NCBI GenBank assembly: GCA_022072055.1
Contig: JAJVIK010000013.1
Coordinates: forward strand, 1-64,000
Source of the DNA: a bacterium
Lineage (GTDB): Bacteria; Hinthialibacterota; Hinthialibacteria; OLB16
Direction of reading: 5' to 3'
DNA length: 64,000 bases
Part shown: positions 1-64,000 of the stretch, piece after piece
How positions within the stretch are numbered: position 1 is the stretch's first letter
How the letters are laid out: each line of letters opens with the position of its first letter
Program-made: the position numbers and the translations under genes
Notes under the pieces: model-generated
What the model was told of the DNA's origin: nothing
The model's database searches: none
What the model saw: the letters and a program-made list of their open reading frames with translations, nothing else

Positions 1-27
1 AGATTTGGAACTTTGGAAATCGCAAGG

Positions 28-1620
28 TCACCCAAGCCCCGTTAAGACATCCACGCCGAGTGGAGCAAGCCGCGCGGGGTGTTTCTCTTTTCCAAACCGA
101 ACGCTGAGGTCCTTCGCGCTTTCCGACAGGTTCCAGAGCGCAACCGCCCCTTTTTCCGGAAACCAGGCGCAGACCACCGGCTCCTCTTCCTCCACATACG
201 GTGTTCCGGAGAGCGCGGGAAGAATCTTCTTCCTCCAGGCAAAGAGCGCTTTGAGGTCCTCCTCCACCGCCTCTCCTCCGGTGATCTTCAGGTTGGGAAG
301 CGGGCGGTGCACAAGGGTCGAGCCGGCGCGGGCCCGGTCTCCATTCGCTTCCCGCGCGTCAAAGTCGGACAGGAAGGTCCATCCGTCTTGGGGAATCTCC
401 GAAACCACCTCGAAGGGAATCCCCAGTGCAAGAAACAGACTGAAGGGATTGTCGTCCCCCACATATCGGCTCGCCTTTCCCCAATAGTGCTTAAGGGGAC
501 CGCGCGGCACGGCGCCTGCGATTCTTTCGTGAAGGCCCCGGTTCCGTTCCATTGCTTTCGCCAATACCTCCCAGTGGGTCCGAGGGAATGGGGTGTTGCC
601 GCTCATGAACATGGTGTTCCGAACATCGGAAAGCGTGGATATCGCGAGTTTGGCCGCCATGTTCTCCGCCGACAGTTCATCCGGCGGCCAGGCGGTGGTC
701 TCGCTGAAGGCTCTTTCCGGAGTGACAAACCGTCTGTGGAACAGGGAGCTGAACAGTTCGTTGGTCTTTCCCTTCACCGGGGCAAACGATCGGTCATTGA
801 ACATCAACTCGCCCACGCGAAACGGCGCATCCTGATAATCCGAAAGGCGAATCCCCGCCTTTTCCGAGCCGAGGTACATCACCATGATCCCGAGCTCGGC
901 TTCGGGTGCGGCGGCGGCCTGCTGCGCGCGGAAGCAGGCGGTCAGGTCATCACAGAGGTCCTCCACCCAGGCGTCCAGCAGGGGGGAGGCCTCGCGCTCG
1001 CGGATGGCATTGAGCAGCGCTTCCCAGTCCTTTTCCGAAAAGGAGTGACGAGCAAGAAACCTCTGCTTGTGCTCGTCGCAGAAGCAACCCCCTATATCCC
1101 CGGGTCCGGGAGCCAGGCGAAAGTCGTCATCCAGGAAGATGATTCCGGGATGAGTCGTCTTGATCTTCCGCACGGCCTCGACGTTCTCTTGGGTCATGGG
1201 ATCGTGCAGAGCCACCCCGAAGTGTTTCCGCCCATCCGGCCGAATCCCGGGCTTCCACCGATTCGCGGCCACTCCCGGCATGTAATCCGGAACAGTTTCC
1301 GAAAAAGATGGGTGTCCGAATGGAATTGTGATGTTATGGACCGCGAACCCATTCGATTCGAGACGGCCCTTCCATTCCTCCACCTCACTCAGGGAATGAT
1401 GCCATTGACCCTGGAAGAAGCAGGCCAGCCAAACATCCGTTACCCCGGCTTTTCGGATGATCTCCGCCAGGCCGGAATCGTTCTTCAAGGCCTCAATCGA
1501 GATGGAGGCGTGAAACTTGCGCGGCGAACCGGTGACTGCCGCGGCCGTCTCCGCGCGTAGGAATGCCCCAGCCCCATAGGCGGAGCAAGACTGGAGGAAG
1601 GTCCGTCGGTTGGTCTTCAT
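28..1620 (-). CDS. Tat-exported TIM-barrel-like hypothetical protein
   Basis: A 530-residue protein that begins with a twin-arginine signal: RRTFLQ lies about five residues from the chosen ATG and is followed by an Ala-rich hydrophobic stretch. The start at 1620 is preferred over an in-frame codon at 1656 because it puts the RR motif at the normal place. The mature part has alternating strand/helix segments such as GVTDVWLACFFQG and GIIFLDDDFRLA, which look like a (beta/alpha)8 glycoside-hydrolase-like or sugar-isomerase-like barrel with an acidic strand end (LDDDF near residue 163). I recognise no named family. It stands alone, divergent from the RRM gene downstream. Export through Tat implies it folds in the cytoplasm, perhaps with a cofactor or metal. 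Function is unknown; a carbohydrate-active role is inference from fold impression only. Confidence 0.75.
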   Translation of the reverse strand: MKTNRRTFLQSCSAYGAGAFLRAETAAAVTGSPRKFHASISIEALKNDSGLAEIIRKAGVTDVWLACFFQGQWHHSLSEVEEWKGRLESNGFAVHNITIPFGHPSFSETVPDYMPGVAANRWKPGIRPDGRKHFGVALHDPMTQENVEAVRKIKTTHPGIIFLDDDFRLAPGPGDIGGCFCDEHKQRFLARHSFSEKDWEALLNAIREREASPLLDAWVEDLCDDLTACFRAQQAAAAPEAELGIMVMYLGSEKAGIRLSDYQDAPFRVGELMFNDRSFAPVKGKTNELFSSLFHRRFVTPERAFSETTAWPPDELSAENMAAKLAISTLSDVRNTMFMSGNTPFPRTHWEVLAKAMERNRGLHERIAGAVPRGPLKHYWGKASRYVGDDNPFSLFLALGIPFEVVSEIPQDGWTFLSDFDAREANGDRARAGSTLVHRPLPNLKITGGEAVEEDLKALFAWRKKILPALSGTPYVEEEEPVVCAWFPEKGAVALWNLSESAKDLSVRFGKEKHPARLAPLGVDVLTGLG

Positions 1621-1752
1621 GGGTAACGGATCATAATGCAACTCAACCTTGATCACAGCCCGCCAGGCGGATCAGCGAGCCTTTCAGCGATAAACCGGCT
1701 CCCCCCAGCTTCGCTTCGCGGGCGCGCCAATGCCTCGCCGAAGGCATGATTA

Positions 1753-1781
1753 TTGACAACTCCCCCTGGAAGGAGCCAAAT
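1753..1781 (+). promoter_or_regulatory. candidate promoter of the RRM gene
   Basis: A perfect -35 hexamer TTGACA lies at 1753-1758 in the 222-bp gap before the RRM gene. The matching -10 region is poor: CCAAAT sits at 17-bp spacing. The call rests on the -35 box and the position only. The 5' leader would be about 55 nt. Confidence 0.25.
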
Positions 1782-1842
1782 CTCATGTAGCCGCCGGCGC
1801 GTCGCGACGAAGGTTACCAGACTATCCTCGAACGGAGAAACC

Positions 1843-2220
1843 ATGAAACTGTATGTTGGAAACTTGTCTTACCAAACTACCGGAGAGGACCTGCGGACCG
1901 CTTTCGCCGGTTTCGGTACGGTCAATTCGGCTGAAGTCATTCAGGATCGGGCCTCCGGCCAGTCCAAGGGATTCGGTTTCGTGGAGATGGCCACCCGAGA
2001 GGAAGGCGAGGCCGCGATCCAAGGACTCAACGAATCGGAGCTGAAGGGCCGCCAGATTACGGTCAACGAGGCTCGTCCGAAGGAGGATCGAGGCGGAAGC
2101 CGGGGTGGTTTCCGTGGAGGGAGCGGCGGGGGCGGTGGTTTCCGCGGGGGTGCAGGCGGCGGCCACCGTGGAGGCGGCAAGGGACCCAAGCGGGGCGGGG
2201 GCGGAAAATCCCGTTGGTAG
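1843..2220 (+). CDS. RRM-type RNA-binding protein with RGG tail
   Basis: A 125-residue single-RRM protein. RNP2 is visible as LYVGNL at residues 3-8 and RNP1 as KGFGFVEM around residues 40-47. Both are the canonical aromatic-bearing strands of the bacterial/cyanobacterial Rbp family. Residues 80-125 form a Gly/Arg-rich tail with repeated RGG and FRGG units that would add nonspecific RNA affinity. The start at 1843 gives the exact family N-terminus (MKLYVGNL) and follows an ACGGAG-like ribosome site. The reading frame is open further upstream, but that part has no family similarity. In other bacteria such proteins bind single-stranded RNA and are often cold-induced. Nothing in the flanks shows that here beyond a TTGACA box in the leader region. 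Confidence 0.93.
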   Translation: MKLYVGNLSYQTTGEDLRTAFAGFGTVNSAEVIQDRASGQSKGFGFVEMATREEGEAAIQGLNESELKGRQITVNEARPKEDRGGSRGGFRGGSGGGGGFRGGAGGGHRGGGKGPKRGGGGKSRW

Positions 2221-2278
2221 TTCCAGGGATTTCGGGCTAACATGGGAACATGGCCGGGGGGGGAAAGCCCTCGGCTGC

Positions 2279-5200
2279 ATGTCCGCCCGAATGAAACCTT
2301 CTTCAATCGGCGGGGTGGCGGCGTTCGCGGCCACCCTCGCGTTGAATCTTTCGTGTCTCTGTCATGCCGGACCGCCCCCGGGCGCCGACCTTTCAGTGGT
2401 CGTCTCCGACACTCCCGATCCGGCTCGCTTTGGCGACGAGGTCGAGTATGCCATTGTGGTTGAAAACCATGGCCCGTTGGAGGCCGCCAATGTCGCCTTC
2501 GAGATCCATCCCCCCAGGTCCGGGGTTCTCGGATACGAGATCCCTGGTCAGGCGGTGTGCGATGAAAACCTCCTCCAAAACGGGATCCTGAGTTGCGAAA
2601 TCGCCGCGCTCCCCAACGGCGCCTCCTTTGAGGTCCGGTTCACCGCGCAAGTGGATGGAATCGCGATCGCCTCGGCCACCGAGGGGGCGCTGCATCTCAC
2701 CGCCTCGGCGCGGAGTTTGACCCCCGACCCTAATTTGACCGACAACCATCGGGTTGAAGCCACTGAGTTGCTCGCCGCGGACCTCGCGGTTGAGATCACC
2801 ATTGCGCCGGAGGTTGCGTTCGCGAGCGAGGAATTCAGCTACACGGTCCGGGTCACCAATGCCGGCCCTTCCACGGCGGAGGTGGTCCGTCTCCGGATAG
2901 AGAACGCATCCTCGACCGCCGTGGTGGATGCAGACCCAGGGTGGTTCTGCTTGCCTCCGGACGAGTTCGGGTTGAGATGCACCTACCCAACCCTGGAAAA
3001 AGGGATGACCAAGGAGGTCCGTGTCATCGAACGGGTCTCCTCCGACACTGTCGGCCAGTCGGTTCGGAAGGTCTCCGCGTTTTCAAACATCCCAGACCCG
3101 TTCCTGTCAAACAACACCGACCTGGGCATTGTTCAGGTTATCAGGAATCTGAGCCACACGATGAGCCAGGCGGTGTCGGCGCGCGTGGCGGCGGTGGGGC
3201 CTCATGTCTATGCTCTCTGGCAGGAAACGCCGCCGGGGGCGATGGCCGGACATGACGACATCTTCTTCACCGCAAGCCACGACCGAGGGACGACCTTCTC
3301 CCCACCGGTCAATCTGAGCCTGACGCCCGACACCTCCCGCGCCCCAACTATCGCCGCCGAGGGAGACAATGTCTTTGTCGCCTGGCACGAGGAGATCCCC
3401 AATTCCCGGTCCGAGGTCCGCTATCGAATCAGCCGCGACGGAGGGACAAGTTTCGAGACCGCGCAGCCCGCAGAGACCGATCCGGAGAAGTCCTCAATTT
3501 ACCCGGAGTTCGCCGTGGCAGGGGAGCGCGTATACTTGCTGTGGGAGTCGAATGGAATCTTCATGAGGAGCAGCGCTGACTCCGGCGCGAACTTCGGACC
3601 GACCGCGACCATTCTGGATGAGTTTCCGGGCGCCATCGGTTTCTCCAAGATCGCGGCATGGGGTCCCGATGTCTACATCCTCTGGCCGGACGACCGTGCG
3701 AACACGGCCCAGGATTATGACATCCTGCTGCGGGCCAGCCACGACTTCGGAGGGTCCTTCGGAGCGGAGATTAAACTGACCGAGACAGCCGGAACCACGA
3801 CCATCCCGGTGGTCAAGCTGGCCGCGACCCGGGACAAGGTGTTCGCGGCTTGGCATGATGATGGGTTGGGAACCCTGATGCGAGTCGGGGAGGATCATGG
3901 GAGCGCCTTTGCTCCCCATCTCAACCTGAGCACATTCGCCGGGTCGCTGGTGGGAGCGATCCAGGCGCGGGGTGAGGAGTTCTTCATCGCCTGGAGCAGT
4001 TTCGCCGGCGGTTCGGGAGTATCCGAAATCCATTTCGCGCGAAGCAGCGATGCGGGCATGACCTTCGAGGCGCCCCAAAAGCTCGCCCAGGATCGCCCGA
4101 ATGTCACCGCCCTGGAACTGGCGACCGGAGGCGGCACGGTGCACCTCACTTGGAGCGATACCTTCGAGGGCCCGGCGAATGTCTATCTTTGGCGGACGGA
4201 TATTCCTCAGCCGGTCCGCTTTGTGTACCTGATCCCCACTGACAAGGTCTTCCAGCCCTGTTACGAACAAGCCATTCGAGAATCGGCCCTGAACCTTCAG
4301 CGCTGGTATCAGGATCAAATGGGAAACGGAAGGACCTTTTCCCTCCACGATCCGATCGTGGAGGCGTACGGCACACCGCATGACGCCACCTACTATGCCA
4401 CGCATGATATCGGAGTCGGGGCGACGCACGCTTTCTATTACAATGCCCGCCAGGATGGGTTTGACCTGACCGGCGGGGTTTCGGATGATCCGGATTACTG
4501 CTGGGTGTTTTATATCGACGCGGATCCGGCCTGCGGCCAGACCGGTGGGGCCGCGCTCCCCAGCTCGGCGGTCCTGCCCGCCAATGATCTGCGCGGCCTC
4601 ACTGGGCAAGCAGTCCTTCCGAAATGCCCCGAGGAGGTTCCCGAGGACACCGGCCCATGCCGGTGGGTGGGTGGCCTGGGGCATGAGCTCGGTCACGCCC
4701 TTGGGCTGCCTCACCCCCCCGGATGCGATGAAGAACTCCCCGAATGCGACATCGACGCGCTCATGGCGGGGGGGTTCCGGGACTATCCGAGCACGTTCCT
4801 TCGGGCCGAGGAGATCGATCAACTCAATCTCAGCCCCTTCATCTCTACTCTCGACCTTGACGGGGAGGTCCCGGATTGCGCCATTGTCGCCCAAGGGTGT
4901 CTCGCAAGCGACTTGAGCATTCGCCTCAAGCCGATCCAGGCCGTTCCGGATCCCGCGACGCTTGTGGAGGGGAAGCGCACGCTTCTGCGGGTGGAGGTGT
5001 TCAGTTCCTTCCAATCCGACCTTGAGGTCAACATCCACCTGGTCTTCGACACCGCCTCCGGGCAGGGGGATGTCAGCGCGCGGGCGGTCGCGCATCCCGG
5101 CAAGAACGCCTATTTGCTCCCCGACAATCAATTCATCCTGCCGCCTGGAGACAACTTCAGCGCCTTCGCCGAGGTCTCCCCAGTGGACAACCAAGTGCTG

Positions 5201-6652
5201 GACCTGGTCGAGGGGAACAACGATTTCAGCCTGATAGTCCCCATTGTCAAAACCCGCCCCTTTGGGGTCCTGTATGTTCCTGTCAAGCTCTCCAACGACA
5301 CGATCCCGCCCCCATCGCCGCCTGAGATGCTGAGTTTCCGGAAGGGGAGTTCCGAATACCTGGAGGGGGCCTTTCCGATCTCGTTTGTCGATTTCATGGA
5401 TCAGGTAAGCGTGGTCCCTTATGTCCCCCAGGGGTTGCTCGGGCCACTGGACGGTCAAGGGGTCAACAAACTCTTCAAGCAGCTCGACAAGATGGCTTGG
5501 TGGGATCAGTACTCCAAAGTGGTGGGGGTGTTCGGACTAGGCTGGCACGCCTCCGCGACCCCCCACAACGCGGTGGGACTGGCGCTCACCTCGCGCGGAT
5601 GGGATGGAGTTTTCGTGGAGAAGCAGTATGTGAACGGCGTGGTCACCGCGCAGGAGATCGCCCATACCTTTACTTGGGCCAGGGATCACCCCTTCAACCA
5701 AGCCCTGGATTGCTCCGCCCCGGGAGTGGACTGCTATCACATGGTGGATTATCCCGCGGATGGCTATTGGGTCTCCAAGAGGATGGAGATCTCGGCGACT
5801 GATTTCATGCACCCGTCCGCCGGCAGCACCACGCAAGTGGACCGCTGGATCAGCGGGGAGACCTTCGATTTCCTCCTCAATGAGCTCCGCCTTCCGCCGG
5901 GGAAAGACATCAAGCAAGCGGAGCCGCTCGCGGTCATCGGGATTAGTGCGACCATTCACAAATCAGGGTCGGTCGAACTCGATCCATGGTACCGGCTCCT
6001 CGGAACTCCCGACCTCCAACTGGGGGGAAACGGAGAATACGGGGTGCGGTATTTGGATTCCAACGGCGCCACGCTGGGCGAGGCGGCCTTTGACCTGAAC
6101 TTCGAGGACTACTCCCACGAGCATCGGGGGGAGCTGGAGTCCGCCCCCTTCTCGCTCAAGGTTCCGGACCTCCCCGGGGCCTCCGAGCTGGCCCTCACCC
6201 ACATGGGAGAGGTCCTCGTATCGGTCCCGATTTCGACCCATCCCCCCGAGGTCGCCGTGCTCTCTCCTAACGGGGGAGAGGTGTATCTGTCGGGGGAGAA
6301 CTTGCCCATTCAGTGGAGTTCCTCCGACACGGATGGAGGCGAGCGGTGTCATGTGGTGAGCTTCAGCCTGGACGGCGGGGCGAATTGGCTTCCCGCCGCG
6401 GTTGATCTCATCGGGCAAACCCTGACTCTTCCGGTCATGCCGGGGATGGAGACTGAGCAAGGGTTGATCCGAGTGATTGTCACCGATGGGGTGAACACCT
6501 CCATGGACACGAGCGATGCCGGTTTCTCAATTCGCCTGTCCGAGTGCCCCGAGGGAAATGACCCTTGCCGTCTGCTGGAACTCCTCTCGAGGGTGAAGTC
6601 GGGCCAGGCGGTGGGAGAAGACTTGCTGGAGTGGTGTCTCACCTGGCACTGA
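2279..6652 (+). CDS. giant secreted metzincin-like metalloprotease with DUF11 and Asp-box repeats
   Basis: A 1457-residue protein with an N-terminal signal peptide (hydrophobic run ending near CLCHA). ATG 2279 or 2291 is the likely start; the frame is open from inside the RRM gene but that part is not credible. Order of domains: two DUF11-type repeats (about 35-260); a propeller-like region with six Asp-box-like units of the form S-x-D-x-G-x-x-F; a metalloprotease domain with a full metzincin zinc motif HELGHALGLPH (H802, E803, H806, H812). A second protease-like domain has QEIAH at 1125-1129, so its first His is replaced by Gln. Then come an SPNGGEVYLSG Ig-like domain and a C-terminal mini-domain (LLELL...LLEWCLTW) shared with other secreted proteins here. 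It is probably extracellular; the substrate is unknown. It converges on the carboxylase gene. Confidence 0.85.
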   Translation: MSARMKPSSIGGVAAFAATLALNLSCLCHAGPPPGADLSVVVSDTPDPARFGDEVEYAIVVENHGPLEAANVAFEIHPPRSGVLGYEIPGQAVCDENLLQNGILSCEIAALPNGASFEVRFTAQVDGIAIASATEGALHLTASARSLTPDPNLTDNHRVEATELLAADLAVEITIAPEVAFASEEFSYTVRVTNAGPSTAEVVRLRIENASSTAVVDADPGWFCLPPDEFGLRCTYPTLEKGMTKEVRVIERVSSDTVGQSVRKVSAFSNIPDPFLSNNTDLGIVQVIRNLSHTMSQAVSARVAAVGPHVYALWQETPPGAMAGHDDIFFTASHDRGTTFSPPVNLSLTPDTSRAPTIAAEGDNVFVAWHEEIPNSRSEVRYRISRDGGTSFETAQPAETDPEKSSIYPEFAVAGERVYLLWESNGIFMRSSADSGANFGPTATILDEFPGAIGFSKIAAWGPDVYILWPDDRANTAQDYDILLRASHDFGGSFGAEIKLTETAGTTTIPVVKLAATRDKVFAAWHDDGLGTLMRVGEDHGSAFAPHLNLSTFAGSLVGAIQARGEEFFIAWSSFAGGSGVSEIHFARSSDAGMTFEAPQKLAQDRPNVTALELATGGGTVHLTWSDTFEGPANVYLWRTDIPQPVRFVYLIPTDKVFQPCYEQAIRESALNLQRWYQDQMGNGRTFSLHDPIVEAYGTPHDATYYATHDIGVGATHAFYYNARQDGFDLTGGVSDDPDYCWVFYIDADPACGQTGGAALPSSAVLPANDLRGLTGQAVLPKCPEEVPEDTGPCRWVGGLGHELGHALGLPHPPGCDEELPECDIDALMAGGFRDYPSTFLRAEEIDQLNLSPFISTLDLDGEVPDCAIVAQGCLASDLSIRLKPIQAVPDPATLVEGKRTLLRVEVFSSFQSDLEVNIHLVFDTASGQGDVSARAVAHPGKNAYLLPDNQFILPPGDNFSAFAEVSPVDNQVLDLVEGNNDFSLIVPIVKTRPFGVLYVPVKLSNDTIPPPSPPEMLSFRKGSSEYLEGAFPISFVDFMDQVSVVPYVPQGLLGPLDGQGVNKLFKQLDKMAWWDQYSKVVGVFGLGWHASATPHNAVGLALTSRGWDGVFVEKQYVNGVVTAQEIAHTFTWARDHPFNQALDCSAPGVDCYHMVDYPADGYWVSKRMEISATDFMHPSAGSTTQVDRWISGETFDFLLNELRLPPGKDIKQAEPLAVIGISATIHKSGSVELDPWYRLLGTPDLQLGGNGEYGVRYLDSNGATLGEAAFDLNFEDYSHEHRGELESAPFSLKVPDLPGASELALTHMGEVLVSVPISTHPPEVAVLSPNGGEVYLSGENLPIQWSSSDTDGGERCHVVSFSLDGGANWLPAAVDLIGQTLTLPVMPGMETEQGLIRVIVTDGVNTSMDTSDAGFSIRLSECPEGNDPCRLLELLSRVKSGQAVGEDLLEWCLTWH

Positions 6653-6669
6653 GGAGCGCGGCAGGCCCC

Positions 6670-8286
6670 TCACACCTGAAACACCCCCACGCTGAAACCC
6701 TCGGCGGGATCGCGCCTGCAGGCGATTCGCAGCAGGTGCGCGAGCGCGGCCCGGCTGTTTCGGGGATCGATGACGGCATCGATCCAAAGTCTTGAGGCGG
6801 CGTGGTAGGGCGAGGCGCTTTCGTCGTAAACCTTCCGAAGGCGCTCGAGCAGCTCCGCTTCCTGTTCCTTGGTCAAAGCCGCCTTGGCTTTGGTTTTCTC
6901 GATGGACAGGAGGGTGCTCGCGGCCTGATCTCCGCCCATCACCGCGATCCGCGCGGAGGGCCAAGCGACCATGAAGCGGGGTCCATAGGCCCTTCCGCAC
7001 AGGGCATAGTTCCCCGCTCCGTTGCTGTTGCCCACGACGATGGTGAGTTTGGGGACGGTGGTGTTGCTCACCGCGTTCACCAGTTTGGCCCCATCCTTGA
7101 TGATCCCCCCCTGCTCGGCGCGCCCCCCCACCATGAAGCCGGTGACATCCTGAAAGAAGAGGATCGGGATCCGTTTCTGGTTGCAGACCAGGACAAAGCG
7201 GGCGCCCTTATCCGCGGAGTCGGAGTAAAGGACCCCGCCGATCTGCATCTCCCCTCGCCCGGTGCGCGTGATGAGGCGCTGGTTTGCGAGAATCCCCACC
7301 ACGCGCCCCTCGATCCTCGCGGTCCCGGCAAGGAGCGTGGCCCCATAATCCGCCTTGTACTCCTCCCAGCTTCCTGAGTCCACGATGCACTTGAGGATTT
7401 CGCGCATGTCGTAGGCGGCCCGGCGGTCGCCTGGAAGGATTTCCAGGAGACGCTCCGGATCCAGTTCGGGTGGAGCGGGTTCGTCGATGGGAAAGGAGCA
7501 GGGCGGCAGGGTCGGCCAGTGAGCGGCGAGCCGGCGGATTCTCTCGAGGCATTCGGCGTCGCTGTCATCCTCATAGTCCGCCATGCCCGAGAGCTGCATG
7601 TGGGTGTCGGCCCCTCCGAGCTTCTCGATGTCGATCTCCTCGCCAATCGCGGCTTTGACCAAATGCGGACCGGCGAGGAAGATGCCGCTGGTCCCCCTGA
7701 CCATCAGAAGCTCGTCGCAAAGCGCCGGAATGTAGGCGCCACCCGCCACGCAGGGTCCCATGACCGCCGCGATCTGCGGAACCCCAAGCGCGGAAAGCCG
7801 AGCGTTGTAATAGAAAATCCGTCCCGCGTGGTCCCGGTCGGCGAAGGATTCCGCCGCGAGGGGCAGGAAAATCCCCGCCGAATCGACCAGGTAGATCACC
7901 GGCAGGCGGTTCTCCAGCGCAATTTCCTGCGCCAGAAGGGTCTTCTTCGCGGTGAGCGGAAACCAGGCGCCGCCTTTGACCATCGAGTCGCTCGCGATCA
8001 CCATGCAGTCGTGACCGCTCACCCTTCCGAGGACGGTTCGGACCCCCGCCGAAACGATCTCCCCATGCTCCTCATACATTCCCATCGCGGCGAAGGTCCC
8101 GATCTCGAAGCGCTCCTCACCCGGATCGAACAAGAGATCCAGGCGCTCCGCCACGGTAAGTTTGTTCTTCTGGTGCTGCTTTTCGATCGCGGAGTTGGAG
8201 AACGGCCGTTCGTGATGGGCCAGATGGCCCCTCAGCTCAGCCACCGCCTTTTCATTGGCCGCTCGATTCGGGTTGGGCGTGTTCAC
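6670..8286 (-). CDS. acyl-CoA carboxylase carboxyltransferase (beta) subunit, MccB/LiuB-like
   Basis: A 538-residue carboxyltransferase subunit that moves CO2 from carboxybiotin to an acyl-CoA. Both crotonase-fold halves are visible. GPCVAGGAYIPAL in the first and GNSNGAGNYALCGRAYGP plus MGGDQAAS in the second closely fit methylcrotonyl-CoA carboxylase beta subunits and also geranyl-CoA relatives. The start is taken as GTG 8286, not the in-frame ATG at 8313. The GTG overlaps the TGA of the upstream hydratase gene (GTGA) and lies seven bases after a GAGG Shine-Dalgarno inside that gene, a standard translational-coupling layout. The partner hydratase supports leucine/isovalerate breakdown. The biotin carboxylase/biotin carrier subunit is not in this window, so substrate (3-methylcrotonyl- versus propionyl-CoA) is inferred. 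Confidence 0.92.
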   Translation of the reverse strand: MNTPNPNRAANEKAVAELRGHLAHHERPFSNSAIEKQHQKNKLTVAERLDLLFDPGEERFEIGTFAAMGMYEEHGEIVSAGVRTVLGRVSGHDCMVIASDSMVKGGAWFPLTAKKTLLAQEIALENRLPVIYLVDSAGIFLPLAAESFADRDHAGRIFYYNARLSALGVPQIAAVMGPCVAGGAYIPALCDELLMVRGTSGIFLAGPHLVKAAIGEEIDIEKLGGADTHMQLSGMADYEDDSDAECLERIRRLAAHWPTLPPCSFPIDEPAPPELDPERLLEILPGDRRAAYDMREILKCIVDSGSWEEYKADYGATLLAGTARIEGRVVGILANQRLITRTGRGEMQIGGVLYSDSADKGARFVLVCNQKRIPILFFQDVTGFMVGGRAEQGGIIKDGAKLVNAVSNTTVPKLTIVVGNSNGAGNYALCGRAYGPRFMVAWPSARIAVMGGDQAASTLLSIEKTKAKAALTKEQEAELLERLRKVYDESASPYHAASRLWIDAVIDPRNSRAALAHLLRIACRRDPAEGFSVGVFQV

Positions 8287-9071
8287 ATTCCCACCTCGTT
8301 GGGTTCGCCCCAATTCAGCGGACGCTTCTCACGGAATGCCGCAAGCCCGGCGCGCGCCGAGGCGCTTGCCGCCGCCGCGCGGAATTCAACTTGAGCTCGG
8401 TCCAGTTCCTGGTCCAGGTCGGCCGGTTCGCTGCCGCTGAGAAACCGCTTGGTCCGTGTGATCGCTTCTCCGGAGTTTTCACGGAGGAGCTTCCGAGCGA
8501 AATCCTCCGCCTCCCGGAGCGCGGACTGTTCGGCAAGAAAGTCCACCATCCCCAGGCGATAGGCTTCGGAGGCATCCACTGTCGTCCCGGAGACGGCGAG
8601 GGCTTTAAGCTTCCCGACGGTGAGCCTCCGACGCGCCACCACGGAAACGAGCGCGGGGACCAACCCGATCTTGGTTTCGGATAGGGCAAACCGCGCGGAT
8701 GGCCCCGCGAAGATCAGGTCCGCCGCGAGGACCAGCCCCACCGCACCCCCCATGGCTGGGCCATCCACCGCGCACAAGACCGGGAGCGGAATTCGCTGGA
8801 GATTTCGATAGACAGATGCCAGCCTCGCCGCGAACCGCTCCGCCACCTCGGCATCCCCCAGGTCCACCCGCTTGAGGTCCATCCCCGCCGAGAACGCGGC
8901 CCCATGGGCATGGAGGAGAACCACGCGCGCATCGGGAGTCTGTTCCGCCGCCTGGAGGGCCTCCGCGAGGGCCTCCAGCATCTCAAGGGATATGGCGTTC
9001 CGTCGCTCCGGGTCCTTGAGCGCGATCCGAAGGACTCCGCTCTTCAATTCCGAAACGATTGGCCCGTTCAT
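8283..9071 (-). CDS. enoyl-CoA hydratase/isomerase family protein, LiuC-like
   Basis: A 262-residue crotonase-family enzyme. The oxyanion-hole segments are clear: AFSAGMDLKR (about residues 57-66) and GPAMGGAVGLVLAADL (about 100-115), followed by RFALSETKIGLVPALVS, where the Glu is in the usual catalytic neighbourhood. The last segment resembles methylglutaconyl-CoA hydratases more than short-chain enoyl-CoA hydratases. The start at 9071 gives a typical N-terminus (about five residues before the first strand); the open frame continues upstream without similarity. It is first in a two-gene operon and its stop codon overlaps the GTG start of the carboxylase gene. Together these would do the carboxylation and hydration steps of leucine catabolism. 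No strong Shine-Dalgarno is visible before 9071. Confidence 0.9.
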   Translation of the reverse strand: MNGPIVSELKSGVLRIALKDPERRNAISLEMLEALAEALQAAEQTPDARVVLLHAHGAAFSAGMDLKRVDLGDAEVAERFAARLASVYRNLQRIPLPVLCAVDGPAMGGAVGLVLAADLIFAGPSARFALSETKIGLVPALVSVVARRRLTVGKLKALAVSGTTVDASEAYRLGMVDFLAEQSALREAEDFARKLLRENSGEAITRTKRFLSGSEPADLDQELDRAQVEFRAAAASASARAGLAAFREKRPLNWGEPNEVGM

Positions 9072-9214
9072 GGCAGGGATTACCCTAACACATTTTCGGT
9101 CGGTTTCGCGCCATCCCGTGAGCAAGCGGCCAATGGGGGTTCCGGATTCGACTTGTCTCGCATCCCCGATCCACGGACAATTCCCCTGTTTCCTGAATCG
9201 GAGGTTCCCTTCTC

Positions 9215-11719
9215 ATGCGAATCACCCACTCTTTCCTGATTTTGGCGCTTGTTCTGCAGTGGGCCCGGATCCCTTCCGCCGTGTCGGAAGAAGCCGCCCC
9301 GGTCACGCGGGCGCGCAGTCTCCAGGTCTTCCTCGCCGATCCTCCCACTGAGCAGGAGCGGATGTGCGCCGAACTCCTGGTCAACCGGATTCAGAAACGC
9401 AGCCGGATCGAGGCGCAAGTCCATGCGCTTGGCGAAAAGTCGGCGCGTTCGGCGGATCTACTGGTCATCCTTGGCAATGCATCCGAGCACGAGAGCCTCG
9501 CCACGACCTGCCAAGAGGCCAGTGTGAAACTCCCCACTCCGAAGGACCCCGGCCCGGAGGGTTTCGTGATCGATTTCATGATTCGGGATGGAAAGCCGAC
9601 GGTTGTGGCGATCGGCGTGGATAAGCTTGGAACCTTGTATGCCGTCGGCGAGATCCTTCGCCGGATTTCATACGGAGAAACCGAAATTCTGACTGGCCCG
9701 ATGAGCATCCGAACCGCTCCGGCCTATCGCTGGCGCGGGTCATCGGCCAATCAGGGCGGAACCATGCGCGAGATGACCGGCGCGCGCGGGTGGACCTCGG
9801 AGGAGACCCACGACGCCAATCTCGAACACGCTCTTTCGGGCGCCAACACGATCTACGCCTATGGCGCGGATGTGATCTGGGCGAAGAAGTGGGGAATTAA
9901 GGTGGAGCGCGGGGTGCGCCCCAACCAGTTGCTCAAACAAGAAATCCCTCCGGAATGGCGCAAAAAGGAGACCGAACGGGGAGAGTATGTCTGCCCCTCG
10001 GTCCCGGCCGCGCGCGCCGCGCTGATTGCTCACTATACTCAGGCCTTTGCCGAAAAGGACGATGTGGATGTGCTGCGCTTCTTCGCGGGCGATCCCGGCG
10101 GGTGTCGCTGCGAGCAGTGCAAGCCTTGGGGGAAGACTTTTATGGAACTCTGCGCCGAGCTTTCGGAAATCTGGAAGCGCACTCACCCGGATTGCGAGGT
10201 TCAGATCGCGAATCAAGACCTGGACAACGCGGGGGATGAGGCCCTCTTCGAGTACTTGAACGCCAAGCCGCACTCTTGGTTGAACTCGCTTTCATATGGT
10301 CCGGGCAGCAACGCGATGTCATCCTATTTTCGGAGCGAGCTCCGCGAGGACCTTTTCATCTACCCGGGCCACGGCCCGATCAACCGATACCTGGCCTACA
10401 CCCTGCAAAACCTGCCCAAGGATGTTTCGATTGTTCACTATTCGGACATCACGCACTGGATCAGCGCGCAGTATGAGGTTACGCGCCCCGATCCCCTGAT
10501 CGCCCTGATCTACGGCCGCCGAACCTTCCACCAGCGACCGAGGGCTTTTTATGACATCTTTCAGAAGATCATGCCCTTCTCCGAGGGGGACATCATCTAC
10601 TCGGAAGGATATCACGACGAACTTCACCAATACCTGTGGAATCGGTTGTTGTGGAACCCGAACCGGAGCCTGGAGGATCTGCTCACCGAGCACGCGACCT
10701 ATCACTTCGGAGCCGAGGCCGCGCCGGAGATGATTCAGGCCTCGCTGCAGCTCGAATCGAGCTTGGAGACACCCCTCGAATCGAACCCGGGCGTCGAGAG
10801 ATACCGCGAGTTGGTGGTGAGCGCGGGAAGCAAGATCCCCAAGAACCTGCTGGCGGTGGATCACCGCTGGCGCCTGCACCTTCAGAAAGCCAGCCTCGAC
10901 CGCTATCTGCAGCTCAAGATTCGCCGAGAGAAGGAGCTTTGGGACACGGCGGCAAGTTTCCTCGCGGGTCGGCAAGACCTTGCGAAGGCTGTCCAGGAAG
11001 CCTCCACGGCCATCCACCTCCCGGTGGAGACGGAAGAAATGAAGGCGCTGCGAGTGGAGGCCGAGCGAGAGGCCGAGGAGAGCAACCGCCTGTTCGGGGT
11101 CATGAATGAGGCCATCCGAAGGACCGGGATGGATCTCACCGGTCTGGAGTGGACCCGCTCGCGGGTTCGAGCGGCTTTGGCGGCGTCTGATTCGGAGCGG
11201 AAGGCGATTGTGGAGGAGCTGCTTGGCTACGAGGACCCTGGCGAGGGCGGATTCTATGACGACGCGGGCGCGGATGGCCGCCAGCCGCACCGAGTGGAGG
11301 GCGAGAACCTCTGGAATCCGGCTCAGTTCCTTCACCTCCTCGATCCGGCCAATCGCCCCACCGCCAACTCCTTCGCTTACAACCGCGAAGGACCGGTGGC
11401 GTTTGAATACAGGGGACTCGATCCGAACTCGGAGTACAAGCTTCGCGCCACGCTGGTGTCCCTCAAGGTGACCCCTCAGCTTGCGCAAAGATTCGGGGTC
11501 GATCCCTCCAAGATTCGCCGGACCGAGGACATCCTCGCGGACGACGCAATCTTGGCCAAAGACCTCGAAGTTCCCCAATACACCGCGAAGCAGGTGGAGT
11601 TCCACATCCCCAAGGAGGTCACCCGGGACGGGAAGGTTCGGATTGCTTTTGATGCCCACCCCGAGCCGGGAAGCTTCGGGGCCTCGGTGGTGTCCGAGGT
11701 TTGGCTGATGAAACGGTAG
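9215..11719 (+). CDS. secreted glycoside-hydrolase-like protein (DUF4838/GH67-N type)
   Basis: An 834-residue protein with a clear signal peptide (residues 1-24, ending around PSAVSEE) and a GGAGG ribosome site before ATG 9215. Residues 30-165 look like the alpha/beta domain that precedes the barrel in GH20/GH67 enzymes (LLVNRIQKRS, LVILGNASEHE, GTLYAVGEILRRI). A TIM-barrel region follows with RWRGSSANQGG at its start and the DUF4838-type strand FFAGDPGGCRCEQC with a Cys cluster. The last 130 residues (NLWNPAQFLHLLDPANRP onward) look like a beta-sandwich. It probably acts outside the cytoplasm on a polysaccharide, but catalytic residues cannot be fixed by eye. It is convergent with a second barrel protein carrying a comparable Cys motif, only 12 bp away. 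Confidence 0.8.
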   Translation: MRITHSFLILALVLQWARIPSAVSEEAAPVTRARSLQVFLADPPTEQERMCAELLVNRIQKRSRIEAQVHALGEKSARSADLLVILGNASEHESLATTCQEASVKLPTPKDPGPEGFVIDFMIRDGKPTVVAIGVDKLGTLYAVGEILRRISYGETEILTGPMSIRTAPAYRWRGSSANQGGTMREMTGARGWTSEETHDANLEHALSGANTIYAYGADVIWAKKWGIKVERGVRPNQLLKQEIPPEWRKKETERGEYVCPSVPAARAALIAHYTQAFAEKDDVDVLRFFAGDPGGCRCEQCKPWGKTFMELCAELSEIWKRTHPDCEVQIANQDLDNAGDEALFEYLNAKPHSWLNSLSYGPGSNAMSSYFRSELREDLFIYPGHGPINRYLAYTLQNLPKDVSIVHYSDITHWISAQYEVTRPDPLIALIYGRRTFHQRPRAFYDIFQKIMPFSEGDIIYSEGYHDELHQYLWNRLLWNPNRSLEDLLTEHATYHFGAEAAPEMIQASLQLESSLETPLESNPGVERYRELVVSAGSKIPKNLLAVDHRWRLHLQKASLDRYLQLKIRREKELWDTAASFLAGRQDLAKAVQEASTAIHLPVETEEMKALRVEAEREAEESNRLFGVMNEAIRRTGMDLTGLEWTRSRVRAALAASDSERKAIVEELLGYEDPGEGGFYDDAGADGRQPHRVEGENLWNPAQFLHLLDPANRPTANSFAYNREGPVAFEYRGLDPNSEYKLRATLVSLKVTPQLAQRFGVDPSKIRRTEDILADDAILAKDLEVPQYTAKQVEFHIPKEVTRDGKVRIAFDAHPEPGSFGASVVSEVWLMKR

Positions 11720-11731
11720 ACGCCTGAGCCA

Positions 11732-13993
11732 TCATTGTCCCTCTTCCAGCCTCCGCAAGAGGTGGCGGCAGTTGATCACCTTCTCCGCCGAATCGAGCGG
11801 GACATAAAAGTACTGGTTGCTGGCCTCGAACCCGATGCGGGAGTCATTCCGTTGGAGGCGATACTCGCTCCGGGCTAGCTCGATCTCGGACAAGAGCACC
11901 GCTCGCAGCTCCTCTTTCAGCTGCTTCCTCGCGGGCTCCTCCGCTTCCCCTTTGAGCGCGCGTCGGAGCACGACAAAACGCGACTGGTTGGCGGCGCTCC
12001 GGTAGTGGTTGGCGCAGGCGCGCGCGACCGAGAGCTCCCCCTCCAAGTTCCGCTTTTCCCCTTCGCGGAGGGAAACCCCCTTGGCCGCGGATTCCAGTTT
12101 GGCGATGGCCTCCTCGAATCCATTTGCCATCTTGTCAAACTGCCCGATGAACGCCTCCTCCGGGTATGGACCGCGCCAACCATCCAGGTTGTCGTAAGGC
12201 ATCCCCACCATGGTGGCGGCGTACCCGGTGGGTTTTTCCCAGAGCAGGTTGGTGGGCCCCACATGAACCGGGGCGTTGTACACGGTCGCGCCGGAGTACG
12301 GAAACTCGGAAAATGCCGCGCTGAACTCCTTCCAGAAATCCACCACCGCCGGAGTAAGCCCGGAACCGAAACGTCTTTCGGCCACTCGCGCAAGGACCTC
12401 CTCTACGCTGGGGTCTTCTCCGAGCCTGCCCATCTCAGCGACCACCTCCAGATTGGGCGAGGGGTAACCGCCGAGTGTCCAGCCCAGTTGGATGCCATCA
12501 ACGCCCGCGCTTCGGAGGTTCTTGGCGTGCTGGGCGACATTGGCGAGCGCCGGAATATAGGGAACCGAGCCGATTTCCCAGGTGGTGCCGGCCTGAATCT
12601 TCGCAAGGGTCGCAAGGCCGCGCTTTCGCGCCAGGCCCCAGTTTCGAGCGGCGCGCGGTCCGGGACCAATCGCCGAAATGGAATACTCTCCCACCGTTGT
12701 GGCCACACCCCCCCGCCGGATCGGAAGACTCCACTCGCTGACACTCATCAACGCCACCCCTTCCGGCAATCCTCCGATCAGCCCCTCGGCCCATTCATCC
12801 TTCCAGCCCCAATCCCAAGCGATCAGCATGGCGGAGGAATCGGCCCGTCGGATTCCCTCGCGGAAGGCGGTGATCAGCTCTGAAACCGTCTCCTCGGGGG
12901 ATCGTTTCGAGCACCGCGGGCAGGAGGCGTGCTGGTAGTGACTGCAGCAGTTGGTCAGGTTCTCCGAGGCGGTGATGGTGAAGAATCCGCCAAGATCGGG
13001 AACCTCCCGGCAAATGCTTTCGATGGCTAGAGTCAGGTATTCCCGAACCTCCGGCACGCTGGTGCAGAGGGTGCCGTGGTCGAGCTCCTCGACCCCCTTG
13101 AGATCGGGATGATCATTGAAGAAAGACCGCGGCATGGCGCGCGGTTCGTTGAGGTACAGATAAACCTTGAGACCCTGCTTGGCCGCCTTGGCGACCAACC
13201 GTCGCAGTCCCGCAAGCCGCGCCTCGCGGCCCTCGCTAAGCTCCGGCTGCCAGGGGAACGGAGCGAGTTTGTAAAGCACCGCCTGAAGCCAGACCCCCTC
13301 CACGCCCGCCCCGGCAAGTCGCGCGAGGAGACCCTCCGGAAACGGGTCCAGGGCGGTGTCCGCGAGCGGGTCGCCATATAACGCGAAGTAGGAGTAGCAG
13401 TATCGCGGTGAGAAGAGAGACTTGCGCGGCTCCTCGCGGGGTGAATCGGGTGGAGTGGAAAGGTCCCGCACGAACTGAAAGAGCGCCTCTCTTCCCGGCC
13501 CAAGACCCTCGGGAAACGCCTCACGAACTTGGGAGGCGATCTCGGCCAGGCGTTCACGGACTCCGGCGTCCGGCTCGCTGTAAGTGAGCGGTGGGCACTT
13601 GGGTTTGAGGAGCCCGAGTTTGACAAAGAAGAAATCATCCTCGCGCAAGGTGAAGGCCAGCTCCTCGGCGGACCAGTCCAGCAGTTCGAGCAGTTGGTCG
13701 TAGGGCAAGAGATGCCAGTTGCGCCGGATGATGGTGAGGAACGAGCGCCGCCACTGGTCTTCGGTCACCGGGGGCGGATCCTCCAGCCCCATGGCATGCC
13801 CGAGTTCCAGGATCTGTCCCGGAGAGGCCCCCACCACCTCCGCAATTCTCTCAGTCGGAACGAGCTCCCAGTTCCGCCACACATAGCAGGAAAGGGTGTT
13901 CGGGAAATGGGAGAATAGAACCGGCTCCGGCGCCGGTCCCATCGGGAGTTCAAGCGCCGCCATCAGCAAGCCGCCAAGGAGTGTCGGAATCAT
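11732..13993 (-). CDS. glycoside-hydrolase-like TIM-barrel protein with Cys cluster
   Basis: A 753-residue protein. The N-terminus is hydrophobic for about 20 residues and could be a weak signal, but it is not convincing. Residues 30-120 form a helical region with repeated RNWELVP/RNWHLLP motifs, an internal duplication. A barrel-like part follows, with YLYLNEPRAMP, a strand ending ITASENLTNCCS, and a CPRC pair. This is the same type of Cys-bearing strand as in DUF4838/GH20-like proteins. A long helical C-terminus carries Glu/Arg-rich segments. The start at 13993 has AGGAAAGG upstream. It lies 24 bp after the DUF362 gene on the same strand and may be the last gene of the hisG-tRNA-hisS-DUF362 transcript. 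Function unknown; glycan processing is inferred. Confidence 0.7.
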   Translation of the reverse strand: MIPTLLGGLLMAALELPMGPAPEPVLFSHFPNTLSCYVWRNWELVPTERIAEVVGASPGQILELGHAMGLEDPPPVTEDQWRRSFLTIIRRNWHLLPYDQLLELLDWSAEELAFTLREDDFFFVKLGLLKPKCPPLTYSEPDAGVRERLAEIASQVREAFPEGLGPGREALFQFVRDLSTPPDSPREEPRKSLFSPRYCYSYFALYGDPLADTALDPFPEGLLARLAGAGVEGVWLQAVLYKLAPFPWQPELSEGREARLAGLRRLVAKAAKQGLKVYLYLNEPRAMPRSFFNDHPDLKGVEELDHGTLCTSVPEVREYLTLAIESICREVPDLGGFFTITASENLTNCCSHYQHASCPRCSKRSPEETVSELITAFREGIRRADSSAMLIAWDWGWKDEWAEGLIGGLPEGVALMSVSEWSLPIRRGGVATTVGEYSISAIGPGPRAARNWGLARKRGLATLAKIQAGTTWEIGSVPYIPALANVAQHAKNLRSAGVDGIQLGWTLGGYPSPNLEVVAEMGRLGEDPSVEEVLARVAERRFGSGLTPAVVDFWKEFSAAFSEFPYSGATVYNAPVHVGPTNLLWEKPTGYAATMVGMPYDNLDGWRGPYPEEAFIGQFDKMANGFEEAIAKLESAAKGVSLREGEKRNLEGELSVARACANHYRSAANQSRFVVLRRALKGEAEEPARKQLKEELRAVLLSEIELARSEYRLQRNDSRIGFEASNQYFYVPLDSAEKVINCRHLLRRLEEGQ

Positions 13994-14017
13994 GGAATGC
14001 CCCTTTCCTGGTTGTGA

Positions 14018-15049
14018 TCATTTCTCATCCAAATACCAACTGTAACCGCCCCCGCGCAATCGCTGAGTCAGCCCGGCGATGTGGCTGGAAACATGACGCT
14101 GGAACCATTCGGAGGTGACCACATGGACCAGCGGCGATTCCATCAGCTTCTTCTCAAACCATCGATAGGGATTGAAAGCCACCGGCTCGAAGGGGCGGCG
14201 GCAAGCTTCAAGGGATTCCCCGACCACCAAAGAGGGTGTCGTGGCGATACCGACCCCAAGCCGCTCGGCCAGACAAAGGTATTTCACCTGGCGCGGACTT
14301 GCTCCGATCAATTCGCAGACGGCCCGGTCCACCGAGTAGAGGTCTTGGGAAGCAAGCAGGAGGTTCAGATTCACCGGCTTCCCATACAGCGGACCATTCC
14401 CCTCCATGCCCACCAGGCCATCCACGAGCACGACTGTTTTGGGGGAGAGCAGCAGGGCCAACTCGGCGATGATCCGGTGGAGGTTGCGGTGATAAACAAT
14501 GCGCCTGGGTTCGGGCAGAAGGCCGAAGAGGTTCTTCATCGCGCAGGTGAGGACCGCGTACTTGTGGGTCTTGATCTTGGGGATGTCGATCAGGAGATCG
14601 CACTCGAAGGCCGCCTCGGGGAGTTCAACCTCGGACAGGAATCTCGAATGGAGCGCCCCCATGCGCCTTGGGAGCTCCGAGAAGTTGAGCAACCGCGCGC
14701 CGAATCGCTCCGCAAGGACATCAAGGCCCATGAGGCGCCAGGTGATCGCGAGCCGCCTGCCCTTGACCGCCGTCCCGGTGTCGCTCTCGCCGATGGCCAC
14801 GCGACAATCGTGGTCTCGGAGGATTTCCAGCAAGGCCGCGAGGACCTCCACGCTGGTGTTGGCGCCCAGCGCGATGTACTCGGGTTTGTCGGTGACCAGA
14901 TTGGGTTTGATGAGGACCTCGGAGCCCGCGCGGAATCGCGCCAGGCAGCCCGAAAGGTCCAGGACCGTGTGGAGCTCCTCCTTGAGTGTTTCGGGCGAGA
15001 CACGTCTCAGGGCGACTGGGACTCCTCGCGGATCAAGAGGAGGTTGCAT
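14018..15049 (-). CDS. DUF362 family protein
   Basis: A 343-residue protein. It shows the DUF362 hallmarks: VLIKPNLVTDKP near residue 45, IGESDTGTAVKGR near 86, CDLLIDIPKIKTHKYAVLTCAMKNLFGL near 150-177 in shortened form here, and VVLVDGLVGMEGNGP near 206. The C-terminal ferredoxin domain found in many DUF362 proteins is absent. The family is uncharacterised biochemically, though members have been proposed to act in iron-sulfur or radical enzyme contexts. The gene starts 45 bp after hisS and ends 24 bp before the next gene, so cotranscription with hisS is likely, although I see no functional link to histidine. Confidence 0.88.
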   Translation of the reverse strand: MQPPLDPRGVPVALRRVSPETLKEELHTVLDLSGCLARFRAGSEVLIKPNLVTDKPEYIALGANTSVEVLAALLEILRDHDCRVAIGESDTGTAVKGRRLAITWRLMGLDVLAERFGARLLNFSELPRRMGALHSRFLSEVELPEAAFECDLLIDIPKIKTHKYAVLTCAMKNLFGLLPEPRRIVYHRNLHRIIAELALLLSPKTVVLVDGLVGMEGNGPLYGKPVNLNLLLASQDLYSVDRAVCELIGASPRQVKYLCLAERLGVGIATTPSLVVGESLEACRRPFEPVAFNPYRWFEKKLMESPLVHVVTSEWFQRHVSSHIAGLTQRLRGGGYSWYLDEK

Positions 15050-15094
15050 CCGAGGACTCCACGGTCTGGAGGCGGAAGTGGAAAAGTCGCCCCT

Positions 15095-16564
15095 TTAGGA
15101 TTCCAACATCTGTTTGACGGTTCCGACCAGTTCGGTTCTGGCCACGGTCACCTGCCCGACCTTGCCGGCCTTGACATACCCCTCGCGGTCGCCGATTCCC
15201 TCGCGCTGCTCCTTGCCGACGATCAGGTTCTTGACCGAGATCTTCCCCGCAGAGAGTTCATCCGGACCAAGCATAATCGCCACGGGGATCTCGCGGGCGT
15301 TGGCGTGGGAAAGCTGGTCCTTCATGCCCGCCTTGGGGTCCCCCATGAAGACCTCGGTGGGGATGCCCTCTCCTCGCAGCTCGGACGCCACCTTCAAGAG
15401 CTCTTGAGTGGGGATCCCTTTCATCGCGACCACAAAGGCCTGAACATTGGTGAGCGGGGCGCGCCCCTGTCCGACCGCCGCAAGTCCATCCATGAGACGG
15501 TCCAGCCCGATCGAGGCGCCGGTGGCGGGAATCCTGCCATCCAGAAAGCGGTGAGCGAGCTGGTCGTAACGGCCCCCTCCCATGATCGAACCGATCTGGG
15601 GCACTCCGGGGAGCACCGCCTCAAAGATCGGTCCGGTGTAGTAATCCAGGCCGCGCGCAAGACTCGGATCGAAGACCGCTTCCGACTCGGACACCCCCAG
15701 GCTGTCCAGGCACGCCGCCAGTTCCCGCATCTCGGCGAGCGCCCGCGTGGTGGTCTCCGAGGGGGCCAGAAGCGCCTCAACCGCCTCCACCACCCCCAGA
15801 CGACTCTTGCCAGTGGAGGAGACAAAGGTCACCAGGCGCTCGATGGTCTCGCTGTTCAACCCCACGCCTCGAATCGGATCGCCGGATTCATCAATCCGGC
15901 CCGGACCGAGTTCCTTGCGGACATTCTCCATCCCGACCTTGGGGAGCTTGTCGATCACGCGCAAGACATGCTTCTGGGTCTCCGGATTAAGGACTCCGCC
16001 ATCCTCCAGAAGGGCATCCATGAGCTTGCGGCTGTTCACCTGAATCCGGTATTCGGGCGCGCCATCCTCCCGCGACAAGCCGAGTTCGCCGAGCGCCTCG
16101 CACATCGCCGCGATCACCTCGGCATCCACCGCCACCGAATCCGACCCGGCGGCGTCAATGTCGAACTGGGTGAACTGGCGGTATCGTCCGGGCCCCGGCT
16201 TGTCCGCGCGAAACACCGGTCCGATGTGGTAGCGCCGGAAAGGGAGCTTGACCTTGTCGGGGTATTGGGCGATCAGCCGCGCGAAGGGGACTGTTAAGTC
16301 AAAGCGCATGGCGATCGGCTCGCTCTCCGGGCTTTCGAGACGGAAAAGTTGTTTGTTGGTCTCCTCGCCGCCGGTTCCGATCAGGGTGACCAGGTATTCG
16401 AGCACCGGTGTGTCGATGGGGACAAAGCCATATTTCTCGTAAACCCGGCGGATGGTTTCGACCACCCGGTTACGGGCGATCATCTCCTCGGGGAGATAGT
16501 CGCGGAATCCCTTAAGGGTCATCGGCTCAACCAGCCGCGTGATCGGTTGTTGGGTCTCTGTCAT
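15095..16564 (-). CDS. hisS: histidyl-tRNA synthetase, divergent KPGPGR type
   Basis: A 489-residue class II synthetase that charges tRNA-His. Motif 1 region GFRDYLPEEM is near residue 19; motif 2 region reads RYHIGPVFRADKPGPGRYRQ; the histidine-binding motif reads RGLDYYTGPIFE; motif 3 region includes TGASIGLDRLM. The substrate loop has MRFDLTVPFAR rather than the LRPEGTA of ordinary bacterial HisRS. From memory, RFDLTVP plus KPGPGR is how the divergent alphaproteobacterial HisRS (Caulobacter, Rhizobiales) looks. The C-terminal anticodon-binding domain follows. ATG 16564 has GGAG six bases upstream. The gene lies directly downstream of hisG and tRNA-His, whose acceptor stem also has the divergent features. 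Enzyme identity is firm; subtype is inference. Confidence 0.95.
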   Translation of the reverse strand: MTETQQPITRLVEPMTLKGFRDYLPEEMIARNRVVETIRRVYEKYGFVPIDTPVLEYLVTLIGTGGEETNKQLFRLESPESEPIAMRFDLTVPFARLIAQYPDKVKLPFRRYHIGPVFRADKPGPGRYRQFTQFDIDAAGSDSVAVDAEVIAAMCEALGELGLSREDGAPEYRIQVNSRKLMDALLEDGGVLNPETQKHVLRVIDKLPKVGMENVRKELGPGRIDESGDPIRGVGLNSETIERLVTFVSSTGKSRLGVVEAVEALLAPSETTTRALAEMRELAACLDSLGVSESEAVFDPSLARGLDYYTGPIFEAVLPGVPQIGSIMGGGRYDQLAHRFLDGRIPATGASIGLDRLMDGLAAVGQGRAPLTNVQAFVVAMKGIPTQELLKVASELRGEGIPTEVFMGDPKAGMKDQLSHANAREIPVAIMLGPDELSAGKISVKNLIVGKEQREGIGDREGYVKAGKVGQVTVARTELVGTVKQMLES

Positions 16565-16639
16565 CGGAAGCTCCGAAGGGTTTGTCCGGGAGAAGTTCAG
16601 GACCTCGCTTCGCCCCTTACCCGGGGCGACGGATGGAGA

Positions 16640-16717
16640 TGGTACCGGGAGGGGGATTCGAACCCCCGACCTCCTGATCCACAGTCAGGCGCTCTAAGCC
16701 ATCTGAGCTATCCCGGC
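16640..16717 (-). tRNA. tRNA-His (GTG), G1:U72, A73, no encoded G-1
   Basis: A complete cloverleaf on the minus strand: acceptor GCCGGGA pairs with TCCCGGT, D-stem GCTC/GAGC, anticodon stem CCTGA/TCAGG around loop CTGTGGA (anticodon GTG), T-stem GGGGG/CCCCC around TTCGAAT. CCA is encoded (16642-16640). Position 1 is G and 72 is T in the gene, giving G1:U72. Position 73 is A, and the base before G1 is A, so the G-1:C73 pair that marks normal bacterial tRNA-His is not encoded. It begins 11 bp after the hisG stop and ends 75 bp before hisS, so it is probably cut from a shared transcript. Confidence 0.97.
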
Positions 16718-16728
16718 TCACCCATTTC

Positions 16729-17622
16729 CTATTCATACAGCATCCCCAGCGAGGTCACTGAGATGCGTTTGGCGCCACTACGCGCGAGCGCGGGAACCAG
16801 GTCCCGCGAAATCTCTTTCTCAAGGATGATCTCGAACATGGTTCGATCATCCTGGCCCTCCCAGACCGTGAAGGTGGCGGAGCTCGGAATCAGCCCCTTG
16901 ATCTTCTCGGCATCGGGCCGCGCGGCTTCCAGGTGAATGGTTTCCTTGGTCTCCGCCGCGAGGCAGCTCTTGAGCAGCAGCGCGATCCCATCCACCTTCG
17001 AGCGCTTCCACTCGTCGCTCTTGTAGACCTCGTTGTTCACGAAGAACCGCGTGGTCGATTCGATCACTGTTTCGACAATTCGCAGGCCGTTGGCGCGCAG
17101 CGACGATCCGGTCTCGGTGCAGTCCACGATGGCGTCCGCGAAAACCGGGACCTTGGCCTCAGTCGCCCCCCACGAAAACTTGACATCCGCGATGATGCCC
17201 CGCTCGGAAAGCCAATCCTCCGTGATGTTCCGGAGTTCGGTGGAAATCCGGATCGGAGGATGAACATTCCGAAGGTCGGCGGTTGTCTGGTAGGCGGAAT
17301 CGTTGGCCACCGCGAGGACCCAGCGCACCGGGCGGAAGCTCTGCTTTGAGTAGCACAGATCCGCCAGAATCCGCACTCGATCCTGACACCTATTCTCGAC
17401 AATCCAGTCCCATCCCGCAAGCCCGCAGTCGAGGCTGCCGTTGGCGACATACACCGGGATTTCCTGGGGACGGAGCAGGACAGGCCGGAGTTCGGGGTCG
17501 TTGGAGCCGAGCCACAGCGAACGGTCGCCGCCATAGAAACGGAACCCGGCCTTTTGAAACAGACCCAGCGTGGATTGTTCCAGGCTGCCTTTCGGCATCC
17601 CGATGGTCAGGGGTTTCGACAT
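16729..17622 (-). CDS. hisG: ATP phosphoribosyltransferase, long form
   Basis: A 297-residue enzyme for the first, feedback-regulated step of histidine synthesis (ATP + PRPP). Catalytic domain: IGMPKGSLEQSTLGLF at the start, VYVANGSLDCGLAGWDWI around residues 57-74, and the PRPP-loop-type segment DAIVDCTETGSSLRANGLR around 163-181. Residues about 225-297 form the regulatory ACT-like domain of long-form HisG, so no HisZ subunit is needed and histidine inhibition is expected. Other his genes are not present; the gene instead heads hisG-tRNA-His-hisS. ATG 17622 has a GGTGA-like ribosome site. A TTGACC-17-TAGGCT candidate promoter lies about 100 bp upstream. Confidence 0.96.
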   Translation of the reverse strand: MSKPLTIGMPKGSLEQSTLGLFQKAGFRFYGGDRSLWLGSNDPELRPVLLRPQEIPVYVANGSLDCGLAGWDWIVENRCQDRVRILADLCYSKQSFRPVRWVLAVANDSAYQTTADLRNVHPPIRISTELRNITEDWLSERGIIADVKFSWGATEAKVPVFADAIVDCTETGSSLRANGLRIVETVIESTTRFFVNNEVYKSDEWKRSKVDGIALLLKSCLAAETKETIHLEAARPDAEKIKGLIPSSATFTVWEGQDDRTMFEIILEKEISRDLVPALARSGAKRISVTSLGMLYE

Positions 17623-17718
17623 CCAAAATCACCTATCCAGACAACGTGAAGACCAGGCCCTGACCGCTCATTTTCCGTTCGTGACCCTTGATTTTGGCCC
17701 CCGCGAGGCCGAACGAGA

Positions 17719-17747
17719 AGCCTAGGGCGGGAAGCAATCCGGGTCAA
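17719..17747 (-). promoter_or_regulatory. candidate promoter of hisG-tRNA-His-hisS
   Basis: On the minus strand TTGACC (17747-17742) is followed after 17 bp by TAGGCT (17724-17719), about 95 bp before hisG. The -35 is good and the -10 weak. No T-box or attenuator-like leader peptide with His codons was seen in the leader. Confidence 0.3.
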
Positions 17748-17767
17748 GCCCGACTGAAACTCAAAGC

Positions 17768-18310
17768 CTACACAAGCGGCTCCCCCCACCGGGAAAGCCC
17801 TTCCTCGAAGGGGTGAGGGTCGGGGCAGCGCTCCGAACCGAGGCGGACCTTGCAGGCGATGGAGCACCCGCACAGGTCGCAGATGCGCTCATCATGGGTG
17901 AGTCGCCGAACCGCGCGACCAAGCGGCCCCGCGGGGGCATTGACCTGGTGCGGACAACGCGCGCACGCATCCAGGCGGCGCCGACGCTGGGCCGGGTCGA
18001 CCGAGCGGAAACCGGAGGCGGCCCACTTGAGGATCGAGACCAGGAACCGCGCCGCCAGCCGCAGGGGACCATGGCGTTTCCCTTCGCTTATGTCGGTCGG
18101 CGGCAGCTCACTTGCGCTGGCGAACAGATCCCAGAGATCTTCAGGAGACTTTCGTCGCGCGATCAATTCATGCAGGAATTCCGGGTCCTCGGCGGCGCGG
18201 CGGATCACGGCTTCGGGGATGGGATCGGGGAATTCAAGGATTTGATGGAGGTGGGAGGCGACCTTATAGGTGTCGGCCTTGGGCGTGGGCGCTGGGGGTT
18301 TACACAACAT
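17768..18310 (-). CDS. small Cys-rich zinc-ribbon-like protein of unknown function
   Basis: A 180-residue soluble protein, not assigned to a named family. The N-terminal 90 residues are mostly helical (KVASHLHQILEFPDP, IRRAAEDPEFLHELIARR). The C-terminal part carries cysteines in the order C-x2-C (ACARCPH), then C-x2-C-x-C (CDLCGCS), then C-K and a final C-P. This is a rubredoxin/zinc-ribbon-like arrangement seen in short uncharacterised bacterial and phage proteins. The stop is TAG 17768. Only 15 bp upstream of its ATG is the end of a decayed gene (HLFDFATHWKE motif), so it may once have been second in an operon with a secreted protein. Metal binding is likely; function unknown. Confidence 0.7.
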   Translation of the reverse strand: MLCKPPAPTPKADTYKVASHLHQILEFPDPIPEAVIRRAAEDPEFLHELIARRKSPEDLWDLFASASELPPTDISEGKRHGPLRLAARFLVSILKWAASGFRSVDPAQRRRRLDACARCPHQVNAPAGPLGRAVRRLTHDERICDLCGCSIACKVRLGSERCPDPHPFEEGLSRWGEPLV

Positions 18311-18325
18311 CGCCGGACTTGCCCG

Positions 18326-18361
18326 CTACTCCTTCCAGTGGGTGGCGAAATCGAAGAGGTG
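18326..18361 (-). pseudogene. orphan C-terminal end of a lost secreted-protein gene
   Basis: The minus strand reads HLFDFATHWKE followed by TAG at 18328-18326. This is nearly identical to the LFDFARHWDEEG end of the S8 protease at 35.3 kb. Upstream in the same frame there is a stop codon within about 20 codons, and no protein carries the motif. I read it as the tail of a gene whose body has been lost or frameshifted. No similar protein sequence is visible on the plus strand. Confidence 0.5.
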
Positions 18362-18598
18362 GGAGGGAGGGACGCACATGCGAGAAGCGTATTTCAATCC
18401 TGGGGTTCAGGGAATCCAGGGAATGGGTGAAATGGACCCAGCCTCCCCCCTCCATGGTTTCCGCTCCTTCACCTGGCTTCCATGACTCAAGGTCTTGGAA
18501 ATCCGGTCTGTTAAGCTTTGATTGCCGGATTGTGGTTCCTCTGCTATTTTAAGACCTTCCAGCCCTTCATCGACCGGGCAGGATTTCAAGAGGTCAGG

Positions 18599-21319
18599 AT
18601 GACCCAGCGCCGCTACCTGCCCCTTCACACGGGACCTGTGTCACCGCCCACAGCGGTCAGCTGGCCCTTTTGGGCCCTCCTGGCCGCGCTCGGCTGCCTT
18701 GGGCATGCAGCCTGGGGGCAGTTTGATCCCGACATCCAGATCTCGCCCACCGATTTGACCTTCGCGCTCTTGTCCGGCCAAAGCTCCACATTGAACCTGG
18801 TGGTTCAGAACACGGCCGGTGGCGGGCCGGACCTCACCTATTCCCTGGTCACTTCGTTGACCGATGGCGGGGAGGTGAAAATCGACACGCTCGGAGCCGA
18901 TGTCCTCTCCGCGACGGGCACGAACCGCTACCGCGGGAACATGTATCAGATCACCAAGCCCGCCCGCTTGAGGTTGGCGGAGTCCTACCTGAATCTTCCG
19001 GCGGGGACACAGACGCTCCATTTCGTTGTGTTTGAGTCGACGACCTGGAACGGAACCTTCACCCTCCTTGACGAGCAAACGATCTCTCGGACCGGAGCGG
19101 GAGCCGCCTTCTACGCCTCCGACCCGATGAACCTGGACCTGGATGTGGGCAAGTTCTACGTGGTCATGACGGGCTGGACCGGCGCGGACTTCGGTTACAG
19201 CTACCAGGAGATGGGCGGGGGTCCGAGTGTCAGTTTCGGGTTCCGCTATGGCGGCTTCCGGTATGACGGGTACCCCATCAACTCAAGCATCACCGGAAGC
19301 TATTCCGGAAGCAACGCCTACTATCAACGTCTCACCACCGACAAGACCTGGCTTTCGGTCGAGGCCGACGAGGGGACCCTTCCCGCCGGGGCAAGCGAAA
19401 CAATTGTGGTCACCGCGAACGCGGCGGGCCTTGCGGGTGGAACCTACATCGGATCGATCGTGGCCGCGAGCAATGATCCGGATGAAGCGACCTCCAACGC
19501 GCTGGTCACCCTCTTTGTGACCCCTCTTCCCACATCGACCCCCACACGGACGGCGACGCACACGCGGACCGAAACTCCCTCCCCCTCGTCGACCGTAACC
19601 AACACCCCGAGCATCACCGAAACTCCCTCGGTTACGGTCACCGCCACGGACTCGGTTACCGATACGCCGACAAGCACTTCAACCCCAACCGATACCGACA
19701 CCTTCACTCAGACTCCGTCAATCACCGAAACGCCGACCCCGACCGACTCGATCACTCCCACTCCGAGCGAGACCAGCACCCACACGCGAACGCCAACCGA
19801 GAGCAGCTCGCCTACGAGGACGGAAACAGATACAAACACGCTCACCCCCACGCCGACCGGAACCGCGACTGAAACCTCCACGGAAAGCGAATCTCCCACT
19901 CCGACCGCCTCTCCCACCGCAACGGACTCGCAAACCCAGGAGCCACCCACTTTCACCGCGACTCAGACCGAGAGTCCCTCACGGACAGCCACGGGAACCT
20001 TCACGGCCTCATCGACCCTTTCCGAAACACCCACATCAACGGGGACTGGCGCCCCGACTGAAACCTCAACCCTCACGCCAACTCTCACCGAAATCCCCAC
20101 GATCACCGAGATTGTCTCTCCGAGCGCAACGGAAACAGGACTCCCAACCACCACCTCGACGCCGATTCCGACCTCCAGCCCCACGGAATCTCCAAGCGTC
20201 AGTCCAAGCCCCACGCCGACAGACTCGCTCGAACCGACCGCGACTGTCACGGCAACCGTGACGACCCTCGGAACGCCGCAATTGGTTGAAGTCGTGCCGG
20301 ATGAGTCTCTCCCCATCGGACTGGGAACGGCAATCTTCGAGTTCGTTTTTTCCCATCGGATGGATACGACAAGGGATCCGGTGGTCACTTTTGGGATGCT
20401 CCCCCCCTACAACATCGGCCTGTCCTTCATTGCCTCTCCCGGATGGATTGACGAGTTCACTTGGCATGGCGGAGTGGAGCTCACGAACCTTGTAGCTGAT
20501 GGGCTTTATACGTTGGGCGTCTCTGGGGCGAGGACCGAGGGGGGAATCACCATCCCGCGCGACACCACGCACCATTTCCTGTTCCTGAAGCAGAGCCCGA
20601 ACGAGCTCACGGACGGACATGTAACCGATATGGCCACAAACGCGCTCGCGATGGAGTGGGAGCGGTCAGACCGTCCGGATGTTTCAGGACACATCATCGC
20701 GAACGCGCCCCAAGCCCAGGGACCGTACGAGGTGGCGGATGCCGCGGGACCGGTTGAAAACGATTTTGTCCATTTCGGATTGAACAGCGACACCCCTTAC
20801 TTCTACAGAATTTACGAAGTCTTCCTGAACAAAGGAAATGGGACCGAGGTTCGCCAGTTGACCAACACCTTTGACGGCAGGACCCTCGCCAAGCTCGCCA
20901 ATGGACGCGCCGAGGCGATCTCCCAAACACAGATGCGAATCACCTGGGAAAGCGAAGACCCTCTCGGAACCAGTGGTTTCCAGGTCCGGCGCGCCGATAA
21001 GCGCGAGTTCCTCGGGGATTGCGGCGAGAACCCGGGAACCATCGTCGCGGATATCCCTCCTTCCGAGCGGATCGCCATCGACCGAAATCTCCGATCCGAC
21101 AGTGTCTACTATTATGACATCTGCATTCTGGACTCCGAGGGAAACACCGCACGACTCGAGAACACGTTTGCCGGAAGGACTCTGTCGATGGATTCGACGC
21201 TGGACGGCAAAGTGGACACCATGGATTTGCTCTCGATCCTCGAGGCCGCGCGCACGGATGAAAACTCACTCGATGTGTTGATTGAGTTTGCGTTGAACTG
21301 GGAAACGCGTATGGAATAG
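18599..21319 (+). CDS. secreted multidomain protein with Thr/Pro/Ser-rich linker and FN3-like domains
   Basis: A 906-residue protein. ATG 18599 follows AGAGG and gives a signal peptide (hydrophobic residues about 22-40 ending AAWGQ); the frame is open to 18518 but less plausible. Residues 45-310 are beta-rich, starting with a BACON/choice-of-anchor-like segment (SPTDLTFALLSGQSS) and ending with another (LPAGASETIVVTANAAGLAGGTY). Residues 310-560 are a Thr/Pro/Ser-rich linker. An Ig-like domain follows (FVFSHRMDTTRDPVVTFG), close to one in the S8 protease at 36.3 kb, then two FN3-like domains (LAMEWERSD, MRITWESED). The end is the shared mini-domain, DGKVDTMDLLSILEAA ... IEFALNW. Probably surface-exposed or secreted; no enzymatic motif seen. 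Convergent with the FadL-like gene. Confidence 0.82.
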   Translation: MTQRRYLPLHTGPVSPPTAVSWPFWALLAALGCLGHAAWGQFDPDIQISPTDLTFALLSGQSSTLNLVVQNTAGGGPDLTYSLVTSLTDGGEVKIDTLGADVLSATGTNRYRGNMYQITKPARLRLAESYLNLPAGTQTLHFVVFESTTWNGTFTLLDEQTISRTGAGAAFYASDPMNLDLDVGKFYVVMTGWTGADFGYSYQEMGGGPSVSFGFRYGGFRYDGYPINSSITGSYSGSNAYYQRLTTDKTWLSVEADEGTLPAGASETIVVTANAAGLAGGTYIGSIVAASNDPDEATSNALVTLFVTPLPTSTPTRTATHTRTETPSPSSTVTNTPSITETPSVTVTATDSVTDTPTSTSTPTDTDTFTQTPSITETPTPTDSITPTPSETSTHTRTPTESSSPTRTETDTNTLTPTPTGTATETSTESESPTPTASPTATDSQTQEPPTFTATQTESPSRTATGTFTASSTLSETPTSTGTGAPTETSTLTPTLTEIPTITEIVSPSATETGLPTTTSTPIPTSSPTESPSVSPSPTPTDSLEPTATVTATVTTLGTPQLVEVVPDESLPIGLGTAIFEFVFSHRMDTTRDPVVTFGMLPPYNIGLSFIASPGWIDEFTWHGGVELTNLVADGLYTLGVSGARTEGGITIPRDTTHHFLFLKQSPNELTDGHVTDMATNALAMEWERSDRPDVSGHIIANAPQAQGPYEVADAAGPVENDFVHFGLNSDTPYFYRIYEVFLNKGNGTEVRQLTNTFDGRTLAKLANGRAEAISQTQMRITWESEDPLGTSGFQVRRADKREFLGDCGENPGTIVADIPPSERIAIDRNLRSDSVYYYDICILDSEGNTARLENTFAGRTLSMDSTLDGKVDTMDLLSILEAARTDENSLDVLIEFALNWETRME
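19530..20275 (+). repeat. low-complexity Thr/Pro/Ser-coding tract
   Basis: About 745 bp of degenerate short repeats, mainly ACN-CCN-ACN-type codons with interspersed GAA and TCN, coding for a mucin-like linker of roughly 250 residues. Units are irregular, so this is not a tandem array with a fixed period and not CRISPR. It shares style with tracts at 35.5-35.8 kb and 46.1-46.2 kb. Confidence 0.9.
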
Positions 21320-21336
21320 GCCTGACGGTCGCAATC

Positions 21337-22533
21337 TCAGAAATAATGAATCATCGAGAGGATGAAGATCGTTCCGGCATCCAGAACATGGTCCACCGCG
21401 AAGTCGATCTGGTATTTCTCGGTCGCGAGGCCCAGTCCGAAGGAAACATGGTTGCGCTCCGGCTGCTGGGGGAAGGCCGCAAGCAGGACCGAGCTGGGGA
21501 ACTCCTCCTTCCCATTGTAATACAGGGCGTTTGAGTCTTCCCGCATCAGGCCGCCGCGAACAAACCACGCCCGCTCCTCCTCGAGCTTGAAAAGATACTC
21601 GCCCCCCAGGTGATACCGCGTCACATCCTCCCGCACAAACGGATCCGAGGGGTTCGAATCAAAATCCGACCAGGTGATGTGATCCACATCGGCCAGGACA
21701 CGGACCCGGTCGTTCGGGTGATAGGCGGTTCCCACTCCGAAGGTCTGCGGGAGATGCGTCGTGAAGACCCCATTCGAGACCTCCTGGCGACTCTTGTAGA
21801 CAGCGCCGAAGGACCATTTCTTGGTGGCTCGCCAGAGCACGCCGAGATTGAAGCTCGGAGACCAATCGGTGAACTCCGTGGTGAACAGAGCGGACCCGTT
21901 CCCTTTGATGGGGCCCGAATCGAATTCGGTGAACTCGTAGTGAAAGCGGTTCATGCGCAGGGTCACGCCGACATGGAACCTCGGTTTGAGATCGGTCGCG
22001 AAGGTCAGCCCGAAGGCGTTGTTGGTGGCCTCGGTCGAGAAGGAGTTAAACCGGCTGCTCCCAAGGTCGCTGTAGTCGTGATCGAAGTCGATGGTGGTGA
22101 GTTGCGAAAGCGCCCAGGTGACCTTCTGACCGGGATGGACATAGCTGAGGAACGAGGGGGTGAGCCACTCATTGTGATCCTCCTCGACCACTGCGCGATT
22201 CAGGTCAAGGCTCGAATTCGGCCGGAACTCATCGCGCTGGTCCAGGGTGTAAGTCCCCTGCCAGGCGATTTCGGGGCGTCGAAGGATCTGCAGACCGGCC
22301 GGATTGAACTCGGCGGCGGTGGCGTCATCTCCCAGGCCCAGGAAGGCTCCGCCCATGGCAAGGGGTCTCGCGCCCGCGCCCGCGAACTCGGCGTCAATGC
22401 CACCGAGCTGCGCCCAGCAAGGAGATGCAACCAGCCAAAGCAACAGCGCTCCGGCGACGTGGCTGCCCTTGCCACGCCCGCTTCCGGTCCGATTCCACCC
22501 CCACCCCGCCGGACGAACCGCGAACCTCTTCAT
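21337..22533 (-). CDS. FadL/OMPP1-like outer-membrane beta-barrel protein
   Basis: A 398-residue outer-membrane protein. It has a signal sequence with a long basic start (hydrophobic core ALLLWLVASPCWA, cleavage near residue 41). The mature protein opens with GGIDAEFAGAGARPLAMGGAFLGLGDDATAAEFNPAGL, shortened here: the AGARPLAMGGAF and NPAGL motifs are the FadL/PorV hatch signature. Amphipathic strands follow and the last residue is Phe after His-Tyr, a usual barrel-assembly end. FadL relatives take up hydrophobic compounds; PorV relatives serve type IX secretion. It is the last gene of the six-gene sigma/CHAT operon, 30 bp after the TPR/FlgT-like gene, which suggests it is the outer-membrane component of that system. 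Confidence 0.85.
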   Translation of the reverse strand: MKRFAVRPAGWGWNRTGSGRGKGSHVAGALLLWLVASPCWAQLGGIDAEFAGAGARPLAMGGAFLGLGDDATAAEFNPAGLQILRRPEIAWQGTYTLDQRDEFRPNSSLDLNRAVVEEDHNEWLTPSFLSYVHPGQKVTWALSQLTTIDFDHDYSDLGSSRFNSFSTEATNNAFGLTFATDLKPRFHVGVTLRMNRFHYEFTEFDSGPIKGNGSALFTTEFTDWSPSFNLGVLWRATKKWSFGAVYKSRQEVSNGVFTTHLPQTFGVGTAYHPNDRVRVLADVDHITWSDFDSNPSDPFVREDVTRYHLGGEYLFKLEEERAWFVRGGLMREDSNALYYNGKEEFPSSVLLAAFPQQPERNHVSFGLGLATEKYQIDFAVDHVLDAGTIFILSMIHYF

Positions 22534-22563
22534 CGAGGACCGCGCTCTTTCAGGCGACCGACA

Positions 22564-24582
22564 TCAGCGCACAATAATCTCATCCCCCTCCATCAAGGGC
22601 TCGGTAAGGTCGGTTGTCTTCAAACTGGATGTTTCGGGGCCCACTCTCTCAAACCACACGGGACCCAAGGGGAGCGGTTGCCCTTTGAGGGCTCTGCCGT
22701 TCTGAGTCTGTATTTCCGGACCGGGGTGGAAGGCGATGGCCTGCATCCCGATGCGGACACCATGCGGCTTGGCCAAATCGGTGGTCGGGGGCTTCACCGC
22801 CACCACATTTCCGGTCGCCAGCGGGTACCTCTGGACAATCTTGAGGGCCATGTCGTGCGCGAGCCGGTCCACGGCATCCGGGTCGCTCTTCTGGGCGGAG
22901 ACCGGCGGTACGCTTGCATCCAGGTCGCCACTCTGGACGCTGACCACATTCACGCTCAAGTGAATGGTGGTGTTCCTGACATCCACGAATCCATCCAAGA
23001 CCAGGTCGGCCGCCGTGAGAGTCTTGTCGGAGACTCGATAGCGGGTGTCGGCGGCGGGGCTTTCCGCGATTCTCCGTTCCAGCATCACCTCATTGAGCTC
23101 ATCGGAGGCCTTGATGCTGAACCTCTTCAGATTATCGAGTTCGGTAATCAATCTTCTCTGAAGCGACCTTCCGAGACCGGGATCTTGGCTGACACCGGCG
23201 ACCTCCACGGGTGGCACGGTGACCGCAAGTCGGTTCTCCAACTCAGTTTCAGGCAGCTCACAATGAATCTGGAGCGGTCGCAAGGATTCCACCTGTCCCA
23301 GGTTGCGAGCCTGGATTTCGATCACATTGGTCCCGGGGCTTAGCGGACCGGCGGCATGACCAAAACTCAGGTCATAAACCGGCCCGGGCTCCGGAATATC
23401 GACCGGCAGGCCATTCACTCGGATATCGCGCACCCCGCTGGCATCCCGCACGCGACCATCAATGTAGACTTCCTCCTGGTAGACCACCTGGCCCGGTTGG
23501 AGGCCGAGCAGGTCGATCCGCGGACCTGTCACCGAGGCCGCGACCAGCCACGAGTTCAGAGGGGATGAAGCCGCCACGCGGACTCGGGTCTCAACCGAAG
23601 GGGCTTTCCCAACTTTGATTTTCGGGCTGAGTTGCAGGAGAGTTTCATTCTGAAATCCATCCGCCAGCTGAAGGTGGACAATCTCATCCTCGCCTTGAAG
23701 CGGCGCTTCCACATCCACTCGGGTGGAGTTCCCCCCGGCAAGCGGCAATCGGGTCCCGGCCACCTCCACGGCGGCAAGGCCATGACGGTCGTAGGCCATG
23801 CCCCGGATCTTCACCCGGTCCTGGCCCAACCGCTCCATTCGCTCCAGACTGAAAACGGGACCGAGTCGGTCGGTCTCAACGCTGACAACCTGGGTCTGGT
23901 GCTGCCCGAGGAGATCATACACGGTGATCGGAATCGAGTTGTTCTCGTTGGGAAGAGGAACCTCAACCTGGAAGTCCAGCGAGCTCTTCGCGCGGTCGAT
24001 CAAGATCGGGCGCTCACCGACCAGGATTCTGTCCACAAACAGGTCATCCGTGGCCTGCCCGCGGATGGTGATGGAGGTCCGGTTGGTGACCAGCCCGGGC
24101 GCGGGATCGGCGATCCGGATCGAGGGCAGGGCCTTGTCGATCGGACTGCGAAGCGCAACTTGGCGGCGCGCCTCATGCAAATAGAACTTGGTCTGGTCGA
24201 AGGCCGCGCTGGCGAGGGATTCCTGGAGCACGGGCGCGGCCTCCCAATAGCGGCCCATTTCATAGAGGACCGCGCCGAGCTCGGCCTTGGGAAAGTACTC
24301 CTGGAAGCGCACGCCATAGGTTCGGGCGCGGGCGCTTTCATCCGGTCGGAACTTGATCGCCTCGCGGAGATCGGCCTCCGCGCCCTGGAGATCACCGGCG
24401 TCAAACTTGGTGATCGCCCGGTTGTAGTAGTCCCACCAGTCTCCACGGAAGATCTTGCTCGCAATCGCGCTCTTGCGTCGCTCGCGACGGGGAACCTCAT
24501 CCCCGGCTGGTTGCGCGAACGCCGGATCCGCCGTCGCGAAAACAAGTGTGACTAAAAGGGCAAGGCCTATTCTGACTCTCAT
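22564..24582 (-). CDS. periplasmic TPR and Ig-like protein with FlgT-like C-terminus
   Basis: A 672-residue protein with a standard signal peptide (cleavage near residue 23, ADPAFAQ). Residues about 48-150 form TPR-like helices (YYNRAITKFDAGDLQGAEADL, shortened; AVLYEMGRYWEAAPVLQESL). Residues 160-420 contain three or four Ig-like units with the pattern of 'adverse-directed' bacterial Ig domains (TIRGQATDDLFVDRILVG; VKIRGMAYDRHGLAAVEVAG; VYIDGRVRDASGVRDIRVNG). Residues 450-600 resemble FlgO/CsgG-type folds (LAVTVPPVEVAG), and the last 70 residues (GVRIGMQAIAFHPG, GDEIIVR) resemble the FlgT C-terminal domain. The ATG overlaps the stop of the upstream gene (ATGA), so translation is coupled. It probably bridges periplasm and outer membrane in the sigma/CHAT system. 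Confidence 0.8.
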   Translation of the reverse strand: MRVRIGLALLVTLVFATADPAFAQPAGDEVPRRERRKSAIASKIFRGDWWDYYNRAITKFDAGDLQGAEADLREAIKFRPDESARARTYGVRFQEYFPKAELGAVLYEMGRYWEAAPVLQESLASAAFDQTKFYLHEARRQVALRSPIDKALPSIRIADPAPGLVTNRTSITIRGQATDDLFVDRILVGERPILIDRAKSSLDFQVEVPLPNENNSIPITVYDLLGQHQTQVVSVETDRLGPVFSLERMERLGQDRVKIRGMAYDRHGLAAVEVAGTRLPLAGGNSTRVDVEAPLQGEDEIVHLQLADGFQNETLLQLSPKIKVGKAPSVETRVRVAASSPLNSWLVAASVTGPRIDLLGLQPGQVVYQEEVYIDGRVRDASGVRDIRVNGLPVDIPEPGPVYDLSFGHAAGPLSPGTNVIEIQARNLGQVESLRPLQIHCELPETELENRLAVTVPPVEVAGVSQDPGLGRSLQRRLITELDNLKRFSIKASDELNEVMLERRIAESPAADTRYRVSDKTLTAADLVLDGFVDVRNTTIHLSVNVVSVQSGDLDASVPPVSAQKSDPDAVDRLAHDMALKIVQRYPLATGNVVAVKPPTTDLAKPHGVRIGMQAIAFHPGPEIQTQNGRALKGQPLPLGPVWFERVGPETSSLKTTDLTEPLMEGDEIIVR

Positions 24583-27500
24583 CGGCTTCCCTCAAAGCTC
24601 ATCCACTCGGAAGCGGCCCACCAAAGGATGCTTTCGGCCCTTCCCGAAAGCGCGCCGGACTCACCCTGGTTTCCGGCGGCTTCAAGGGCCTCGAGGAGCA
24701 GCGCGCCATCGATCCGCGCTCCCGATGGGGAAAGGACCATCGAATCGGTTACATCGAGATTGCCTCGCGCATCCCGAGCGTGATATCGGAGCACGGTGAA
24801 CCCGGGAAGATCCGAGTGAACCTGCCCGCGATAGAGGTCTGGGTCCGCCGAATCCCGTTCCAACGGGATGGCTTCCCGCCACCCATCCGGATGGAAAACT
24901 TCCACCGTGGCCTCAACCGGCAGCCCGAAGGGAGGGTCGGTGACCCTGGCGGAAACCTCAAGAGTGGAGCCCACGGCAACATTTCGGGTGGGAGTCACCA
25001 GCTCAATCTTGGGCGGAATGGAATCCCGGATCAGCGCGACAGGCGGAGTGAAAGCAGAAAGCACGGGCAGGGTCTTATAGGGTTCATCGCCGACTCGATT
25101 CGCCGAGGGCTTCTGAATCCCCGACCCCACATTGGCGCCTCGCGTAGTGAAACGGTCCCGCGCGGAGATGAACGCCTCGCCGAACCCTAACGGGCTACGG
25201 ATCGCTTCCAGGAAGTAATCGGAGAACCCACCTGTTCCGAACTCCACTCTTCTCTGTCCTTGCCGACAGGAAAAGACATGCGCCCCGGGGAAATCCTCCA
25301 GCATGCTCTCGTAATTCCCCGCGTACGGGGAGTCGATCACGATGAGTGGTTCGGCCCCATGCTTGGTGGAGCCGGCGACCAGCTGGGCGAGCTGTCCCGC
25401 CGAAAGGACTTTCTGGTCGGGAAGGAGAAACTCCACCGTGTTATTCGCCACCCGCGCGTTGCCCAGCAGATAGAAGAGGACAAATCGACTCGTTCTAATC
25501 TTGTTTTCGACAATGTCGAGGAGATTCTCGAACGTGGGCGTACTGTCCACGATATCCCCGAGTTCCCCACCGGCGGATAAGACATGCTGAACCTGATCCC
25601 CAACTTGACCGCCGAGGAAGGTCCTATGGATATCATTGGCTGTGAGTTCGATCGCGCCTTGTGTCCGCGCGTTAGGCGGGGCGCCCACCAGGGTGATGAT
25701 TTCGCCCAGGTCGGGTTCCACATTCCCCTTCCCGGCGCTGGGAGCATAGACCGGGATGGGGAACCGCGGCGAGGCTCCGCCGACTCCATCCGGCGAGCCG
25801 GGCCAAGTGGCGCGGAAGTACCAGTATTCACCAGGGGGATTGTCATCGGGCACGGCGAACTCGGCGGTGAACTCTCCGGTCGCCGCCACAACGCCCGTGG
25901 CGGAAACAATGGCTCCATCCGGTCGGCGAGCCTCGACGAAGATCCCTGTCGGGTTCGCCAAGGCGCGCTCGATGCCGAGTTGCCCGCGGATGCTGAGCCG
26001 CGCGCCCGAAAGCTCCGAATCTCTTGAAAGGGCAATCCGAGTGGCGCGACGGGGAATGCGATCCCCACGGATCGAAGTCGTGTTCGGAAGCACGGAAACC
26101 AGGAATGAAACCGGAACCTCCAGGACCCCATCGCTGAGGCTGGCAGTGAGGGCATAGACCCCCGCAAAGCTGTTGGCGGCCACCGCAAGAGTCAGCACGG
26201 CGGCACCCGGCACGGGCAGGAGCGTGGGGGAGGCTTCCAAGGTGAAACCCGCTGAAGCTTGTATTGAAACCTGGATCGACCTTCCACGGGCGATTTCGGA
26301 GGATAGCGACAGCAGGAGTTCCGCCGAATCTCCCGGATGCAGGCGAACTTCCACATCGGGCGCGTTCACAAGCCAGTCGCCCTCGCCGGGATTCGAAGAA
26401 ACCGGGCCGATAGCGGCGGGTGAAGGAAGTTGGGAACCCAGGACCGCCGCGCGGATTCGATACAGATAAGCAGTTCCTGGCTCAACCGAGAGATCGGTCC
26501 AGGTTGTGAGGGTGGAGGGCAGGGGAACGCTGGTCAATCGCTGCCAACCCTCATGGGGCGGCGTGTCCTCGGAAGGGTCTCGCCGTCGCTCAATAATCCA
26601 CCCTCGGACCGTATCCGGCGGCGCGCCTTCCACGCTCCACGACAGGGTGATCCCCACCGTGGCCTGGACCACCTGGGCGGAGATCATCGCCGTGGGAACC
26701 TTGTCCAACTTGGGCGTAGTGATGGGGTTGTCGAACAGGTACATCCTGCTGCTCGGCGAGGCGACCACCGCGAAGCGGTCGGTTGTTGGGTTGAGAGTCA
26801 ACCCCACCGAACCGGATCCCCCAAGGAAGGGGAGTTCAAACCGTCGCGTGACGGAATCGCTCTCAAGGCTCCAGGCAAGAAGTTCGTAGAGGGTCCCGTT
26901 GGTGTTCAAGGTCAAATAGTAGAGGAGGCCCCGAGCCGGATCCGCCGCATAGTCCAAAACGCCGCTAATGTTTGGAATGGGGACTTGGCTGGACGGCAAA
27001 AGAGGGTCCGAATCCAAATCGAAAGCAAAGACCACCTCATCATTCCCCCGTTCATGCACGGCCAGGACGCGGTTCCGAGGGAGATCGAGATAGAGATGAT
27101 TCAAAGTGGATGGAGAGAGAGACGAATCCGGAAATGAGAATGCTCGAACGAACCCCACGGACACATCCAAGGCTCGGAGCTTTGGCGCGGACTTGAAGGG
27201 GAAACGAGGTGTGGCAATCCAGAGCGTTTCGGCCACGAGGTCGTGAGCCAATTCGATATTCTGTTCAATCCCCTGGATGGGGGCAATCACGGTGTCCGTG
27301 AGAGACGCAAGTTGGGGATCGCTCACAGCGAGTGATCCTCCATCGATTTGAGCCACCACCTGCCCCAAACCGGGATTTGTCGGGGAAGCCGCATAGAGGG
27401 TGTATATCAGATTCCTGCTCGCATCCAGTATCAGCGCTTCGGCCGCGGTGGGAAGTTGCCCCAGCGGCTGGTAACCGTTTGTTTCAAGGATTTCGGGATG

Positions 27501-28901
27501 TCCCATCGGTTGACGTCCCACGAAGAGACGGGCGCGGGCCTCATCGGGAAACAACCCAGCTCTCGGGCGGGCGCCCAGACCGGGTCGCCGGGAGAAGAGT
27601 CTCGGCCGGTCCGAGGTCGCGCCGGGGATCAAATCAGAGACCAAGTAAAGTCGTCCTTCCTTCGAGAGCGCGGCAAACAGGTTCCCCACCCTGTCCACCG
27701 CGAGGTCAAAGGGGGTGACCTCCACATCCAGTTGAGTGCTGACCCGAGTCGCTGTGGGCGAAAGGATGTACAACGCGCCGATATCGGTGCTGGCGACAAA
27801 CACATCCGTGCTCAGTGAACTCTTGAGAAAAACAGTCGACTCCGAAGCGTCCCGGATGTATCCGGTTGGAGTCGCCTGCCCGATTTGGAAGACCGCGATG
27901 CTCTTTTCCGGGAGCGATTCTTTTCCGTTTCCAACCCAAAACCGGTCACTCTGAACAAATCCTAGGGCGCCAATCGACTGGAAATCCGGCGAACCCTCGA
28001 CAAAGGGTGAGGCGGATGCGAGCGACTCTCCCGAAAGAAGCGGAAGCATTCCCTGATGGCTGCTGTCCGGAGCGACGGCCACCCACTCGCCGTCCGGTGA
28101 TATCGCCAGGGAATGGGTGGTGAAGGTCCCCGGGAAATTGGAGGAGCGAGCAACCGTGGCGCCCGTGACCGCATCGTATGCGGCCACAAACCCCTCCGGG
28201 TCGGTCTCTTCATTCATGGCCCCGATGCGATACGGGGAATAGAGAACCAGGAGACGCTCCCTGGATGCATCGAAGACCATGTCCTGGGGGAGCGCGACCC
28301 ACCGCGGCATCCCGATTGGAACCGAGGTCACTATCCGCGTGTCGGCCTCGAGGATGCTCAGCCGGTAGGTGGTCTCACCCATGTGAGGTGGACTGAGTCC
28401 GATCATGCGCCGCCCGTCGGGATCCTTGTCAAAATCAAAGAAGCCGACCGGAACGCGAACCGTGGGGCTGCTCGAAAAGGTCTCAAGGTTGAAGATTTGA
28501 ACAAAATGGGGGTTCCTCGGATTAGCTGATCCGAATGGAAGATTGGAATCATACGCGATAAACAGTTCATTGGTCTTGCTGGATGCCTGAATCCCGCGAA
28601 GGTAAACGCCGCTTGTGGTCTGGAGAACGGATTCCGAGGCAAGAGCCTTGGTGGCGGCATCAAAACTGAGAACCTTATAATAGCGGTTCGGGTCGGGATC
28701 GCCGCTCCGCACCACGGTAAGGAGCCGGTTGGTCCTCTCGTTCAAAGTAAGATGGGTCTCAGTGACATTGCTCCATTCTCCGCCAGGCGCGAGTTTCACG
28801 CCATCCACGGCTTGGCCGAGCGGCTCCGCGATGGAGGCGGCGCTCAGCTGGAGAACCGAAAACAGCCAGAAAGCCGCTGACCCGGCGCGCCGACTCCGCA
28901 T
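24579..28901 (-). CDS. secreted beta-propeller/FN3 protein with degenerate C13/caspase-like domain
   Basis: A 1440-residue protein; AAAGGAGG lies six bases before ATG 28901 and a signal peptide follows (residues 1-25). The first ~700 residues are propeller-like repeats (SLAISPDGEWVAVAPDSS, LALDVSVG-type strands). An FN3-like domain (GITLSWSVEGAPPDTVRGW) and Ig-like units follow. Residues about 1061-1260 look like a C13/legumain-type caspase-fold domain. The strand before the catalytic His ends FYLLGNA instead of DHG, and the strand before the catalytic Cys reads LIVIDSPYAGNY where active members have D-x-CYSG. Both catalytic residues are therefore missing. A Big-like domain and the shared mini-domain (ARIDGALLLEALEAA ... 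ILWWAASEW) close the protein. Third from the end of the operon; probably a pseudoenzyme sensor or scaffold. Confidence 0.82.
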   Translation of the reverse strand: MRSRRAGSAAFWLFSVLQLSAASIAEPLGQAVDGVKLAPGGEWSNVTETHLTLNERTNRLLTVVRSGDPDPNRYYKVLSFDAATKALASESVLQTTSGVYLRGIQASSKTNELFIAYDSNLPFGSANPRNPHFVQIFNLETFSSSPTVRVPVGFFDFDKDPDGRRMIGLSPPHMGETTYRLSILEADTRIVTSVPIGMPRWVALPQDMVFDASRERLLVLYSPYRIGAMNEETDPEGFVAAYDAVTGATVARSSNFPGTFTTHSLAISPDGEWVAVAPDSSHQGMLPLLSGESLASASPFVEGSPDFQSIGALGFVQSDRFWVGNGKESLPEKSIAVFQIGQATPTGYIRDASESTVFLKSSLSTDVFVASTDIGALYILSPTATRVSTQLDVEVTPFDLAVDRVGNLFAALSKEGRLYLVSDLIPGATSDRPRLFSRRPGLGARPRAGLFPDEARARLFVGRQPMGHPEILETNGYQPLGQLPTAAEALILDASRNLIYTLYAASPTNPGLGQVVAQIDGGSLAVSDPQLASLTDTVIAPIQGIEQNIELAHDLVAETLWIATPRFPFKSAPKLRALDVSVGFVRAFSFPDSSLSPSTLNHLYLDLPRNRVLAVHERGNDEVVFAFDLDSDPLLPSSQVPIPNISGVLDYAADPARGLLYYLTLNTNGTLYELLAWSLESDSVTRRFELPFLGGSGSVGLTLNPTTDRFAVVASPSSRMYLFDNPITTPKLDKVPTAMISAQVVQATVGITLSWSVEGAPPDTVRGWIIERRRDPSEDTPPHEGWQRLTSVPLPSTLTTWTDLSVEPGTAYLYRIRAAVLGSQLPSPAAIGPVSSNPGEGDWLVNAPDVEVRLHPGDSAELLLSLSSEIARGRSIQVSIQASAGFTLEASPTLLPVPGAAVLTLAVAANSFAGVYALTASLSDGVLEVPVSFLVSVLPNTTSIRGDRIPRRATRIALSRDSELSGARLSIRGQLGIERALANPTGIFVEARRPDGAIVSATGVVAATGEFTAEFAVPDDNPPGEYWYFRATWPGSPDGVGGASPRFPIPVYAPSAGKGNVEPDLGEIITLVGAPPNARTQGAIELTANDIHRTFLGGQVGDQVQHVLSAGGELGDIVDSTPTFENLLDIVENKIRTSRFVLFYLLGNARVANNTVEFLLPDQKVLSAGQLAQLVAGSTKHGAEPLIVIDSPYAGNYESMLEDFPGAHVFSCRQGQRRVEFGTGGFSDYFLEAIRSPLGFGEAFISARDRFTTRGANVGSGIQKPSANRVGDEPYKTLPVLSAFTPPVALIRDSIPPKIELVTPTRNVAVGSTLEVSARVTDPPFGLPVEATVEVFHPDGWREAIPLERDSADPDLYRGQVHSDLPGFTVLRYHARDARGNLDVTDSMVLSPSGARIDGALLLEALEAAGNQGESGALSGRAESILWWAASEWMSFEGSR

Positions 28902-28927
28902 GGGTGTCCTCCTTTCCGCTGAAGCTT

Positions 28928-31900
28928 TCAGCGTTTCTCCCGCGCGCGCATCCCATCTTCGGGAGGAATCTCACTTGAGACAATTTCACACAAAGCGCTG
29001 TCTTCGCCCAGCTGGGAAACTCTTAGGACACAGATCGGTTCACTCGGTCCGAGCGTATCCTCAAAGCGAGGGTTGGGGGCGGCCGGGAAGACCTCAAAGA
29101 GCTGATCGGGCCGGACACCCAGCTTGCTTCCGATATTCAGTCCCGGCTTCCCTGCCCCGTTCAGCTGAACCTTGCCCTGAAGCGGGAACCTACCCCGCAC
29201 CCCCGCCCCGAGATCGGAAACAAGCGATGCCATCAGAGCTGTCGGGTCGGTTCCCTCTTTTCGTGTGGAGGCCAGCAGGATTCCCTTCTCCGCATCGATG
29301 GCCTGAAGCTCCACTACGACCCGATCCTGAGTCCAGGAGACCCGCCCCGAAACGAGAATCCGCGCGGCGAGCAGCCCGCCAAGCCTGGCGGAATTCCTCG
29401 GGTCCGCGGCATCCGAAGCCGCCAGGCGCTGTTCCCTCATGACTTCCACGATTCGCTCGCGTGTGACCAAAGTGAACCCCATGCCGGCGAGAAGACTCTC
29501 CGCCTCTTTGGGCAAAGCCTGCCCGAGCGCGCTGGACGAATCCGGGGCGCCCCCCGATTCATCGAAACCAAGGACCGCGAGACTCAGAGGCCGCGAGGTC
29601 CATCGGTCCGCCTCCGCCAGGCGCGCGGGATTGGCCTTGATGGCTTCCTCCAGATTGGTGAGCGCCTTATCCGTGGATTCCACCCGCTCCTTCTCTTCAA
29701 CGCGGGCCATGGCTGAACGGATCCCTTGCAGGCGGCTCTTCGCCAACGCGTTCTCCGGGTCCTTTCGGAGGATCTCGCTGAAGGCGGCCTCGGCGGCTGA
29801 GTAGTTCTGCTCACCTTCGTACTGATCCGCTTTCTCCATCAGGAGCGCAAGGGCGCGTTGGTGATGACGCCCCATCGGATCCAAGGTCCTCTCCCCGACA
29901 ATCCCGCAGAGAGCGAGAACAACGACAATGACACCGACCAGAATGGCCTTCCTTCCCGGTTTCGCGGCTTGGAAAGCTGGAATCGAAGCCTCCACCGAGG
30001 TTCGCGTCGCTCCGGGGACGCTCGTTTCTCGCGTTCCCGGTTTTCGGATTTCCGGGCCTGGCTCCCACGGGGCCGGTTCCGCGAGTCGGCGCCTGTGGGC
30101 CGGGAAGGGGTCATCATGCTCCTTGCCTGGAATCAGCTCCTCCTCGCCGAAGCGAAGACGACGGCTTTCGGGAAGCGCTTCATAGGCATTCGCCCCGAGA
30201 AGCACTTCGCCCGCGCCCGCGCGCTGCTGGAGACGCACCGCGGCGCTCATGGCGCCTCCGGAGATCTTTCCTCCCTCCTCGATCACCACTCGGCCCGCGT
30301 AGACCCCCATCCTGAAGCAGCGGTATTCCTCGGGTGACTTGGCCCGCGAATTCCATTTTGAGCTCGCCGCGAACAATCCCTCCGCGAACAGGTCGGCATC
30401 CACCGCGCTGGCAAATGCGAGGATCGAACCATCTCCCGCGAAATTGACCAGACAGTCATCGAGCTCCGACCCGGCTTGTGCGCACCCCTCTCGGAGCATC
30501 CCCTTGATCTGATCCTCCACGGCGCGGGTGGCGTTGGGCCCCAGGCCCTGCCGCTGTTCCAGCGAAGCCACAATCTCCGAATAGCGCGCGAGGTCCACGG
30601 ACACAATCACCCGTTTCTCCTCGCGTCGCTCATTCATTTCCCGACCTTGAATCGGCAACGAAGTCACGGTGCCCGACTCAGTTCGCATGGTGCCGAAAAT
30701 CCCCGAATCCGGGTCGCCATAGAGGACATATTGAGCCCAGGTCAGGCTCTTCCCGGGGTTCTGACGGCGATGTTCGTGGCGCGCCTCATGGAGCGCCTTG
30801 CCGACCGGAAGCCCGGCGATGATGTTGCGGTAGAAGAGCCGCGCGAAGTCCTTGCTGCCGGTGTCGAGAAGTTCCGACAGCACCCCCACGTAATGCGTGC
30901 ACCCGGCGAGCAGGAAGGCGTTGGCGAGGCCGAAGCTCCACCCTTCTCCACTCTTCTTCCAGGCCTCCGTGGCCCCGCTGTGGCAGGCGTTGTTGAAAAC
31001 CATCAGGGGGCCCGGCTTTTCGCCTCGGATGAGGTTTTCCAGGTCCCCCGCGGTCAGCTCTCCATCCTGAAGAATCCACGCGCTGTCATCGGGACTTTCG
31101 GCGTGGTGTTCGGCATGGCCGCAGTAATGAACGATATCGAAGCGGCTCAAACGCTCTTTGACCGCCTCCACCCCCACATCCCGGCTGACCAGCTCAAACT
31201 GCACGCGCTTGTCGGTCCGGCAAAGACTGTAGAGGTGCTCTCCCTCAAGCGCGGCGGCGGGCAGATTTCCACATGGGTCCGCGATCACCAGAAAGGAAAG
31301 GGATGCCAGCGGCGCGGGTCTTCGAAGCGGGCGCGCGCTCTGACTGGTTCGCGCGAGACGTCCCATGGAGAATCGGCAGCAAAGAAAATCGGAGCCATCA
31401 TGGGCGAGCTCCCAAGGGATATGCACACAGGAGTCATCCAGCTTGAGCACCAGAAACTCGGCTGAGCTCTGGCCGATCTTCCGGCGAATTTCCTCGGGAA
31501 AGAGCTTCTCAAACAGCAGCATCCCCAGCTGCTCCAAAGTCAGGCCCGCATCCCGGACGGATCCATGCAGGTTGGCCATGCGGATGGTTTCCTGGAGTCG
31601 CTGGGACAATTCCTCGATTTCAGTGAGAACATGCGGATGGGTCAGATAGGGGATGAGGGTGAGGTCCTCCTCTTCCTCCTCGCGCCAGGAGATCCGGCTT
31701 TCGTGCTCGCTCCACAAGATTTCGAGAACAACCTTTTCACCACGAGACCCCGGGGCGGGGACCCCGACCGGGGTGGCCCAATTCACACGATAGGCCACCG
31801 AGGCGCTGCTTTTCCCTCGAACCCGAAGGTTCTCTATCGGATTGCAGCGCGCTTGATAGTAGGGGTCGATGGACTCGAACACCGATTGGCTGATCAGAAT

Positions 31901-32365
31901 CTCGTCCGCCTGGGCCTCCTCCGCCAGTCGCTTGCCGACATTCACCACATCCCCATTGACATCCTGGCTCTCCTCCAGAAGGAGACCCCAGTCGATTCCG
32001 ATCTTGAGTCGTCGAGGGTCGGCATCCAACGCCCGCGAGTCGCGGAGCTCGCGCTGCATTTCAAAAGCCGCCTGAAGGGCTTCCACGGGACGGTCGAAGA
32101 CCGACAACCAACCATCACCTAGCGCCTTGACCACCCGCCCGCCATACAAGTCCACGGCCTCCGCGACAACCCGGCGGGTCATCTCGATCCGCACGCGCCC
32201 CTCCACATCTCCGTGAAGGTCGGTGAAGGAGGTCGATCCGGCCATGTCCGCGAACATCACGCAGCGCGGGACTCGGAACTCGTTGAGTCGCTCTTTGTAC
32301 TCCGCGACCTTCCGGATCAGTTCCTCCACGGACTCAGACTGAGGGGGAGTGGGGTGTGTGGCCAC
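28928..32365 (-). CDS. class III cyclase - CHAT protease - cyclase - TM - TPR - CsgG/FlgO fusion
   Basis: A 1145-residue multidomain protein. GTG 32365 is chosen because GAGGAGG lies exactly seven bases upstream and the preceding gene stops 2 bp before; the frame is open to 32626 only as a shadow. Domains: class III nucleotidyl cyclase 34-190, with metal Asp in FADMAGST, second Asp in LGDGWL, and N142/R146 in the VNVGKRL motif; CHAT caspase-like domain about 300-560 with H417 (CGHAEH) and C461 (NNACHSG) intact; second cyclase-like domain 585-750 with both Asp (SVDLARYS, FAGDGS) but no Asn; one TM helix 807-821; TPR-like helices 835-915; CsgG/FlgO-like domain 925-1090 (LSLAVLGFDES, RILVSGRVS). 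Cyclase and CHAT parts should be cytoplasmic and the CsgG-like part periplasmic. A signalling protease is inferred. Confidence 0.88.
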   Translation of the reverse strand: MATHPTPPQSESVEELIRKVAEYKERLNEFRVPRCVMFADMAGSTSFTDLHGDVEGRVRIEMTRRVVAEAVDLYGGRVVKALGDGWLSVFDRPVEALQAAFEMQRELRDSRALDADPRRLKIGIDWGLLLEESQDVNGDVVNVGKRLAEEAQADEILISQSVFESIDPYYQARCNPIENLRVRGKSSASVAYRVNWATPVGVPAPGSRGEKVVLEILWSEHESRISWREEEEEDLTLIPYLTHPHVLTEIEELSQRLQETIRMANLHGSVRDAGLTLEQLGMLLFEKLFPEEIRRKIGQSSAEFLVLKLDDSCVHIPWELAHDGSDFLCCRFSMGRLARTSQSARPLRRPAPLASLSFLVIADPCGNLPAAALEGEHLYSLCRTDKRVQFELVSRDVGVEAVKERLSRFDIVHYCGHAEHHAESPDDSAWILQDGELTAGDLENLIRGEKPGPLMVFNNACHSGATEAWKKSGEGWSFGLANAFLLAGCTHYVGVLSELLDTGSKDFARLFYRNIIAGLPVGKALHEARHEHRRQNPGKSLTWAQYVLYGDPDSGIFGTMRTESGTVTSLPIQGREMNERREEKRVIVSVDLARYSEIVASLEQRQGLGPNATRAVEDQIKGMLREGCAQAGSELDDCLVNFAGDGSILAFASAVDADLFAEGLFAASSKWNSRAKSPEEYRCFRMGVYAGRVVIEEGGKISGGAMSAAVRLQQRAGAGEVLLGANAYEALPESRRLRFGEEELIPGKEHDDPFPAHRRRLAEPAPWEPGPEIRKPGTRETSVPGATRTSVEASIPAFQAAKPGRKAILVGVIVVVLALCGIVGERTLDPMGRHHQRALALLMEKADQYEGEQNYSAAEAAFSEILRKDPENALAKSRLQGIRSAMARVEEKERVESTDKALTNLEEAIKANPARLAEADRWTSRPLSLAVLGFDESGGAPDSSSALGQALPKEAESLLAGMGFTLVTRERIVEVMREQRLAASDAADPRNSARLGGLLAARILVSGRVSWTQDRVVVELQAIDAEKGILLASTRKEGTDPTALMASLVSDLGAGVRGRFPLQGKVQLNGAGKPGLNIGSKLGVRPDQLFEVFPAAPNPRFEDTLGPSEPICVLRVSQLGEDSALCEIVSSEIPPEDGMRAREKR

Positions 32366-32367
32366 GG

Positions 32368-33675
32368 TCAAACCTCCTCGGACGCGGATTCGGAAATCAA
32401 CGGGGCGATGGCGGCGCGCCAAACCTCGGTGTTCGAGTCTCGAAGCGCATCCTCCCCACCGGCGCCTTCGGAGCAACTCCGCAGGTGCTCCGCGAGCAGG
32501 CTTCCGGCGGACAAACCGAACGGGTCTTCCTTGGAGGGGGTGATCGAGCCGAAAACGCGGGTCGCCTCGCGGTAGGCCCCCAAACGGAGGTGGTGGTACC
32601 CCGCAAGCGCGATCCACCCCTCGCATGACGGCGGAGCGAGCCGATCCGCTTCACGCTCGGCCTCATCGGGAAGGGTCCCTGTCCGAATCGTGGCCAGGGT
32701 GGCCTCGGCCAGGGCGCGCCACTCGGGGGGCAAATCCAAGAGCGCCGGGTGACTCTCGCCACTCAGCGCCGCAAGTTCGGGCAGTTCCTCCCCACGCGGG
32801 CAACAGTCCCGTATCCCCCGCCAAACCGGTTGGAGGGCGAGCGCGCCGCTTTCCAGGAGCTGCGCCCGCGAACGGGTGACCGCGGCCGGCATGAGCACCA
32901 TGCCCTCGACCTTGGTCAGCCCGGAAAGCGCCTCGATAAAGGCCGTGGCTTTGGAGGCGAGGCGTTCCAGTTTGGGCCTTGCGCCCATCGCGCGCGCGAA
33001 GCAGTCGACCGCATGCCGGAAAGATCCTTCCATGGCGCGGAAGACACCCGCCGAAATCCAATCTTGCGGGGCGAACTCGATCACCGCCGTCCGAAATCCC
33101 ACCCCCGTGGGGTCCTGGCTGTGACGGATCGCCCAGACCCCGTTCTGAGGGATTCTCACTCCGGTTTCCACAATCTCACCATCCGCCGCGTGGACACTTC
33201 GGAGATTCCCTCCATCCCATATCTCAAAATATCCCGCGGAAGTCCCTCGCCAGTCCGCGCGAACCCGCAGCCTGAGTCGATCCCCGTTCTCACCGGCGGT
33301 CAGTTGAATCTGGGAACTCGTCCCATGGAAGGCGCAATCCAGCGTGATCTGACGAGGAATGCAGATTGAGGCCCGCGCTTGCGTGACTCGCTTCACAGTC
33401 TCAACAGCCGCCGCAAGCCCCCTTTCGAGCTCCAGGTCATCGAGACTGAACACCCGGTAGACCCCCTGGCAGAGGCCCAATCGGAAGCGGCTCGATAGCG
33501 GGAAGGGGAGCGATGTCTCCTCTCCCCCCACCGGCTCTCCCTGGTTTTCGAGCGTCTTGAGAACCTCACCGGCCTCGGGGTCGGAGGCGATCTTTTCCCG
33601 GAGGGCCTGGCGGTCCTTTTCACCGAGGGCTCCGGTTGCGATCGACGCCAGCAGGTTCGTCATCTCAGGGTCCAT
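32368..33675 (-). CDS. putative anti-sigma/sensor protein of the CHAT operon
   Basis: A 435-residue soluble protein with no TM segment or Cys-zinc motif. The first 45 residues (LLASIATGALGEKDRQALREKI in part; ASDPEAGEVLKTLE) resemble the helical start of anti-sigma factors of the ECF type that count residues per layer (GALG-x-D-x3-L...DPE). A beta-sandwich-like middle (IQLTAGENGDRLRLRVRADW) and an alpha-helical C-terminal half with TPR-like pairs (IALAGYHHLRLGAYREATRVFGSI) follow. It sits between the ECF sigma gene (94 bp) and the cyclase-CHAT gene (2 bp). Position and N-terminus suggest it controls the sigma factor or links it to the CHAT protein. I cannot assign it to a family. Confidence 0.7.
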   Translation of the reverse strand: MDPEMTNLLASIATGALGEKDRQALREKIASDPEAGEVLKTLENQGEPVGGEETSLPFPLSSRFRLGLCQGVYRVFSLDDLELERGLAAAVETVKRVTQARASICIPRQITLDCAFHGTSSQIQLTAGENGDRLRLRVRADWRGTSAGYFEIWDGGNLRSVHAADGEIVETGVRIPQNGVWAIRHSQDPTGVGFRTAVIEFAPQDWISAGVFRAMEGSFRHAVDCFARAMGARPKLERLASKATAFIEALSGLTKVEGMVLMPAAVTRSRAQLLESGALALQPVWRGIRDCCPRGEELPELAALSGESHPALLDLPPEWRALAEATLATIRTGTLPDEAEREADRLAPPSCEGWIALAGYHHLRLGAYREATRVFGSITPSKEDPFGLSAGSLLAEHLRSCSEGAGGEDALRDSNTEVWRAAIAPLISESASEEV

Positions 33676-33769
33676 TGTCTTTTCCAGCTTCCTTAAGAGG
33701 CGACTCTTCGCCCTCTGAATGGGATTACGAGATCACCCGAGGGCAAACTTACAAACTTTTTTCCCTTCC

Positions 33770-34423
33770 TCAGCTGAAATCCCCGACCTCGATCCCCGCC
33801 CGCGCGAGACAGGCGCGCAATTCAGGCCGAAGCCTCGAAAACCGGGTGTTGGCGTTATTCTCAGAAATTCCTAGGGTTTCCGCGATATCTTTGAAAGAGA
33901 CCCCGCGCGCACGCAGCTCGACAATTCGACAGTCCAGCGGTTTAAGACGTCCCGCGCGCTGGAGACGTTCCAGGCAGCCTTTGAGCGCCTCCACCAGCTC
34001 CCGGTTCCGGAACCAGTCGGCGGGGGTGGTTGGACCTGAGCTCTGGGGCGCGGTTCCTTCCGGGGAATCGGATGGCGCCTCGGCGGCCTCCACCTTTCTG
34101 CGGGTGTAACTGCTCCAACTGGACCGAAGGTAATCCAGGCATCGCGAGGTGGTGATCACCGAAAGGTAAGCCGAAAGGTTGCTGCGAGTCGGATCCCAGG
34201 CCCTGAGGAGTTGAAAATCGTTGCGGATCAGGTGGTACGAAATCTCTTGGACAAGGTCCTGGGCATCCATCTGGGAGAGACGGTGCGCGTGGATGCGCGC
34301 GGTGATGAGGGGGCCAAAGACCTTCCAAAACTCCGGCCACCCCGATTTGGGGTCGCGGAGCAGGAGGTCTCGAAGCTCCTCGTCGGAGGGTCCTTCCCTT
34401 GGAGTTGGATCGCCCATTTCCAC
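33770..34423 (-). CDS. ECF-type RNA polymerase sigma factor
   Basis: A 217-residue sigma-70 family protein. Region 2 is visible at about residues 28-100 (ARIHAHRLSQMDAQDLVQEI; DPTRSNLSAYLSVITTSRC, the latter typical of ECF groups from Planctomycetes-like bacteria). Region 4 is at about 160-205 with the helix-turn-helix RGVSFKDIAETLGISENNA. Regions 1 and 3 are missing, as in all ECF factors. The first codon at 34423 is GTG; ATG 34417 two codons later is an equal candidate. It heads the operon that runs to 21337. The upstream gap shares a 15-bp palindrome with the divergent carbonic anhydrase gene. No GGAAC-type ECF promoter was found upstream, so autoregulation is not shown. Confidence 0.92.
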   Translation of the reverse strand: MEMGDPTPREGPSDEELRDLLLRDPKSGWPEFWKVFGPLITARIHAHRLSQMDAQDLVQEISYHLIRNDFQLLRAWDPTRSNLSAYLSVITTSRCLDYLRSSWSSYTRRKVEAAEAPSDSPEGTAPQSSGPTTPADWFRNRELVEALKGCLERLQRAGRLKPLDCRIVELRARGVSFKDIAETLGISENNANTRFSRLRPELRACLARAGIEVGDFS

Positions 34424-34450
34424 CCGCCCACCCTTGGGGCATATCAGAAA

Positions 34451-34470
34451 TCCCGGCGCACAAGCCGGGA
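34451..34470. other. perfect hairpin in sigma factor leader
   Basis: TCCCGGC and GCCGGGA, seven-base arms around GCACAA, lie 28 bp upstream of the sigma factor start. In the sigma mRNA this would form a stable stem near the ribosome site. It is not followed by a T-run, so terminator function is unlikely. Confidence 0.5.
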
Positions 34471-34493
34471 ATCACGAGCCGCGCCTATGGTTT

Positions 34494-34508
34494 TATCACG
34501 CCGTGATA
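34494..34508. promoter_or_regulatory. 15-bp palindrome, candidate operator
   Basis: TATCACG-C-CGTGATA, perfect seven-base arms around one base, lies between the divergent sigma factor and carbonic anhydrase genes. It is the size and form of a dimeric regulator site. GATAAA next to its edge on the minus strand might be part of a -10 box. Confidence 0.45.
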
Positions 34509-34658
34509 GGGCCGTAAACCTTGAAGTGATGGGAGTTGTGGCCGCGGCCAAGCCGCCTTCCCTTGTTTCCCTGCCTGGATTCGACTGTTTGTCCAGGTGG
34601 ATTCCGGTCACGCCAGTGGTAGAATTTGCAGCGCTAGCCTGGGCAGGAGGGGGGACAT

Positions 34659-35318
34659 GTGAAAACTCTATCCCGCTTATTTGAGAACAACCGAAAGTGG
34701 GCATCACGGATCACGGAGTCGGATCCATCCTTCTTTCAATCGCTTGCTTGGCAGCAGCATCCCGAATTCCTCTGGATCGGCTGCTCGGACAGTCGTGTCC
34801 CGGCTAACGAGATTGTCGGGCTGTTGCCGGGTGAGATGTTCGTCCATCGGAATGTCGCCAACCTGGTGGTGAGCACGGACATGAATTGTCTCTCGGCGAT
34901 CCAGTTCGCGGTGGATGTGCTGAGGGTTCCGCACATCATTGTCTGCGGGCACTATGGTTGCGGAGGAGTCCTGGCCACGCTCCGGGAGCAGCGCCTTGGG
35001 TTGGTCGATAACTGGCTCAGCCATGTCCAGGATGTGCGCGCCAAATACCGGGTGGAGATCGAGGCCCTGCCCACCGAGTCCGAGCGGCATGATCGACTCT
35101 GCGAACTGAACGTGATCGAGCAGGTGGCGAATGTGTGCCAGACCACGATCGTGCGCGACGCTTGGGCGCGCGGTCAATCGCTGGTCGTCCACGGGTGGAT
35201 TTACAGCTTGGGCGACGGACTCCTTCGGGACCTCGGGATGTGTATCGCGGATGAGCGGGAGTTGGCCGCCTGCCACGACTCGGCCCTCGATGGAATTCTG
35301 GAGCAGTTTCAAATCTGA
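34659..35318 (+). CDS. beta-class carbonic anhydrase
   Basis: A 219-residue zinc enzyme converting CO2 and water to bicarbonate. Zinc ligands and the Asp-Arg dyad are all visible: C42-x-D44-x-R46 (GCSDSRVPAN) and H98-x2-C101 (CGHYGCGG). The RNVANLV segment and the IVRDAWARGQSLVVHGWIY segment fit the bacterial can family. The start is GTG 34659, five bases after an AGGAGGGG ribosome site; the overlapping ATG is out of frame and stops at once. It is a single gene, divergent from the ECF sigma gene and convergent with the S8 protease. TAGAAT at 34620-34625 could be a -10 box, but no -35 at correct spacing was found. Confidence 0.97.
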   Translation: MKTLSRLFENNRKWASRITESDPSFFQSLAWQQHPEFLWIGCSDSRVPANEIVGLLPGEMFVHRNVANLVVSTDMNCLSAIQFAVDVLRVPHIIVCGHYGCGGVLATLREQRLGLVDNWLSHVQDVRAKYRVEIEALPTESERHDRLCELNVIEQVANVCQTTIVRDAWARGQSLVVHGWIYSLGDGLLRDLGMCIADERELAACHDSALDGILEQFQI

Positions 35319-35345
35319 CGCGACCAAGGCGCGCTAAGCCGGCGC

Positions 35346-38300
35346 TCACCCTTCCTCATCCCAGTGACGCGCGAAATCAAAGAGAGCGCTCGAGTCGCTC
35401 TGGACCTGCTTGAGCAGCTCCAGCAAGTCCCGCGAATCGATCACGCCATCCCCGCCCGGCGGGAACACATCGTAATCGGGGGTTTCGGTGGGAGTCTGGG
35501 TGCGCGTCGGAGTTGCAGGGGTCCCGGTCGGAGACTCGGTGGGAGTCTCGGTCGCCGTTCGGCTCGGAGTGCTTGTCGGCGAGGAAGTCCTCGTCTCGGT
35601 TGCCGAGAAGGTTGGGGATTGAGTGCTTGAGGCGGTCGGGGTGGGGGTCGAGGTTGCGAGTGGAATCTCGGTGAAGCTGGGCGTGGGTGTTTCCGTGGAT
35701 GTCCCGGTTGGCGTGGAGGTCTCCGTTGGCGTCGCCGAGGGGGTCGCGGTCGCGGTCACCGTGGGAGTGGGCGCGGGGGATGTGGTCCCACTGAAAGGAC
35801 TGGTCAGTTGACGGCTGTTCAGATTCGAGTCGAACTCCAAGACCTGGTAATAGTAGGTGGTCCCGGGAGCCAATCCCATGTCCACCGTTGTGGTGGTCCC
35901 AGCCGGCAGATCCGCGATCTCATCGTAAGGTCCTGAACGGGAGAGCGCCCGGCGGATTGCGTATCCCAGCAGCAGGCCATCCGTTGAGGGTTCCCAGCGC
36001 AATTCCATCGCATCCAGACCCAGCGGAATCGCAATCCCATTGCTGAGGCTGACTCCGGAGGTCGTGTCGATGACAAACTGGTGGTAGGTGTCATCGGGAA
36101 TCACAAACCCATCCGCCGACCTGGCTGTCGATACGCGGATCGTGTTCAGTCCATCCCCGGTCTCGATGCCGATGGCATAGCGACCGGTCCAGGCTCGTCC
36201 CGGCGCGGGTCCGGTGATCGTCTCCCAACCCAGCGATTGGACCACGCGCTCCGTGAACGGAGCTGCTGTTCCAAAAGTCACCACCGGATCGACCGTGACA
36301 TCCATTGTTTCGCTGAAAACCAGTCGAAAGGCGGCGAGACCGACGCTGACCGCATTGGTCAAATTGGGGGTGACTTCGAGGAGAACCGCTGGAGCGGCCG
36401 CGTTTGGGGAGTTCGCGAGGCGCATGGTGAAAGACTCGCCCGCCGCGCCGTAGTTCGCGTACCAACCGTTCGCAAGGAAGCTGTCAAATTCATCATAAAT
36501 GCGCGGGATGTTGATCGAGGGAAAGGGATCGGCCTGAATCAGAGGAGTGGTCTCCGGTCCCCAGTAGTTGAAACGCACATCCTTCGACTGGAAACCGGAG
36601 GCGGTGTTGTGGTTGTCGTAATAATCGTATGCGCCATTGCCGAAGAGGTTGCAGTTGTTCAAAGCCATCCCAGATGCCAGATTGCGGACCCCGATTCCGC
36701 CATTGTTGAGGATGGCGCTGTGTGTCACATTTCCGCTGGGAGAGTCGATCCCGATACCGGTATTGGCGAGGACCCAGGTATTCGATACGGATGCTGGGCC
36801 GTTTAGGCCTTTGCCATTGTTTCCGAGGATGGCGGAGTTCGTAATAGTCCCGCCCCCGACGCCATCCCCCGAATTTCCAGCGACATAGGAGCTCCCCACG
36901 GAGACGGCGGAGCCGATCCCGGCGCCATTTCCGGTCAGAACCGTATTGGTTACAATGTTGGCGCCTGTTGCGGCGGGTCCGGTGTTGTCGCGGATAGTGC
37001 AGCCTGCAAGAGTGGCCGATCCGGCGACGCCTGTTCCCCGGTTGGTGGACACCACACAATTTACCGCGCTTCCGGAGACGCCGCCGCCGAGATTGCCAGT
37101 GACCACACAGGAATCGCCGGAGCCCACAACCCCAAAGCCATCGTTGCGGAGAGACGAGCACGTGACCGCCTGCCCCTCGATGCCGTTGCTCCGGTTATCT
37201 TCGGCCGTGCAATCACTCACCAAGCCAGAGATCTTGAGGCCGACACCGTTGTTGAAGACAGCGCTACAGCCGGTGGCGGATGATCCCGTAAGCGCATCGC
37301 CGACGTTGCCCAAGGCGATGCAGTCGGTGAGCTCGGCGCCGATGAGACCCGGACCGCCGTTGTATTGCGCGAGGCAACGGACCAAGTTGATCCCGGGCGC
37401 GTTGATTCCGCCTTCGAGATTGTTGACGGCGGAGCAAGCTTCGATTCCCGCTCCTGCAAGGGAGCATTCCAAACCCGAGCCAGAATTGTACCGAAAACTG
37501 GAGTTGGTGAATGTGCCGGTCGCGGAGTCGTTCAGGATGCCTCCGCCGAATTCAACAGAACAGAACGCGGAATTCCAGCCCATTGAGGTGCTCTTGATGC
37601 GCAACTCCTTCCACAGTCCTGTAACAGATTGAGCCCCCGTCGCCTCATCCGCTCCCATGTCGCATGTGACGGCCCCGCGGCTGTCCCCATCGATATCATA
37701 TAACGGGACATAAGAGTTAGACTCGGGCCCCGTTCCGCTCCCGATACACGGCGAATCCACTTGCAGGTGATAATCACGAACACTCCTTATCGTACATGGG
37801 AAGATGTCCACTTCGGGCGCGACCCTTCCAACAACGGTTATTCGATCCGGTGCGGAGTCCACAACAAAATAGCCGTATGTAGAACCGGGAAACTCAGTGA
37901 AACTGCTCGATAAAATAATAACTTGCCCGAGAAGGCAGTCCAGAGAGTATGGAAACTCATCAATTTGTATGCTTGAAAGTGCATTGTATCGGTCATATTC
38001 CACTGAAGTGGCCATCGCATGCCACTCAGAATCACCCACAAACAGAGGGTCCTGAGCAATATTTCCGACGCCAGCAATCGGGAAATCAAGGTTCGAAAAA
38101 GTGGCTCCGAAACCCGAACCCTCCAGGCACAGTCCTCCTGACCGAAATACAATCGAATTGACCATTTGGACTGAGGACCATATCGATCTGATTCCGCATT
38201 GTGATTGAAAACCAGTGTTTTGCGCGATTGTGTCATTGACTATCCAGGCCCCGGCATGGTCAACTGATATTCCGCTTCCGCCCCCACCCGCGCAATTATG

Positions 38301-40916
38301 TGCAATGACATTGTTCGTAATTATTGCGCTCGACCCTTCGTTGACCCCAATTCCGCCTCCCTGGTGTCCGACATTTCCAAGGACCAGGTTGCATTCGATG
38401 GTCTGGGCGCCTCCGTAGCAGGAGATGCCGCCCCCGTTGTCGAGTCGGTTACCGCAAATCAGATTGTGCGCAATTCGTGCGCTCCCACCATTGCAGAGAA
38501 TGCCCCCTCCACCATAGGGTGGTGTCCAGTTGGCGGTAATTATGTTATTCGATATCGTCGGTGATCCCTCCCCGCAAAGGACCCCTGCGCCTGCCATTGA
38601 AAGAGAGTCATTGAGGTACTTCTTAGCGCCTATTATGCAAAAACCATCGAGAATCGAGCTCCCGGCGGCCATGACCACATGCCGAAGGGCTTGTTCTCCA
38701 TCCAGAACAGACCTGTGCCCGGTGATGCTACGAACCACAAATTGGCTTTCGAATCCCCCATACAAATCCACCCATTCCTTCATCACCACCGTCTCGCCCG
38801 CGTACCTCCCCTCCGCGACGAGCAAGGCGTATCGGTTCGCCGGTCCTGCGTCCGTGATCCGATCCAGCGCGTGGTAGATGGTGGCCCAGGGGTTTTCGCG
38901 GGAGCCGTCGCCCGTCGTGTCGGATCCGGTATTGATCGAGACGTAGCGAACCTCTTGGTAGTCCTCCAACGGCACCGGTTCCGTGCGCGGGCCGATATTG
39001 CTATATGCGTTGGAAGGGGACGACCCGAATGGGGGACTCAGCGAGGTGAAGAGGATCGGTTGATCCGCCGTCCCCACCGCCGTCAGCGCTCCCGCGTTGA
39101 TGTTGATCTGGCAGTCCGGCGCGCACTTGACCACCGTGCCGGGATCGACGGTCAGTCCGGCGTTGAAGTTCTGGACCCCGTGCACCTCCCAGGTCTTGTC
39201 CGAGGTCCAGTGCTGGAGGGTGAAATAATTTCCAGCGTTTACAACCTGCGCGCTTTCAATTCGCGCGGAGAAGGGCAGCGGAGTGACGTAAGCCCCGCCG
39301 TTGGCGGAGATATTCAGCGTGAAGGTCGCGTTATGCGCCACCGAGGAGGCCAGCGCCGAGACAGTGACCGTTTCGCTCGCGGGCCTGGTCGCGCCCGTGG
39401 CCAGGTTCGGCCACTCGGAACTGTTGTCGAGAATGGTCACATCGGGATCCGGGGTCGTGACCGTTCCGGTAAGGCCGGCGGCGTCGCCACCCTCGTTCTT
39501 AAGGGAAAGGGTGAGTCGGACCGTCTCCCCCTTGTCCCACGCCCCATCCGCGTCGTTTGAGGGATGCAGCGCGGTGGCGTCATCGATGGCCACCGAGGCC
39601 ACCGAAAGTTCCGGCACGAGCGGGGTCTCCAGCGCGTTCCTCGCCGAAACACGGCCCCAGATCTTGCTCCAGCCCAAACCGGGCGCCACGGGGACTGCGG
39701 TCTCTCTCAAATGATTCACAAGCCCCCGTGGCGACTGGCTGGGATAACGCGACTGCAGCAGCGCCGCCACACCCGAAACCAGCGGCGCGGCGAAACTGGT
39801 CCCAGTGGTGAAGTTCCCGTCATAAGCCGAGCCGGGAATCGTGGTGTAAATGTTCTGACCCGGCGCGATCAGGTCCACCAAGGTGGTCTCGGTCCCATTG
39901 AAATTGGAGAACGGCGCGCGCTGGTCGCTCGCGATCTCGCTCGCGCCCACCCCGATCACCGAATCGAAGCTGGCCGGATACACCGGGGTCTCCCCCTGAT
40001 TCTCGTTCCCCGCCGAGGCCACCAACACCGCGTGCTCGGAGGCCGCATCGCAAGCGTCCTTCAGCATCTGCGAAAAGCCATAGAACGACAGAGAAAGGTT
40101 GATCACTTGCGCCCCTTCGGCCACCGCATGGTTGATGGCCGCGATGGTCCGCGCGCTGGTCAGAACCCCGGCCGAGTCGACCACATCCAGCGAGAAAAGT
40201 TTCACACCGAAAGCCGTCCCCGCGATGCCTTGGGCGTTGTTGGCTTCGGCCCCGATAATTCCGGCCACTCGAGTCCCATGCCCTAGGTCATCGAAGACAT
40301 TGGCGTTCATGTCCACAAAGTTGAACGAGGCCGGGTGGAGCGCCTCATCCAGTTCAGGGTGCGACGCATCCACGCCGGAATCGATCACCGCCACGGTCAC
40401 CGTGGGCAACCCGCCCTGTTGGACATCCCAGGCCTCTTCGATCCCAAGGGGCGCGAAGTGGTCGGCGACTTGGAGGTATTGCGGGTCCGTGGGCGCGTAC
40501 GCCAACGTGCCGCGCAAGTTCGGTTCGGCGGCGATCACGCCGGGGAGGTTCTTCGCGGCTTCGACCAGGGCACTCGTGGAAAGGGATTTGTCGTGGGCGC
40601 GGAGGAGGTAGAGGGATGTGCGAGAGGAGCGCGACGGGGAAGGTAGCGCCGATCCCGGCAGCGCCGGGCTCACGGCCGGCGCTGCGGTTGTGTCACCCGT
40701 TTTCACGGGTTTTGGGGGAGTGGCGTTGGGAGCGAGGGGGATGATTTCTGGAAAAACAGAGGCGGAGGAGGATTTTTGCGAGAGCGACGAGAGATCGAGC
40801 GGTCTCGTGGTTTTCACCACCACCTCGCCGGGGATCACCGTGTCTCGGACACGGAGGGCGCCCGCCTGATCCGATACGACCGAGATCAATACCATAAAGA
40901 GCAGCGGTCCACGCAT
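35346..40916 (-). CDS. secreted subtilisin-like S8 protease with beta-helix, Ig/FN3 and PT-linker domains
   Basis: A 1856-residue protein. Signal peptide 1-20; ATG 40916 lies nine bases after AGGAGG. Propeptide to about 150, then the S8 domain with D179 (VAVIDSGVD), H213 (LGHGTRVAG), oxyanion N304 (SAGNENQG) and S374 (GTSFAAPLVSG): an intact catalytic triad. Residues 430-560 are a CARDB-like sandwich. A right-handed beta-helix starts near 580 (LTVDPGTVVKC). It appears interrupted at about 629-1099 by a second, different beta-helix module of the DUF1565 / choice-of-anchor type with lower GC, and resumes with GLWKELRIKS and many GN-x-G-x-G turns to about 1480. Then an Ig-like domain, FN3, Thr/Pro linker and the C-terminal mini-domain. 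It is secreted and probably adhesive as well as proteolytic. Confidence 0.9.
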   Translation of the reverse strand: MRGPLLFMVLISVVSDQAGALRVRDTVIPGEVVVKTTRPLDLSSLSQKSSSASVFPEIIPLAPNATPPKPVKTGDTTAAPAVSPALPGSALPSPSRSSRTSLYLLRAHDKSLSTSALVEAAKNLPGVIAAEPNLRGTLAYAPTDPQYLQVADHFAPLGIEEAWDVQQGGLPTVTVAVIDSGVDASHPELDEALHPASFNFVDMNANVFDDLGHGTRVAGIIGAEANNAQGIAGTAFGVKLFSLDVVDSAGVLTSARTIAAINHAVAEGAQVINLSLSFYGFSQMLKDACDAASEHAVLVASAGNENQGETPVYPASFDSVIGVGASEIASDQRAPFSNFNGTETTLVDLIAPGQNIYTTIPGSAYDGNFTTGTSFAAPLVSGVAALLQSRYPSQSPRGLVNHLRETAVPVAPGLGWSKIWGRVSARNALETPLVPELSVASVAIDDATALHPSNDADGAWDKGETVRLTLSLKNEGGDAAGLTGTVTTPDPDVTILDNSSEWPNLATGATRPASETVTVSALASSVAHNATFTLNISANGGAYVTPLPFSARIESAQVVNAGNYFTLQHWTSDKTWEVHGVQNFNAGLTVDPGTVVKCAPDCQININAGALTAVGTADQPILFTSLSPPFGSSPSNAYSNIGPRTEPVPLEDYQEVRYVSINTGSDTTGDGSRENPWATIYHALDRITDAGPANRYALLVAEGRYAGETVVMKEWVDLYGGFESQFVVRSITGHRSVLDGEQALRHVVMAAGSSILDGFCIIGAKKYLNDSLSMAGAGVLCGEGSPTISNNIITANWTPPYGGGGILCNGGSARIAHNLICGNRLDNGGGISCYGGAQTIECNLVLGNVGHQGGGIGVNEGSSAIITNNVIAHNCAGGGGSGISVDHAGAWIVNDTIAQNTGFQSQCGIRSIWSSVQMVNSIVFRSGGLCLEGSGFGATFSNLDFPIAGVGNIAQDPLFVGDSEWHAMATSVEYDRYNALSSIQIDEFPYSLDCLLGQVIILSSSFTEFPGSTYGYFVVDSAPDRITVVGRVAPEVDIFPCTIRSVRDYHLQVDSPCIGSGTGPESNSYVPLYDIDGDSRGAVTCDMGADEATGAQSVTGLWKELRIKSTSMGWNSAFCSVEFGGGILNDSATGTFTNSSFRYNSGSGLECSLAGAGIEACSAVNNLEGGINAPGINLVRCLAQYNGGPGLIGAELTDCIALGNVGDALTGSSATGCSAVFNNGVGLKISGLVSDCTAEDNRSNGIEGQAVTCSSLRNDGFGVVGSGDSCVVTGNLGGGVSGSAVNCVVSTNRGTGVAGSATLAGCTIRDNTGPAATGANIVTNTVLTGNGAGIGSAVSVGSSYVAGNSGDGVGGGTITNSAILGNNGKGLNGPASVSNTWVLANTGIGIDSPSGNVTHSAILNNGGIGVRNLASGMALNNCNLFGNGAYDYYDNHNTASGFQSKDVRFNYWGPETTPLIQADPFPSINIPRIYDEFDSFLANGWYANYGAAGESFTMRLANSPNAAAPAVLLEVTPNLTNAVSVGLAAFRLVFSETMDVTVDPVVTFGTAAPFTERVVQSLGWETITGPAPGRAWTGRYAIGIETGDGLNTIRVSTARSADGFVIPDDTYHQFVIDTTSGVSLSNGIAIPLGLDAMELRWEPSTDGLLLGYAIRRALSRSGPYDEIADLPAGTTTTVDMGLAPGTTYYYQVLEFDSNLNSRQLTSPFSGTTSPAPTPTVTATATPSATPTETSTPTGTSTETPTPSFTEIPLATSTPTPTASSTQSPTFSATETRTSSPTSTPSRTATETPTESPTGTPATPTRTQTPTETPDYDVFPPGGDGVIDSRDLLELLKQVQSDSSALFDFARHWDEEG
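35468..35790 (-). repeat. Thr/Pro-coding low-complexity tract
   Basis: About 320 bp coding for a Pro-Thr/Ser-Thr-Glu linker between the FN3-like domain and the C-terminal mini-domain of the S8 protease. Irregular units, same style as the 19.5-20.3 kb tract. Confidence 0.88.
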
Positions 40917-41075
40917 CCTTCATGGCCTCCTGGAACAAGTCACCGCCTCAGGGTAGCGATTGTAGCACCATCCGGCCGAGGCGTATGAGCTATTTCAATC
41001 ACCGCCCCCGACTACCGTGATTACGAGAGGACCCGGACAAGACCTTACAACAAAAACCACAGCCACATGGATTCT

Positions 41076-44000
41076 CTATTCCTCGAGGCCCCTCAAATAC
41101 GTCCCCAAATCCCCAATCTCCGCATCCGTGAGTGGGTCGAGCAACCCGGTGGGCATGAGCGAGGTCTCGAGGTCGCGTTTCTCGACAACCTCATCCCCCA
41201 GCACGCGGACCGTGGTGTCCGCGCCGGTCTGGAGGATCAGGCTGTCCTTGGCCTCGTAGATCACCGCGCCCTGGAATGAGTCCCCGGAAGCGGTCTCGAC
41301 CAGGACCGTGCGGTATTGCGAGGAGACATCCCGGCTCGGATCGAGAATCGCGGTGAAGAGGTCCTCGCGGGAGAACCGTCGCGAGACCCCGCGCAGGTCT
41401 GGGCCGATTCCCTTCCCCTGGGAGTGGCAGCTCGCGCACCCGATCCGGGTGTAAACCTCCTCGCCGCGCGCGGCATCGCCCGATTCCCAATCGATCTTCG
41501 CCAGGCGCGCCCTCCAGTCGGCAATGTTCATCCCTTGTCCGGATTCCAGGCGCGCGCGCAGGCTTGGGTCCAGTTCGAGCAGAAGATCCTCCCAACGCGA
41601 GGCGGAGCACTCGACCCCTTCCTCGCCGGTCCATCCGCCAAGCAGCGCGCAGATTCCCTTGCGCACACTTTCCCACTGCTTGCCATCGGCGAGCTTTCTG
41701 AGGGCCAAGAGGCAGCCCGCGAGAAGGTCGGCGTTGGGCGTGAGCTTGAACGACTCAAGCGCGCGCAAGCAAAGCAGAGCGGTTTGCGGATCGGGGGAGC
41801 GGAGACCTTCGAGGAAGCGAGTCGAGTCTTCCACCACCGGATGGGCGGCCAAGGCGCGAAGGATCGCGGCTTGGAGCGGCCTCCGGCTCCACTTGTCTCG
41901 GAGGATCGGGAAGGCTCGTTCGGTGTGGAGCCTGGCGACCACCTCGACCAGTTCGGGCGACCAGAGATACTCCGGATCGGAGTCGGCGCGAGAGAGAAAG
42001 ACCTCCGCGAACCGAGCCGTGTCGAGACCGGGGACCTTGGCGAAGATCGCGTGTCCGGGATCCCCCAAGTCCGGACTCGCGAGGAGCGCGGCGGCGAAGG
42101 CCGGATCGCTTTCGGCCAAGCCCGCCGCGAGTTCCCCCACCCGGAGGGGCCAACTGGTTTCACGGTTCAGCCCGCCCTGGATGCATTTTCGTTCGAGCGC
42201 GAGGAGCGCCGAGACTGTCTTGGTCGTGATTTCGCTCGAGCGTGGGGCGCGCAGTCGCGCCAGCACGGCAAGATAGTGGATGTCCTCCACCGGACTGGAG
42301 TCCAAGTCGAGTTTCGCGGCGACTGCCGCGAGGGCATGTGGAGAGTCCGTCTCGGCGATGGCCAGCGCGCGCGCCAGCTCACGGTCCATTTCGGCGGAGC
42401 CTGAGGGAAACTCGCTCACAAGGGCCTCAAGGATCCTAAACCGAACCGGTTCGCCGAGGGGCGGATCGGACTGGCGCGGGTCCGCGCGGCGCGAGTACCC
42501 TTCCCAAATGGAGTTCATGGCCGATTCGGCCATCAAATCCCCTAGAATGACTTGAAGCAGACGGACCGCGGCGAGGCGGACCTCGGGATGGAACTGCTTT
42601 CCCAAGTGGGGAATCGCCCGCTCCGCCGCTTGATTCGGGTGGAACGTATGGATTCCCCAGCAATACGTGAGTTCCTGGGCGGGGTTGCGTCGAACCTCGG
42701 AGAGATCCTTCACCTGGTCCGGCTCCATCGCGTGGATGAGCTTCGCGCAGAGCCACCGAATCGGGCGCTCCGGTCGGCCCCAGTTGGCCTGAATCGCGGC
42801 GGTCCTCGCCTCTGAGGGGAACCGGTCCCGAAAACGAAGCAGCGCCTCGAGCGCATGCAGGCGGGTCCAGGCATCCCCTTGGGTTGCTTGTGAAAGGACC
42901 TGATCGAAGAGGTCCTCGCGCCACTCCAGGTGGCGAACCACCTTGGGTCCATCGGATTCCGTGGCAACTGTTGAGGTCTTACCGGCGGTGTAGCTCACTC
43001 GATAGACCGCGCCGCGAGTCCCGCGGCCCCCGATGGAGATGTACAAATCCCCGCTCTGGGGTTGGACCACCAGGTCGGTGGGCGCGAAGCCTTCGTTCCC
43101 GATCACCTCCAGGAAGACCTCGGGGGCGGATGGGGGTGTCAAGCCAAGTTGGGATGAGGGGACGAAGAAGACAATTCCAAAGGTCCAATCCAGAAGGAAC
43201 AGTCCCCCGTGGTACTTATCGGGGAAGCGGGTGTGGCGGTAGCGCTCGACCCCCGTGGGCGAACCGCGCGCAAGGTCCGCCAGCGGCGCGATTCCATCGA
43301 AGAAGCAGGGCGGAAAGCGCCAAGTCCGCGCGGTCCGCGGATTCCGCCAACCGTAATGACCCCCCTCCACAATCGAATAGAGGCGCATCCCCTCATAGAA
43401 CGGGAGCGACACATCCCGCTCGTTGTCGGAGTCGAAAGTGTAAATCTCACCGTTCGATCCGAAGTCGAAATCGTAGGGGTTGCGAAAACCATCCGCGACA
43501 ATCTCGGTGTGTTTGAGGTCCGGAGTGAAACGGATCAAGGCCCCCCCGATGGGCTTCTTGATCGGCGAGGTTACAAGCTCGGCGAACTCGGGGCCGATGC
43601 GGGCATGGTTTCCCCCGATGAGGTACAGCCACCCCTCCGGCCCACGGCGGATCGCGTGGGCGCCATGTTCATCCCCGGTGAGGATTTCGCGGATGAGTTC
43701 CGAGGGACTGTCCGCGCGGTCATCTCCATCGCGGTCATATACAACGCGCAGCCCGCCATCCCCGGAAAAGAGGAGAGAATCCCCGTCCCAGAACAAACCT
43801 TGCGCGCCATCGGAGGACTCCTCGGCGAAAGGAATGGCGCGGTCGGCGCGGCCATCCTGATCGTCATCGGCGAGGATGCGGATGTAACCCCTCCCCGCCG
43901 CGACCAGTCGCCCCTTGGGATCGATAGTCATGCAGAAGATGTCATCCGCGAGGGTCTGATCGGCAAATTCGGTGACCGCAAAGCCCTCGGGAACTCGGAA

Positions 44001-44087
44001 CAAGGAGGTGACATCCGCGCAGCCGGAGGGCGGGGCCACACACCCAAGCGAAAGGAACCCAATCAGAACCTTGGGGTGGTGGTTCAT
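41076..44087 (-). CDS. PVC-type membrane-bound dehydrogenase/cytochrome c with HEAT-like repeats
   Basis: A 1003-residue protein of the Planctomycetes/Verrucomicrobia type (putative membrane-bound dehydrogenase plus haem-binding domain). Residues 25-370 form a glucose/sorbosone-dehydrogenase-like propeller (GYIRILADDDQDGRADRAI, shortened; NPYDFDFGSNGEIYTFDSDN). Residues 390-860 are helical HEAT-like repeats. At 882-1003 the haem-binding domain has C884-x2-C887-H888 (GCASCH) and Met978 (SLMPTG) as likely axial ligand. The N-terminus is short and hydrophobic with Cys residues (LGC, SGC), so a lipoprotein is possible but the lipobox is imperfect. It is third in a GNAT-oxidoreductase-cytochrome operon, 12 bp after the oxidoreductase gene. 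It probably passes electrons from a sugar-like substrate in the periplasm. Confidence 0.9.
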   Translation of the reverse strand: MNHHPKVLIGFLSLGCVAPPSGCADVTSLFRVPEGFAVTEFADQTLADDIFCMTIDPKGRLVAAGRGYIRILADDDQDGRADRAIPFAEESSDGAQGLFWDGDSLLFSGDGGLRVVYDRDGDDRADSPSELIREILTGDEHGAHAIRRGPEGWLYLIGGNHARIGPEFAELVTSPIKKPIGGALIRFTPDLKHTEIVADGFRNPYDFDFGSNGEIYTFDSDNERDVSLPFYEGMRLYSIVEGGHYGWRNPRTARTWRFPPCFFDGIAPLADLARGSPTGVERYRHTRFPDKYHGGLFLLDWTFGIVFFVPSSQLGLTPPSAPEVFLEVIGNEGFAPTDLVVQPQSGDLYISIGGRGTRGAVYRVSYTAGKTSTVATESDGPKVVRHLEWREDLFDQVLSQATQGDAWTRLHALEALLRFRDRFPSEARTAAIQANWGRPERPIRWLCAKLIHAMEPDQVKDLSEVRRNPAQELTYCWGIHTFHPNQAAERAIPHLGKQFHPEVRLAAVRLLQVILGDLMAESAMNSIWEGYSRRADPRQSDPPLGEPVRFRILEALVSEFPSGSAEMDRELARALAIAETDSPHALAAVAAKLDLDSSPVEDIHYLAVLARLRAPRSSEITTKTVSALLALERKCIQGGLNRETSWPLRVGELAAGLAESDPAFAAALLASPDLGDPGHAIFAKVPGLDTARFAEVFLSRADSDPEYLWSPELVEVVARLHTERAFPILRDKWSRRPLQAAILRALAAHPVVEDSTRFLEGLRSPDPQTALLCLRALESFKLTPNADLLAGCLLALRKLADGKQWESVRKGICALLGGWTGEEGVECSASRWEDLLLELDPSLRARLESGQGMNIADWRARLAKIDWESGDAARGEEVYTRIGCASCHSQGKGIGPDLRGVSRRFSREDLFTAILDPSRDVSSQYRTVLVETASGDSFQGAVIYEAKDSLILQTGADTTVRVLGDEVVEKRDLETSLMPTGLLDPLTDAEIGDLGTYLRGLEE

Positions 44088-44099
44088 GAACCCGTCACG

Positions 44100-45218
44100 C
44101 TACACGCTGATCCGTTTCACCTTGCCCGGAACCATCGGCTTTCCCGTGTCGGCGCTGGCCACCGCCGCGAAGCAGAGCGCGAGGGAGCGCAGGTTCCCTC
44201 GCGCCGAATTCTCCGGCTCGCGGTTCTCCTCGATGGCGCACAGGAGCTCCCCCATCGAGCCATGGAAGCCATCCGGGAACCATGCCCCGCGCAGCGTGGG
44301 GCTCCCATATCCCTTGTCGGTGAACAGGGTCACTCGCTGCTCGAGGAGACTTGGCCCTTCGGAGCGCAGGCATCCCTTCGCCCCGACCAACGTAGTGGTG
44401 TCGCGCTGGCCGAAGCGGCAGTCGGCGCTGAAGGAGAATGTCGCTTGGCCTTCCTCGTAATCGGCGACCGCATGGGCGAGCAGCGGCGGGCGGGCGCGCT
44501 GACTCTTGGAGTGCTCCACCGAGGCGTAGACGCGCCGGGGTGTCCGCGCTCCAAGGAAGACAGTCGCGATGTCGAACCAGTGGATCGCAAAATCATAGAG
44601 AATCAGGTGGGGAATCCGATCAAAGACGGTCCCCGCGGTCCAATTGTGGTCCCAGCAGACCTCGAGCTGAGCGCCGGCAAGGTCCCCAACCAGGTCGGCC
44701 TGCACCGCTTTTCGCATCCAGCTCCAGTGCGGGGACCACCGCCCGTTCTGGTTCACCGCGAGGCGTAGCCCCTTGTTCTCCGCCAGGGAAACCAAGGTCT
44801 CGCCCACCGCGAGGTCGAGCACGAATGGTTTTTGAGAAAGAACATGCTTTCCGGCCTCAAGCGCGGCGCGGATGAGCTCCACTCGCTCCGGGGGATGGGT
44901 GGCGATGTCCACCACCTCGATATCCTCGCGCGCAAGCAGACGGCGATAGTCCCGGTAAACCTCCGCGTCCGGATAGAATTCCGCCTTTCGACGCCTGGCC
45001 CGGTCCAGGTGGAGGTCGCACAAGGCGACCACGTTGTACCCGGCGTTTCTGTAAGCGCGAAGATGCTGTTCCGTGATCCCTCCGCAGCCGATCAGCCCGA
45101 TGCCGGGATGGTGGCGTTTGGGGTCGCGGGGACGGTACTCCAGGACGGGGAGACGCATCCTCCCGGTCTTGATCTCCTCGCTCAGGCCATAGGTCTTTTT
45201 AGTCTTTCCCTCACCCAT
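44100..45218 (-). CDS. Gfo/Idh/MocA family oxidoreductase
   Basis: A 372-residue NAD(P)-dependent oxidoreductase-like protein. The Rossmann motif GIGLIGCGGITEQHLRAY starts near residue 35; VVDIATHPPERVELIRAALEAG is reduced here to its key part, ATHPPER, which replaces the usual TPN-x2-H. The catalytic EKP motif reads QKP (VLSQKPFVLD), so the Glu is Gln while the Lys is kept. ATG 45218 is chosen over an in-frame codon at 45353: GAGGAGAGG lies just upstream and the start overlaps the end of the GNAT gene by 8 bp. The substrate is not known; family members act on sugars, inositols or modified sugars. It is followed 12 bp later by a PVC-type cytochrome, suggesting a sugar-oxidation unit. Confidence 0.92.
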   Translation of the reverse strand: MGEGKTKKTYGLSEEIKTGRMRLPVLEYRPRDPKRHHPGIGLIGCGGITEQHLRAYRNAGYNVVALCDLHLDRARRRKAEFYPDAEVYRDYRRLLAREDIEVVDIATHPPERVELIRAALEAGKHVLSQKPFVLDLAVGETLVSLAENKGLRLAVNQNGRWSPHWSWMRKAVQADLVGDLAGAQLEVCWDHNWTAGTVFDRIPHLILYDFAIHWFDIATVFLGARTPRRVYASVEHSKSQRARPPLLAHAVADYEEGQATFSFSADCRFGQRDTTTLVGAKGCLRSEGPSLLEQRVTLFTDKGYGSPTLRGAWFPDGFHGSMGELLCAIEENREPENSARGNLRSLALCFAAVASADTGKPMVPGKVKRISV

Positions 45219-45741
45219 GCCTCTCCTCCTCAAGTTCCGTGCAAGCGGGTCCCAGGCGGCGAAGCATCCGCCTGTGGGGTCCCACGTCATCAATGACATA
45301 TTCCTCCGATACCGCGCGCCACCCTTGCTTCTCGTAGAACCCAACCGCCTCAATTCGGGCGTTGCACCAGAAGATCCGAGCCGGGCTTTGTTTCAGCGCG
45401 AGATCCTCCAAGTAGGCCAGAACCGAGGAGCCGAGACCCTTTCCTTGAAACGAAGGCTCGATGGCCATGCAGCGCAATTGCCAAGCGTGTGTTCCCTCCC
45501 ATTCCGCGGGGAGTAACGAGGCGCACCCGATCGCGCGGCCATTCAGGAATGCCCCCACATGGAGGGTCTTCTCCTCCCTGTCTCCCGGAACCTCGGCACT
45601 TGCGCGTTTGGTCCCCACAATCAGGACCCGATAGCGCAGGTCGAGGATTTCATCGACCGTGGCGACACGAATCTCCGGGTCCTCGCGCGCATCCACGGAA
45701 CGCTCGGAGATGGGGGAGCCTAGGGGTAGGGCGCCTGTCAT
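45211..45741 (-). CDS. GNAT family N-acetyltransferase
   Basis: A 176-residue acetyl-CoA-dependent transferase. The fold is clear: RYRVLIVGTKRAS at the start, the AIGCASLLPAEW strand, LRCMAIEPSFQGKGLGSSVLAYL with the acetyl-CoA loop Q-G-K-G-L-G, and ARIEAVGFYEKQGWRAVSEEY with the typical N/A-x3-FYEK-x-G-W ending. It fits the ElaA/YjcF-like branch, whose substrates are poorly known. It is the first gene of a three-gene minus-strand operon and its last codons overlap the Shine-Dalgarno and start of the oxidoreductase gene. Confidence 0.9.
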   Translation of the reverse strand: MTGALPLGSPISERSVDAREDPEIRVATVDEILDLRYRVLIVGTKRASAEVPGDREEKTLHVGAFLNGRAIGCASLLPAEWEGTHAWQLRCMAIEPSFQGKGLGSSVLAYLEDLALKQSPARIFWCNARIEAVGFYEKQGWRAVSEEYVIDDVGPHRRMLRRLGPACTELEEERHG

Positions 45742-45892
45742 GCGGGGAAGGATATACCAGGGGGATTTCGGATGGAAACCATGCTTTCAGGTGTGGAACC
45801 TAACCCCTCACCGTCGTATAGTAGGGGTATTGCTTTTTCCACGCGCCGGACCTCTTTCCGGTTTGCGGGCTCGTTTGTCGGAGGTTCTCGCC

Positions 45893-46921
45893 ATGACGCT
45901 CAGAGCTGCTCACACAAGTGTGTTCCAGGGTTTCCGCAAACTCATTCCACTCGGAACTGTCCTGTTTGTCTGCTGCCTTTTCTGTCCCCCCGCGGGCGCA
46001 AATGGTCTTGACCGTAATGGGGACATGATGGTCACCTCCGCCGACCTGGCGATTCTGGTCGGCGAGGCGTTCGGCAGCCCGGACCCCTCTGATTTCATGT
46101 TTGGCATTGCCGACGCCTGGGGCCAGCAGGAGGGAGGCGCGGCCACCCCGACGCCCACCCATTCTCCGGTTGCGACCCCCACGGCCACCCAGACCACGCC
46201 AGTCGGCCCGACCTCCACGCCAACCGAGCCCTCGAACACCTTCGATTTCAAGGATTACTTCCCGTTGGCGATGAACAGCAACTGGACCTATGTGGGCTTC
46301 AATGGGGGGTCCACGGAAGATAATTTCACCTGGACCGTGGAGAACAGCTTGCAGGATGTGGGCGGCGGCAGGATGGCCGCGCGAATTCGCACCAACACCC
46401 AGGAGCCCAGTGACGACCGCAATCTGGACGTGGACTTCTGGTACTGTAACACCGGCACGGGTGAACTGTTCTTTTATGGTCTCCATGTGGGCTCCGTGAA
46501 GGGCAGCGGCCTCTTCACTCTCCCGATTCAGGACATCATCCTGACCGACCCGCTCCTTGTGGGGACCAATGGGATGCAGGTGGGAGTGTCCGCCCCACCG
46601 GACACCGGCGCCGGGATGGCCACGGTCAACACCCCCTTGGGTCCGCAGACTGTCTCCGGAACGTTTGCCGTCACGGTCAACCCGACCGAGATCATCCCGG
46701 TTTTCAACACCCCGCTGGGGAATTTCACCAATGTGCTGCGCGTTGTGATCAGCATCACGGGTTCCGCCTTCGGCCAGACTTTCACCTTCGAGAACAGCAC
46801 CTTCTTCCTCAAGCAGGGGGTGGGGATGGTGGCGCAGGATCAGCAGCCGGACGAGAACGACGCGCAACTTCAGGGGCTTCAGTCCGGGCAGGTCAACGGA
46901 GTAACCATCGTCGCGAACTGA
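45893..46921 (+). CDS. secreted protein with N-terminal dockerin-like mini-domain
   Basis: A 342-residue protein. ATG 45893 follows GGAGG and starts a signal peptide (hydrophobic core TVLFVCCLFCPPAGA, cleavage near residue 36). Right after it comes the mini-domain found at the C-terminus of other proteins here: LDRNGDMMVTSADLAILVGEAF ... FMFGIADAW (residues 39-77, motif split), with a fair EF-hand-like D-x-N-x-D loop. A short Thr/Pro linker (about 85-115) leads to a 220-residue beta-rich domain (FPLAMNSNWTYVG ... FFLKQGVGMVAQ) of the type found in many secreted hypothetical proteins of diverse bacteria. No catalytic motif seen. The gene stands alone; a strong 12-bp hairpin follows its stop. 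Confidence 0.85.
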   Translation: MTLRAAHTSVFQGFRKLIPLGTVLFVCCLFCPPAGANGLDRNGDMMVTSADLAILVGEAFGSPDPSDFMFGIADAWGQQEGGAATPTPTHSPVATPTATQTTPVGPTSTPTEPSNTFDFKDYFPLAMNSNWTYVGFNGGSTEDNFTWTVENSLQDVGGGRMAARIRTNTQEPSDDRNLDVDFWYCNTGTGELFFYGLHVGSVKGSGLFTLPIQDIILTDPLLVGTNGMQVGVSAPPDTGAGMATVNTPLGPQTVSGTFAVTVNPTEIIPVFNTPLGNFTNVLRVVISITGSAFGQTFTFENSTFFLKQGVGMVAQDQQPDENDAQLQGLQSGQVNGVTIVAN

Positions 46922-46947
46922 CCTCCGTCGGTTCGGGCGTGGGGCGC

Positions 46948-46975
46948 CGTGGGGGCGGGGCAACCCGCCCCCACG
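46948..46975. terminator. 12-bp GC hairpin with GCAA loop between convergent genes
   Basis: CGTGGGGGCGGG and CCCGCCCCCACG pair perfectly around GCAA, a GNRA tetraloop, 26 bp after the stop of the secreted-protein gene and just before the stop of the convergent 85-aa gene. No T-run follows on either strand, so it would act as a bidirectional stem that blocks or stabilises 3' ends. Confidence 0.6.
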
Positions 46976-46976
46976 T

Positions 46977-47234
46977 TCAACGATTCAGAAGCTCCTCAGT
47001 GCGCCCCTCAAGGCGCTCAATCTCCTTCTGTTGTTCAAGCAAGATGGAGATCACCAGGGCATCGAAGGGCACCGGGCGGGCCGCGCAGGAAGCCTCCGCG
47101 ATGTGCCTCTTGGCCAGACGAAAGAGGCGGTCAAAGGTTTCGCGGTCCTCACGACCGAGGGCGCGCCGGTAGTCTCTCCAGGTTTCGATCTCTTCCTCGA
47201 GATAGCGGGTGAAGGTGGGGATGGTTCGTCCCAT
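46977..47234 (-). CDS. conserved-looking 85-aa helical protein
   Basis: A small protein rich in Glu/Arg heptad-like helices: LEEEIETWRDYRRAL, EDRETFDRLFRLAKRHI, and a final coiled-coil-like LLEQQKEIERLEGRTEELL. ATG 47234 has GGAGG nine bases upstream; the frame's earlier codon at 47240 is TTG. It overlaps the end of the RecA-like gene by 86 bp in another frame. I have the impression that this small protein regularly follows such RecA-like genes, but I cannot name the family. The tight overlap suggests the two act together, perhaps in DNA repair or replication. Confidence 0.7.
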   Translation of the reverse strand: MGRTIPTFTRYLEEEIETWRDYRRALGREDRETFDRLFRLAKRHIAEASCAARPVPFDALVISILLEQQKEIERLEGRTEELLNR

Positions 47235-47850
47235 CAGCAAGGCCCTCCGGGATTCGAGTGGGTTTGAGAATGCGTTGAATCAAGGATCGCCACACCCGAA
47301 AATCCCCCCCGTTTTCGGAAGCGGCGTTGTGAGTCACCAGACAACCGAGACCCGCCGCGCGCGCGGCGGCGATGCCGAAGAGCGTCCGCTGAAACAGATA
47401 GCGGCGCTCGAAGAACGGGATGTCCTCATCCACGAAGAGCGTGTCGAGCGCCAGCGCGGCGGCCATCTTGGGACCGGACTCCCCCCGGAGCGGCGGGAGC
47501 ATCTCCTCGACCACCGCGACAATCTGATGGCAGGTGGCGGCCCTTGAAACATACACCTGTTCGAGCACGCGCTCCGGAGGCAAGCCCCGCGCGCGCGCCG
47601 CCAGCGCGAGCGGGTACGGGTTGAAACAGTTGCCCGCATCCAGGCAATACACCTTCCCCCCCTCCATCAGAAAACCGTACAAGGCGGCCAAGAGCAGGCC
47701 ATGCTCCCGGCGGGGGGTCTCCAGGGCGAAAAGAACCCCCTGCCCTCCCGGTCCCGGGGTCCGGAGTTGAATTTGGCCCTTCTCGCGGAGCCATCGCGCC
47801 ACTCGGCCTTGAGACGGACCCTCCGAAGTGCGCCAAAGAATCTCATTCAT
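47149..47850 (-). CDS. RecA/RadA-like protein without a recognisable Walker A
   Basis: A 233-residue protein with the outline of a RadA/Rad51 core. GGKVYCLDAGNCFNPYPLALAARARGL (shortened: VYCLDAGNCFNPYPL) mimics the 'YIDTEGRF' strand; VYVSRAATCHQIVAVVEEML mimics the following helix; ALALDTLFVDEDI is Walker-B-like; CLVTHNAAS fits the later strand. No GxxxxGKT is present, so ATP binding is doubtful. ATG 47850 lies about one base from the predicted transcription start of a TTGTCA-16-TATTAT promoter, so the mRNA may be leaderless; codons at 47871 and 47892 are alternatives. The last 30 residues overlap the 85-aa gene and have no clear structure. Divergent from the histidine kinase. Confidence 0.7.
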   Translation of the reverse strand: MNEILWRTSEGPSQGRVARWLREKGQIQLRTPGPGGQGVLFALETPRREHGLLLAALYGFLMEGGKVYCLDAGNCFNPYPLALAARARGLPPERVLEQVYVSRAATCHQIVAVVEEMLPPLRGESGPKMAAALALDTLFVDEDIPFFERRYLFQRTLFGIAAARAAGLGCLVTHNAASENGGDFRVWRSLIQRILKPTRIPEGLADGTNHPHLHPLSRGRDRNLERLPARPRS

Positions 47851-47857
47851 ACTGCAT

Positions 47858-47885
47858 ATAATATCACTCATTCGGCGGATGACAA
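47858..47885 (-). promoter_or_regulatory. sigma-70 promoter of the RecA-like gene
   Basis: TTGTCA (47885-47880) and TATTAT (47863-47858) are spaced 16 bp; each has one mismatch to consensus. The expected start point (about 47851) coincides with the ATG at 47850, pointing to a leaderless transcript. Confidence 0.6.
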
Positions 47886-47942
47886 GATGCACCTTCCGCC
47901 TCCCATTCGATCAAGAATTAATGGACTATCAAAAAAATACTC

Positions 47943-47970
47943 TTTACAATATACCAGAAGGTTCGATAAT
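47943..47970 (+). promoter_or_regulatory. sigma-70 promoter of the hybrid histidine kinase gene
   Basis: TTTACA (47943-47948) and GATAAT (47965-47970) are spaced 16 bp with one mismatch each, in an AT-rich patch that stands out from the surrounding DNA. It predicts an mRNA start near 47977 and a leader of about 50 nt, which supports ATG 48028 as the start. Confidence 0.6.
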
Positions 47971-48027
47971 ACGCCGGAAGCCGATAATCGTGAGCCGAAG
48001 GGGAAGAAGGAGACCCGCGAGAGGAAA

Positions 48028-50361
48028 ATGGCAACCCAACCCAACCCAACCCCCTTTCCCGCCTGCACCCTGGAAAGCGGCGAGTGCCCGATCTTTCCAG
48101 GATTCCACCAAGAGGTCCTGAACTCCCTGCCCGCCGACCTGGCGGTCTTGGACCTGGAGGGGCGCTTTCTGTACATCAATCCAGCGGCGGTCCGAGATGA
48201 CACCATGCGCGAGTGGCTGGTCGGAAAGACCGAGGAGGATTACTGCGCGGCGCGGGGGATCGATCCCAAGTTCGCGCGCAACCGCCACAGGCATCTCAAT
48301 AAGAGCATCCGCGAGAAGAAAATCGTCTCGTTCGAGGAGGAATACCCGATTCAGAATGGGCGCAGGCGTTGGTTCCTCCGGTTCTATAGTCCGATCCTGG
48401 ACCAGGAGGGGGAAGTCGCCCAGGTGATCGGGTATGGAATCGAGATCACCGAGCGCAAGGCGATTGAGCAGGCGCTTCGCGCCAGCGAGGAGCGCTACCG
48501 CCTGTTGTTTGAGGGTTCCCATGACGCCATCGCGGTGTATGGACGCGGAACTCAGCCGCTTCTGTACAACGCTCGCTTCCTGGAGATGCTGGGATACACG
48601 GACCAGGAACTCGCCGCGACGAACGTGATGGATCGGGTCCATCCGGAGGACCGCGAGATGCTCCTCCGAAACAACCGGGACCGTCTGGCGGGCAACCCGG
48701 TGCCGAGGGTGTACGAATACCGCGCTCTCCACAAGGACGGTCATGTTTTGAACATCGAGGCGACTTTCGATCCGATCTGTCAGGATGGGGAGATCATCGG
48801 CATTCAGGGGGTCTTCCGGGACATCACGGAGAGAAAGCGCGCCGAAGAGGCTCTACGCGAGAGCGAGGAGAAATACCGCCTCCTGTTCGACCGTTCCAAC
48901 GAGAGCATCGCGGTGTTCGCCACGGGCCTTAAGCCGATCCTGGTGAACGACCGTTTCGTGGAACTGACCGGCTACAGCCGCGAGGAGCTGCTCGGAACCG
49001 ATTTGAGAGGGTTGGTGCATCCGGAGGATGTGGCGCGGGTGATGGAAAACAACCGCCGTCGCATGGAAGGGGAGGAGATCAGCCGGGTTTATGAATTCCG
49101 CGCCGTTCGCAAGGATGGCGCGGTGATCGAGATCGAGGGGAGTTTCGATCTGATCCGACGCGGGGAGCAAGTCATCGGGATCCAGGGGATTTTCCGGGAC
49201 ATAACCGAGCGGAAACGCATCCAGGAGAGCCTGTTTGAGCAGCAGAAGGAGCAGACGATCATCACGCTGGCGGGGGGAATCGCCCACGACTTCAACAACA
49301 TCCTGCTTGGAGTGATGGGCAACGCCGCGCTGCTGGAGGATGAGCTCGCGGGACTCCCGAGCGCCAAGTCGCTGGTCAAGAACATCCTCACCTCCAGCGC
49401 GCGAATGGCCGAACTCACCAATCAGCTCCTGGCCTATGCTCGAGGCGGAAAGCATCGTCCCGAACCCTCCAGTGTCAACGAAATCATCGAGGACACGCTG
49501 AAGATTCTCCACGGGTCCCTCCATTCCAGCGTCAGGGTCGAAAGGCATCTCGATCCCGCGATCTGGCCGGTGGAGGCGGATCGGACCCAGATGAGCCAAG
49601 TGTTCCTCAACCTGTTCGTGAACGCCCTGGAGGCGATGGACATGGGCGGAACATTGACCGTGCGCACGGAGAACGTGCGTCACGCCACGCTGTGGCATGG
49701 ACCGGGAGCGGAACAGATGGCCGCGGGGGATTATGTCCACATCGCGGTCACCGACACGGGCGTGGGGATGACCGAGGAAACCCGCCGTCGACTGTTCGAG
49801 CCCTTTTACACCACTAAATTCATGGGGCGCGGCCTCGGTCTCGCCGCCTCGCAAGGAATCATCTATAACCACAGGGGAGTGATCGTGGTGGACAGCGAGC
49901 AGGGCCGCGGCTCCACTTTCCATGTCATCCTCCCCAAGAGCGAGCGATGCCTGGCCACCCAGTCCGCGCCCTCACCGGCGGCGACCCGACACAATGGGAC
50001 CATCCTGGTCGTGGATGACGAGGAGACTGTGCGGGATGTCGCGGGCCGGATGCTCAAGCGCCTCGGTTTTCAAGTCCTACTCGCGGAGGATGGAGCGGCG
50101 GGACTCGCGCTCCATGAGCAGAACCGCTCCAAGATCTCCCTTGTGTTGCTCGATATCCAGATGGACGGGATGAGCGGAGACGAGGTCTTTGAGCGGATGA
50201 TCGAAATCGACCCGGAGGTGCGAGTGATTCTTTCGAGCGGCTATGAGGAGACGGCGGTCACGACCACCTTCAGGTGCTCCGAGAAGATCGCGGGCTTTAT
50301 TCAGAAGCCATACACTATGGCGACACTGACTCGAACCATCGACGAGGTGTTGGGGGAGTAG
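48028..50361 (+). CDS. soluble triple-PAS hybrid histidine kinase with receiver
   Basis: A 777-residue sensor kinase. Three PAS domains lie at about 25-150, 160-275 and 285-400, the last two clearly duplicated (YRLLFEGSHDAIAVYG / YRLLFDRSNESIAVFA, each ending GIQG-x-FRDITERK). The DHp helix has H420 in GGIAHDFNNILLGVMGN; the ATPase domain has NLFVNALEAM (N box), DTGVGM (G1) and GRGLGL (G2). The C-terminal receiver (about 655-777) has the acidic pair in VVDDEE and phospho-acceptor D709 in LLDIQMDGM. No TM segment, so the signal is cytoplasmic. ATG 48028 is downstream of a good promoter at 47943-47970; the open frame further upstream lies before it. No cognate output regulator is adjacent. Confidence 0.93.
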   Translation: MATQPNPTPFPACTLESGECPIFPGFHQEVLNSLPADLAVLDLEGRFLYINPAAVRDDTMREWLVGKTEEDYCAARGIDPKFARNRHRHLNKSIREKKIVSFEEEYPIQNGRRRWFLRFYSPILDQEGEVAQVIGYGIEITERKAIEQALRASEERYRLLFEGSHDAIAVYGRGTQPLLYNARFLEMLGYTDQELAATNVMDRVHPEDREMLLRNNRDRLAGNPVPRVYEYRALHKDGHVLNIEATFDPICQDGEIIGIQGVFRDITERKRAEEALRESEEKYRLLFDRSNESIAVFATGLKPILVNDRFVELTGYSREELLGTDLRGLVHPEDVARVMENNRRRMEGEEISRVYEFRAVRKDGAVIEIEGSFDLIRRGEQVIGIQGIFRDITERKRIQESLFEQQKEQTIITLAGGIAHDFNNILLGVMGNAALLEDELAGLPSAKSLVKNILTSSARMAELTNQLLAYARGGKHRPEPSSVNEIIEDTLKILHGSLHSSVRVERHLDPAIWPVEADRTQMSQVFLNLFVNALEAMDMGGTLTVRTENVRHATLWHGPGAEQMAAGDYVHIAVTDTGVGMTEETRRRLFEPFYTTKFMGRGLGLAASQGIIYNHRGVIVVDSEQGRGSTFHVILPKSERCLATQSAPSPAATRHNGTILVVDDEETVRDVAGRMLKRLGFQVLLAEDGAAGLALHEQNRSKISLVLLDIQMDGMSGDEVFERMIEIDPEVRVILSSGYEETAVTTTFRCSEKIAGFIQKPYTMATLTRTIDEVLGE

Positions 50362-50430
50362 TCCGCTCCTGATGTCCGTCCGGCGCCGGTGTCGAAAACG
50401 CGGGGTCCGTCTCGCCCACGGATGCCGGGG

Positions 50431-51975
50431 TCATTCGGCGGGGAAGCCCATCTCCTCCGCGTAGATTTCCATGAAAGCCGGATCGGCGGAGAGCGAAACA
50501 TGCTCTGTCCGGGACCGGACTTGCTCACAGACTTCCCTTCCTCCCCGCTCCTCGAAGAGGGCGAGCTTGGCGCCAAGCAGCGCGGTGTTTCCGGACGGCT
50601 CCACTTTTTCGGGGGGAAGATTCAACAGACCGATGCGGTTCGCGCTCCGTCGATCGATGTAGTTCCCGAAGGCTCCCGCGAGATAAACCCGGGAGAGGTC
50701 CTGCTCCCTTACTCCGAATCGGGAGGAGAGGATTCGCAGCCCCGCCGCGATGGCCCCCTTGGCGAGCTGCAGTTGGCGGATGTCGCATTGCGCGAGAGCC
50801 ACCGGGTCAAGCAAGACGAGGCGGTCGCTCCTGTCGGCGAACCGTCCGCTGGGGAGAAGCAGCCCGGCGTCCAAGGCCGCCGCCACGGCATCCACCAGCC
50901 CACTGCCGCAGATCCCTCGCGGGGGTCCGCCTCCAAGGACATGGCAGTTCAAGGCTCCGTTCCGGGGCTCCACCTGATGGATCGCGCCCGGAGCGGCCCG
51001 CATCCCGCGGGTGATCCGGGCCCCCTCAAAGGCTGGACCCGCGGCGGTAGAGGTGCACAGGATCCGGTCCTTGTTTCCAAGCAGAATCTCGCCGTTCGTG
51101 CCGAGGTCGATGAGTCCGACAAGTTGCTCGCTCTCGTGCAGGCCGGTGGCGAGGACGCCGGCGAGCAGGTCGCTTCCGACAAATCCTCCCAGGCAGGGCA
51201 GAAAGCGCACGGGCGGATCCCCGGGGAGTTTCCAGCCGAGGTCCGCGGAGAGGAACATGCACTCTCCATCTTGAATGGGTTCAAAGGGGTATGAGGCCAG
51301 CGGAGAAATGTCGATCCCCGAGAAGAGATGGTGCATGGCGGTGTTGCCGACCACCACGATCTCTCGGATCGCCTTGTCGGGCAGCGGACGGCCGGCTCCG
51401 CTTTCGGGCGGAAAGGCTGAACGGAGAAGGACTCGAATCAGATGGCCGATTTGCGCCCGCGCGGTGTCCCGGAGGAGGCGCGCGCCCTGGCCCTCAAGCG
51501 CGAAGGCGATTCGACTCATGATGTCGGCGCCGTGCTTGGCTTGGGCGTTCAGCGCGGTTTGGACAGCGAGCACCTGGCCGCTCGAAAGGTCAAGGAGCTG
51601 AACAGCGAGCGTGGTTGTGCCCAGGTCCACCGCCACCCCATGGCCGTCCCTTGGGACAAACTCGAAGCGGGTGTGGTCCACCAGGACATCGGGTCTCCAC
51701 AGACCCAGCTCCATCTCCAGGTCCGCGTCGGCCCGGGATTGGCAGGAAAGCCTCCACCCCTCCTCGATCTCCCGCTCGGAAAGCATCGAGCGCTCGGAGT
51801 CTTGGATCGGAAGCGAGCCGGACAAGACCTTCACTCGACAGCCCTTGCACTGCCCCTTGCCCCCGCACGGGTATTCGACTCCGAAGGGAAAGAGAATGTC
51901 GCGCAGAGGGGCGCCCCGCTGGGCCTCGATCAGCTTCCCAGAGGGCCGGAGACGGACCTGAACGCGTTCGGTCAT
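50431..51975 (-). CDS. RACo-type corrinoid protein reductive activator ([2Fe-2S], ASKHA)
   Basis: A 514-residue reductive activator of cobalamin proteins. A ferredoxin domain occupies residues 1-85 with C37, C43, C46 and C78 in the plant-type [2Fe-2S] spacing (YPCGGKGQCKGCRV; WRLSCQS). The ASKHA part follows: GVAVDLGTTTLAVQLLD (phosphate-1 motif), LIDLGTNGEILLGN, and the DUF4445 C-terminal region ending LAGAFGNYIDRRSANRIG. RACo/RamA enzymes use ATP to reduce Co(II) that has fallen out of the catalytic cycle. Here it would repair the MtaC-like protein encoded at the head of the operon. It is the last gene, 15 bp after the DUF1638 gene. Confidence 0.94.
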   Translation of the reverse strand: MTERVQVRLRPSGKLIEAQRGAPLRDILFPFGVEYPCGGKGQCKGCRVKVLSGSLPIQDSERSMLSEREIEEGWRLSCQSRADADLEMELGLWRPDVLVDHTRFEFVPRDGHGVAVDLGTTTLAVQLLDLSSGQVLAVQTALNAQAKHGADIMSRIAFALEGQGARLLRDTARAQIGHLIRVLLRSAFPPESGAGRPLPDKAIREIVVVGNTAMHHLFSGIDISPLASYPFEPIQDGECMFLSADLGWKLPGDPPVRFLPCLGGFVGSDLLAGVLATGLHESEQLVGLIDLGTNGEILLGNKDRILCTSTAAGPAFEGARITRGMRAAPGAIHQVEPRNGALNCHVLGGGPPRGICGSGLVDAVAAALDAGLLLPSGRFADRSDRLVLLDPVALAQCDIRQLQLAKGAIAAGLRILSSRFGVREQDLSRVYLAGAFGNYIDRRSANRIGLLNLPPEKVEPSGNTALLGAKLALFEERGGREVCEQVRSRTEHVSLSADPAFMEIYAEEMGFPAE

Positions 51976-51990
51976 GACCTTGGGCGCCGG

Positions 51991-52740
51991 TCAGTGGTGG
52001 TCATTCTTCTCGGCCACAATCACCCGGTCATCGTATCGCGCAACCACTTTGTGGCCCGGCTGAACAACCAGAAACTCCTCATCGCTCCAGACCCCATTCA
52101 CCAGCCTCTGAAGCATCCCGATGTCCCCCGCCACCTTCTCGAAGGTCCACCCACGCTCCTCCGCCTCGCGGCGGGTCTGCTCCTCGAAGGAGGAATTCGG
52201 CTCGACTCCCATTTCGATGAAGGCCAGACGACGGTAGTGCCCCGGCCCGCAAAGTTGCTCCAGCAGGTAGCGCGCGTTGTCCTCGCCGTACTTCGCGACC
52301 AGCGCCGGGTAGGAAAGGTTGGCTTGGATCGCGGTTTCCATGGAGAGCTGAGTCTGCTGCCCCGAAAGATTGGAGCGTTCGATCCACCCCGTGGTCTTGA
52401 AATAGGTTCCCGGGTGATCTTCGAAGTATTCCGCGTATCGTTTGCGACTTCCCAGAAAAACCGTGATGCAATCGTGGGCGCGCGGAAGGACCACGGGGAT
52501 GGAGCGCGCCACGAGTCCATTAAGCCCATTGTTGCACAAGCCGTATCCGATCAGGATGGCGTCATACCCCAGCCCCTCCGAGCGATTCACGGCGAATTGG
52601 ATCGGCTCGAGCATCTTTCGCCCCCCGAAATCGTGCAGCCCCTTGGGGAGGAATTCGAGATCGACGCTGTGCGGGGACTTGGCGGCGCAGGCGCAGAGCT
52701 CACGGTGAAAGACCTCGCAACTGATCAGCTTGTAGCGCAT
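51991..52740 (-). CDS. DUF1638 domain protein
   Basis: A 249-residue protein with typical DUF1638 marks: CEVFHRELC at the N-terminus, ILIGYGLCNNGLNGL near residue 65, PRAHDCITVFLGSRKRY near 86, and GTYFKTTGWIE near 112. The family is uncharacterised. It is regularly found next to corrinoid methyltransferase and URO-D genes, which fits its place here. Its conserved Cys/His (C8, H13, C68, H88, C90) suggest metal or corrinoid contact, which is inference. The start overlaps the end of the upstream URO-D gene by 16 bp. Confidence 0.9.
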   Translation of the reverse strand: MRYKLISCEVFHRELCACAAKSPHSVDLEFLPKGLHDFGGRKMLEPIQFAVNRSEGLGYDAILIGYGLCNNGLNGLVARSIPVVLPRAHDCITVFLGSRKRYAEYFEDHPGTYFKTTGWIERSNLSGQQTQLSMETAIQANLSYPALVAKYGEDNARYLLEQLCGPGHYRRLAFIEMGVEPNSSFEEQTRREAEERGWTFEKVAGDIGMLQRLVNGVWSDEEFLVVQPGHKVVARYDDRVIVAEKNDHH

Positions 52741-53795
52741 GATGGCTCCAGACTCCCGATGGCCGCGTACATGGCCAGGATGTTCTCGATGGGAGTTCCC
52801 ACCTGAATGTCGTGTGTGGCGGCGATGATCATCCCCCCCTCGCGGAATAGTTCCTTGCGCAGTTCCACTTCGCGAACCACATCCTCGACAGTCCCGAAAG
52901 GGAGCGTGGTTTGAACGCTAACGCTCCCGCAAAATGCGACCTTCTTATGGAACTCCCGGTGCAGATCGCGGATGTTCATCTCGGCGGCGTCCACCTGCAC
53001 CACATCGAGGATGTCCAGGCCCAGATCGATCAAACGGGGGATGAACCTCCGCACGCTCCCGCAACTGTGCATCATCGTAACAGCTCCGTGCCGATGGGCC
53101 AGGGCGAAGAGTTCTAGCATGTAAGGGGCAAAGAGCTTGTCGTACGTCCGCGGGGAGAGGTTGGGGCCGTTCTGGTTCCCCAGATCCTCTCCAAAACAGA
53201 CCACGTCGATCAGGCCCTCCGCGGCCACGAGACAGCGACGAATCTTCTCGTGGAAGAACTCGAAGCGCTGGCGCATGAGCGCCAGGTAGATCGGGTCCTC
53301 GGTCGCCAGGTCGATCATGACCTGTTCGACTCCGCGGCAGCGCGCGATCCCGTTGATGAAATCAGGCGTTCCGGCCCCCTCGATGCAGACCACATGGTCG
53401 CGGGCCGCCTCGCATTCCTCCTTGATTGTGCTGTAGTCGTACCAATCCGCCTGCGGAAAGCGATGTGCGGCGAGCGATTCGGCGGAATCGATGTCGGCGA
53501 AGGGAAGACCGACCGCCTCCGGATAGGCGCCATCTCCAAAGCGATAGTGGGTGTATCTTTCCCCCCAGAGGCCCTCCCAGGTCCCATCCTCGAAGGTTCT
53601 CAGCTCGGGGCCAACATACCGTGGCCCGACGGATCGAAAGTCATCCCCAACCAAATCCAGAAGGTCCAGGTGTGAACGAGCGCCAAGCCGCTCCATCAGG
53701 AGCGCGTTGATCTCGGGGGTCCCGTAATGCCGAGTCGGCGGCCGGTCATAACCGCTGTAATGGAGCATCCCGAGGAAGCGCTCGCGTGAATTCAT
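52725..53795 (-). CDS. URO-D family protein, MtaA-like methyltransferase (HxC type)
   Basis: A 356-residue protein of the uroporphyrinogen decarboxylase superfamily, in the MtaA/CmuA branch that moves methyl groups from corrinoid protein to a thiol or folate acceptor. It keeps the zinc pair as TMMHSCGSV (H-x-C); the third ligand position is ATHDIQVGTP, where His stands instead of Cys. The URO-D heme-synthesis Asp/Arg set is not present, so it is not HemE. ATG 53795 overlaps the upstream gene stop by ATGA. Together with the next URO-D gene it gives two possible acceptor-side methyltransferases in one operon, perhaps with different acceptors. Confidence 0.9.
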   Translation of the reverse strand: MNSRERFLGMLHYSGYDRPPTRHYGTPEINALLMERLGARSHLDLLDLVGDDFRSVGPRYVGPELRTFEDGTWEGLWGERYTHYRFGDGAYPEAVGLPFADIDSAESLAAHRFPQADWYDYSTIKEECEAARDHVVCIEGAGTPDFINGIARCRGVEQVMIDLATEDPIYLALMRQRFEFFHEKIRRCLVAAEGLIDVVCFGEDLGNQNGPNLSPRTYDKLFAPYMLELFALAHRHGAVTMMHSCGSVRRFIPRLIDLGLDILDVVQVDAAEMNIRDLHREFHKKVAFCGSVSVQTTLPFGTVEDVVREVELRKELFREGGMIIAATHDIQVGTPIENILAMYAAIGSLEPSCATS

Positions 53796-54952
53796 GGGAG
53801 CGCTCCCGCCGCAAGTGTCGCGCCGCTCCGGACCGGGATGGAGGTGGGCCTGATGTTGCTCAACCCCTTGCCCCAGATTCGCTTGGCCTCTTCCAGATAG
53901 AAGATATAGTTGGAGAGGGGGACATCGGGGGGAACCCGATGGTCCGGGGTGGGGATGAAGCCGCCCTCCTCAACCACTGGGGCCAGGCGCTCGATTTCGC
54001 GAGCAATCCCCTCTTTCGGTCCGGCAAGAATCCGCTTGTCCACTCCCCCCATGAGCCGCAGGTCCTTCCCGAACCGGCGACGAAACTCCACTACGTCCGC
54101 GTTCCAGGTTCCCACCTCGATGGGGAACATCATGTTCACCCCGGCCTCAAGCCATAGGGGCGTAAGGTCATCCACCTTGCCGTCACAATCGACAAACACA
54201 ATATCCACCCCATGGCGATGGAGGACAGAGGTGATTCGCTTGTATTGCGGAACCAGAAGCTCGCGAAAGACCTTCGGGGAGAGCAGCGGGCCGGATCGGT
54301 AGCACATATCCTCCCAGAAATTGGCAGCCTCGGGACGAATCCCGGCCGCGCAGGTGGTCTCAATCACGGAAACAATCACATCCGCGAGTGTCTCCACGAT
54401 CTCCTCAAGGAGCTTGCGGTCGTCATAGACCAGCTCGGAGATCCGCTCCAACCCGAACCAGTTGCGGGGCAGGCCATACAGCGAACCGACGTTCAGGAAC
54501 ACGGGGTATTCCCGGTCGGGTCGGGTCAACTCCTCGACTTTCAGCCGCCATTCGGCGCTGGGGGGAAAGCGATTCGGATCATCCGGCATCAAGCGGGGCT
54601 GGTAGTGACGCTCCCACGTGTCGCGATCTTTGAGGCTGTGGTCCAAATGACGGGGTATCGATCCGAGGAATTTGCCGCGCTCGACAATCACCCCATCGGT
54701 CTGGCGGACCACCTCGCTCTCGCCGCGATCCTCGATCACCCGCTCTTCAAAGGTCGGGCGCAACCCGACCTCCCCGCCACACCCGATCCACTGCGGGTCC
54801 ATGCCGAAGAATTCATCGGGATCGGCGCCCTCCGGATATCCCTGTTCGCGCCAGACCACAAGGGTTTCGCTCCAGAAGCCGAAATCCATGATCGGGCAGC
54901 GGTCGCGCGGAAGGTAGTGCAAGGTTGCGTGAAATCGTTCTCGGGGGTTCAT
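53792..54952 (-). CDS. URO-D family protein, divergent MtaA-like
   Basis: A 386-residue URO-D superfamily protein. The barrel strand that carries the zinc H-x-C in MtaA reads FVDCDGKVDD here, so the Cys stays but the His is lost, and the third-ligand strand reads TPDHRVPPDVP with no Cys. Zinc binding must therefore differ or be missing. N-terminal MNPRERFHATLHYLPRDR is the usual family start. It lies 3 bp after mtaB and overlaps the second URO-D gene by 4 bp. It may act as a methyltransferase with a different acceptor or as a non-catalytic partner; I cannot decide from sequence. Confidence 0.88.
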   Translation of the reverse strand: MNPRERFHATLHYLPRDRCPIMDFGFWSETLVVWREQGYPEGADPDEFFGMDPQWIGCGGEVGLRPTFEERVIEDRGESEVVRQTDGVIVERGKFLGSIPRHLDHSLKDRDTWERHYQPRLMPDDPNRFPPSAEWRLKVEELTRPDREYPVFLNVGSLYGLPRNWFGLERISELVYDDRKLLEEIVETLADVIVSVIETTCAAGIRPEAANFWEDMCYRSGPLLSPKVFRELLVPQYKRITSVLHRHGVDIVFVDCDGKVDDLTPLWLEAGVNMMFPIEVGTWNADVVEFRRRFGKDLRLMGGVDKRILAGPKEGIAREIERLAPVVEEGGFIPTPDHRVPPDVPLSNYIFYLEEAKRIWGKGLSNIRPTSIPVRSGATLAAGALP

Positions 54953-54955
54953 GGT

Positions 54956-56332
54956 TCAGCTCAGGCCATACTCCTCTGGAAGAAAGGTCTCCCGACTGGT
55001 TTCGGGCAGACACTCGGCGATCAGGTCTTCTTCCCGATCCGGAAGCTCCTCCGCCTCCTTTGCAAGGCGCTCGAGCCAACGCCGTTCGCGGTCGGGAATC
55101 CGAAGACGTCCCTCCTCGAAAGCGCGGTTGATTTCACGGAGCGCGGCGCGGGCGGCGCGGCGGGTTTGGAGGTAAGGGGTGGGTTCCCGCGCGATTTCCG
55201 AGGCGATGCGGAGGACCACATCAGGCCGCAGGACATACGCTTGGGGATCGAGGGCCGAATCCGACTCGACCAACCAATCCCGCAGCTTGCGCGCATCTTC
55301 GCGGGATTGTCCCGCCACGTTCATCAATCTGCAGTCGTAGGCCAGTTGTTCCAGGGACACCGTGGGAGCGTCCGCGCTGAGCAGACGCACCTTCTGAACC
55401 GATTCGTTCGACCAACAGTCGCAGACCGCCTGGGCGATGTTGCCGACATGACTGAGATGGGCGCAGGCCGCCGTACGCCCCTCCATCGAAATCGGAACCC
55501 CCGCGAGAGCCTTGAGGTAGGGCCCCTCATAAGCGCAGTCCTTGCTGGGGCCTCTCGCTCCCACTCGATACGCCACAAGGTCTCTTGGGACCGAGGCGAC
55601 ACGGATCACGGCCGCGAACACCTTCGGCAGCATGTTCCGGTCGGCAAGCACCATCGCGGTGTTCGCGAATCCGCAAGCCGTGTCACCTGAGGGAACCGTG
55701 TCTGTCCCCTCGCAGGCTGAAAGGATCTCCCCCCATAGATACTCCATGTCGCGCGGGGCGAGGACCCCAAGCGCGAAGACCACCTTCTTGAGGTCGGCGT
55801 TCATCAGCCCCTCATCCGAAACCTCCTTGCCGCCGGTGGATTCGATGGCGAGCAGGTCCGCGCCCGCATGCGGGGCCTTGTGCAGGAATTCGACCATGCC
55901 CTCCCAGAAGGGTCCGGAGCGCATGCGCGGGGGGCGACGGTGGTCGCGGGTGTCGTTGGGGGTGAGACGCAACGCCGCGCGCAGGCCATGCGATTGGTGA
56001 AATCGGTCGATGGTTTCGGAGAGAATCTCGGTGATCTCCAGCCCCCATGCCGGATTCACGGTCATCGGCGGGAGGGTCTCAAACTCGAACAGGATTCCCG
56101 GGACTTCCAGTTCCACCGCGCGGCGGCAAAGATCCTCGATCATCAAGGAGTATTGTTCGCGGATATCAGCCCAATTCTCCGGGCAGATTTCGATGGCTTG
56201 GAGGGTGAAGTTAACCTCCGGGATAACCGTCCCCGCGCCGATTTCCAGATGATTCCCGCAAGTCACGGGACACCGTGCGTGTCCGAAGAGGAATTCCTCC
56301 AATCGAGGAATGGTCGGCTGGGAAACGGGCAT
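54956..56332 (-). CDS. mtaB: MtaB-like methanol:corrinoid methyltransferase
   Basis: A 458-residue methyltransferase that would transfer a methyl group from methanol (or a related methyl donor) to the corrinoid protein. The zinc ligands of the M. barkeri enzyme are matched almost position for position: E164 (AIESTGGKE), C220 (SGDTACGFAN) and C266 (PSKDCAYEGP). The start is ATG 56332: it gives a family-typical N-terminus and has GGGGAG nine bases upstream; the frame is open to 56479 but runs into the intergenic region and mtaC. It lies 55 bp after mtaC. No in-frame TAG is present, so no pyrrolysine. Substrate specificity (methanol versus methoxylated compound) is inferred from the ligands and partners. 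Confidence 0.93.
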   Translation of the reverse strand: MPVSQPTIPRLEEFLFGHARCPVTCGNHLEIGAGTVIPEVNFTLQAIEICPENWADIREQYSLMIEDLCRRAVELEVPGILFEFETLPPMTVNPAWGLEITEILSETIDRFHQSHGLRAALRLTPNDTRDHRRPPRMRSGPFWEGMVEFLHKAPHAGADLLAIESTGGKEVSDEGLMNADLKKVVFALGVLAPRDMEYLWGEILSACEGTDTVPSGDTACGFANTAMVLADRNMLPKVFAAVIRVASVPRDLVAYRVGARGPSKDCAYEGPYLKALAGVPISMEGRTAACAHLSHVGNIAQAVCDCWSNESVQKVRLLSADAPTVSLEQLAYDCRLMNVAGQSREDARKLRDWLVESDSALDPQAYVLRPDVVLRIASEIAREPTPYLQTRRAARAALREINRAFEEGRLRIPDRERRWLERLAKEAEELPDREEDLIAECLPETSRETFLPEEYGLS

Positions 56333-56387
56333 GAGGGCGGACTCCCCTCCCTTCGTGGTGGACTCTCCTCCCCCAAACGCGAGTGGG

Positions 56388-57038
56388 TCAAGCGGCGGCG
56401 GGAACCTTCGCCGCAAGCGAACGCGCCAGGGCCACCGCTCCACTGGCGTTGTCGCTGTACCCATCGGCGCCGATTTCATCCGCGTAACGCTGAGTGATCG
56501 GGGCCCCCCCGATCATGACCTTCACCCTCTCGCGGATGCCCGCCTCCTCCAGCGCGGCGACAACCTTTTTCATCGCGGGCATGGTTGTGGTGAGCAGCGC
56601 GGAAAGAGCGATGATCGAGGCCCCTTTGTCCTTGGCGGCGGTCACGAAGGCTTCGGGGGACACATCCACCCCCAAGTCGACCACTTCAAATCCCCCGCCC
56701 TCCAGCATGGCGGCAACCAGATTCTTCCCAATATCGTGCAGATCCCCTTTGACTGTCCCGATCGCCACTCGTCCGGCCGGTTCGGCCCCTTTTTCGGCCA
56801 AAAGCGGTTTGATCAGCTCCAGCGCGGATTTCATTGCCCGGGCAGAGATCAAGAGCTCGGGAACAAAGTACTCGTTGGTTTCAAACAGACGTCCCACCTC
56901 ATCCATCGCCGGGATTAGGGTCTTGTCCAGCAATTCCTTCGGATCAACTGATTCCTTCAGAGCTTCCTCGGTGAGGGCTCGCGCGGACTTCGCGTCCCCG
57001 GTGAGAATCGCCTGATACAACTTCTCGCGGTCAACCAT
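56388..57038 (-). CDS. mtaC: MtaC-like corrinoid (B12-binding) protein
   Basis: A 216-residue methyl carrier. The helical cap domain spans residues 1-85. The cobalamin domain follows, with D99-x-H101-x2-G104 (GDLHDIGKN), H101 being the lower cobalt ligand, then SALLTTTMPAMK and the GGAPIT loop. ATG 57038 has AAGGAG nine bases upstream; the open frame continues to 57107 through the leader. It is the first gene of the methyltransferase operon, about 137 nt after the predicted start of transcription from a TCGACA-17-TATAAT promoter. The protein takes the methyl group from MtaB and passes it to a MtaA-like URO-D protein; RACo reactivates it. Confidence 0.95.
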   Translation of the reverse strand: MVDREKLYQAILTGDAKSARALTEEALKESVDPKELLDKTLIPAMDEVGRLFETNEYFVPELLISARAMKSALELIKPLLAEKGAEPAGRVAIGTVKGDLHDIGKNLVAAMLEGGGFEVVDLGVDVSPEAFVTAAKDKGASIIALSALLTTTMPAMKKVVAALEEAGIRERVKVMIGGAPITQRYADEIGADGYSDNASGAVALARSLAAKVPAAA

Positions 57039-57181
57039 GGCGCCAGTCTCCTTCCCTTTAGGCAAGCGGGACAATCGCGCCCCGGCCTTGCGACATTCTC
57101 CAGTCACTCCCCCTCGCGGTGACCCGCTGGGCGCTTGGGGCGGGCGGGTCCAGGAGAGACCGGTTCCATCAATTTCGTACT

Positions 57182-57210
57182 ATTATAGGACCTTGAAATC
57201 CCAGTGTCGA
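57182..57210 (-). promoter_or_regulatory. sigma-70 promoter of the mta operon
   Basis: On the minus strand TCGACA (57210-57205) and a perfect TATAAT (57187-57182) are 17 bp apart. This is the best promoter in the window. The leader to mtaC is about 137 nt and contains ACCCGC/GCGGGT inverted arms, but no B12-box-like sequence was found. Confidence 0.75.
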
Positions 57211-57293
57211 GTGCCAATTTCCCCCCTTTTTCCCTTCCCCTCCCGCATCGCCCGTTGAGGGTTAGGGCGGGGGGGCCGCGCGAATCGTGATCG

Positions 57294-57953
57294 CTACGGG
57301 ACGACGCGCGCAATATCCCCGTTCGACTTGGTGCCGTTGGTGGGACTGTAGGCCCAGTTGGTCGCGTTGATCCGAAGCGCCACCATGTCGTTGGGGTTGA
57401 GATTGATGCTGTCAAGGTCCCCATCGGGCGCCACGCTTTGCAGCGACCAGTTGATCCCGTTGCGCTTCATCGCGTCCGCCGTGGTGATCTGACCGTCTTT
57501 CCGAAGGGAATCCTGGGACCAGTAGAGATAGCTCATCCCATGCAGCTTGTCCGGGGGCAGAACCACAATGATGCCGCCCGTGGTGCCGTTAACGAGCTTC
57601 CCATCCGTTGGCGCGAACGGATCGGTGGGGACTCGATCCATATACTTGACGGGAGTGGTTAGCATCATCAGGCCGAAGATGTTCACCGGCGTTGGAAGCA
57701 CATTGAACGGAGTCTGCTCATAGAAGGCGTTGGGGGGGTAGCGACGGTAGTCTGTCCGGTACGCCTCCAGGGCCAGTCCGAGGCCGCGCATCTCGGCCTT
57801 GGCGCGGGTCACCCTCGAGCGGGTCTGGGCCTCCAGGAAATTGGGAAGGGCGATGGCGATCAAGATGAGAATGATGGCGATCACAATCAGCAGCTCGATC
57901 AGGGTGAATGCGGAATCCCATTTCCTGAACCGAACCGGGATTTGGGGAATCAT
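57294..57953 (-). CDS. type IV pilin/type II pseudopilin-like protein
   Basis: A 219-residue prepilin-like protein. The class III signal is clear: a basic leader, then A|FTLIELLIVIAIILILIAIALP, whose first part (FTLIELL) shows the cleavage site after Ala15 and the Glu at mature position 5. A GspG-like helix follows (TRAKAEMRGLGLALEAYRTDYRRYPP, here split: GLALEAYRTDYRRYPP), then a 140-residue globular domain. ATG 57953 has AAGGAGG eight bases upstream. No other secretion or pilus gene is near; such orphan pseudopilins are often numerous in Planctomycetes/Lentisphaerae-like genomes and use a shared assembly machine elsewhere. Divergent from hemB. Confidence 0.92.
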   Translation of the reverse strand: MIPQIPVRFRKWDSAFTLIELLIVIAIILILIAIALPNFLEAQTRSRVTRAKAEMRGLGLALEAYRTDYRRYPPNAFYEQTPFNVLPTPVNIFGLMMLTTPVKYMDRVPTDPFAPTDGKLVNGTTGGIIVVLPPDKLHGMSYLYWSQDSLRKDGQITTADAMKRNGINWSLQSVAPDGDLDSINLNPNDMVALRINATNWAYSPTNGTKSNGDIARVVP

Positions 57954-58091
57954 GAGTAAAACCTCCTTCACATATTCGGCGAAGAATTGCCGGTTTAATC
58001 GTTTTAGGATAAGCCCGCCGACCTCGTTTCGCAACCTTTTTTTTCCCTCCCTCCGGTTGGAAAGAACCGGCCGACCCGATAACCTTCCGAC

Positions 58092-59075
58092 ATGATGGAT
58101 TCGCTCGTGTTTCAAAGATTGCGGCGCTTGCGCGCCACGCCCGCCTCGCGTTCCCTGGTTCGGGAGACCCGCCTCCATCGGGGGGATTTCATCCTCCCCC
58201 TGTTCGTGGTCCCCGGGGCGAGGGTTCGCAAGGAGGTTCCCTCGATGCCGGGAGTCTTCAACCTGTCCGTGGACCAAGCCGTGGAGGAGGCGCGTCAAAT
58301 TCGGGATGCGGGAATTCCCGCCGTCATCCTGTTCGGGATTCCCGAGGAGAAGAATGCAACGGCGACGGGCGCGTTTGTCGAGCATGGGATCGTTCAGCGG
58401 GCGGCCTCGGCCCTGAAACAGGCGACACCGGATCTGGTGGTGATCGCCGACACGTGTCTCTGTGAGTACACAAATCACGGTCACTGTGGAATTCTCGAAG
58501 GGGAGACGGTCGCGAATGATCCCACGCTTGAGGTCCTCGGCAGGACCGCGGTTTCCCAGGCGCGCGCCGGAGCGGACTGGATCGCGCCCTCCGGGATGAT
58601 GGATGGGATGGTGGCGGCCATTCGCGCCGCCTTGGATGATGCGGGCTTCAAGCATACCCCAATTCTGTCTTACGCCGCCAAATACGCCTCGGGATTTTAT
58701 GGTCCCTTCCGTGACGCCGCGCAATCAACCCCCGCCTTTGGGGACCGCCGCACTCACCAGATGGACCCGGCCAACCGTCGCGAGGCGCTTCGAGAGATTG
58801 AGGAGGACCTCGCCGAAGGGGCCGACGCGGTGATGGTCAAACCCGCGCTAGCGTACCTCGACATCATCCGCGAGGCGCGCGACCGGTTCGACGCGCCCCT
58901 CGCGGCCTATCAGGTGAGCGGGGAGTATTCGATGATCAAGGCGGCGGGCCGTAACGGATGGATCGACGAGCGTCGGGTGGCCCTGGAGACCCTGGTCTCC
59001 ATCAAGCGCGCGGGCGCGGACATGATTCTGACCTATTTCGCGCTGGAGGCGTGCGGGTGGGAGGAAGTCGGGTGA
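58092..59075 (+). CDS. hemB: porphobilinogen synthase (delta-aminolevulinate dehydratase)
   Basis: A 327-residue enzyme joining two 5-aminolevulinates into porphobilinogen. The Zn-type site is present: C122, C124, C132 ([12 protein letters not shown]). The Schiff-base lysines are K197 ([10 protein letters not shown]) and K250 ([10 protein letters not shown]). The allosteric Mg site region (RDRF) is also visible. A CCGGTT/AACCGG hairpin and a T8 run lie in the leader. The gene is single on this strand; hemC is 2.9 kb away on the other strand, so heme genes are loosely clustered. Corrinoid supply for the neighbouring mta operon also depends on this pathway. Confidence 0.97.
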
Positions 59076-59161
59076 AAGGCGCTCCGAGGAGGTTGGTGTA
59101 ATCGCCTCCACCTCGATGGAATCGGGAGAATGGGAAACCTGATCACGGGGACCGGATGACG

Positions 59162-59302
59162 ATGAGTTTTGACCGGATCACTCACTCTGTCAGACGGGTT
59201 CTCGAGGCGCCGGCAACTTACCCGGATCGAGATGCCCTCAGATTGGAGTACCCCGAGCTGGATTCAGGAGCATGGAATAAGAGTCCGGAATCTTCCCCTT
59301 GA
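59162..59302 (+). pseudogene. possible DUF433 antitoxin remnant
   Basis: A 46-codon open frame. It begins MSFDRITHS, as DUF433-family antitoxins typically do, and continues VLEAPATYPDRDALRLEYPEL, which resembles the late DUF433 segment 'L..GAT.EE.L..YP.L'. The middle (GGKPCIRGTR region) is missing. It overlaps the end of the GNAT gene on the other strand by 65 bp. I read it as a gene with an internal deletion; chance is possible. Confidence 0.35.
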
Positions 59303-59828
59303 CTGAGTCCCATGCAAGGGAGCAAGTTTGGGTTCTCATCAACGGCCGAAAGCCAAACCTCAAGTAAAGCGAGATCGCCGGGATCCTCGCGCTGGAAGTC
59401 ACCAGGTAGCACTTTGAGTGGTCCTCGGCCAAACGGTGCAGAACGCGAGCAAGCAGCGGCTTGGACAGCCCCTTGCCCTGATGCTCCGGCCTGATCGCCA
59501 CCCAATGCACACGCCCCCAGGTCTCCCCCTCGAACTCATTGTCATACCAGGCGCTCGCGGTCCCGACCGTCTCCCCATTCGGGCCGATCAGGAAGAACCC
59601 GCGCGAGCGAAAACTGTCCAGGTCATATCCGAATTCGGACTCAAAGGTCTCCAGGGTGACCTTGTTGTACCTGTCCGCGAGCTCATGGATGCGCACCCAG
59701 GCCGCCTCATCCCCCGGCTGGTAGACGCGAATGGAATATCCAGCCGGGAGCTCATGCTTCGGCAAACCGGAAAGATCGGGCCGAGCCATGAAGACCTCGA
59801 TATTGGGAAGCTCCTCGTCAACAGTCAT
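59238..59828 (-). CDS. GNAT family N-acetyltransferase
   Basis: A 196-residue protein with a GNAT domain from about residue 30 on: YSIRVYQPGDEAAWVRIH at the start, then RVHWVAIRPEHQGKGLSKPLL with the acetyl-CoA loop Q-G-K-G-L-S, and SARIPAISLYLRFGFRP at the end. ATG 59828 overlaps the stop of the dehydrogenase gene (ATGA), so the upstream open frame is ignored. It is the last gene of the hemC-ald-dehydrogenase-GNAT operon. The substrate is unknown. Confidence 0.9.
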   Translation of the reverse strand: MTVDEELPNIEVFMARPDLSGLPKHELPAGYSIRVYQPGDEAAWVRIHELADRYNKVTLETFESEFGYDLDSFRSRGFFLIGPNGETVGTASAWYDNEFEGETWGRVHWVAIRPEHQGKGLSKPLLARVLHRLAEDHSKCYLVTSSARIPAISLYLRFGFRPLMRTQTCSLAWDSVKGKIPDSYSMLLNPARGTPI

Positions 59829-60802
59829 GGGTTGAGGCAATCCTCCGGAATCTCTCCCCTCAGGAGCGCCGCAAGGTTCTCCGCGGCTCGACGCTGGAGC
59901 TCCCGCGATGCCTCCTCCGAATACCACGCGTAATGCCCGGTGTACAACACATGCGGATGGTTCAAGAGACGTTCCAAGGATGGCAGGGGCGGCTCCACGC
60001 TGAAGACATCCAAGCCGGCCGAGCGAATCCGCCCTTCTTCCAGTCCCACGAGCAGGGCGGCCTCATCCACCACCTCACCACGCGCCGTGTTGACCAGGAT
60101 CGGACTGCGCCTCATCCGTGAAACGGCATCCCGATTGATCAGGTGGCGGGAGGATTCGTTCAAGTCGCAATGCAGCGAGATCACATCACTCTCCTCGAAC
60201 AAGGTTTCGAGGTTCATACGGGTCGCGCCGAGGCGCGCGAACTGTTCGGGGGTCACCTTCGGATCCACTGCCAGCACCCGACGCACCAGGGGCCGGGCCT
60301 TCCGGCAAAGGGTTCCGCCGATGTTACCGAGTCCGATGATCCCCAGGGTCAGGGAACGAAGCTCCGGCATCGGCTCACGAGGCGGGCGGCTGTAAGCCCC
60401 CATCAGGGTCGCGGGGGCTTGCGGGATGGCTCGCGCGAGCGAAAGCATCAGCGCAAGGGCATGGTCCGAAACCGAATGGTTGGCGTAGCCGCGCACATTG
60501 GCCACCCTCACTCCCCGCCCCGAAGCGGCCGATAAGTCCACATTGTCATAACCCACCCCATAGCGGACCAGGCAGCGGACTTCCGGGAGCGCATCCAGGA
60601 GGGGGCCATCGATCACGCTCCAGCGGACCAACAGTCCCGCCGCGCCGCGCGCAAACCGAATTCTCCCCTCGCGGTCGTTCCGTTCTCCCTCGAAGACCGC
60701 GAGGTCATGCCCCGCGGAGTCCAGGATTTCCTGTTCAATGGCATACGACTCGTAGCCCGGATCGAGGATGACCACGCGGGGCCTTGTCGAGAAGGATGTC
60801 AT
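59825..60802 (-). CDS. D-isomer-specific 2-hydroxyacid dehydrogenase, CtBP-like
   Basis: A 325-residue NAD-dependent dehydrogenase. Nucleotide motif GIIGLGNIGG starts near residue 155; the catalytic set is Arg in NTARGEVVDE, Glu in the SVEPPLPS strand, and His in YTGHYAWYSEE. The pattern fits the CtBP/hydroxypyruvate-reductase-like branch more than PdxB or SerA; no ACT domain. It starts 4 bp after ald and overlaps the GNAT gene by 4 bp. Pairing with alanine dehydrogenase suggests 2-oxo/2-hydroxy acid metabolism, but the substrate cannot be set. Confidence 0.92.
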   Translation of the reverse strand: MTSFSTRPRVVILDPGYESYAIEQEILDSAGHDLAVFEGERNDREGRIRFARGAAGLLVRWSVIDGPLLDALPEVRCLVRYGVGYDNVDLSAASGRGVRVANVRGYANHSVSDHALALMLSLARAIPQAPATLMGAYSRPPREPMPELRSLTLGIIGLGNIGGTLCRKARPLVRRVLAVDPKVTPEQFARLGATRMNLETLFEESDVISLHCDLNESSRHLINRDAVSRMRRSPILVNTARGEVVDEAALLVGLEEGRIRSAGLDVFSVEPPLPSLERLLNHPHVLYTGHYAWYSEEASRELQRRAAENLAALLRGEIPEDCLNP

Positions 60803-60806
60803 CTAT

Positions 60807-61931
60807 TCACCGCTGGGAGTGAAGCAGGAAATCCTCGATGGGGACATGCCGGAGCTGAAAGTCCCTGGCCACCGCCGCATGGGTCACCTTGCCATCGAAA
60901 ACATTGACCGCGCGACGCAGCGCGGAGTCGCGCCGAATCACCTCCGGGAACCCGAGGTCGGCGATCCGCCGGATGAACGGCGCGCTCGCGTTGATGAGGG
61001 CCAGGGTCGATGTCCGCGCCACACACCCAGGCATGTTGGGGACACAGTAGTGGATAATTCCATCCACTTCGTAAGTGGGCTGGGTGTGGTGAGTGGGGCG
61101 CGAGGTCTCAAAGCAGCCCCCTTGGTCGATGGCCACATCCACGAGCACCGCGCCCTTCGGGAGCAGCCCCAGGTCCTTACGGGAGAGAAGGCTCGGGGCC
61201 TTGCCGCCGACACGGTGCGCCGCGCCGATCACCAGGTCCGCGCTGGGAAGGAGCTCGCGGATGTTGGAGGGGGAGGCATAAACGCCTTCCACTCCCCTGG
61301 GGAGCGAGCCGGCAATCTCCCGGAGACGGTTCAGGTTCACATCCAATAGGGTGACTCGGCCGCCGAGCGACGCGGCGGTCCGCGCGGCGGTGACTCCAAC
61401 GGTTCCCGCGCCGAAAACCACCACGTGGACAGGCGGGGCCCCCGTGATTCCAGCCAACAGCAGACCTCGTCCCCCCATCGGAGTTTGCAGCCACTTGGCC
61501 CCTTCGAGGATCGCGAGGCGCCCGGCAATCTCGCTCATCGGAACCAGCAGCGGGTGGCGTCCATCATCGGTCTCGATGGTCTCCATGGCGATGCAGATCG
61601 CCCCCGACTCGATCATGGCCTCAAGCAGCTCTCGAGAAGCGGCGAAGTGGAAGTACATGAAGAGCAGCTGTCCCCAGGCGATGCGCGGCCATTCCGAGGG
61701 TTGCGGCTCCTTGACCTTGCAGATCAGCTCCGCCCCCCTCCAAACTTCCTCGGCGGAGGTTACTTCGGCCCCGGCCTCAAGAAACTCCGGATCCTCGATC
61801 CCGGCCCCGACTCCAGCCCCGCGCTCCACCAGCACCCGGTGCCCGGCCTCGACGAGATTCCGGGCAAGCGGCGGTGTCATGGCCACCCGGAACTCATCCT
61901 GCTTGATCTCCTTTGGGGCCCCCACAATCAC
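60807..61931 (-). CDS. ald: alanine dehydrogenase
   Basis: A 374-residue NAD-dependent enzyme interconverting L-alanine and pyruvate plus ammonia. N-terminal IVGAPKEIKQDEFRVAMTP has the substrate-binding Arg15; K73-type Lys lies in ICKVKEPQ; His in LFMYFHFAAS is the catalytic His; the Rossmann motif VVVFGAGTVGVTAAR is central; DVAIDQGGCFETSRPTHH (shortened) carries the conserved Asp. Length fits the family. The start is GTG 61931, which overlaps the hemC stop (GTGA). Second gene of a four-gene overlapping operon. Confidence 0.95.
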   Translation of the reverse strand: MIVGAPKEIKQDEFRVAMTPPLARNLVEAGHRVLVERGAGVGAGIEDPEFLEAGAEVTSAEEVWRGAELICKVKEPQPSEWPRIAWGQLLFMYFHFAASRELLEAMIESGAICIAMETIETDDGRHPLLVPMSEIAGRLAILEGAKWLQTPMGGRGLLLAGITGAPPVHVVVFGAGTVGVTAARTAASLGGRVTLLDVNLNRLREIAGSLPRGVEGVYASPSNIRELLPSADLVIGAAHRVGGKAPSLLSRKDLGLLPKGAVLVDVAIDQGGCFETSRPTHHTQPTYEVDGIIHYCVPNMPGCVARTSTLALINASAPFIRRIADLGFPEVIRRDSALRRAVNVFDGKVTHAAVARDFQLRHVPIEDFLLHSQR

Positions 61932-62854
61932 GGGAGCAAGACCCTTTCCCCTCGAAGAAGCTCCGCCGCGCCTTGGGATAGGAGATCGCCCGCGACTCGT
62001 TTCGCCAGATCGAGGTGGCGACTCGCTTCTCCGCTTGCTTCGGCTCTTAGAACCCGATTGCCCTTCGGCTCGCCCACCAGCGCCCGGACGACCAATCCTT
62101 CTCCTTCAAGGCAAGCGTGCGCGGCAATCGGGCTATTGCAGTCCCCGCCCAGTTCGCGCACCAGAGCGCGCTCGGCTTCCGCGGCGATCCGCGTGACGGA
62201 ATCCTCCAGGTGGGCCAAGACCTCTCGGAGTTCCTCTCGGTCCGCGAGGGTTTCGATCCCGACAATTCCCTGCCCGGCGGCTGGAAGCATCTGCTCAAGC
62301 GTCAACGGATGAATCAGCTCCGGCTCCGAGATCCCAAGACGGTCGATCCCCGCCTTGGCAAGCAGGGTCGCGCCGATCACCCCCTCGCGGACCTTGTTCA
62401 AACGGGTCTCCACATTCCCCCGCAAGAGGTCGATTCGGAGGGACCCGTTCTGTTCGAGTGCCTGGACGATCCGCCTCGGGCTGCACGAACCCAGGACTGT
62501 TCCCGAGGGGAGATCTCCAAAGCAGGCGGCTCCTGAAGCGATCAGGCAGTCGCGCGGATCGGCGCGCGGCAGGAAGGCCGCGAGGGTGAATTTCGAGTCC
62601 AGCGCGGAGGGGACATCCTTGAGGCTGTGGACCGCGAGGTCCACCTCGCAGGAAAGCAGCGCGGACTCGAGCTCCTTCACAAACAGCCCCTTGCCCCCCT
62701 TATCGGCGAGCGGTCCGCGCTGGTTTCTATCCCCGCTGGTTTTGATGGGGCGAAGCCGCGCGTCGACGCCCAGCTCCCCCAGCATGTCGCGGACCCAATC
62801 CGCCTGCCACATCGCCAGCGCGCTCCCTCGCGTTCCAATCCAAAGGGGTTTCAT
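61928..62854 (-). CDS. hemC: hydroxymethylbilane synthase (porphobilinogen deaminase)
   Basis: A 308-residue enzyme making hydroxymethylbilane from four porphobilinogens. Visible marks: IGTRGSALAMWQ at the start, VHSLKDVPSAL near residue 76, LGSCSPRRIVQ near 122, LRGNVETRLNKVREG near 144, and C239 in LGGDCNSPIAAHA, the attachment site of the dipyrromethane cofactor. ATG 62854 gives the family N-terminus; ATG 62866, four codons earlier, is directly next to a GGAGG and less likely. First gene of the operon with ald. hemD is not in the window. Confidence 0.95.
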   Translation of the reverse strand: MKPLWIGTRGSALAMWQADWVRDMLGELGVDARLRPIKTSGDRNQRGPLADKGGKGLFVKELESALLSCEVDLAVHSLKDVPSALDSKFTLAAFLPRADPRDCLIASGAACFGDLPSGTVLGSCSPRRIVQALEQNGSLRIDLLRGNVETRLNKVREGVIGATLLAKAGIDRLGISEPELIHPLTLEQMLPAAGQGIVGIETLADREELREVLAHLEDSVTRIAAEAERALVRELGGDCNSPIAAHACLEGEGLVVRALVGEPKGNRVLRAEASGEASRHLDLAKRVAGDLLSQGAAELLRGERVLLP

Positions 62855-62956
62855 GAGGGCTATCATCCTCCACCTTCCCGACCCGATCCAAGGGGGAACC
62901 GAACTCCCTGCTTCTCCTCGCACTCTTCGCCACGCGGTCTATGCACCCCCACCTAA

Positions 62957-63012
62957 CCTCCCCCTTGCAAGGGGGAGGAGACCACTTGCTCCCCTCCCGC
63001 GCTCGGGAGGGG
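62957..63012. repeat. two adjacent perfect hairpins, REP-like
   Basis: Arms CCTCCCCCTTG and CAAGGGGGAGG abut at 62957-62978 as a perfect palindrome. Arms CCCCTCCCG and CGGGAGGGG surround CGCT at 62991-63012. Purine-rich DNA (GGGAGGGGTTGGGGGAGGG) follows to about 63055. The 217-bp gap between divergent hemC and the VWA gene is otherwise empty. This looks like an intergenic REP/MITE-type element. Confidence 0.6.
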
Positions 63013-63071
63013 TCGGCGGGAGGGGTTGGGGGAGGGTCGGCGAGGGAGTAAACTGATTACCAATCACTCTC

Positions 63072-64000
63072 ATGGACTACCGCTTCACCAAATTCGACCC
63101 CAGCGCGCTCCGTGAGGCGCAGCTCGAGCAGCTCCGCAAACTGTTCAATCAGCTCCTGATGCAAACCGGCGGGGATGTGGAGGAGGCGCTGGCCTGGATG
63201 CAACGGCTGTGGGAATACTACGATTTCGAGGAGGGAGGGATCACCTTCGAGGAATTCCGCCAGTATCTGGAGGAAAAGGGGTATCTGCGGGAGGGGGAGG
63301 ACGGGGGCCTGGAGATCACGGTCAAAGGGGAGTATTCCATCCGCTCCGATGCCCTGCTCGAGATTTTTTCCTCGCTCCACAAGGACGCCCTTGGCGACCA
63401 CAGCACCCCCCACAGCGGAGTCGGATTCGACAACCTGCCGGAGACCCGTCCGTTCGAGTTCGGGGATCGGGTCAATGACATCCATTACACGGAGACCATC
63501 AAGAACGCCCTGGTGCGGACCGGCATCGACGACTTCCAGGTGAGCTCCGACGACCTGGTCGTGTATCAGAAAGAGCACCTCACCAATTGCGCCACCGCGC
63601 TGCTGATCGACATCAGCCATAGCATGACCCTCTATGGCGAGGACCGGATCACCCCCGCCAAGCAGGTGGCCATCGCGCTTCAGGAGCTGATTCGCTCGCG
63701 CTTTCCGCGCGACACGGTGGATGTGATTGTGTTCGGGGATGACGCGATGCTGATTGATCCCGCCGAGGTGCCCTTCATCAGCAATGGGCCCTACCACACC
63801 AACACGCACGCGGCGCTCCGGCTCGCGCAGCGCGTGCTTCTCACGCGCCGTCACGCCAACCGTCAGATCTTCATGATCACGGACGGCAAGCCGACTCAGA
63901 TTATCGAGGAGGATGGGGAGGTATACCGGAACACCTTTCACCTGGACCCACGGATTGTGAACCCGACCATCAACGAGGCGATCCGCTGCCGCCGTCACGA
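63072..64000 (+). CDS. VWA-domain protein, 3' end outside the window
   Basis: At least 309 codons, open to the window edge. ATG 63072 begins MDYRFTKFDPSALREAQLEQ. The first 160 residues are helical with acidic segments (FEEFRQYLEEKGYLREGEDG). A von Willebrand A domain starts near residue 180 with the MIDAS motif D-x-S-x-S (LLIDISHSMTLYGED), then VIVFGDDAM and FMITDGKPTQI, the last giving the third MIDAS loop. Such proteins usually work with a MoxR-type AAA ATPase in metal-centre insertion or chaperoning; none is visible here, but it may lie downstream. The reverse-strand frame over this region is a shadow. Confidence 0.88.
   Translation, partial: MDYRFTKFDPSALREAQLEQLRKLFNQLLMQTGGDVEEALAWMQRLWEYYDFEEGGITFEEFRQYLEEKGYLREGEDGGLEITVKGEYSIRSDALLEIFSSLHKDALGDHSTPHSGVGFDNLPETRPFEFGDRVNDIHYTETIKNALVRTGIDDFQVSSDDLVVYQKEHLTNCATALLIDISHSMTLYGEDRITPAKQVAIALQELIRSRFPRDTVDVIVFGDDAMLIDPAEVPFISNGPYHTNTHAALRLAQRVLLTRRHANRQIFMITDGKPTQIIEEDGEVYRNTFHLDPRIVNPTINEAIRCRRH

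Follow-up and report, generated by a model that had tools for sequence, protein, structure and literature searches.

The operon at positions 21337-34423 of the window, the 64,000-nucleotide stretch of DNA that we analysed, probably encodes a trans-envelope relay in which a membrane receptor carrying a CHAT protease domain would cut a soluble anti-sigma factor after an invariant arginine and so free an ECF sigma factor. This reading builds on observations of gene content, order and recurrence, of predicted topology and intact catalytic residues, and of the invariant arginine and its position. The six open reading frames lie on the minus strand, as do all features of the operon located below, and are separated in order of transcription by gaps of 94, 2, 26, −4 and 30 bp; these coordinates and gaps are exactly those that an earlier note on this DNA had given, and its domain labels (sigma factor, cyclase, CHAT, CsgG, TPR/Ig and FadL) were backed by Pfam and NCBIfam, in which the proteins of 435 and 1440 aa matched no notable family.

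The first gene (33770-34423, GTG start) encodes a 217-aa protein that matches sigma region 2 (Pfam Sigma70_r2, E 3.6e-8) and TIGR02937 (7.8e-13) and has sigma-70 regions 2 and 4 only, the arrangement of an ECF sigma factor. Paralogues and orthologues of this protein, P0006, stand beside other CHAT genes. The second gene (32368-33675) encodes a 435-aa protein, P0005, which is predicted to be cytosolic and which we propose as the anti-sigma factor and CHAT substrate. Neither of these two proteins has a signal peptide or a transmembrane helix. The earlier note had no name for the 435-aa gene, which is the key part of the operon: it fills the anti-sigma position, and its product is the likely substrate of the protease. 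It gave no Pfam match, and no PDB match by sequence or by fold, Csx30 included. The AlphaFold2 (AF2) model of the protein (mean pLDDT 82) shows three helices at the N terminus, then a beta domain, and helices in the C-terminal half. The proposed anti-sigma domain (33547-33669) comprises helices 3-14, 19-29 and 33-43, which were modelled with pLDDT 60-69.

The third gene (28928-32365) encodes a fusion of 1145 aa with the order cyclase-CHAT-cyclase-TM-TPR-CsgG; the GTG at 32365 was taken as its start, and homologues align there. Pfam identified Guanylate_cyc (4e-7), CHAT (PF12770, 6e-30) and CsgG (1e-5) in addition to TPR. In class III cyclases, a pair of aspartates binds metal, a Lys/Asp pair sets specificity and an Asn/Arg pair stabilizes the transition state. 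The first cyclase domain (31805-32263) has all six residues of the adenylyl type, D40, K80, D84, D135, N142 and R146. The second cyclase-like domain (30116-30493; profile alignment, 76 bits) departs from this type, with the lysine changed to asparagine and the D and N positions lost, and is probably inactive, as judged by eye from the loss of three of the six catalytic residues. The CHAT domain (30713-31525) combines its profile match with the His/Cys dyad of a clan CD peptidase: catalytic His417 (31115-31117) is His in 97/97 aligned CHAT domains, and catalytic Cys461 (30983-30985) is Cys in 94/96. The nearest solved CHAT structures are SAVED-CHAT 8tl0 and the TPR-CHAT of Craspase, all of them distant. 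Hydropathy gives a single transmembrane helix at residues 807-825 (29891-29947), and a helix lies in the same place, between CHAT and CsgG, in 45 of 50 CHAT-CsgG relatives. The CsgG/FlgO-like domain (29336-29581) follows, and its match is stronger in a relative.

The remaining products, of 1440, 672 and 398 aa, all begin with signal peptides, as read by eye. Together with the single transmembrane helix of the fusion, these signal peptides suggest that CHAT lies in the cytosol with the anti-sigma factor, while the CsgG part would face the periplasm, on the same side as the FlgT-like and FadL proteins. The 672-aa protein (22564-24582) contains TPR, an Ig-like region (Glucodextran_B) and a weak LptE/CsgG match, and its FlgT-like family neighbours CHAT-CsgG genes in relatives. 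The 398-aa protein (21337-22533) is a FadL/PorV-type outer-membrane barrel (Pfam Toluene_X/FadL, E 1.6e-17), and FadL genes are likewise neighbours of CHAT-CsgG in relatives. The 1440-aa secreted protein (24579-28901) is specific to the lineage: among 14 genomes of the phylum, a homologue was found only in the sister genome, G002. The C13-like peptidase domain that the earlier note had seen in this protein could not be sustained, because neither Pfam nor PDB gave a match even at E 10 and the catalytic His and Cys are absent; what exists is a resemblance to C13 motifs (LLGNA and IDSPYAG), partly kept in one relative. Its C-terminus carries a tag common to about 20 proteins of the window genome, a count in which its own score is not independent, since the protein was in the seed of the search. 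This dockerin-like tag, DGxxDxxDLLxxL...W, is also present on two large secreted proteins that flank the operon (18518-21319 and 35346-40916), one of them a subtilase, and suggests a dedicated sorting or anchoring signal.

The core of the operon is repeated within the genome from which the window comes (5.86 Mb in 32 contigs). Seven of its eight CHAT domains lie beside a member of the 435-aa family and a P0006-like sigma factor, and all seven members of the 435-aa family, a small one, found in this genome adjoin a CHAT, indicating that the sigma/P0005/CHAT triad is a repeated unit. The other six triad CHATs are part of bigger proteins of the CHAT-Ser/Thr kinase-WD40 type, a composition taken from Pfam scans of two of the six. 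Each has one transmembrane helix at about residue 860-905, which in the two scanned proteins falls between the kinase and the propellers. The triad of the window is the copy whose CHAT shares a polypeptide with cyclases and CsgG, with FlgT-like and FadL genes after it. A member of the family of the window genome has been deposited as Candidatus Omnitrophota. Two variants were seen. At L049 in G002 (8238-9029, minus strand; the same as L075), a gene for an Ion_trans voltage-gated-type channel precedes cyclase-CHAT-CsgG and replaces sigma and anti-sigma. At L055 in G004 (833-4372, minus strand), sequence that aligns as a protein kinase replaces the cyclase before CHAT-CsgG, with FlgT-like and FadL genes adjoining.

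To examine recurrence more widely, the cyclase-CHAT alignment was scanned against 84,980 species genomes, which gave 80 loci, mainly from assemblies labelled as Desulfobacterota, Nitrospirota, Omnitrophota and Myxococcota, together with the complete genome of Desulfonema magnum. Genes at these loci commonly run from the sigma factor through a zinc-finger protein of about 240 aa and then cyclase-CHAT-TM-TPR-CsgG to FadL and FlgT-like; in some relatives the FadL/FlgT-like pair lies upstream. By the terms of the earlier note, homologues that did not co-occur elsewhere would have refuted its reading; they do recur as a unit in distant genomes. Of the six genes, sigma, anti-sigma and CHAT form the core, FlgT-like and FadL genes are partners of it, and the gene for the 1440-aa protein was added in a restricted lineage. 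The upstream sequence was long enough to judge for 76 CHAT open reading frames. The gene immediately upstream, in the same orientation, is of the zinc-finger or P0005 type in 47 of them, and sigma and anti-sigma are both present in 43. The upstream anti-sigma gene and CHAT often overlap or stand a few bases apart. The open reading frames at these other loci were called by a simple longest-ORF method, which is not dependable for start sites and for a few small ORFs. An anti-sigma neighbour is missing for 24 of the 76, which suggests that some CHATs act otherwise. Within three genes of CHAT we found 50 sigma and 59 anti-sigma homologues among 428 genes; beyond five genes, these families account for 0 of 312. 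FlgT-like and FadL neighbours occur at 24/36 and 19/36 cyclase-CHAT-CsgG loci, respectively, compared with only 4/48 for CHATs without CsgG.

Because the 80 loci had been chosen by CHAT, we sampled a second time with a profile of the anti-sigma factor. At E 1e-20, an E-value that for our own profiles refers to small databases, 11 genomes among the 297 in the phylum to which D. magnum belongs had a match, as did 4 among the 198 in the phylum of a Nitrospirota genome. This patchy distribution resembles that of an accessory system prone to loss or relocation. Among the 19 copies so sampled, CHAT is the next gene in 18, and a sigma gene lies within four genes upstream in all 19. Ten of these loci had served as profile seeds; of the nine non-seed loci, eight have CHAT. 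The single exception is a genome with exactly one anti-sigma and one CHAT, placed on different contigs. The closed genome of Desulfonema magnum 4be13 contains four anti-sigmas and four CHATs, paired one to one in four triads; one zinc-finger anti-sigma and its neighbouring CHAT lie near 603-606 kb of NZ_CP061800.

In a tree of CHAT domains, those of the window's family that are associated with P0005 group together in a single supported clade of 13 rows; three of these rows, all from G002, lack a P0005 partner. The zinc-finger label is scattered over the tree with at least 12 changes, implying that loss or swap of the partner is frequent or that some partners were missed on short contigs. Mantel comparisons over ten P0005-type triads showed sigma and CHAT distances to be uncorrelated (r −0.04); the sole correlation, a weak one, was between sigma and P0005 (r 0.35, p 0.017). 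A search for a promoter motif in 42 regions upstream of sigma genes, by bipartite and k-mer methods, found none, and the bipartite motifs were no better than those of shuffles. Several loci depart from the simple triad. At L120, L125, L116 and L122, one sigma/anti-sigma pair is followed by two to four tandem CHAT genes, and several of the extra tandem CHATs form a separate divergent clade. At L178, a sigma/anti-sigma pair has no CHAT beside it; the genes that come next encode a secreted beta-helix protein and a protein of the FGE-sulfatase type, which are possible members of the regulon. L152, on a contig titled Klebsiella pneumoniae, has a CHAT triad nearly identical to that of L143 from a deltaproteobacterial MAG; public contig titles are no taxonomic proof, and this label is probably wrong.

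The middle gene of the relatives encodes a protein with an H-x3-C-x2-C N-terminal domain, as in the zinc-type class I anti-sigmas, and matches the solved anti-sigmas RsiW (E 2e-5) and DdvA. None of 48 such zinc-finger proteins has a transmembrane helix, and neither has any of 11 P0005-type proteins. As judged from sequence, the product of this gene is a soluble cytosolic anti-sigma factor. One arginine is invariant in 47/47 zinc-finger anti-sigmas. It lies within an otherwise unconserved linker, in which most neighbouring positions have an identity of 0.2-0.4, and the residue after it is mostly small (G in 28, S in 7). In the AF2 model of one member, helices extend to residue 132 and a beta sandwich begins at residue 147; the only segment with pLDDT below 50 is 138-143, and the invariant arginine is residue 143. 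Zinc-finger copies outside the alignment also carry the site, in the form [hydrophobic]-R-[GSDA]. This pattern leads us to predict that CHAT cuts the anti-sigma factor after the invariant arginine and thereby frees the sigma factor, although the arginine could instead be a structural or binding residue.

In the window, the 435-aa gene occupies the slot of the zinc-finger anti-sigma gene. Its proposed cleavage site is Arg268 (32872-32874), in the motif LxPxPxxR[GSA], which is present in 10/10 family members with S, G or A as the next residue. In the AF2 model, Arg268 falls in the loop 264-269, which is ordered rather than disordered (pLDDT about 80). Profile comparison of the two families gave a weak alignment, with 11% probability, in the N-terminal helices only, and the arginine motif lies after the beta domain in the 435-aa protein and before it in the zinc-finger proteins. 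The equivalence of the families is thus one of position and motif, and from these and the one weak alignment the 435-aa protein may be taken as a functional equivalent of the anti-sigma factor.

Combining these results, we infer that sigma is bound and its inhibitor cleaved, and we infer likewise which way the signal runs and what it is. A signal would pass from the FadL-type barrel and the FlgT-like periplasmic protein to the periplasmic TPR-CsgG part of the receptor, which would sense the state of the envelope and switch on CHAT. The activated CHAT would then cut the soluble anti-sigma factor encoded by the neighbouring gene, the zinc-finger protein of about 240 aa in most relatives and presumably the 435-aa protein in the lineage of the window, after the invariant arginine. 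The freed ECF sigma factor would redirect transcription, perhaps once the remainder of the anti-sigma factor has been degraded further, which happens with RseA and has been proposed for Csx30. The trans-envelope sensing system supposed in the earlier note thus stands in that the genes span the envelope, the protease is a plausible output and the sigma factor is dedicated; it needs revision in that receptor and protease are one membrane protein. An immune or cell-death role, a theme that the earlier note raised, is possible.

The same parts could be arranged differently. An unlikely arrangement, in our view, makes the CHAT receptor a target or effector that obeys the sigma factor instead of activating it: sigma and anti-sigma would respond to some other cue and switch on a CHAT protease with different substrates, for instance as part of an antiphage or cell-death response. 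CHAT proteases do act in immune systems, among them the nearest solved relatives named above, an antiphage island is under the M. xanthus ECF sigma DdvS (PMC12288465), and one sigma/anti-sigma pair is located apart from its CHAT. Against this, the receptor has the topology of an inner-membrane protein whose domains reach into the periplasm, it has partners in the outer membrane, and a pure target model leaves the invariant arginine in a disordered linker of the anti-sigma factor unexplained. PADLOC, moreover, assigned the operon to no antiphage family, giving only a generic cyclase match for the fusion and generic kinase matches for a paralogue.

A release of sigma by binding or phosphorylation, through the kinase, the cyclase or an allosteric contact with CHAT as a scaffold and with no proteolysis, seems to us improbable. 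Cyclase or kinase domains often accompany CHAT, and neighbouring kinases are thought to regulate many ECFs (PMC8999054). In the triads that the anti-sigma profile picked out, however, CHAT is the piece of the receptor that stays the same, and its His and Cys are retained in nearly all, whereas cyclase and kinase can replace each other or be missing and so are more likely modulators than core. We give least weight, as very unlikely, to an outer-membrane assembly or transport module made of FadL, FlgT and CsgG with its own regulator, in which CHAT would mature an envelope component; the frequency of FlgT-like and FadL genes at cyclase-CHAT-CsgG loci would suit it, but the predicted topology puts CHAT on the cytosolic side of the membrane, and CHAT-sigma-anti-sigma triads exist without FadL or FlgT. 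The proteolytic relay remains the reading that we favour, although the CHATs that lack an anti-sigma neighbour, the uncorrelated sigma and CHAT distances, the failure to find a promoter motif, and the weak alignment and ordered arginine loop of the 435-aa protein count against it.

Envelope signals are known to reach ECF sigma factors through regulated proteolysis, as in RseA/DegS, or through an outer-membrane receptor, as in the FecR type. In the RseA layout the anti-sigma factor spans the membrane; here the layout is inverted, with the protease spanning the membrane and the anti-sigma factor soluble. RseA is also discussed in the report on Craspase (CASP) of type III-E CRISPR, in which CASP-sigma is inhibited by Csx30 and the TPR-CHAT protein Csx29 cuts this inhibitor (PMC10028731). 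As in Craspase, a CHAT protease, a proposed sigma-factor inhibitor and an ECF sigma are encoded together in our operon. In contrast to Craspase, the protease is a membrane receptor with cyclase and envelope domains (and a kinase in paralogues), the 435-aa protein is without a PDB match, and the proposed cut is after arginine. None of the six genes is Cas7-11, Csx30 or Csx31, and there is no crRNA, so that the system would work by analogy with the output arm of Craspase and not as a member of it. In the CalpL/CalpT/CalpS system of type III CRISPR, a protease also cuts an anti-sigma factor and acts on an ECF sigma (PMC11417357), but CalpL is a Lon-type protease with a SAVED sensor of cyclic oligoadenylate and is bound to CRISPR. 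DdvS/DdvA of Myxococcus xanthus shares with the zinc-finger triads an ECF sigma, a zinc-finger anti-sigma and a CHAT domain; DdvA is PDB entry 8rlz, and the CHAT domain-containing chain of 8rot has at its N terminus the same sequence, which matches the anti-sigma profile. In DdvA, however, anti-sigma and CHAT form one polypeptide, while here they are on separate open reading frames, with a separate membrane receptor, which sets the triads apart from DdvA. The ECF54 group has CHAT proteins in the genetic context of the ECF sigma and is described as being without an anti-sigma factor (PMC8999054), unlike the loci here. Among open-licence papers, a search for CHAT domains with ECF sigma or anti-sigma factors returned only the Csx29 paper, and a passing mention elsewhere is possible.

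The logic of CHAT, anti-sigma and sigma is thus already known from Craspase and DdvA, and its Lon version from CalpL/T/S. The apparent novelty lies in a CHAT receptor that is a protein of its own, crosses the membrane and faces the envelope, and that is paired with a soluble anti-sigma factor, in several phyla and with a candidate cut site. We suggest tentatively, and with somewhat less than even confidence, that these genes represent a widespread undescribed class of transmembrane CHAT receptors with swappable sensors (TPR-CsgG/FlgT/FadL or WD40 propellers), swappable cytosolic modules (cyclase or kinase) and dedicated Arg-cut anti-sigmas, of which the CRISPR-linked CHAT/Csx30/sigma of Desulfonema would be a captured branch. 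The analysis proposes a role for CHAT outside CRISPR and cell death, as receptor proteases for sigma factors; it names a candidate substrate and cut site, and offers a role for the orphan 435-aa family and for the FlgT and FadL neighbours. If true, it may also point to the source of the Craspase output module in an older signalling system.
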